Shown here one piece after another: positions 1-22,290 of a stretch of DNA of 22,290 nucleotides. The DNA comes from a virus: the IMG/VR virus record IMGVR_UViG_3300027976_000242, positions 1 to 22,290 of that record; one strand, written 5' to 3'. Position 1 is the first letter of the stretch. Each line of letters opens with the position of its first letter. The notes under the pieces are model-generated. The model saw only the letters and a program-made list of their open reading frames with translations, was not told where the DNA came from and did not search any database. The position numbers and the translations under genes were made by a program.

Positions 1-2
1 AT

Positions 3-287
3 GTAGCGAAGCCACTCCAGTCCAACACTGGCGGCTTCCGCACTACTGATGTTGAAAGCGGCGCGTATGTCGCCCAGCAGTCTGCCGTTCGTCGCCTAAC
101 CCCAACGGAATGTGAACGACTAATGAGCTGGCCGGATGGCTGGACAAGCGTGGACGGTGACAAGACACCGGACGGGCGCAGGTATAAGGCTTGCGGGAAC
201 GGGGTCGTGAGCAATGTGAGCGAGTGGATTGGGCGACGTATTCTCGCGGTTGAAAATGAAGATGCGTCAGACGCAGGGCAAGCGTAG
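3..287 (+). CDS. C5-cytosine-specific DNA methyltransferase, C-terminal part (5' end outside window)
   Basis: This frame is open from the window edge to a TAG at 285-287, so only the last ~94 codons are present. The peptide contains RRLTPTECERLMSWPDGW (about 90-143), which matches motif IX of C5-cytosine methyltransferases. It is followed by RYKACGNGVVSNVSEWIGRRI (about 180-242), the motif X region that helps build the SAM pocket. The family transfers a methyl group from SAM to carbon 5 of cytosine; catalytic motifs I, IV and VI would lie upstream and cannot be checked. In phages such orphan enzymes commonly protect DNA from host restriction. The gene converges on the minus-strand Ku gene, with a hairpin between them. 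Family assignment is firm; target specificity and intactness are unknown. Confidence 0.88.
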   Translation, partial: VAKPLQSNTGGFRTTDVESGAYVAQQSAVRRLTPTECERLMSWPDGWTSVDGDKTPDGRRYKACGNGVVSNVSEWIGRRILAVENEDASDAGQA

Positions 288-311
288 CTAGACCTATCGC
301 TGACGCAACGA

Positions 312-340
312 GGAGCGCCCGCGTGTCGGGCGGACGCTCC
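312..340. terminator. Candidate bidirectional terminator hairpin between methyltransferase and ku
   Basis: GGAGCG (312-317) pairs with CGCTCC (335-340), and CCCG (318-321) pairs with CGGG (327-330). This leaves a five-base loop and a four-base bulge on the 3' side. It lies exactly between two convergent stop codons (287 and 348), where a shared terminator is expected. There is no clear T-run on either side, so if it terminates it does so without a canonical U tract, as is common in actinobacteria. Moderate confidence based on position plus stem. Confidence 0.5.
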
Positions 341-347
341 CTTCGCG

Positions 348-1130
348 TTAGGCGCTGAGGCTGGCTTCTAGCAGCGCGGTAAGATCCTGCGATGCGGTGA
401 CCTTCGCTGCGCTTGCGGGCTTGACTGTGATTGTCTTGCCTGCTATCGCGTCGTCGACCAGCTTCTGCTTCAGGGCGATGGCTTCGTCCACCTCGGTGCT
501 GAGGACATCGTGACCGTCAGGCATTTGCTCGATCACTGCGCGAGCCATCTCTACTTGGTCTTGGTTGACTTCGCTTTGCTGCGGCGCGATTAGCGCGTCG
601 TCGGTGCCTCGGACGCAGGAAGCGAACTCCAGCGTGTTCATTACGAGGCAGCCTCGTGAGCCATCCGCGTAGATGACCGCCAGCTTCTGACGCGAGCGTG
701 CTGTCCATTTCGCTGTGATTGCGCGCTCCTCCTCCAGCAGGGCTTCGTAGATCAGGCGGTATGCTTGGTGCGCTCCGCCCTTTGTTGGTGACTGGATGTA
801 GTAGAAGCCTGTTACGCGGTCGAAGGGAATCTCCTCGACTGGCAGCGACCCATTGACGCGCATTTCGTCCAGCTTCGTGGCTTCGTTGATCTGCTCCAGT
901 GCTTCGGCGGGGATTGGATGGAAGTCGTCACCGACCCGAAGCCCGTGCTGCACCTCAGTGGTTTCGACCTGCTCGCCTGTCACCGAGTCGATCAGTAGCT
1001 GCTTGAGCGCGCCCCCGGAGGGTCCTGCGCGATCCAGCTTCACGTCTTTGCTTTCCGTTCCCTTGCAGATCTGGATTGGAATCTTGATCAGATCGTTGAG
1101 GGCGAGAATCGTGTTGTTCGTGGCTTTCAT
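348..1130 (-). CDS. ku: Ku-family DNA end-binding protein (phage NHEJ)
   Basis: The 260-residue product aligns by eye with bacterial Ku through most of its length. An N-terminal strand segment ends IKIPIQICKGTES (residues ~14-26). A mid region has GEQVETTEVQHGLRVGDDFHPI. The core has FYYIQSPTKGGAHQAYRLI followed by ITAKWTARSRQKLAVI. The segment QVEMARAVIEQM corresponds to the conserved ELxMAxxLIxxM helix near the end of the Ku core. Bacterial Ku is typically ~270-300 residues, so this is a compact version with a short, Lys/Ala-containing tail. Ku homodimers thread onto double-stranded DNA ends and recruit an ATP-dependent ligase. The start has a strong Shine-Dalgarno (GGGAGG, four bases before ATG). 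It is divergent from an ATP-dependent ligase gene, which strongly supports an end-joining role. No catalytic residues are expected in this family. Confidence 0.92.
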   Translation of the reverse strand: MKATNNTILALNDLIKIPIQICKGTESKDVKLDRAGPSGGALKQLLIDSVTGEQVETTEVQHGLRVGDDFHPIPAEALEQINEATKLDEMRVNGSLPVEEIPFDRVTGFYYIQSPTKGGAHQAYRLIYEALLEEERAITAKWTARSRQKLAVIYADGSRGCLVMNTLEFASCVRGTDDALIAPQQSEVNQDQVEMARAVIEQMPDGHDVLSTEVDEAIALKQKLVDDAIAGKTITVKPASAAKVTASQDLTALLEASLSA

Positions 1131-1158
1131 GTTGCCTCCCTATTTAGTTGACAACCCC

Positions 1159-1187
1159 ATACAAGCTTGATTCGCCAGCAAAGTCAA
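1159..1187 (-). promoter_or_regulatory. Candidate sigma70-type promoter for ku
   Basis: On the minus strand TTGACT (1187-1182) is followed by a 17-base spacer and TTGTAT (1164-1159). The predicted start lies near 1152, about 22 bases upstream of the ku ATG, leaving room for the GGGAGG ribosome site. An odd palindrome GTTGACAAC (1147-1155) overlaps the predicted start site and could be an operator. Confidence 0.6.
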
Positions 1188-1220
1188 GCCGTTTCGCAAT
1201 CTTATTTCTTTCGGGATCGC

Positions 1221-1249
1221 TGGACTTTGGGACCCGCTCGAGCTATCGT
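1221..1249 (+). promoter_or_regulatory. Candidate promoter for the ligase operon
   Basis: TGGACT (1221-1226), a 17-base spacer and TATCGT (1244-1249) each match four of six sigma70 consensus bases. The predicted transcript would start near 1256 and include TAGGAGG (1267-1273), five bases before the ligase ATG. It lies back to back with the ku promoter, with 33 bases between the -35 elements. Confidence 0.45.
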
Positions 1250-1278
1250 TGTTAGCCCGACCGAGATAGGAGGAACCA

Positions 1279-2205
1279 ATGGACGCAACACTCACGCCCC
1301 TCGCACCAACTAGCGCTGAGGGACTCGCGCAGAACGCGAAGGCCATCAAGAGCGTTACGGAAGCGGGAATAGCCAACGCGGTGCTGGAACCTAAGCTCGA
1401 TGGCTGGAGGCTTCTCGCGCACATCCAAACGGGTCGCGTTGACGTTTACTCAAGGACAGCGAAGTCCTACTCTGGCAGGCTGCCTGCCATTGAGAAGGAA
1501 CTTGCCGCACTTTTCCCTGCTGGCACTTGGGTAGACGGGGAAGCGGTCGCCATCCGAGTGGAGAACGGGCTTGTAATCAACGATTGGGGGCAGGCGCAAA
1601 GCGCTCTGTCTAGCACAGCAGGCAAAGCGGAAGCTGCCGCTGACGCAATTACTTTCATGGCGTTCGACTTGATTGCCTACGACGACATTGACATTCGCTC
1701 CTTGCCTTTCTCAACTAGGCGGGCAGCCCTGGAGCGAATCTTCAACGGCGAGGCTACTGAGAGGGTTCAGCTCAACGCGCAGGTAGAACCAACGGACAAT
1801 AATCACGAGGCGTTCATCGCGCAAGGCTTCGAAGGGTCAATGCTGAAGAACCTTAACGCGCCTTACGCAAGCGGAAAGCGCGGAGCCGGATGGTTCAAGC
1901 TGAAAGCAACAACAACCATTGACACCGTGATCATGGGTTACAAGGAAGGCAAGGACGGCTTCGCTGGAATGATTGGTGCAATCATCTTTGGCCAGCACGA
2001 CAAGAACGGGACGCTAGTGGAGCGAGGCTCCTGCTCCGGGATGGACATGCGTACCCGCAAGCTAATTTCAAAGGACACCACGAAGCACCTCGGTCGCGTA
2101 ATTGAGGTGGCGCACATGGGGGAGATGCCATCGGGCGGGCTGCGGCACCCGCAATTCAAACGCTGGCGTGATGACAAGCTCGCAGCTGACTGCGGGATTC
2201 ACTAA
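1279..2205 (+). CDS. ATP-dependent DNA ligase
   Basis: All main nucleotidyltransferase motifs are visible in the 308-residue product. Motif I is EPKLDGWR with adenylated Lys39. Motif Ia is SRTAKSYSGRLP (58-69). Motif III is DGE (86-88), followed by FMAFDLIAYD (126-135). Motif IV is EGSMLK (185-190) and motif V is WFKLKA (205-210). The OB-fold C-terminus carries the motif VI-like stretch RHPQFKRWRDDK (289-300). The enzyme seals nicks through enzyme-AMP and DNA-AMP intermediates. It has a ligase core and OB fold only, without the polymerase or phosphoesterase domains of full-length bacterial LigD. It starts with a strong ribosome site and is divergent from ku, so it is the likely partner ligase for Ku. 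A role in replication or repair nick sealing is also possible. Confidence 0.93.
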   Translation: MDATLTPLAPTSAEGLAQNAKAIKSVTEAGIANAVLEPKLDGWRLLAHIQTGRVDVYSRTAKSYSGRLPAIEKELAALFPAGTWVDGEAVAIRVENGLVINDWGQAQSALSSTAGKAEAAADAITFMAFDLIAYDDIDIRSLPFSTRRAALERIFNGEATERVQLNAQVEPTDNNHEAFIAQGFEGSMLKNLNAPYASGKRGAGWFKLKATTTIDTVIMGYKEGKDGFAGMIGAIIFGQHDKNGTLVERGSCSGMDMRTRKLISKDTTKHLGRVIEVAHMGEMPSGGLRHPQFKRWRDDKLAADCGIH

Positions 2206-2219
2206 CGAAGGAGAATGAC

Positions 2220-2375
2220 ATGGACTGGTATGAGCAGGCATCGGAGGCTTGCGCTGACGCGCACATCCCTGAAGATTGGGATGGTCGCGAGTGGGATGAG
2301 CTAACCGACAAGGAACGCTGGGACGCAATCAACGAGCAAGCGTGGAGCGTGGCTGACGCTTCGGGGCCGCAGTGA
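2220..2375 (+). CDS. Small acidic Trp-rich hypothetical protein (51 aa)
   Basis: The frame begins MDWYEQASEACADAH and ends SVADASGPQ before TGA at 2373-2375. AAGGAGA lies just upstream of the ATG, and the stop overlaps the GTG of the next gene (GTGA), so the gene fits the coupled operon exactly. The product is acidic with five tryptophans, several in a D-W-D or E-W-D setting. No family was recognised. The ribosome site and junction geometry support that it is real. Confidence 0.72.
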   Translation: MDWYEQASEACADAHIPEDWDGREWDELTDKERWDAINEQAWSVADASGPQ

Positions 2376-2743
2376 CCAAAGTAATTGTGATACCAGCGGA
2401 TCTAAACACGCCGGTGCGTGTAGATAATCTCGGCGGGTTAGAGGACTACCAACGCACGGTAGGAGGCGACATCGAAACAATTGCCTACCTAGAGGATGTT
2501 GTTCCCTACTTCAACGAAGAGGGAAAGCTTTTGGGACTAGAAAAGAACGCTCGTGCGACAGCAATCTTGGCCTTCAACATGTTCCCCGACGATTACATTG
2601 CTGGGGATTGCATTTTCGCTGGATTCGATGGCGACACTGGAGAAGACCTAGACATCCAAGACGAGACGGCAACCTACTTGCAAATGACAGCGACTAAAGC
2701 TATGGTCGACCTAACCAACGGAAAGGAACAAGATGGGACTTGA
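2372..2743 (+). CDS. DUF3846-like phage protein
   Basis: The 123-residue product starts MTKVIVIPADLNTPVRV. It has the pattern LxxYQRTVGGDIETIAYLED, then YFNEEGKLLGLEKNARAT, then DDYIAGDCIFAGF. The order VGG-ie, N-E-E-G-K, L-x-x-N-x-x-A-T, followed by a hydrophobic Gly-Asp segment, is typical of DUF3846 proteins found in actinobacterial phages and plasmids. Their function is unknown. The GTG start overlaps the previous stop, and the 3' end overlaps the next gene by 11 bases, indicating translational coupling in the ligase operon. Confidence 0.7.
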   Translation: MTKVIVIPADLNTPVRVDNLGGLEDYQRTVGGDIETIAYLEDVVPYFNEEGKLLGLEKNARATAILAFNMFPDDYIAGDCIFAGFDGDTGEDLDIQDETATYLQMTATKAMVDLTNGKEQDGT

Positions 2744-3248
2744 CATTGCAGTAGCACCAGGCGCTTACGAAAACTACGTGGGCGACGAACAGACAGACGA
2801 AAGGTGGGAGCGCGAAGATCTGATCTTCGTTCACAACCTCAACGGCTTTAAGGACAGGCAGGACGGAATGATGGAAGGCTTCTACAAAACCACAGGGATC
2901 ACTCACAAGCTTCACTTGAGCTACGGGAGCTACGGTCATTTGCGTGAGTGGATCGCGGAGCGCTGCTTGGGAATGACGTTGAAGCAAATATGGAAAGATC
3001 CATGCGGCGCTGAGGTAAGCATCCGCAAGGAAACTGGGGAGAAAGCAGTCGGGCTTGTCAAGCTGCTGAACTACGCGGACAACGAAGGAACAATCGGTCC
3101 GCTCACTTCAGCGATGATCGCGAGAGCGCTCGTAGACCGCCGCGAAAGCATTCTTGGTGAGGACGAGTGGCTGTGCGAGAGCTACGAAGCGCTCATCGAA
3201 GCCTTCGAGGGTGCCGCTGATTCCAACGGCTTCGTGGTGTTCTGCTAA
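2733..3248 (+). CDS. Hypothetical phage protein (171 aa)
   Basis: The product begins MGLDIAVAPGAYENYVG and contains LHLSYGSYGHLREWIAERCLG (around residues 60-80), which resembles conserved stretches in uncharacterised phage proteins. The C-terminal third is helical and acidic (ALIEAFEGAADSNGFVVF). No catalytic motif, signal peptide or membrane segment is visible. It overlaps the genes on both sides (ATG inside the preceding gene; TAATG at its own stop), so it belongs to the same operon. Function unknown. Confidence 0.8.
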   Translation: MGLDIAVAPGAYENYVGDEQTDERWEREDLIFVHNLNGFKDRQDGMMEGFYKTTGITHKLHLSYGSYGHLREWIAERCLGMTLKQIWKDPCGAEVSIRKETGEKAVGLVKLLNYADNEGTIGPLTSAMIARALVDRRESILGEDEWLCESYEALIEAFEGAADSNGFVVFC

Positions 3249-3664
3249 TGTGGATTTTCACGCCACATGGCTTCTACAGCGCAGTGGAGCATCGGGAGAA
3301 GCCAGACACGATCATTGTGCGCGCCCGCGACAAGCAAGATCTGGAAGCGCTTCGTCCTTACATACCAGACCTTCTGATTCTGGAAACGATGGACGCTGAT
3401 TATCTCTATCGCATTTTTGTGTCACGCAGCAGGTGGGCTTCGGCTGTTAGCACGATGGCACGAGAGATTGACTACGACAACTTCAAGGATGCCGTGAAGA
3501 AACGTCAAGGGGAAGATCGTGCCAGCGTTTACATGCGCGTATGGACAGCGATGCTTGCCTTGCAGCCCTGGCCATTCAACGGGTATTACGAAGATGAGTA
3601 CGAGCTTGGCGCGGCAGAACCACAAAGCACTTGGGATACTTGGCGGCAACGCCTTGGCATTTAA
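3248..3664 (+). CDS. Hypothetical phage protein of a widespread type (138 aa)
   Basis: It starts MWIFTPHGFYSAVEH and continues with IIVRARDKQDLEALR, DADYLYRIFVSRSRWA and IDYDNFKDAVKKRQ. This order of motifs (an MW-F-TP-GFYS start, R-A-R-x-x-x-D-L, Y-RI, IDY-NFK) recurs in small phage proteins of unknown function, some annotated as acyl-phosphate-like or ferredoxin-fold proteins. The ATG overlaps the previous stop as TAATG. No catalytic residues can be named. Confidence 0.78.
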   Translation: MWIFTPHGFYSAVEHREKPDTIIVRARDKQDLEALRPYIPDLLILETMDADYLYRIFVSRSRWASAVSTMAREIDYDNFKDAVKKRQGEDRASVYMRVWTAMLALQPWPFNGYYEDEYELGAAEPQSTWDTWRQRLGI

Positions 3665-3682
3665 CCGACCAAAGGAGAAGCA

Positions 3683-4684
3683 ATGGGGCACGGAATAACA
3701 GACGCGGACACAATGTTCAGTGTTAGAGAGATGCCTTGGCATGGGCTTGGCTCAGTCCTTGAGCAGCACCCGGACAGCGTGGACGACGCGCTCCAAAAGT
3801 CCGGGTTGGACTGGCAGATCATTCAGCGGCCAGTATTCATGCCGGACGCGGTGCCAGCAGCGGACGACAACAGCAACTCCACGTGGACACCGTCCTACGT
3901 GCAAATTCCTGACACGCTCGCTAACGTCCGTGAGGACACTAACTGCGTTCTTGGCCTGGTGGGAGAAGGCTACGAAGTTGTTCAGAATCGGCAAGCCTTT
4001 GAGTTCCTGGACGCGGTACTCGGAACCGACCTGATGTTTGAGACCGCAGGAAGCTTGCGTGGAGGGAAGCGAGTGTGGGTTCTCGCAAGGCGACCTGACT
4101 TCGTGAAGGTAGCTGGTGACGACACCGCCACCTTCGTGTTCATTGCCAGCAGCCACGACGGAACAATGAGCGTCACGTCAGCGGTCACTCCGGTACGAAT
4201 CGTTTGCGCGAACACACTTGGCGTTGCGTTGCGTGGCACTGATGCAAGCCCACGCACGTTCCGAATGCGGCACACTGCTGGCATTGACCAGAAGTGGGAG
4301 GAGGCACGGCAGGTAATGCAGCTAACCGTAAGCTACGAGGAGCGCTTCCAAGCGGCTGGTGACCGAATGGGCAGGGAGAAGCTAACGGTCGACCGCTTCG
4401 TGAACGTGCTGGAGACACTGCTTCCCCGCGACGATGAGATGGGAACGCTCGCTAAGCAAAACCGGGTTGATGCAACGGAGCAGATAATCAACATTTACCG
4501 AGGGCTTGGCAGCAGCGGTGACACGACAGGAAACTCACCTCACACCAAGTGGGCGGCCTGGAACGCTGTTGGAGAATGGAGCGACTGGTACCGTCGCCAA
4601 ACGAAGAACACGGATCAGGTGCAGCGCTCCTTCGAAGATAACCGCTTGAAGCAGGATGCCTTCGACCTACTCACCGTCGCATAA
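3683..4684 (+). CDS. DUF932 / TIGR03299-type phage/plasmid-like protein
   Basis: The 333-residue product begins MGHGITDADTMFSVREMPWHGLG. It carries NCVLGLVGEGYEVVQNRQAFEFLDAVLG (about residues 86-115), then GSLRGGKRVWVLARRPDFVKV and TPVRIVCANTLGVAL. These are hallmarks of the DUF932 family often called phage/plasmid-like protein TIGR03299. The C-terminal part (GREKLTVDRFVNVLETLLP, then a WNAVGEWSDW region) fits the family. Function is not established; members sit in accessory regions of phages and plasmids. A clear AAGGAG lies nine bases upstream of the ATG, and the 3' end overlaps the next ATG as TAATG. Confidence 0.85.
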   Translation: MGHGITDADTMFSVREMPWHGLGSVLEQHPDSVDDALQKSGLDWQIIQRPVFMPDAVPAADDNSNSTWTPSYVQIPDTLANVREDTNCVLGLVGEGYEVVQNRQAFEFLDAVLGTDLMFETAGSLRGGKRVWVLARRPDFVKVAGDDTATFVFIASSHDGTMSVTSAVTPVRIVCANTLGVALRGTDASPRTFRMRHTAGIDQKWEEARQVMQLTVSYEERFQAAGDRMGREKLTVDRFVNVLETLLPRDDEMGTLAKQNRVDATEQIINIYRGLGSSGDTTGNSPHTKWAAWNAVGEWSDWYRRQTKNTDQVQRSFEDNRLKQDAFDLLTVA

Positions 4685-4938
4685 TGGGTGCTTTCATGCC
4701 TACGGCAGTAGAAGCAAGCCGCCAAATGAAGGAAATTGAGCTACTAATTCCAGACGACGAAGCGTTGCAACTCGCTGAGGGCTGGTATGCCCGGAAGTTA
4801 GTGATGCGGCAGGGCGGTCAGGTGCTGTGGCGGCTAGAAGCGGATGAGGGAACCATTAACTTGTTTGGCACGGACGGAATTGGCACAGCAAACGAAATAG
4901 CTGGTTTGTTTGCCGCGAACGTAGAGCACGTCGTTTAG
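4684..4938 (+). CDS. Small hypothetical protein (84 aa)
   Basis: The ATG overlaps the previous stop (TAATG); an alternative in-frame ATG lies at 4696. The product has a short helical and acidic start, IELLIPDDEALQLAEGWYARKL, a beta-rich middle (GGQVLWRLEADEGTINLFG) and a hydrophobic end. No family recognised. It is the last gene of the ligase operon, since the next gene appears to have its own promoter. Confidence 0.65.
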   Translation: MGAFMPTAVEASRQMKEIELLIPDDEALQLAEGWYARKLVMRQGGQVLWRLEADEGTINLFGTDGIGTANEIAGLFAANVEHVV

Positions 4939-4954
4939 CGTCAGGCGCGTTCGG

Positions 4955-4966
4955 TAGGTTCTCTGT
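4955..4966 (+). promoter_or_regulatory. Candidate -10 element and leaderless start for the adenine methyltransferase gene
   Basis: TAGGTT (4955-4960) begins exactly 12 bases before the GTG at 4967, which would place transcription initiation at or next to the start codon. No good Shine-Dalgarno is present in the gap. No convincing -35 is seen. Three other genes in the window share this geometry. Confidence 0.45.
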
Positions 4967-6004
4967 GTGCCTCTCGCGCAATGGAAAGCCTTCGACGCTC
5001 TCCCGTCCTACTACGGTGGGAAGAGGAGGCTTGCGCCACGAATCTTTCAGGCAATAGAGCGCGCTGGTGTTCCTAAAGCACAGGGACGGGTTCTTCTCGA
5101 TCCGTTTATGGGCGGCGGATCTATTAGCTTGCTTGCGAAGGCGCTGGGCTACCGAGTGCTGGCAAATGACATTAGTGTCAGGAGCGCGGCGGTTGGGGAG
5201 GCGCTAATTGTTAACAGCCACGTTAAGCTTGACGAAACCGATTTGGCCCGCGCATTGAAAGTTAATGCTGACGACTGGCAAATGCCGCCAATTGACAAGA
5301 TGGCATTGCTAGATGAGGCGCGTGTTGTCATGGCGAGGCTTTGCAAGGCCGCGGCGGCGAGCGAGTTTCCTGAGAAACGAGCGTTACTGCGGCTGCTGGC
5401 CATTAAAAGCACGCTGAGCCTTGCCCCCTGGGGGCAGGTCTCATCTACGGTTGGCAAGCGCATACGGGAGGAGGCTTGGGATGACCTCTCGCAGCCGATG
5501 CGGGCGATGCTAGAGCCAATGTATAGACCGAACCGGCTAATCCGCCAGATGATAAGCAAAATCAACGCGGGCGTGTTCAACAACAGTTGGAGCAATGAGA
5601 TGCATTGCGGGGATGTACTCGAGTTCCTTAGCGGCGTTCAAGGCGACGTTGTTTATCTTGACCCTCCGTACCCGGACACAATTGCTTACGAAAGTGAGTA
5701 CGCGGCACTTGACGAAATGCTGACCGGGGAACCAGCGCAGCTAGAGAAAAGCCGGTTCAGCGCGAAGGATGGCTGGGAGTTCCTAGGTGACGTGTATGAT
5801 GCTTCGGAGCATATCCCCGTGTGGGTACTATCACTTGGCAACAAGGCGGTTGACGTAGAGACCCTTGCTTCAATGATGCGCGAGAGGGGCAGGGCAGTAG
5901 ATTCCCAAGAAATCAACTATGCGCATTTGGCATATCGGGCTGCTGAGGAAACTCAGGAGAAACATAAGGAGTTCATCATTACTGCCGTTAAGGAGAAGTC
6001 GTGA
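4967..6004 (+). CDS. DNA N6-adenine methyltransferase, D12 (Dam-like) class
   Basis: The product has the D12-class motifs in order: SYYGGKRRLAP (14-24, motif X), LLDPFMGGGSISL (43-55, motif I, the SAM loop) and YLDPPYPDT (230-238, motif IV DPPY catalytic site). Its 345 residues fit a full enzyme with a target-recognition region between motifs I and IV. It transfers a methyl group from SAM to the N6 of adenine. Its stop overlaps the GTG of a ParB-fold gene (GTGA), a common phage pairing. The GTG start has no clear ribosome site and is probably leaderless. The recognition sequence cannot be inferred. Confidence 0.9.
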   Translation: MPLAQWKAFDALPSYYGGKRRLAPRIFQAIERAGVPKAQGRVLLDPFMGGGSISLLAKALGYRVLANDISVRSAAVGEALIVNSHVKLDETDLARALKVNADDWQMPPIDKMALLDEARVVMARLCKAAAASEFPEKRALLRLLAIKSTLSLAPWGQVSSTVGKRIREEAWDDLSQPMRAMLEPMYRPNRLIRQMISKINAGVFNNSWSNEMHCGDVLEFLSGVQGDVVYLDPPYPDTIAYESEYAALDEMLTGEPAQLEKSRFSAKDGWEFLGDVYDASEHIPVWVLSLGNKAVDVETLASMMRERGRAVDSQEINYAHLAYRAAEETQEKHKEFIITAVKEKS

Positions 6005-6681
6005 GCATTGAAGATTTAGCAGAGGGTCCGAAGCTAAACATTGTGTCGGCTCCCATTGATCGCATCCGTCCTAACCCGGCGAACCCAAACGAACTTGATC
6101 CCGTCAAGATGGAAACCCTGAAAAGTGACATTGCGCTAAATGGGTTCACTCAACCAATCCTAGTTCGTCCCGTTGAAGGAGACAAGGATTGCGACTATGA
6201 GCTCGTGGACGGTGAACATCGCTGGCTCGTGCTTCGGGAGCTTGGCGCATCAACGGTTCCGGCAGTGGTGCAGGAAGCTGACGACACGGAAGCTGCGCTG
6301 CGAATGATCACAATGAACCGGTTGCGCGGCGATTTCATTCCCATTCAGCTCGCGCACTTGCTGGTACGCCTAAGCGAAACCATCTCAGAAGCTGAACTGA
6401 AGAAACGGCTTGGTATGACCGAGCCGGAACTGCGTGACACTTTGCAGCTAGCTGACTTTTCAGACAAGCTTGCCGATGAGCTTCGAGAAGCACAGGAACG
6501 TGAGGAACGCGAAGCCCCGGACATTGTTACGTTCGTGCTGCAAAAAAAGGACTCTGTTCTAGTGGAGCGCGTTCTTCAGTCGTTACTTGAGGAGGATTCT
6601 AAAGCTGATCGCGCTAAGGCTCTGGTGACAGTGTTCCGCGCTTACGAAAGTCTAAACAAGCTAAAGGAAACTAAAAGCTGA
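6001..6681 (+). CDS. ParB/Srx-fold (ParB N-terminal domain-like) protein
   Basis: Residues ~12-95 match the ParB N-terminal/sulfiredoxin fold. The visible segments are PIDRIRPNPANPNELD, then LKSDIALNGFTQPILVRPV, then YELVDGEHRWLVLRELG (67-82), where GEHR replaces the GERR nucleotide-binding box of ParB, then VPAVV. The region LAHLLVRLSETISEAELKKRLGMTEPEL looks like the ParB helical HTH region. A charged helical tail follows. Phage proteins of this type usually accompany DNA methyltransferases, and roles proposed for relatives include NTP-dependent DNA binding and nuclease activity. There is no ParA gene here, so partition is unlikely. AAGGAG precedes the GTG start, which overlaps the methyltransferase stop. 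Confidence 0.82.
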   Translation: MSIEDLAEGPKLNIVSAPIDRIRPNPANPNELDPVKMETLKSDIALNGFTQPILVRPVEGDKDCDYELVDGEHRWLVLRELGASTVPAVVQEADDTEAALRMITMNRLRGDFIPIQLAHLLVRLSETISEAELKKRLGMTEPELRDTLQLADFSDKLADELREAQEREEREAPDIVTFVLQKKDSVLVERVLQSLLEEDSKADRAKALVTVFRAYESLNKLKETKS

Positions 6682-6974
6682 TGACGGCAGCTAAGGTATC
6701 AACAGTTGAACTGGTTGGGGGTCCTCTTGACGGAGCGTTCGTTTCGTGCCCGTCAGGGCACATGATTGAAGTCACGGCGAAACGTAAGGGCTCTGGCAAG
6801 CAAACCCGCCCGCTGTTGTATCGCGCAATGCATTCCGTTGGTTCGCAGGGAACCGTATGGCTTTGGAGCGGTGATTTGGTGTCTCCGTGCAGCTGCGGCA
6901 CGTTGCATTCACGCCGTAATAGTGACGGAGCGCTTCTAACGAAGTGTACTTTGTGCGGCAGTGATCTTGCTTAA
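6681..6974 (+). CDS. Small protein with C-terminal zinc-ribbon-like cysteines (97 aa)
   Basis: The ATG overlaps the previous stop (TGATG). The N-terminal part (STVELVGGPLDGAFVSCPSG) resembles the start of small uncharacterised phage proteins with a VGGPLDG motif. The C-terminus has two cysteine clusters, SPCSCGTLH and KCTLCGSDL, suitable for one zinc site. No membrane segment. Function unknown. It overlaps the next gene by 14 bases. Confidence 0.7.
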   Translation: MTAAKVSTVELVGGPLDGAFVSCPSGHMIEVTAKRKGSGKQTRPLLYRAMHSVGSQGTVWLWSGDLVSPCSCGTLHSRRNSDGALLTKCTLCGSDLA

Positions 6975-7203
6975 CCGCCAGGACTTTGTGGACGCGGATG
7001 GCGTGGTTAACGAGTACGCGTTCCGAACAGCGCTGCGTTCTAACGCGGACGTGTTTTATTTGGCGCGCTGGCGGGTCGTTGGTCATGACGTGGCAGCGCA
7101 GCTAACTTGTGATGAGCGTGGCCATGAGGCTCGAGCTGGGCTTTGTGAGAGGTGTGGCCGGGGTGTTACTGCGCAGCAGGTTCGTGATGAACGCAAAAGG
7201 TAG
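6961..7203 (+). CDS. Small Cys-containing hypothetical protein (80 aa)
   Basis: It begins at a GTG inside the preceding gene. The C-terminal half carries LTCDERGHEARAGLCERCGRG, a possible Cys/His zinc knuckle, and ends in a basic tail. The GTG is weakly supported and a slightly different start is possible. It is the last gene before the decoration-protein unit. Function not recognised. Confidence 0.6.
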   Translation: MILLNRQDFVDADGVVNEYAFRTALRSNADVFYLARWRVVGHDVAAQLTCDERGHEARAGLCERCGRGVTAQQVRDERKR

Positions 7204-7229
7204 ACTGTGATTTCCGCCATCTTCATGGC

Positions 7230-7241
7230 TAGAATGAACGC
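7230..7241 (+). promoter_or_regulatory. Candidate -10 element and leaderless start for the decoration-protein gene
   Basis: TAGAAT (7230-7235) matches five of six -10 consensus bases and begins 12 bases before the ATG. The upstream sequence GAACGC has no ribosome site, so the mRNA probably begins at the ATG. No good -35 is visible. Confidence 0.55.
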
Positions 7242-7943
7242 ATGCCAAGAGTAAGCGTCCAGAACACAGCGCAGGCCGAGAACACTTCCGGCGGGGTTTA
7301 CGCGCACGGGCAGCCCGTTAAGGAAGGCAACGAGACCGGTGTTGCCGTTAAGCAGCTTGCGCCCCCATGGAACGCTTCCTTCGGTGAGCACAGCGAAATT
7401 GCCATTGGAGAACCTTTCCTGATCATTAAGAACGGTGCCGTTCAAGTTGATGGTGCGTTCTCGCTTGGTGAAGCTGTCTACATCAACGACAGTAACGTGC
7501 TGGTTTCGGACGAACTCAGTGATGAGGTGCAAACAATTACTGTTGACGCAACGGGCGGAACTTTCACGCTCACGGTTGGTGGTGATACAACTGACACGAT
7601 TGCTTACAACGCTTCGGCGGCCACGTTGCGTTCCGCACTTGAAGCCACTTCGTATGTTGCCGCTGGTGACGTGATTGTCACGAAGCCATCTACTGGCTTT
7701 TGGCGCGTTGTGTTTGATTTGGCGCTTGCTGACGTAAACGTGACCCAAATGACCGCTAATGCTGGCTCGTTGACCGGGGGTGCCGGAACGGCTGTGGTTG
7801 CCACCGAGACGCAGGGTGGTGGCGCGCTTGGAACCCCGTTCGGGCGCGTGGTTGATACTGCGTCCGGTAACCGTGGTGTCCCGGTTGGCAAGGTCATCAT
7901 TGACCTTGATATTAAGACTGCTGTGGCTGGCGAGGCTTTCTAA
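7242..7943 (+). CDS. Probable capsid decoration/cement protein (DUF2190-like) with an inserted beta-rich domain
   Basis: The ends of the 233-residue product resemble DUF2190-like capsid cement proteins: a Gly/Val-rich start, then GEPFLIIKNGAVQVDGAFSLGEAVYIND (56-83), and at the end GTPFGRVVDTASGNRGVPVGKVIIDL (197-222). Between them (about 96-193) lies a beta-rich module beginning VQTITVDATGGTFTLTVGG and including TIAYNASAATLRSALEA, a pattern that recurs in many actinophage virion proteins. These proteins bind the outer capsid surface. The gene is apparently leaderless and lies upstream of the terminase genes. Its TAA overlaps the stop codon of a convergent minus-strand gene. Assignment to decoration is by resemblance. 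Confidence 0.65.
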   Translation: MPRVSVQNTAQAENTSGGVYAHGQPVKEGNETGVAVKQLAPPWNASFGEHSEIAIGEPFLIIKNGAVQVDGAFSLGEAVYINDSNVLVSDELSDEVQTITVDATGGTFTLTVGGDTTDTIAYNASAATLRSALEATSYVAAGDVIVTKPSTGFWRVVFDLALADVNVTQMTANAGSLTGGAGTAVVATETQGGGALGTPFGRVVDTASGNRGVPVGKVIIDLDIKTAVAGEAF

Positions 7944-8176
7944 AAGTCTGAGGGTTTGAAGCCTTGCCGTAGCGCACCGGCTTCAGTGAAGAACGCCATT
8001 TCGTTAACTAGCGATGAGTGCTTGTCAAAGGTTTGAACGGTGTAGAAGCCTGCGGCCACGCGAACGGCTTGCAGGTCCCCTCCTTTGCAAACACTAGCGG
8101 CTTCGCGCTGCGCAATTTGTCTGCTCTTGTAAGGGCCGTCGGTGACTCCGCCCACGTTGCCTACGAACCAGTTCAT
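7940..8176 (-). CDS. Small hypothetical protein of an antisense cassette (78 aa)
   Basis: The 78-residue product starts MNWFVGNVGGVTDGPYKSR and includes AASVCKGGDLQAVRVAAGFYTVQTF, a mixed alpha/beta small domain. No motif recognised. The ATG overlaps the stop of the upstream minus-strand gene as TAATG, so the two are translationally coupled. Its own TAG overlaps the TAA of the decoration gene on the other strand. The exact junction supports a real gene. Confidence 0.68.
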   Translation of the reverse strand: MNWFVGNVGGVTDGPYKSRQIAQREAASVCKGGDLQAVRVAAGFYTVQTFDKHSSLVNEMAFFTEAGALRQGFKPSDF

Positions 8177-8673
8177 TACGCCATTCTAGACGAAGTTGGT
8201 AATCCGTGGCACTCGGGCCCTAATCCTCGTTCTACTGAGATTGGGTCGGTGAGCTTCCGGGCGCAGCGTGAGCAGCGCGTCGCCAGAAAAGTTTCGGCAA
8301 CGGCTTCCAGGTCGTAGGTTCCTTGCGTCCAATCCAAGAGCTTCGTTGCTGCCCAGGCGCGTGCTTTGTCTGCGTCTTTGTTGATTCGTAGCTCATTGGT
8401 TTTAGGGTTGAAAGAGCCAACCATTTCGCGGAGGTGATCGTCAATGTAAACAATGTCCGAGTCGTGCAAGCCAACTCGCCCTTCTTTGGTGGCTCTGCTA
8501 ACGAGTCTCCCGTCCTGCCCGCGCTTCTTGCAGGAGAATGTGAGCGTGACGTGGTCCCCTGTGTTTAGACTCCGTACGGTGACCTCCGCAAAGCCCCCGA
8601 TTTCAAGCCTGTTTGCAACCTCGTTAGCGGAGGCTAGTATCTGGTCTGGAATCAGTAGGGCTGAATTGCTCAT
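8176..8673 (-). CDS. DUF6011-like zinc-motif protein (165 aa)
   Basis: The C-terminus carries CSRCARKLTDPISVERGLGPEC (residues 134-155). This is the C-x-x-C...L-x-D-P-x-S...G-x-G-P-x-C signature of DUF6011-type domains found in many phage proteins, likely a small zinc-binding fold. The N-terminal half (FAEVTVRSLNTGDHVTLTFSCKK) is beta-rich and not assigned. GGAAGG precedes the ATG, and a candidate promoter lies at 8701-8730. This gene leads a two-gene minus-strand cassette inside the virion block. Function unknown. Confidence 0.78.
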   Translation of the reverse strand: MSNSALLIPDQILASANEVANRLEIGGFAEVTVRSLNTGDHVTLTFSCKKRGQDGRLVSRATKEGRVGLHDSDIVYIDDHLREMVGSFNPKTNELRINKDADKARAWAATKLLDWTQGTYDLEAVAETFLATRCSRCARKLTDPISVERGLGPECHGLPTSSRMA

Positions 8674-8700
8674 ACGTACCTTCCGTGTTCAGGTGCAACA

Positions 8701-8730
8701 ATGTTAGATCATCCCGGCAACTTTTGCCAA
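8701..8730 (-). promoter_or_regulatory. Candidate promoter for the antisense cassette
   Basis: On the minus strand TTGGCA (8730-8725), an 18-base spacer and TAACAT (8706-8701) precede the 8673 start by a short leader containing GGAAGG. An inverted repeat GGCAA-CTT-TTGCC (8716-8728) overlaps the -35 element and spacer and could bind a regulator. Confidence 0.5.
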
Positions 8731-8746
8731 TGTTTGCGGGGGAACG

Positions 8747-9271
8747 GTGACTGAGAAGAAACAAGACAAAATGACGCTCGCTAAGCGTGCTGGTCGCCAC
8801 GCGGACATTGTGGAGGCTTGGCTACGTGGCCTTGGCCCCACGCAGATTGCTGCGACCTTCAGTTTGTCGCAGCGGCAGGTGTACCGCGTTATCGCTGAGT
8901 ACAAGGAATCACAGCCGGTACTTACCGACCAGGACCCCATCGCGATTTTGGAGGAGCGGCTAATGAAACTGGAGGCCGCTGCGCAGGAGTACGCGCTCAT
9001 TGCACAAACAACTAAGAGCGAGCAAATTCGTGTGGCCGCAATCTCTAAGCGCCTGGACGCTTATCAGCAGGCAACTGAACTGATGCAGAAAACTGGTATT
9101 TTGCCAAACAATCTTGGGACGCTTGGAGTGACCCTTGACGTGAAGCAGCTAGCGAAGCGTGTCGTCGATACCGTTGAGGAGCTTGGATTATCAGCGGAGC
9201 AAGCACAATCGGTGCTTGAAGCAATCACTGGGGAAGTGTTTGTCATTGAAAGCGAAGCGGTCGAAGAGTGA
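8747..9271 (+). CDS. terS: Terminase small subunit
   Basis: The 174-residue product lies directly upstream of the large terminase and overlaps it as GTGA. Residues ~28-52 form a helix-turn-helix, GLGPTQIAATFSLSQRQVYRV, the usual DNA-binding element. A long helical region with a coiled-coil look (ILEERLMKLEAAAQEYALI) follows, likely for oligomerisation. Small subunits recognise the packaging site and regulate the motor. A Gly-rich ribosome site (GCGGGGGAA) precedes the GTG start. The identity rests on HTH, position and size rather than on a conserved family signature. Confidence 0.78.
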   Translation: MTEKKQDKMTLAKRAGRHADIVEAWLRGLGPTQIAATFSLSQRQVYRVIAEYKESQPVLTDQDPIAILEERLMKLEAAAQEYALIAQTTKSEQIRVAAISKRLDAYQQATELMQKTGILPNNLGTLGVTLDVKQLAKRVVDTVEELGLSAEQAQSVLEAITGEVFVIESEAVEE

Positions 9272-10983
9272 GTCCTGTTTCAACTGACAAAGATTTGGCT
9301 GCCGCTATTCACGCTGACTACTTGCAGCGGTTGAACGTGCGCGCTGGTGTTCGTACCCCGTTCTTTACTTGGGCGATGCGCGTTCCGGAACCCAAGACTG
9401 GCCGTCTTGACTTCAAGCGCTTTCCGTATCAGGTGGAGCTTTACAAAGATGGGGCTGATACCAAAGAGGTTGTGATAATGAAAGCAACGCAAGTTGGTGT
9501 GAGCGCGTATTTGGCGCGCTGGGTTATGTATTGGGCTGATGTGCAGAGTGTCACAGCGTTGTATGTGTTCCCGAAGCTGAAACAAATGTACGACTTTGCT
9601 GATGCTCGTGTCCGAGCGTCAATTATGGAAAGCGAGTATTTGATGACTCGTATTCCCATGTCGTTTGTGCAGAACAAAGGCTTGAAGCAAATTGGTGGCG
9701 GTTTCGTTTACTTTCGTGGCTCCGAAAGCAAAGCCGACCTAGATTCCGTTGACGCTGACGTTCTTGCCTTGGATGAATACGACACGTTGACTCACGCGCA
9801 CATTCCTGATGCTGAACGTCGCTTGTCTGGTTCCACTTTGGGTTTGATTCGCCGTGTTGGTGTTCCCTCAATCCCGAATTGGGGGATTGATAAGTTGTTT
9901 GCGGAGTCCGACCAGCGTAACTGGATGGTGCGTTGCGAAGCGTGCAACGAATGGCAACCAATTACATTTGAGGACAATCTTGATCCCGACAAGCTGCTGA
10001 TTGTTTGTCGCAAGTGCCGCAAGGCACTGGATGTTGCTATTGGCGAGTGGGTTGCCACATTCCCGGACAGGGACGCTCGCGGCTACCACATGCCTCGCCT
10101 AATTGTTCCGGACACGAACTTGAAGGCAATTTATCAAGCGTCACTGAGTATCAACCCGTCAGAACGCACCGTGTTCTTCAACAAGGACTTGGCGCTTGCT
10201 TACGCCCCGGAGGAGGGTCGCCTAAGTGACGCTGCCATTCAGGCCGCGCAGTCCGCTGGCGGCGGCTACACGCTTGCGTCAAGTTACACTGGCAGCAACC
10301 TGGTGACAATGGGAGTTGATGTTGCTTCGGTACGAGCTTTGAACGTTCGGATTTCTGAGTGGATGGATAACGGAACGAAACGAGCCTTGTTTATTGGGAA
10401 GGTTGACACGTTTGATGGCCTGTCCTTGCTGATGGAACGCTTTGCTGTCAAAATGGCCGCAATTGATCACTTGCCGGAAGGTCGTCTTTCACGGTCGTTT
10501 GCTGAAAAGTTTCCTGGCCGCGTGTATCTCGTGTGTTACGACACGACCCGTAGCCCAAGGGACACTGAGGTACTGAAAGTCAATGAGGATGCTCGGTTGG
10601 CAACGGTGCGGCGCGTTGAAGCCATTGACGCTACGTTCGAGCAAATTAGGCTTCAGTTAAATCAGCTACCGGAGGACTTGCCGGACGGGTATGTGAAGCA
10701 ACTTCAGTCACTTGTTCGCGTGGCAGAGAAAGATGAGGTTGGCCGCACCTCAGTGAGTTACAGGTCCACTGGGGAGGATGATTACGCTCACGCCGAAGTG
10801 TATGATCTTGTTGCTTCTGAGCTTTGGCGTTTCCGCACGGCAAGCGATCATTTAATGAGCGAGAAGTTCACGCCACTGGACGAAATGATGGAGTTTCAGC
10901 GAGCAGACCTATCTAGCGTTGATGACAATGTTGATTACAGTCCAGGACTAGAAAACAATGATGATCTGGGCGGGGGTCTATGA
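9268..10983 (+). CDS. terL: Terminase large subunit (GpA family)
   Basis: The 571-residue protein has an ATPase domain with a Walker A-like loop KATQVGVSA (72-80, an atypical P-loop as often seen in GpA-type terminases). The Walker B is VLALDEYD (165-172), with catalytic Glu170. A four-cysteine zinc insertion, CEAC (223-226) and CRKC (247-250), is typical of GpA-like enzymes. The C-terminal nuclease domain contains MGVDVASVRAL, with candidate metal ligand Asp351. It cuts concatemers and pumps DNA into the procapsid through the portal. The start GTG overlaps the small-subunit stop. It is a full-length gene at the head of the packaging and head block. Confidence 0.93.
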   Translation: MSPVSTDKDLAAAIHADYLQRLNVRAGVRTPFFTWAMRVPEPKTGRLDFKRFPYQVELYKDGADTKEVVIMKATQVGVSAYLARWVMYWADVQSVTALYVFPKLKQMYDFADARVRASIMESEYLMTRIPMSFVQNKGLKQIGGGFVYFRGSESKADLDSVDADVLALDEYDTLTHAHIPDAERRLSGSTLGLIRRVGVPSIPNWGIDKLFAESDQRNWMVRCEACNEWQPITFEDNLDPDKLLIVCRKCRKALDVAIGEWVATFPDRDARGYHMPRLIVPDTNLKAIYQASLSINPSERTVFFNKDLALAYAPEEGRLSDAAIQAAQSAGGGYTLASSYTGSNLVTMGVDVASVRALNVRISEWMDNGTKRALFIGKVDTFDGLSLLMERFAVKMAAIDHLPEGRLSRSFAEKFPGRVYLVCYDTTRSPRDTEVLKVNEDARLATVRRVEAIDATFEQIRLQLNQLPEDLPDGYVKQLQSLVRVAEKDEVGRTSVSYRSTGEDDYAHAEVYDLVASELWRFRTASDHLMSEKFTPLDEMMEFQRADLSSVDDNVDYSPGLENNDDLGGGL

Positions 10984-11033
10984 TCTGCAGTGTTGTTATG
11001 GCAGCTGACCCCGCTACGCTTCCTTTCAGATGA
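10980..11033 (+). CDS. Candidate 17-aa linking ORF
   Basis: ATG at 10980 overlaps the terL stop as ATGA, and the frame reads MICSVVMAADPATLPFR before TGA at 11031-11033. That stop overlaps the ATG of the next gene, again as ATGA. The segment GGGCGGGGG just upstream can serve as a ribosome site. Such a tiny ORF could pass ribosomes from terL to the next gene by termination-reinitiation, or it may be chance. No homologue is recognisable at this length. Confidence 0.4.
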   Translation: MICSVVMAADPATLPFR

Positions 11034-11296
11034 ACGCTCCTACCAAATCCCTACCGAAGCCCATTAGGCTCATTGACCAGAAGGACGTGATCTGTCCTGC
11101 CGGTGAGGCGTGCGGGGCAGGCAAGGCTGTTAGGTGCCGCATTGAGCATTCAACAATTGTGGCGGCAGAAAACCCGTCAACAGTTCAAGGGTTCTGCCTT
11201 GGGCAGTACATGCTGTGTCCTACTTGGCAGGCAGAAAAGCAACGCATAGAAGCCAACCGGATCGCTCCTCTTGTGAGCGAATGGCACGGTGAGTGA
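11030..11296 (+). CDS. Small Cys-rich hypothetical protein between terminase and portal (88 aa)
   Basis: The product contains VICPAGEACGAGKAVRC and GFCLGQYMLCPTW, i.e. five cysteines in two clusters, which may bind a metal. The N-terminus is Lys/Pro-rich. No family recognised. Its position between terminase and portal is unusual for a conserved head gene. Its ATG overlaps the stop of the 17-residue ORF, and its stop overlaps the next start, so it is part of the late operon. Confidence 0.68.
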   Translation: MNAPTKSLPKPIRLIDQKDVICPAGEACGAGKAVRCRIEHSTIVAAENPSTVQGFCLGQYMLCPTWQAEKQRIEANRIAPLVSEWHGE

Positions 11297-11505
11297 TGGT
11301 AACGACAAGCGACTTGTTGATAAGGCCAGCCGTTGGCGGTTACATCACCGACGGGCAGCGACTGCTGTATGTTTTGGGGCTCAACGCGGATGCGCACTAT
11401 CAAGTAGAAAACGCCGCCACTGGCAAGGTGGAAACCTTGGTGCCTAAGCTACTAACGGAAGATGTTTGGCGCATAATCATTTTGGAGGAAACCAATGGCG
11501 CGTGA
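11293..11505 (+). CDS. Small hypothetical protein (70 aa)
   Basis: It starts at GTG 11293 or at the adjacent ATG 11296, both overlapping the previous stop. The product has GGYITDGQRLLYVLGLNAD and YQVENAATGKVETLV, a beta-rich small domain that reads like a phage head accessory or SH3-like protein. No defined family is recognised. The last 11 bases overlap the portal start, indicating coupling. Confidence 0.65.
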   Translation: MMVTTSDLLIRPAVGGYITDGQRLLYVLGLNADAHYQVENAATGKVETLVPKLLTEDVWRIIILEETNGA

Positions 11506-13495
11506 CGGCGGCGGGTTCGTTAATTGGCTGCGTGAAACAACTGAGGACAGGTTGGGTTACTCGATAACGCCAACTGAAAGCTTGGAGCTGCTGGAAGCAG
11601 AAAGCCTGGATCGTCGCATGTTGCAGCGCGAACTGCATCAGCTTGCTTACACAGCGTTGGATTACTCTGGTGGCCGACCGCAGGAAGTTAAGGCATCGAA
11701 GCGTCGTGAAATGGCTCAGAAAGCTCGCGTGGTTTGGATGCACGACCCGCAAGCTGGAGCAACCGTTGATTTGCTGAACTCGTTTGTGTTCGGGCGCGGT
11801 GTTCAAAAGCCTCGTGCTGCGGACCGTTTGGTGCAGCAAGTAATTGATGAAGCTTGGGCTGATCCTGACAACCAAATTGTTCTAACTGGCTTTGATGCGC
11901 AGCTAGCGCTCGGTACTGATCTGCAGCTTCAAAGCAACTTGTTTCTACTGTTCTTTGATGATGGGGAGGATGGGCGCGTAAAGGTTGGGCTACTTGACCA
12001 TGACACCGTTGAGGACGCGGTACGTGACGAAGATAATCGCATGCGTGTTCTGTTCTATATGGCAACTGAGCGTCGTTACCGCTGGGATTATGAGCGCGAC
12101 GCCCCGGACGAGTCCTTGTCTGACAGGGTTAAAGGGAAGCCAGAAATCAAGTATTACGCGCATTGGCGCAACATGCCTGCTGCGATGAAAGCAAACAAGG
12201 AAAGTGGCGTTCCGCTTCCGAAGATGCCCCCGGCCGCTAAGATTGGTGACGGGCTCGTGTATCACCTTGCCGTGAATCGCACTAGCGAACAGGTTTTTGG
12301 TGTGCCAACGATGCAGCGCCTTATTCGCTGGTTTAACGCGTACAACGACTTTATGAGCGCTCGTGTTGATCAGGCGCGTGCTGCTGCCGCGTTCGTAATG
12401 AAGCGCAAAGTTAAGGGAAGCAAAAGCCAGCTTGAAAAGCAGGCAACGCAAGCGCTTTCTAAAAGCAGTTTGCTTGGCTCGTCCGTGACTGCTGATGGAA
12501 CAACGCTTCGTGCCCCGCAACCCGGTTCGGTGCTAAACGAGAACGAAATGGTTTCTCACGAGAATTTCAATTTGACTACGAACGCTGGCAACGCCCTTAC
12601 GGATGGGCAAATGATTCGTTCCCAAATTAGTGCTGCCACGCACTTCCCGCAGCATTATCTTGGTGATGCTGGCTCAGCGAATTTGGCTACGGCCACGAGC
12701 ATGGAGTTGCCTGTACTTAAGACCGTTGAGGCTCGCCAGGAAGCTTTTGAGCAGTTGTTCCGTGCTTTCGTTGATCGTGTTATTGAGCGTGCCCGCGAGG
12801 CAGGCAAACTACCGGAGCAACTGACAACGCAGGAAATAAACGCGCTTGAGCAACGTGACGAAGGTTCGTTTGCCCCGCAGGCAGGTGAGCAGTTCGGCCC
12901 GGAGGACCCAACGAACCAGCAGGTGTTTGGCGCGAACATTCAGGGTGAGGGTTCACCTGTGGATAAGGATCGCTCGAAGGAACGTGACTTTACTTACGAG
13001 TTTGCGATGCCACCACCATTGCGCCGAATGATGGGTGAGCTAGTTACGTCCGTGACTGGTATTGCTAAGACGTTTGATCCGAACGGCACGAACACTGAGC
13101 TGAACAAGATTCTGTTGGGTGTTGTGTTGGGGCAAGGGCTTGAGTTGGAAGATCCCGCTAAGGCCGTTGAGGCCGTGTTCCCTCCTGGTTATAAAGATCC
13201 TGCGGTCGAAGCGTTTGAGCAGCAGCAAGCCGAGAAGGCTGGTGGGCAAGCACCACCAGAACCGGGGCAGCAACCATCGTCGGAAGGTAATCCGTATGGC
13301 GCACCAATGCAAGCGCAAGCACCCGAAGAGGTTATGGAGGGCAGGTACCGTGATCTTCCTGCGGGCATTAGGAACATTGGGGATGCCATGTCAGATGAGA
13401 CCGTTAAAGCATTTGAGCGCGAAGTTATGTCCATTGCGGAGCAGGCATTACTTGATCTTGGCGACATGAACGGTGACCGAATAGGCAAACGGTGA
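11495..13495 (+). CDS. Portal protein
   Basis: The 666-residue protein follows the terminase genes and precedes the MuF gene. It has typical portal stretches: AGATVDLLNSFVFGRGV (about 88-104), NRTSEQVFGVPTMQRLIRWFNAYNDFMSARVDQARAAAAFV (about 257-297) and the conserved helix region AATHFPQHYLGDAGSANLATATSMELPVL (about 381-409). A C-terminal Pro/Gln/Gly-rich segment (QQQAEKAGGQAPPEPGQQPSSEG) is likely disordered. The dodecameric ring at the capsid vertex docks the terminase and the tail. It starts ATG after GGAGGAAACC. Assignment is strong from sequence pattern and context. Confidence 0.88.
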   Translation: MARDGGGFVNWLRETTEDRLGYSITPTESLELLEAESLDRRMLQRELHQLAYTALDYSGGRPQEVKASKRREMAQKARVVWMHDPQAGATVDLLNSFVFGRGVQKPRAADRLVQQVIDEAWADPDNQIVLTGFDAQLALGTDLQLQSNLFLLFFDDGEDGRVKVGLLDHDTVEDAVRDEDNRMRVLFYMATERRYRWDYERDAPDESLSDRVKGKPEIKYYAHWRNMPAAMKANKESGVPLPKMPPAAKIGDGLVYHLAVNRTSEQVFGVPTMQRLIRWFNAYNDFMSARVDQARAAAAFVMKRKVKGSKSQLEKQATQALSKSSLLGSSVTADGTTLRAPQPGSVLNENEMVSHENFNLTTNAGNALTDGQMIRSQISAATHFPQHYLGDAGSANLATATSMELPVLKTVEARQEAFEQLFRAFVDRVIERAREAGKLPEQLTTQEINALEQRDEGSFAPQAGEQFGPEDPTNQQVFGANIQGEGSPVDKDRSKERDFTYEFAMPPPLRRMMGELVTSVTGIAKTFDPNGTNTELNKILLGVVLGQGLELEDPAKAVEAVFPPGYKDPAVEAFEQQQAEKAGGQAPPEPGQQPSSEGNPYGAPMQAQAPEEVMEGRYRDLPAGIRNIGDAMSDETVKAFEREVMSIAEQALLDLGDMNGDRIGKR

Positions 13496-13499
13496 GGTC

Positions 13500-13775
13500 G
13501 TGGAGTACGATCCTTACAAGCTTGCAGGGAACCTTATTGAATCCGGGTTGATTGCTTCGTGCATTCCTGTTGTCAATTCCGACGACGAACTTGATGTTGC
13601 TGTCATAGCTTTGGAAGCTAACTCTCTTGCTTTGGCTGCGTTAACTCACGAGTCCACTGATGTTCGTGTTCATGCCCTGCTAGCGGTTTGTGTTCACGCC
13701 CACAAACTTCTTGCTGATGAGGGGTTGAGATGGACTTACAATGCAGTTTATAATGAGCGGAAGCAAGCTGATTAA
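13500..13775 (+). CDS. Small hypothetical protein (91 aa)
   Basis: GTG start four bases after the portal stop. The product has a short helical pattern, KLAGNLIESGLIASCIPVVNSDDELD, followed by alanine- and leucine-rich helices (LALAALTHESTDVRVHALLAVCVHAHKLL). No family recognised. It overlaps the next gene by 35 bases, a long overlap. A strong promoter-like sequence lies in its last 50 bases. Confidence 0.58.
   Translation: MEYDPYKLAGNLIESGLIASCIPVVNSDDELDVAVIALEANSLALAALTHESTDVRVHALLAVCVHAHKLLADEGLRWTYNAVYNERKQAD
13725..13754 (+). promoter_or_regulatory. Candidate consensus promoter inside the late operon
   Basis: TTGAGA (13725-13730), an 18-base spacer and a perfect TATAAT (13749-13754). 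It lies within the overlapping ends of two small genes. The predicted transcript would start near 13761, after the annotated start of the second small gene, and could feed the giant MuF gene. Confidence 0.4.
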
Positions 13776-13977
13776 AGAGCTGTTGGAGGACTGCGGGTAC
13801 AACTATCCCGAGGTGATTAGTTACGGTGTTGAGGACGAGCGTCTTGTTGCCTTGTTTACTTTGCCGCATGCTTCTCACCGGCGTGGCTTGACTGCGTTCA
13901 TTGCTGAGAACCCTGATGGTGGCATTCCAAGGCTTGAGGTGCGTGACGGGTTTGTTGCTGTCCTTACTTTGGACTAG
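13741..13977 (+). CDS. Small hypothetical protein (78 aa)
   Basis: The frame has ATG codons at 13741 and 13753. The product includes GSKLIKELLEDCGYNYPEVIS and GGIPRLEVRDGFVAVLTLD. It overlaps the previous gene by 35 bases in a different frame. No family recognised. A 55-base gap with a candidate leaderless promoter separates it from the giant gene. The start is uncertain because promoter-like TATAAT lies at its beginning. Confidence 0.55.
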   Translation: MQFIMSGSKLIKELLEDCGYNYPEVISYGVEDERLVALFTLPHASHRRGLTAFIAENPDGGIPRLEVRDGFVAVLTLD

Positions 13978-14020
13978 CTTTCTTACTTGGTTGCTTTGGC
14001 GTGACGACAGTGCTTCCCTT

Positions 14021-14032
14021 TAGACTGACGGA
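14021..14032 (+). promoter_or_regulatory. Candidate -10 element and leaderless start for the giant MuF gene
   Basis: TAGACT (14021-14026) begins 12 bases before the GTG at 14033. Upstream, TTGGCG at 13996-14001 is a possible -35 with a long 19-base spacer. There is no Shine-Dalgarno at proper distance. Confidence 0.5.
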
Positions 14033-17000
14033 GTGCCACCACCCTCGGATAAGCAGCCCGCGCAGTCGCCTCCGTCCTCTCCCGCGACTGCCGCTGCCGT
14101 AACCGCAGGCGGGCAGGCAGCGCTAGGGGCTGGCACTGTGGCCATCCCTGCAGCGGGAGCGGCTGGGGCTGTTGTCATTGCGGCCCCAGCCGCTGGACTT
14201 GTAGCGAAGGTCGTTGGAAGCGTTATTGCTGGGTTAGCGAAGTGGGCGCTTCTTCGTCAAGCTGGGGATGCTTGGTTATCCTCAACGCTTCGGAAGCAAT
14301 ACCCTGATCGGCCTGACCACGAAATTGAGCAGGCCGCACTGCAGGAAGTAGCGTTTGAGAAGGAGTTTCTGCGTCGTATGCGGAAGCGTTTGGAACGTGA
14401 TCTTCCCGAAGCGTTCGCGGAACCTAACCCGCAAACGCGAGAAAAGCGCGTGCAAGCAATTCTTCGTCGTGAACAGCATTACATTCGTTTGCGAGAGGAA
14501 GCAAAACTTAACAGGGCAGTGAACACGGTAGAGCGTTCCATTCTTCGTGAGTATTCCCCCGATGGTGCGTACTGGTGGCTTAGTCCTGACGTTAAGGAAC
14601 ACACCCCGGACTGCGTTGCGTTCGCTGGACGATTCTGGCCTTGGGAGGTTCTAAACCTGGTGCATCCCCCTGTTCATCATGGCTGCGCGTGCCGCCTGTT
14701 CGGAAAGGACGAGGCCATTAGTGCTGGCTGGTTAACGCGGGACAACATTCCGTTGGTTAATGACGCGGTCGTTAACGCCAACGAAATCATTAAGCAGTAC
14801 GGGCTTCTTCAAGAAGCGAACGTTAGTAACGCGGAGCTAGAGCTTTATTTGCAGGAAGCAGTACGACATAATCTTCGTTGGCAAGCAGGGCTAGTAACGG
14901 GAGGGCAGTTTCGTCCGTTGCGTGGCGGCGTTCCGGGTTTGCGTTCCGCTGCGCGTCGTGCTTTGAATGCGTTCCTATCTGATTCAAGTGCTGTGCGTCC
15001 GCTTGCTGGAAGGTTCGTGAAGATTGATGAACGTTCCGAGTGGGTTCCGCAGCGCGGCGAGAAAGTCTTTCCTAGCGTTGACGGTGACCTCGTTAGTCCG
15101 CAGGGAGGCACGAACCTGTACCGCGACGGGGAACTGGTGTCCACTCCGCGTTCCCCGAAGGTGTCTCCGCCACAAACCGTTGTGCTGGAACAAACCATTG
15201 ATGACGTTCGTAGGGAACTGCGTCGCGCTCCTCTAGCCTCTGCCGCAGCGTCAGTACGCAAACTTGACTCGTCTCGCTCACCTATTCGTGACGGCGCGGG
15301 CCCTGAAGCGTTCTTTGCCTTGGAGGACGCTGGGTTCGTTCCAACCATGTCAGCACCAAGCGTTCTGGGCGGCACGGAACATTACTGGAAGCACATTCCA
15401 ACGGGTTCCACCCTGAAGTTCAACACTGATGACCGCATGCGCGTTCACGACGTGCGTTGGGAAGCAGGCGAACGCACTTCCGTTGCCGCTAACTCTCTTT
15501 CGAATGTTCCACCAGTTACTTTTGATGAGTTCGCGGAGTCAAATGTTGTGTGGGCGCACCAAATTGGGGACACATATAATGATGGTGCCGAAATCAGTAG
15601 TTTCGATGAGGACTTCGCGTTCGCTGATACTGCTGGCATGCGTGATTGGGACGGTGTTGTTCACATCGGGCCGGATGCTCGCAGCGCAGTTGAAACTGCT
15701 GCGCAAGCTCGAGCCGAAGGTGTTCCGCTCACGAACTATCAAAAAGAACAGGTTTATCGCGCTTACCAGTGCAGTGTTCACGAGCTAGTTCATTGCAGCA
15801 GCCTTCCGTCTTACGCTGAGTGGCCAGATAGTAAGAACCCTACGATGGAACAGAACGCGGTTCTAAACCTTGAGGAAGCACTCACGGAAGAAATCGCGCA
15901 TGTTCTTGCCGCTGACCGTCTTAGCATGGAAGGGCAAACCGATATTCTCGCGTTCATTCGTGACAATCCGCAGGCCGCTACCGCTCAGGGCGTTTATCAG
16001 GAGCATCGTACGCGACTCGGCAACATTTTGGACGAAGCCCAAGTGCCTCCTGAGCAACGTGAAGGCTTCCTACTTTTCTTGAAGTTCAAGAACCGTTCTG
16101 CTGATGATCGCTTCGGCATACTTGGTGACGCTTTGCAACGTTCGGGTGCGGCTGAAACACTTGTGGCGGGACGCGCTCTCGCTATTGAAATGATGACCGC
16201 TGATGAACATAAACCCAGCCCTGATAGCTGGCAGGCAATTCTTAGCCCGAACTATGGGAGCAGCACTGCAGGTCGGTACGCTGACCTGAACGGCACGCCC
16301 ATTCGTCCCGGAGACACAGTTTCCATTGACGAACCAGACTTTCCTACTGGTGTTGTGGTGCGTGTCGGAATGAGTGATTACGCGAACGAACCAACGGTGC
16401 TGCTGCAAATGCCTGACGGTTCGTTCCGGTACCCAACAATTAGTCAAGTTGAAGTGGACACTGAAGGCCCTGCACCACAAGGCGCTCGGCCTGGGATGAG
16501 CGTTACTTGGGTGAACCTTAACGGCACAGAAGGCAATGGCTGGGTTGACTCGGTGGATAACGGTAATGAGCGGGCCTGGCGGCTTGGGGTTCGTACAAAG
16601 GATGATGGGCATCTTGTTATCACAGCGAAGAATGTGGAACGAATTACCGTTGATCGGGCCCCGCCACAAACCCCAGGTTCAGCGCCTGCTGACCCTCTCG
16701 CCGCAAACCAGCCAACGCAACCAACTACTACTGCTTGGGGAGAGCCACGCTGGACAGAACCTCTTGCTGGTTACGCTGGCGTGCTGTACGCCGTGAATGA
16801 CACGGACAGCGGCATTCTTGTTCGTGAGGACGTGGCCGCTAAGAAACTAGACTCCGAAGCCCTTGCCACTGGCACAAAGATTGATGGCTGGTGGAACTTC
16901 CCTGAAACAAACGGCACGGGCTCAATGTCCGTTGCTGAAGTCGCGCTTGGTATAGCTTCCCCTGAAGTAGCTGCACTGGCCGACCAGCACTTTGATTACT

Positions 17001-19648
17001 TCGGACCGGACGCGGGCGGACCCATAATAGCCCGCATCGAAGCATTCGTGCGCAACGGCACCTCACTAGAGAACTCTGAAGCGCTCAGAAACATTAGGCA
17101 GGTCATTGACACAGAATCAGACATTATTGCTGACGTGCTAGTTGAGCGCGACCCTTCTCGGACAGGCTACCGCGCTGGCTGGATAGTTGGCGGCACCGTT
17201 AAGGCAAGCACTCCCGAAGAAGTAGCGCAAGCCATTCATGCGCAACGTTCCGTTGGCAACTTTTATGACGGGAAGAAGGCTCCGCAGTCACCAGGGGCGG
17301 GTGACACGCAACGTCAGGTTTCGGGGTTTGAGGGCCGCGGGGGCGTTCCTCGCTTCAGTCCCGTTGAGTCGGGGGCTTTGGTGCCTGAAGCGCCTGGCTT
17401 TGGTGTTGGTGACGGGGCAACGATGTCTTGGGGCGTTGGGGACCGTGAGTTTAGTGTTGTTGGTTCGGAGGTTCGGGATGGCGTAACGTGGGTTTTGGTG
17501 GCGAACAGTGCGGATTCTGGCTTGGAGTGGCGGGTTTCGTCGGGGCCAGGGCCGGATCTTGATTCTGCGCGGTTGCGTGCGTTGGTGAAGGAAACAGTTG
17601 GTTCCCCTGGTTTGGACGCGTTTTCGTCTGCTGAACTGGCGTTAGAAGGGGCGGCTGGGGAGCCCGGTGTTCTGGATAGGTTGCGGGATGGTGACGGCCC
17701 GGTGGAAGAGGCGTTGCGTTCGGCGTTTAACGCGTTGGGTGTTGACCCGTACGACGTTGATTTGGGGGCGTTGGACCTGCATTCTGATGTTCATGAGGCT
17801 GCGCCGCAGTCACGTTTGAAGATTGCTGGCGCGAACGTGTCTCCGTGCTCGCATTTGCGGGACGTTGATTTCGCGGTTCATGTGTTGTTGCCGGAGATGT
17901 TGCGGGAGAAGTTCCCTGTGTTGGCGGAGAAGTTGCGGCGAACGAGTCCGCGTTGGGGTTGGCGGTCGGGGAACATGCCGGTTTCACCGGCACCACAGTC
18001 ACCGGGGGCGACCGTCGGTAAGTCTGCGCCACAATCGCCGGGTACTACCCCTGGGTCATCGGTGGTCCCGAACTATGATGCTACGCCTTTGACGCTTGGT
18101 AGTGCGGCGGGCGGTAGTAACGGGGCGCGGTGGGCATTTGATGACACGGGCCGCAGGTGGCTAATTAAGGCGTATAGAGGGGACCAGGACAGAGTGGCGA
18201 CGGAACTGCTCGCTAACCGCGTTTATGCGGCCCTGGGGGTGCCTGTGGCTGATGCGGGTACGCGACGAATGACTTTGGAGCCAAGGGTGGGTGCTCAACC
18301 TGACCTACCTGACCAGTTGTCACCGAAGCCTTATAACCAACCACCGGAGTTGGAGTTAGCTTTCGCGGGCCCTGATTCCGCTGGGAAGCAAACAGTCACG
18401 GCGTTGGCGTACCCAACGGTAGAAGGAGACACGCAACGGATTCTAAAACCTAGCGTTGAGCTAGGCAAAGGGTTCATGGCCGATGCTTTGGTAGCGAACT
18501 GGGACTTTGTGGGCTTAACTGACGATAATGTGCTTTGGACCCCGGAAGGTCAGCCGGTCAGGATAGACCAGGGCAGCACGTTTGAACGGCGCGCCATGGG
18601 AACCCCGAAACCGTTCGGGCCTGTCCCATCGGAGGTTTGGACAATGATGGGTCCGAGAGGTCAAGCGTTCGGGAAGGTTCGCGTTACCGAGCCCGAAATG
18701 CGCGCACAGGCCGCTGATATTGCGGAGAAGCTCACCCCTGGGACTATAGATAACTTGATGGATGGCGTACCGTTCCGTGACGTTGCGATGCGTGAACGCG
18801 TTCGTGAGAACCTAAAGGCCCGCGTTGAGTGGATGAGTGCGTTCGCTGCCGGGGAAGAAGGGCTCCCGGAGCCCCTAGTGGGCGATGAGGCGCGGGATGC
18901 TTTGGACGCGAACCAGAACTTTGAGGTGTTTCCCATGGAAGACATTGATGTGCGTTGGTTTGCAGCGAACCGTCCCGAAGTTACGGCACATTTGCGTTCT
19001 GGGGCCGCGAAGAAACAAGCGTCCCGGCTCGTTCAGTCAGCGATTCGTTCGCTTGACGCGCTAATCATGGCCGCCGAACCTTTGGATGACGATTTAGTTG
19101 TGTTCGCTGGCTTGTCTGGCGTTACTGACCCGGCAGGGCTCCTGGATCGTACGTTTGGAGACAAAGCGTTCGGCATTATGACGCTCAGCGAGGAAGCGGC
19201 CCGTAAGTTCAGGGTTGTTTCGCGGGTTACTGTTCCAGCGGGCTCCCGTGCTGTTCGCCTGGCTGGCCTGGACGGCCTGGGTGACTTGCCGGACAAGGAT
19301 CTTGTGGTTCTGTCGCGGCGAGCTAAGTACCGGGCGGTTGGTATCACAGAAGTTGATGGCAAGCCTTATGTTGATGTGGTTGCGCTCCCAACATGGAAGC
19401 AAGCACCGCAAACAACTGGTTTTGCTGGCCCGGAAGTTGGGTCGCGAGCATGGCTAGATTCCGTTCGGGGAACCCCAGCGCTTGTTGATGACACCGTGCT
19501 TAATATGGAAGGGGTTTTGGACATGCTTATGCCCCCCGTCCCGGCAGATAACGTGTTTGAAGGCTGGGATGCTGTGCCGGAAGGCTGGAATGTGCTTGCA
19601 GACTTGAAAAGAGAAGCTGCAGCTGCCGAAGCTGACCTTGCTGTCTGA
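14033..19648 (+). CDS. Giant modular MuF head protein with zincin-like, SH3-like, kinase-fold and degenerate ADP-ribosyltransferase domains
   Basis: The product is 1871 residues. A Pro-rich start precedes an Ala/Gly-rich hydrophobic stretch (20-73). A MuF-type region (about 80-225) has TPDCVAFAGRFW and the Cys/His-rich HPPVHHGCACRLF. HELVH (583-587) with EEALTEEIAH (614-623) fits a HExxH zincin. SH3-like segments lie at ~753-812 and ~818-875. From ~1338 a HipA/PI4K-like kinase fold has WLIKAY (Lys1379) and NWDFVGLTDDNVLW...RIDQGST (Asp1491, Asn1499, Asp1512). Residues ~1640-1790 resemble an ADP-ribosyltransferase whose motif residues are altered. Known MuF proteins sit in the head near the portal, and some carry C-terminal enzyme or toxin domains. 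Placement right after the portal fits. MuF and kinase calls are fairly firm; substrates are unknown. Confidence 0.82.
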   Translation: MPPPSDKQPAQSPPSSPATAAAVTAGGQAALGAGTVAIPAAGAAGAVVIAAPAAGLVAKVVGSVIAGLAKWALLRQAGDAWLSSTLRKQYPDRPDHEIEQAALQEVAFEKEFLRRMRKRLERDLPEAFAEPNPQTREKRVQAILRREQHYIRLREEAKLNRAVNTVERSILREYSPDGAYWWLSPDVKEHTPDCVAFAGRFWPWEVLNLVHPPVHHGCACRLFGKDEAISAGWLTRDNIPLVNDAVVNANEIIKQYGLLQEANVSNAELELYLQEAVRHNLRWQAGLVTGGQFRPLRGGVPGLRSAARRALNAFLSDSSAVRPLAGRFVKIDERSEWVPQRGEKVFPSVDGDLVSPQGGTNLYRDGELVSTPRSPKVSPPQTVVLEQTIDDVRRELRRAPLASAAASVRKLDSSRSPIRDGAGPEAFFALEDAGFVPTMSAPSVLGGTEHYWKHIPTGSTLKFNTDDRMRVHDVRWEAGERTSVAANSLSNVPPVTFDEFAESNVVWAHQIGDTYNDGAEISSFDEDFAFADTAGMRDWDGVVHIGPDARSAVETAAQARAEGVPLTNYQKEQVYRAYQCSVHELVHCSSLPSYAEWPDSKNPTMEQNAVLNLEEALTEEIAHVLAADRLSMEGQTDILAFIRDNPQAATAQGVYQEHRTRLGNILDEAQVPPEQREGFLLFLKFKNRSADDRFGILGDALQRSGAAETLVAGRALAIEMMTADEHKPSPDSWQAILSPNYGSSTAGRYADLNGTPIRPGDTVSIDEPDFPTGVVVRVGMSDYANEPTVLLQMPDGSFRYPTISQVEVDTEGPAPQGARPGMSVTWVNLNGTEGNGWVDSVDNGNERAWRLGVRTKDDGHLVITAKNVERITVDRAPPQTPGSAPADPLAANQPTQPTTTAWGEPRWTEPLAGYAGVLYAVNDTDSGILVREDVAAKKLDSEALATGTKIDGWWNFPETNGTGSMSVAEVALGIASPEVAALADQHFDYFGPDAGGPIIARIEAFVRNGTSLENSEALRNIRQVIDTESDIIADVLVERDPSRTGYRAGWIVGGTVKASTPEEVAQAIHAQRSVGNFYDGKKAPQSPGAGDTQRQVSGFEGRGGVPRFSPVESGALVPEAPGFGVGDGATMSWGVGDREFSVVGSEVRDGVTWVLVANSADSGLEWRVSSGPGPDLDSARLRALVKETVGSPGLDAFSSAELALEGAAGEPGVLDRLRDGDGPVEEALRSAFNALGVDPYDVDLGALDLHSDVHEAAPQSRLKIAGANVSPCSHLRDVDFAVHVLLPEMLREKFPVLAEKLRRTSPRWGWRSGNMPVSPAPQSPGATVGKSAPQSPGTTPGSSVVPNYDATPLTLGSAAGGSNGARWAFDDTGRRWLIKAYRGDQDRVATELLANRVYAALGVPVADAGTRRMTLEPRVGAQPDLPDQLSPKPYNQPPELELAFAGPDSAGKQTVTALAYPTVEGDTQRILKPSVELGKGFMADALVANWDFVGLTDDNVLWTPEGQPVRIDQGSTFERRAMGTPKPFGPVPSEVWTMMGPRGQAFGKVRVTEPEMRAQAADIAEKLTPGTIDNLMDGVPFRDVAMRERVRENLKARVEWMSAFAAGEEGLPEPLVGDEARDALDANQNFEVFPMEDIDVRWFAANRPEVTAHLRSGAAKKQASRLVQSAIRSLDALIMAAEPLDDDLVVFAGLSGVTDPAGLLDRTFGDKAFGIMTLSEEAARKFRVVSRVTVPAGSRAVRLAGLDGLGDLPDKDLVVLSRRAKYRAVGITEVDGKPYVDVVALPTWKQAPQTTGFAGPEVGSRAWLDSVRGTPALVDDTVLNMEGVLDMLMPPVPADNVFEGWDAVPEGWNVLADLKREAAAAEADLAV
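17279..18043 (+). repeat. Repeated APQSPG linker-coding sequences flanking a G/T-rich segment
   Basis: Near-identical codon runs for A-P-Q-S-P-G occur at 17279-17296 (residues 1083-1088), 17990-18007 (1320-1325) and 18026-18043 (1332-1337). The first two share CAGTCACC plus GGGGCG. They bracket a stretch with noticeably G- and T-rich codons. Related [A/P]PQ[S/T/G] linkers occur at residues 379-382, 814-817, 877-880, 1257-1260 and 1791-1794. Confidence 0.7.
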
Positions 19649-19694
19649 TACAAGTTGTTCTACGTCTGCTCGGCGTCTCTGCCCGCAAAGTAAG

Positions 19695-19707
19695 GTTAGC
19701 GCCTAAC
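19695..19707. terminator. Weak inverted repeat in the convergent gap after the giant gene
   Basis: GTTAG-CGC-CTAAC forms a five-base stem with a three-base loop in the 118-base gap between two convergent stops (19648 and 19767). A shared terminator is expected here. The stem is short and lacks a T-run, so it is a weak candidate. Confidence 0.25.
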
Positions 19708-19766
19708 GTTCAGTAAGAGCTGCCTAGCCTGAACTTTAGCGACACGAGCTGTGGACACGGACGGAC

Positions 19767-19967
19767 CTAACGCGTATCGTTACGTGCAGCGTCACGCGCC
19801 TTCTTCTCCAAATACTTCTTCCGGTTCGCAGCGTACTTAGCTGCCCCCGCTTGCGCCGCGAGCTTCTGATCGAACTCAACTTTCACGGGCGCAACGAACT
19901 TAGGTTTGGCCACGTAGTTAGCGTACCGCACTTGTCCGTCCGATGGTACGTCGTACACTCCTAGCAT
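19767..19967 (-). CDS. Small basic hypothetical protein on the minus strand (66 aa)
   Basis: From ATG at 19967 the product reads MLGVYDVPSDGQVRYANYV and then a Lys/Ala-rich helical tail, GAAKYAANRKKYLEKKARDA. An upstream in-frame GTG at 20027 would add 20 residues that do not look part of the domain, and it would overlap the start of the divergent HTH-phosphoesterase gene. No good ribosome site is seen at either start. The basic helical C-terminus suggests nucleic-acid binding, which is inference only. It is the only plausible gene in the 360-base stretch 19649-20007. Confidence 0.5.
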   Translation of the reverse strand: MLGVYDVPSDGQVRYANYVAKPKFVAPVKVEFDQKLAAQAGAAKYAANRKKYLEKKARDAARNDTR

Positions 19968-20007
19968 CGTTCGAGCGGAACCCTTAACGCGGGAAGAGCT
20001 AGTAGCG

Positions 20008-21210
20008 TTGGTGAAGAAGCACGGCACCTTTCAAAACGTCGCGGACGCTTTGGGAGTTCCTAGCTCAACGATTCGCGCACGCGCCACAAGGCTTGGCGTG
20101 AAGCGCCCACCGCAAGTTGAGAACCGAAGGATGAGGGTTGGCACAACGATTAGTGGCGATGATGTCACCTTGGTAACTGAGCCTGCTGAACAACTCGGTG
20201 ACATCATTGAGATGATTCGGGAGCGTGGCCTTGACCCTGACGAGTGGGAAGTCAAGAACGCGGTGCTGAACTGCTGGGATAGTAACGCGGGCGACGGGGA
20301 AATCATTGAGCTACGACAGTTGAAGATTCATCTTGTCCGTCTCGTTCCTGTTGAGTTCATTGTTCCTGTCACGGACGTGAAGCCTAGAACACCACGTAAG
20401 CCTGTGAAGAACAAGGCGCACACAATCATCCTGCTGCCGGATCAGCACGCTCCGTATGAAGACAAGGCAGCGCATCAGGCTGTGCTGGCGATGCTCGCGC
20501 ACGTGCAGCCCGATGAGGTTGGGCTGCTTGGCGACGTTATTGATTTGCCAACGGTCAGTAAGCACCGTGACAATCCGGCGTGGTCGGCCAGCGTATCGGA
20601 ATGCATTCAAGGCGGCTTCGAACTACTCAGGGATTACACGGAAGCAGCCAGTGGTTCACGGTTCTGGATGTTGAAAGGAAATCATTGCTTCCGCCTAGAA
20701 ACTGAGTTGCTGCTTCGCGCCGAACGAATGTACGGTGTTGCACCAGCCTCACTTGATGGAGAGAAGCAGGATCACGCTTTGAGCTTGAAACGATTGCTGC
20801 ACCTTGATCGTCTGGACATTGAGTTGATTGAGCCACCAAGGGAAGGCGATGGTTACGAGCACGCTATCCACCAAATCACGGATCGGTTCGAAGCTCGGCA
20901 TGGCTGGATCACTGGGCAGAACAGTGCGCAGAAAAGCTTGGACCGCGTTGGCCGGTCACTGGTTGTTGGGCACACGCACCGGCAGGTGTTGACGCGACGC
21001 ACAATCTATGATGGGTTGGGGTACCGTACAATTCAGGCAGCTGAGTGCGGAACCCTAATGAGCATTGACGGCGGTGGCGGTTACGCAGTGAACCCTGACT
21101 GGCAAGCTGGGTGCGCTGTCGCTCAGATAGGTAGTGACCAGGCGGAGACCATAGATTTTGCTAGCTGGGATGATGGCGTATTGCGTTGGCGCGGCGAGAG
21201 ATATAAGTAA
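20008..21210 (+). CDS. Metallophosphoesterase with N-terminal helix-turn-helix
   Basis: Residues 1-35 (KKHGTFQNVADALGVPSSTIRARATRLGV) form a helix-turn-helix. After a ~100-residue linker region the calcineurin-like phosphoesterase motifs appear in order: LLPDQHAPYED (142-152, Asp145 and His147), GLLGDVIDL (172-180), KGNHC (223-227) and VVGHTHRQ (319-326). These are the standard bimetal ligands, so the domain looks catalytically intact. It may act on nucleic acid or a nucleotide. The frame stays open upstream, with LTREELVAL fitting the first helix, but no standard start codon exists there. TTG 20008 with GGGAAGAG upstream, or GTG 20011, is therefore the likely start. Confidence 0.85.
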   Translation: MVKKHGTFQNVADALGVPSSTIRARATRLGVKRPPQVENRRMRVGTTISGDDVTLVTEPAEQLGDIIEMIRERGLDPDEWEVKNAVLNCWDSNAGDGEIIELRQLKIHLVRLVPVEFIVPVTDVKPRTPRKPVKNKAHTIILLPDQHAPYEDKAAHQAVLAMLAHVQPDEVGLLGDVIDLPTVSKHRDNPAWSASVSECIQGGFELLRDYTEAASGSRFWMLKGNHCFRLETELLLRAERMYGVAPASLDGEKQDHALSLKRLLHLDRLDIELIEPPREGDGYEHAIHQITDRFEARHGWITGQNSAQKSLDRVGRSLVVGHTHRQVLTRRTIYDGLGYRTIQAAECGTLMSIDGGGGYAVNPDWQAGCAVAQIGSDQAETIDFASWDDGVLRWRGERYK

Positions 21211-21263
21211 CGTTTCTGGACGACCTTGGCCGTTTCTGTCCGAACCGGTGCTATGTTATCCCT
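21211..21263 (+). promoter_or_regulatory. Promoter with repeated operator-like boxes and leaderless start for the Xre regulator
   Basis: CGTTTCTGGACG (21211-21222) and CGTTTCTGTCCG (21231-21242) are direct repeats exactly 20 bases apart, two helical turns. An extended -10, TGC-TATGTT (hexamer 21252-21257), begins 12 bases before the GTG at 21264. The boxes cover the expected -35 region, so binding would repress the gene. Confidence 0.55.
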
Positions 21264-21485
21264 GTGAAATCTGCTCAGTCAACGAACACCTTTCTGCTGG
21301 GTCGCCGTCTGGACGCTGGCCTTAACCAAACACAGCTAGCGCACCTTATTGGCGTTGGCCGCAAGGTGTACGCTCGAGCCGAAGCTGGTGGTGAGCCGCA
21401 GGCCCGTCACGCAGCGCGCTTCAGCGCCTACTACGGTGTTAGCTCACTCGTCTTGTTCCATCCAGAACTGGTGAACCATGATTGA
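21264..21485 (+). CDS. Xre/Cro-type HTH regulator
   Basis: The 73-residue product contains FLLGRRLDAGLNQTQLAHLIGVGRKVYARAEAG, the five-helix Xre DNA-binding fold with the Q-T-Q-L...G-V recognition pattern. It is followed by QARHAARFSAYYGVSSLVL, the usual end of the domain. There is no separate effector domain, so it resembles Cro or a minimal repressor. The GTG start has no ribosome site and appears leaderless. Direct repeats over its promoter suggest autoregulation. It overlaps the next gene by eight bases and heads an operon of small overlapping genes. Confidence 0.8.
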   Translation: MKSAQSTNTFLLGRRLDAGLNQTQLAHLIGVGRKVYARAEAGGEPQARHAARFSAYYGVSSLVLFHPELVNHD

Positions 21486-21678
21486 GCGCATAATTGGCTT
21501 GACTTTCAAGGACACGGATGATAAGGATGAAGAAGAGTCCATGGAAGCTGTGTCCGCAATCCTTGACGTTGACACAGACCGCTTAACGGTCGTTGGCAGC
21601 GAAAGCATCTCCCTTATTTTCGAGGCCGCTGAACTTCGCGCCCTTCTTAACGCAACGGAAGAAAAGGAGGAGGCATGA
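21478..21678 (+). CDS. Small acidic hypothetical protein (66 aa)
   Basis: The product starts MIERIIGLTFKDTDDKDEEESMEAVSAILDVD and ends with an acidic helical tail (LRALLNATEEKEEA). It is strongly acidic, as is common for small phage inhibitors or DNA mimics, but no family is recognised. The start lies inside the preceding gene, and the stop overlaps the next ATG as ATGA. AAAAGGAGGAGGC near its end provides the ribosome site for the following gene. Confidence 0.65.
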   Translation: MIERIIGLTFKDTDDKDEEESMEAVSAILDVDTDRLTVVGSESISLIFEAAELRALLNATEEKEEA

Positions 21679-22043
21679 ACCGCGAAGAGTTCCTAGACCA
21701 AGTCATTGACCTAGCTGAAAAGCAGGGCGGCACCCGCAACGGCGGTTACCGAGGCGAAGTTCTTAAACGCATTGAGTTCGGTGCTGACCGGTTCGGTGGC
21801 GCGTACCTAGAACGCGATAACCTTGCCGTGCTGCTAAACGAAGTTCGTGACGTTGGTGCTTACGCGCTCTTGGAACTAGATCGCTTGGAGCCGTTAATGA
21901 GTGATGCTGATTGGCAGGAGCTGCGCATGGCCGCAATACATGTTGCTGTTTACGCAGCACTCGCGGAAACCGAAGCGCGCCGTTTCCAACTCTTACGCGA
22001 CGAGCTGCTACCACCAGTGCTGATAAATGATGATGCGGCATGA
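21675..22043 (+). CDS. Hypothetical phage protein (122 aa)
   Basis: The product is largely helical: REEFLDQVIDLAEKQGGTRNGGYRGEVLKRIEFGADRF, then DVGAYALLELDRLEPLMSDADWQELRMAAIHVAVYAALAE. No motif or membrane segment recognised. The ATG is preceded by a strong AAGGAGGAGG. It overlaps both neighbours by four bases. Function unknown. Confidence 0.72.
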   Translation: MNREEFLDQVIDLAEKQGGTRNGGYRGEVLKRIEFGADRFGGAYLERDNLAVLLNEVRDVGAYALLELDRLEPLMSDADWQELRMAAIHVAVYAALAETEARRFQLLRDELLPPVLINDDAA

Positions 22044-22243
22044 TGACCGTTGCTGAGAGAACACTGCAACGGAAGGCTGCGTTGGCAAAAGCAAACGCGG
22101 TGCGTTCCGGGCATGTGCTGCTAAAGAAAGAACTGCACGACGGTCACATTCTGATTGCCGACGCGTATCACTTGGAGCCGATCCGGTCCGAGTTGTTTCC
22201 GAAGCCGCCCAGCAGTCCTTACGACTACGGGGTGACGGCATGA
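22040..22243 (+). CDS. mIHF N-terminus-like small protein (67 aa)
   Basis: The helix ERTLQRKAALAKANAVRSGHVLLKKELHDGHILIADAY resembles the N-terminal helix of actinobacterial integration host factor (pattern R-x-x-A-L-x-K-A-x-x-x-R-x-x-x-x-L-K-x-x-L-x-x-G). The helix-hairpin-helix DNA-binding part of mIHF is missing; the protein ends after a Pro-rich stretch. The start may be ATG 22040 or ATG 22043, the second matching the next gene better. The next gene starts with a similar sequence, suggesting duplication. Assignment by resemblance only. Confidence 0.5.
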   Translation: MMTVAERTLQRKAALAKANAVRSGHVLLKKELHDGHILIADAYHLEPIRSELFPKPPSSPYDYGVTA

Positions 22244-22290
22244 CCACCGCTGAGCGAACACGTCAGCGTGAGAAGTCCTTGGAGGAAGCG
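22240..22290 (+). CDS. Start of a second mIHF-like gene (3' end outside window)
   Basis: ATG at 22240 overlaps the previous stop as ATGA. The 17 visible codons give MTTAERTRQREKSLEEA, close to MTVAERTLQRKAALAKA of the preceding gene, and the DNA is also similar (ATGACC..GCTGAG.GAACAC). The rest of the gene is beyond the window. It is likely a tandem paralogue. Confidence 0.6.
   Translation, partial: MTTAERTRQREKSLEEA

Follow-up and report, generated by a model that had tools for sequence, protein, structure and literature searches.

Near one end of the window (the whole 22,290-bp stretch analysed here, which is the entire IMG/VR virus record IMGVR_UViG_3300027976_000242), a gene for a Ku homologue and a gene for a minimal ATP-dependent DNA ligase lie back to back on opposite strands. 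The record carries terminase, portal, ParB-like and methylase genes and thus represents phage DNA. It is incomplete, as most structural genes are missing, and probably a fragment, as no terminal repeats are present in the 22,290 bp. The relevant features are the following.

3..287, plus strand: C5-cytosine DNA methylase next to Ku, C-terminal end only
300..349, minus strand: strong hairpin that overlaps the stop codon of Ku (z -3.3; no T run)
348..1130, minus strand: Ku homologue of 260 aa (PF02735, PHROG 4873, TIGR02772 and fold match)
351..395, minus strand: minimal C-terminal motif of Ku, ASQDLTALLEASLSA, with D249, L250 and S257 kept (from alignment)
1077..1097, minus strand: Ku residues 12-18, NDLIKIP, in the place of the inter-dimer synapsis motif (from alignments)
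1131..1278, no strand: divergent intergenic region, 148 nt between the Ku and ligase start codons
1279..2205, plus strand: minimal ATP-dependent DNA ligase of 308 aa (PF01068, phrog_114, motifs, model and NCBIfam)
1393..1395, plus strand: K39 in ligase motif I (EPKLDGWR), where adenylylation is expected
4967-6004: Dam-type methylase
9268..10983, plus strand: gpA-like terminase large subunit (phrog_675), phage context
11495..13495, plus strand: portal protein (phrog_10963), phage context

The divergent arrangement with a 148-nt spacing, described in the first-pass annotation, is borne out by the open reading frames at 348-1130 (minus strand) and 1279-2205 (plus strand), the former being the sole minus-strand gene among those called in the window. 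Clear Shine-Dalgarno sequences precede both starts of the Ku/ligase pair (GGGAGG and AGGAGG). A promoter scan returned no sigma-70 consensus site within 1131..1278 and nothing above chance in the first 3.7 kb, and the hairpin at 300..349 may mark a transcript end where Ku and the methylase gene converge. In exact-word searches, no second copy of the Ku-ligase locus was retrieved; contig L012 is identical to the window over 7,645 bp, spanning 9775-17419 only. By random positioning, the adjacency of Ku and ligase in the window record alone has a p of 0.07, and taken by itself is weak evidence.

The terminase is a remote relative of those of SPO1-type and Thermus phages. Following the portal gene, an open reading frame of 1,871 codons (14033-19648) lacks a Pfam or PHROG match; judged by eye only, its start resembles a head morphogenesis protein through a Cys/His pattern, DCVAFAGRFWPW...HHGCAC.

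The Ku and ligase proteins

The reading frame at 348-1130 encodes a divergent Ku. In a profile search, PF02735 matched residues 13-195 with an E-value of 2.6e-21 and 76.8 bits (gathering cut-off 25), confirming the family proposed in the first-pass annotation, and PHROG 4873 ('Ku-like') matched at 5.8e-22, while the score against the bacterial Ku equivalog TIGR02772 (101 bits) fell below the 150-bit cut-off. A structure model built from 24 viral Ku sequences (mean pLDDT 81) had as its best PDB matches the DNA-bound Ku proteins of B. subtilis and M. tuberculosis (E 1e-16, TM 0.6-0.7). Close relatives were found neither in the bacterial genomes nor in the plasmids or viral contigs searched: plasmid Ku proteins were at most 29% identical, tblastn against phage records returned no match, and the window protein forms the longest branch in a 39-sequence Ku tree.

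This divergence extends to positions of functional interest. By alignment, two DNA phosphate-contact positions are changed (R49 to D and K79 to H). In the Ku proteins of B. subtilis and M. tuberculosis, a GLVNIP/GLVNVP loop makes the inter-dimer contact, and the substitutions N32E and L30G abolished oligomerisation of B. subtilis Ku (PMC12784961). The motif GLVN(I/V)P is not kept in the window Ku, which has NDLIKIP in its place, one residue longer.

At the other end of the protein, D249, L250 and S257 correspond to D250, L251 and S258 of M. tuberculosis Ku, with equivalents of D247 and R262 absent. In M. tuberculosis, the extended tail of Ku binds the LigD polymerase domain, residues of the minimal C-terminus are needed to stimulate ligation, and Ku cut to this minimal C-terminus suffices to stimulate double-strand-break ligation by LigD; this shortened form, unlike full-length Ku, also enhances the sealing of nicks by the LigD ligase domain on its own (PMC9638933). 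The window Ku stops three residues past S257, with no extended basic tail, and therefore lacks the segment that would bind a LigD polymerase domain. By analogy, a tail-less Ku next to a polymerase-free ligase may resemble the productive 'Ku-min plus LIG' combination.

The neighbouring gene had been described as a stand-alone ATP-dependent ligase with all motifs intact, and this held up: PF01068 matched at 2.9e-31, phrog_114 at 1.2e-56 (the strongest family match found), and motifs I (EPKLDGWR), III (WVDGEA), IIIa (FDLIAYD), IV (EGSMLKN), V (FKLKAT) and VI (LRHPQFKRWRDDK) are all present. The structure model comprises a nucleotidyltransferase and an OB domain and nothing else, and no LigD polymerase domain is encoded in the (incomplete) window record. 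The best NCBIfam match was the NHEJ ligase domain TIGR02779, at 126.9 bits still far from the cut-off of 227.75 bits.

Placement of the ligase is less straightforward. Its best plasmid matches are LigD-type at ~30% identity, and no close relatives were found in viral contigs. Trees put it on the phage side, with the SPO1, T7 and T4 types and away from LigD and LigC, with support of 93/92, or 83/90 when more sequences were included, amid long branches; the tree excludes record L004 and includes L024 only as a LigC-type reference. A longer OB stretch of the aligned LigD/LigC-type sequences is absent from the window ligase. Minimal phage ligases (phrog_114; SPO1-, T7- and T4-like) share with it the nucleotidyltransferase and OB core as well as the side of the tree, but are at most ~30% identical, and the window ligase differs in having a Ku gene 148 nt away. 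On these comparisons the class of the enzyme is ambiguous, probably leaning to the phage ligases, and we do not call it a LigD. Assignment as a plainly LigD-type ligase was supported neither by the trees nor by the TIGR02779 score.

Ku and ligase genes in other viral records

Given the limited weight of a single record, 2.9 million viral contigs were scanned with a degenerate DNA pattern for the Ku FGL-V--PVK motif. Ku was found above the Pfam cut-off in 40 viral records; conservation of FGLV in this set is not independent evidence, since the search pattern required it. Ten of the 40 carried an ATP-dependent ligase (PF01068). In eight of these, the Ku and ligase domains share a strand and are separated by 240-1,086 nt; the remaining two have distances of 3.3 and 4.9 kb. 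Random placement of Ku within each record would give 0.76 cases within 1.5 kb rather than eight (P 1.5e-8, or 1.6e-6 when the isolate-derived G016 and G036 are excluded). An ATP-dependent ligase was present in none of 25 viral records without Ku taken from the same scan (Fisher p 0.01, with record lengths unmatched). With eight of 40 Ku genes within ~1.1 kb of a ligase, at a chance of ~1e-8, the combination of a phage Ku with a stand-alone ligase is recurrent, and the adjacency for which the first-pass annotation had suggested a search is thus found beyond the window. This lends statistical backing to its proposal that a phage might supply a ligase of its own beside Ku, and the 34 Ku records tested yielded no LigD polymerase domain. 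Three further Ku records have an NAD-dependent ligase.

With frames of 260-361 aa, the ligases next to Ku are small, and they come from several lineages. Records G020 and G026 encode a second, larger ligase elsewhere that groups with T4/SPO1-type ligases, indicating that the small enzyme beside Ku is not simply the replication ligase; the second ligases of G013 and G023 are long-branched and unplaced. In five of the ten ligase-bearing records, neither of the two terminase families tried was found, and their viral status is that of the IMG/VR call. A comparison of tail length showed no significant difference between viral Ku proteins that have a ligase neighbour and those that do not (p 0.29), and a proposed shortening of the tail in ligase-linked phage Ku was accordingly dropped.

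The window is the only case of divergent orientation, the eight other viral pairs each sharing one strand. Of the 'end-joining module' named in the first-pass annotation, both protein families were correct and the pairing recurs elsewhere, but the enzyme cannot clearly be classed as an NHEJ ligase, and with separate transcription of the two genes 'module' is a label drawn from recurrence in other records and not from co-transcription.

Cellular systems offer several parallels. In bacterial Ku-LigD pairs (B. subtilis, M. tuberculosis and Caballeronia and Paraburkholderia plasmids), Ku likewise adjoins an ATP-dependent ligase, and the Caballeronia plasmid pair is divergent as well; the window ligase, however, lacks polymerase and phosphoesterase domains and scores under the NHEJ-ligase cut-off, and the window Ku has no extended tail. 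A ligase without other LigD domains, as in the window, lies beside Ku in Archaeoglobus fulgidus (PMC1378119) and in a Rhizobium plasmid Ku-Ku-ligase operon (L011), the Rhizobium ligase differing from that of the window in being LigD/LigC-type with the longer OB region. Phage Ku is likewise already known, as is cellular Ku with a stand-alone ligase (PMC1378119; the Rhizobium plasmid), while a limited search of the open literature returned no description of phages carrying both Ku and their own ligase.

L004 and L024, deposited in GenBank as 'Bacteriophage sp.' and derived from human faeces, appear to be pieces of actinobacterial chromosome and hence contamination, on the grounds of Ku beside an Fpg-like gene or of a LigC-like ligase.

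Readings of the Ku-ligase pair

Our preferred reading, for which we judge the chances to be about even, is that the phage uses Ku and the ligase as a two-protein end-joining set without a polymerase. Ku, presumably as a homodimeric ring consisting of the core and the minimal C-terminus, would thread onto linear double-stranded phage DNA ends, either those of the injected genome or those of breaks made by host nucleases. It would shield these ends and keep them together, allowing the small ATP-dependent ligase to seal them once aligned, with the phage DNA being circularised or repaired as the outcome. We infer the joint action of the two proteins, phage DNA ends as their substrate and circularisation or repair as the result.

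In favour of the end-joining set are the clear families with intact key residues, the lack of an extended Ku tail and of a LigD polymerase domain, and the recurrent adjacency. The M. tuberculosis Ku cut to its minimal C-terminus, moreover, has what appears to be much the architecture of the window Ku (PMC9638933). Other observations speak against it: the genes are divergent in the window and co-directional in the eight other viral pairs; Ku is the longest branch, with what alignments suggest are an altered synapsis motif and two changed DNA-contact positions; the ligase probably sits, with moderate support, among phage-type ligases and not with LigD; and across the survey, tail length is unrelated to a ligase neighbour (p 0.29) and five of the ten ligase-bearing records have no terminase match.

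The chief rival, less likely but a serious one, is a reading in which Ku alone acts as a Gam-like protector of ends against RecBCD/AddAB, and the ligase is an ordinary replication or repair enzyme that is adjacent by chance. Gam of phage Mu binds DNA ends, is considered related to Ku (PMC1378119) and is described as guarding phage ends against RecBCD and similar nucleases (PMC1378119, PMC8987985, PMC12407980). The grouping of the ligase with phage replication ligases (93/92 and 83/90), the divergent genes, the altered synapsis motif and the p of 0.07 for adjacency in the single record would all fit such a shield. However, eight further viral records have Ku and ligase as neighbours, with a separate T4/SPO1-type ligase also present in two of them, and the window Ku keeps D249, L250 and S257 of the minimal C-terminus, in which residues are needed for ligation stimulation in M. 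tuberculosis. The window protein matches the Ku model PF02735 but no Gam model. Mu Gam itself, according to Bhattacharyya et al. 2018 as cited in PMC8987985, has been reported to aid end joining with host ligase.

A narrower form of the end-joining set would have the pair mend restriction or CRISPR breaks made by the host in phage DNA, instead of joining injected ends. The nearby DNA methylases (C5 at 3-287, Dam-type at 4967-6004) may serve anti-restriction, and a C5 methylase abuts Ku and ligase in record G022 too, but methylases are commonplace in phages, and we consider this restriction to breaks unlikely.

It is very unlikely, in our estimation, that the window Ku recruits host LigD to close a short-cohesive-end genome while the phage ligase has another job. 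Such recruitment has been proposed for the mycobacteriophages Omega (cluster J) and Corndog (cluster O), which combine 4-base 3' overhangs with a phage-encoded Ku (PMC3706429, PMC4351075) that, like that of the window, is of similar size and belongs to PHROG 4873. Their relatives WXIN, Courthouse and Catdawg have Ku proteins only 21-22% identical to the window Ku, with no tblastn match, and the Omega-type Ku has an Lsr2-related C-terminal extension (PMC3706429) that is missing from the window protein. Seven Omega-type mycobacteriophage records (L033, L085, L108, L116, L122, L124 and L125) contain Ku with neither an ATP- nor a NAD-dependent ligase, in line with a dependence on host LigD, whereas in the window an ATP-dependent ligase gene adjoins Ku. 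Arguing further against recruitment, the tail with which M. tuberculosis Ku binds the LigD polymerase domain is absent from the window Ku, the host need not have LigD, and the fragment shows no genome ends. Nor does the gpA-like terminase fix the genome end type, and the altered synapsis motif of Ku is a further reservation; that the Ku-ligase pair circularises a short-cohesive-end genome, an outcome with a precedent in Omega and Corndog, is no more than a possibility.

Finally, a chimeric assembly in which a host stretch with Ku and the methylase was fused to a phage contig is extremely improbable: although these genes lie at one contig end and the only independent contig, L012, covers 9775-17419 and not the Ku end, searches of bacterial genomes and plasmids gave no close relative of the window Ku, the ligase and the genes following it are co-directional and tightly spaced, and viral contigs with Ku are not uncommon.

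Extending the two-protein end-joining set beyond the window, phages may repeatedly have assembled a stripped-down NHEJ system from Ku and a small dedicated ligase of varying ancestry, without a polymerase and free of host LigD, that closes or mends linear DNA in NHEJ-less hosts, with the window as a divergent example with a tail-less Ku; we give this proposal slightly less than even chances. Use of NHEJ by phages is known from two mycobacteriophage groups, which carry Ku and are thought to need host LigD. If the proposal is true, few known end-joining machineries would be as small as the recurrent phage Ku-ligase pair, and phages could use end joining in hosts without NHEJ. The pair would also provide a compact two-protein set in which to study how Ku cooperates with a bare ligase, and possibly an end-joining tool for bacteria that lack NHEJ.

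Other genes near Ku

Some neighbours of the window Ku have counterparts in other Ku records. The order C5-cytosine methylase, Ku, ligase seen in the window (methylase at 3-287) is also that of G022 (L178:3798-7228), the two Ku proteins being only distantly similar. ParB-like genes lie a few kb from Ku in the window (6001-6681), in two viral Ku records (L173:8451-10109 and L177:2264-3901) and in mycobacteriophage Catdawg (L006:3749-5257); such genes are common in phages, so this proximity may be due to chance. A DUF932 gene is located near Ku in the window (3683-4684; phage/plasmid-like, TIGR03299) and in G042 (L176:7331-8305). In G020 and G026, whose Ku proteins are related to each other, as are their ligases, a phosphoenolpyruvate carboxykinase gene (E ~1e-160) is encoded less than 7 kb from Ku (L174:10799-12316 and L175:183-1754).
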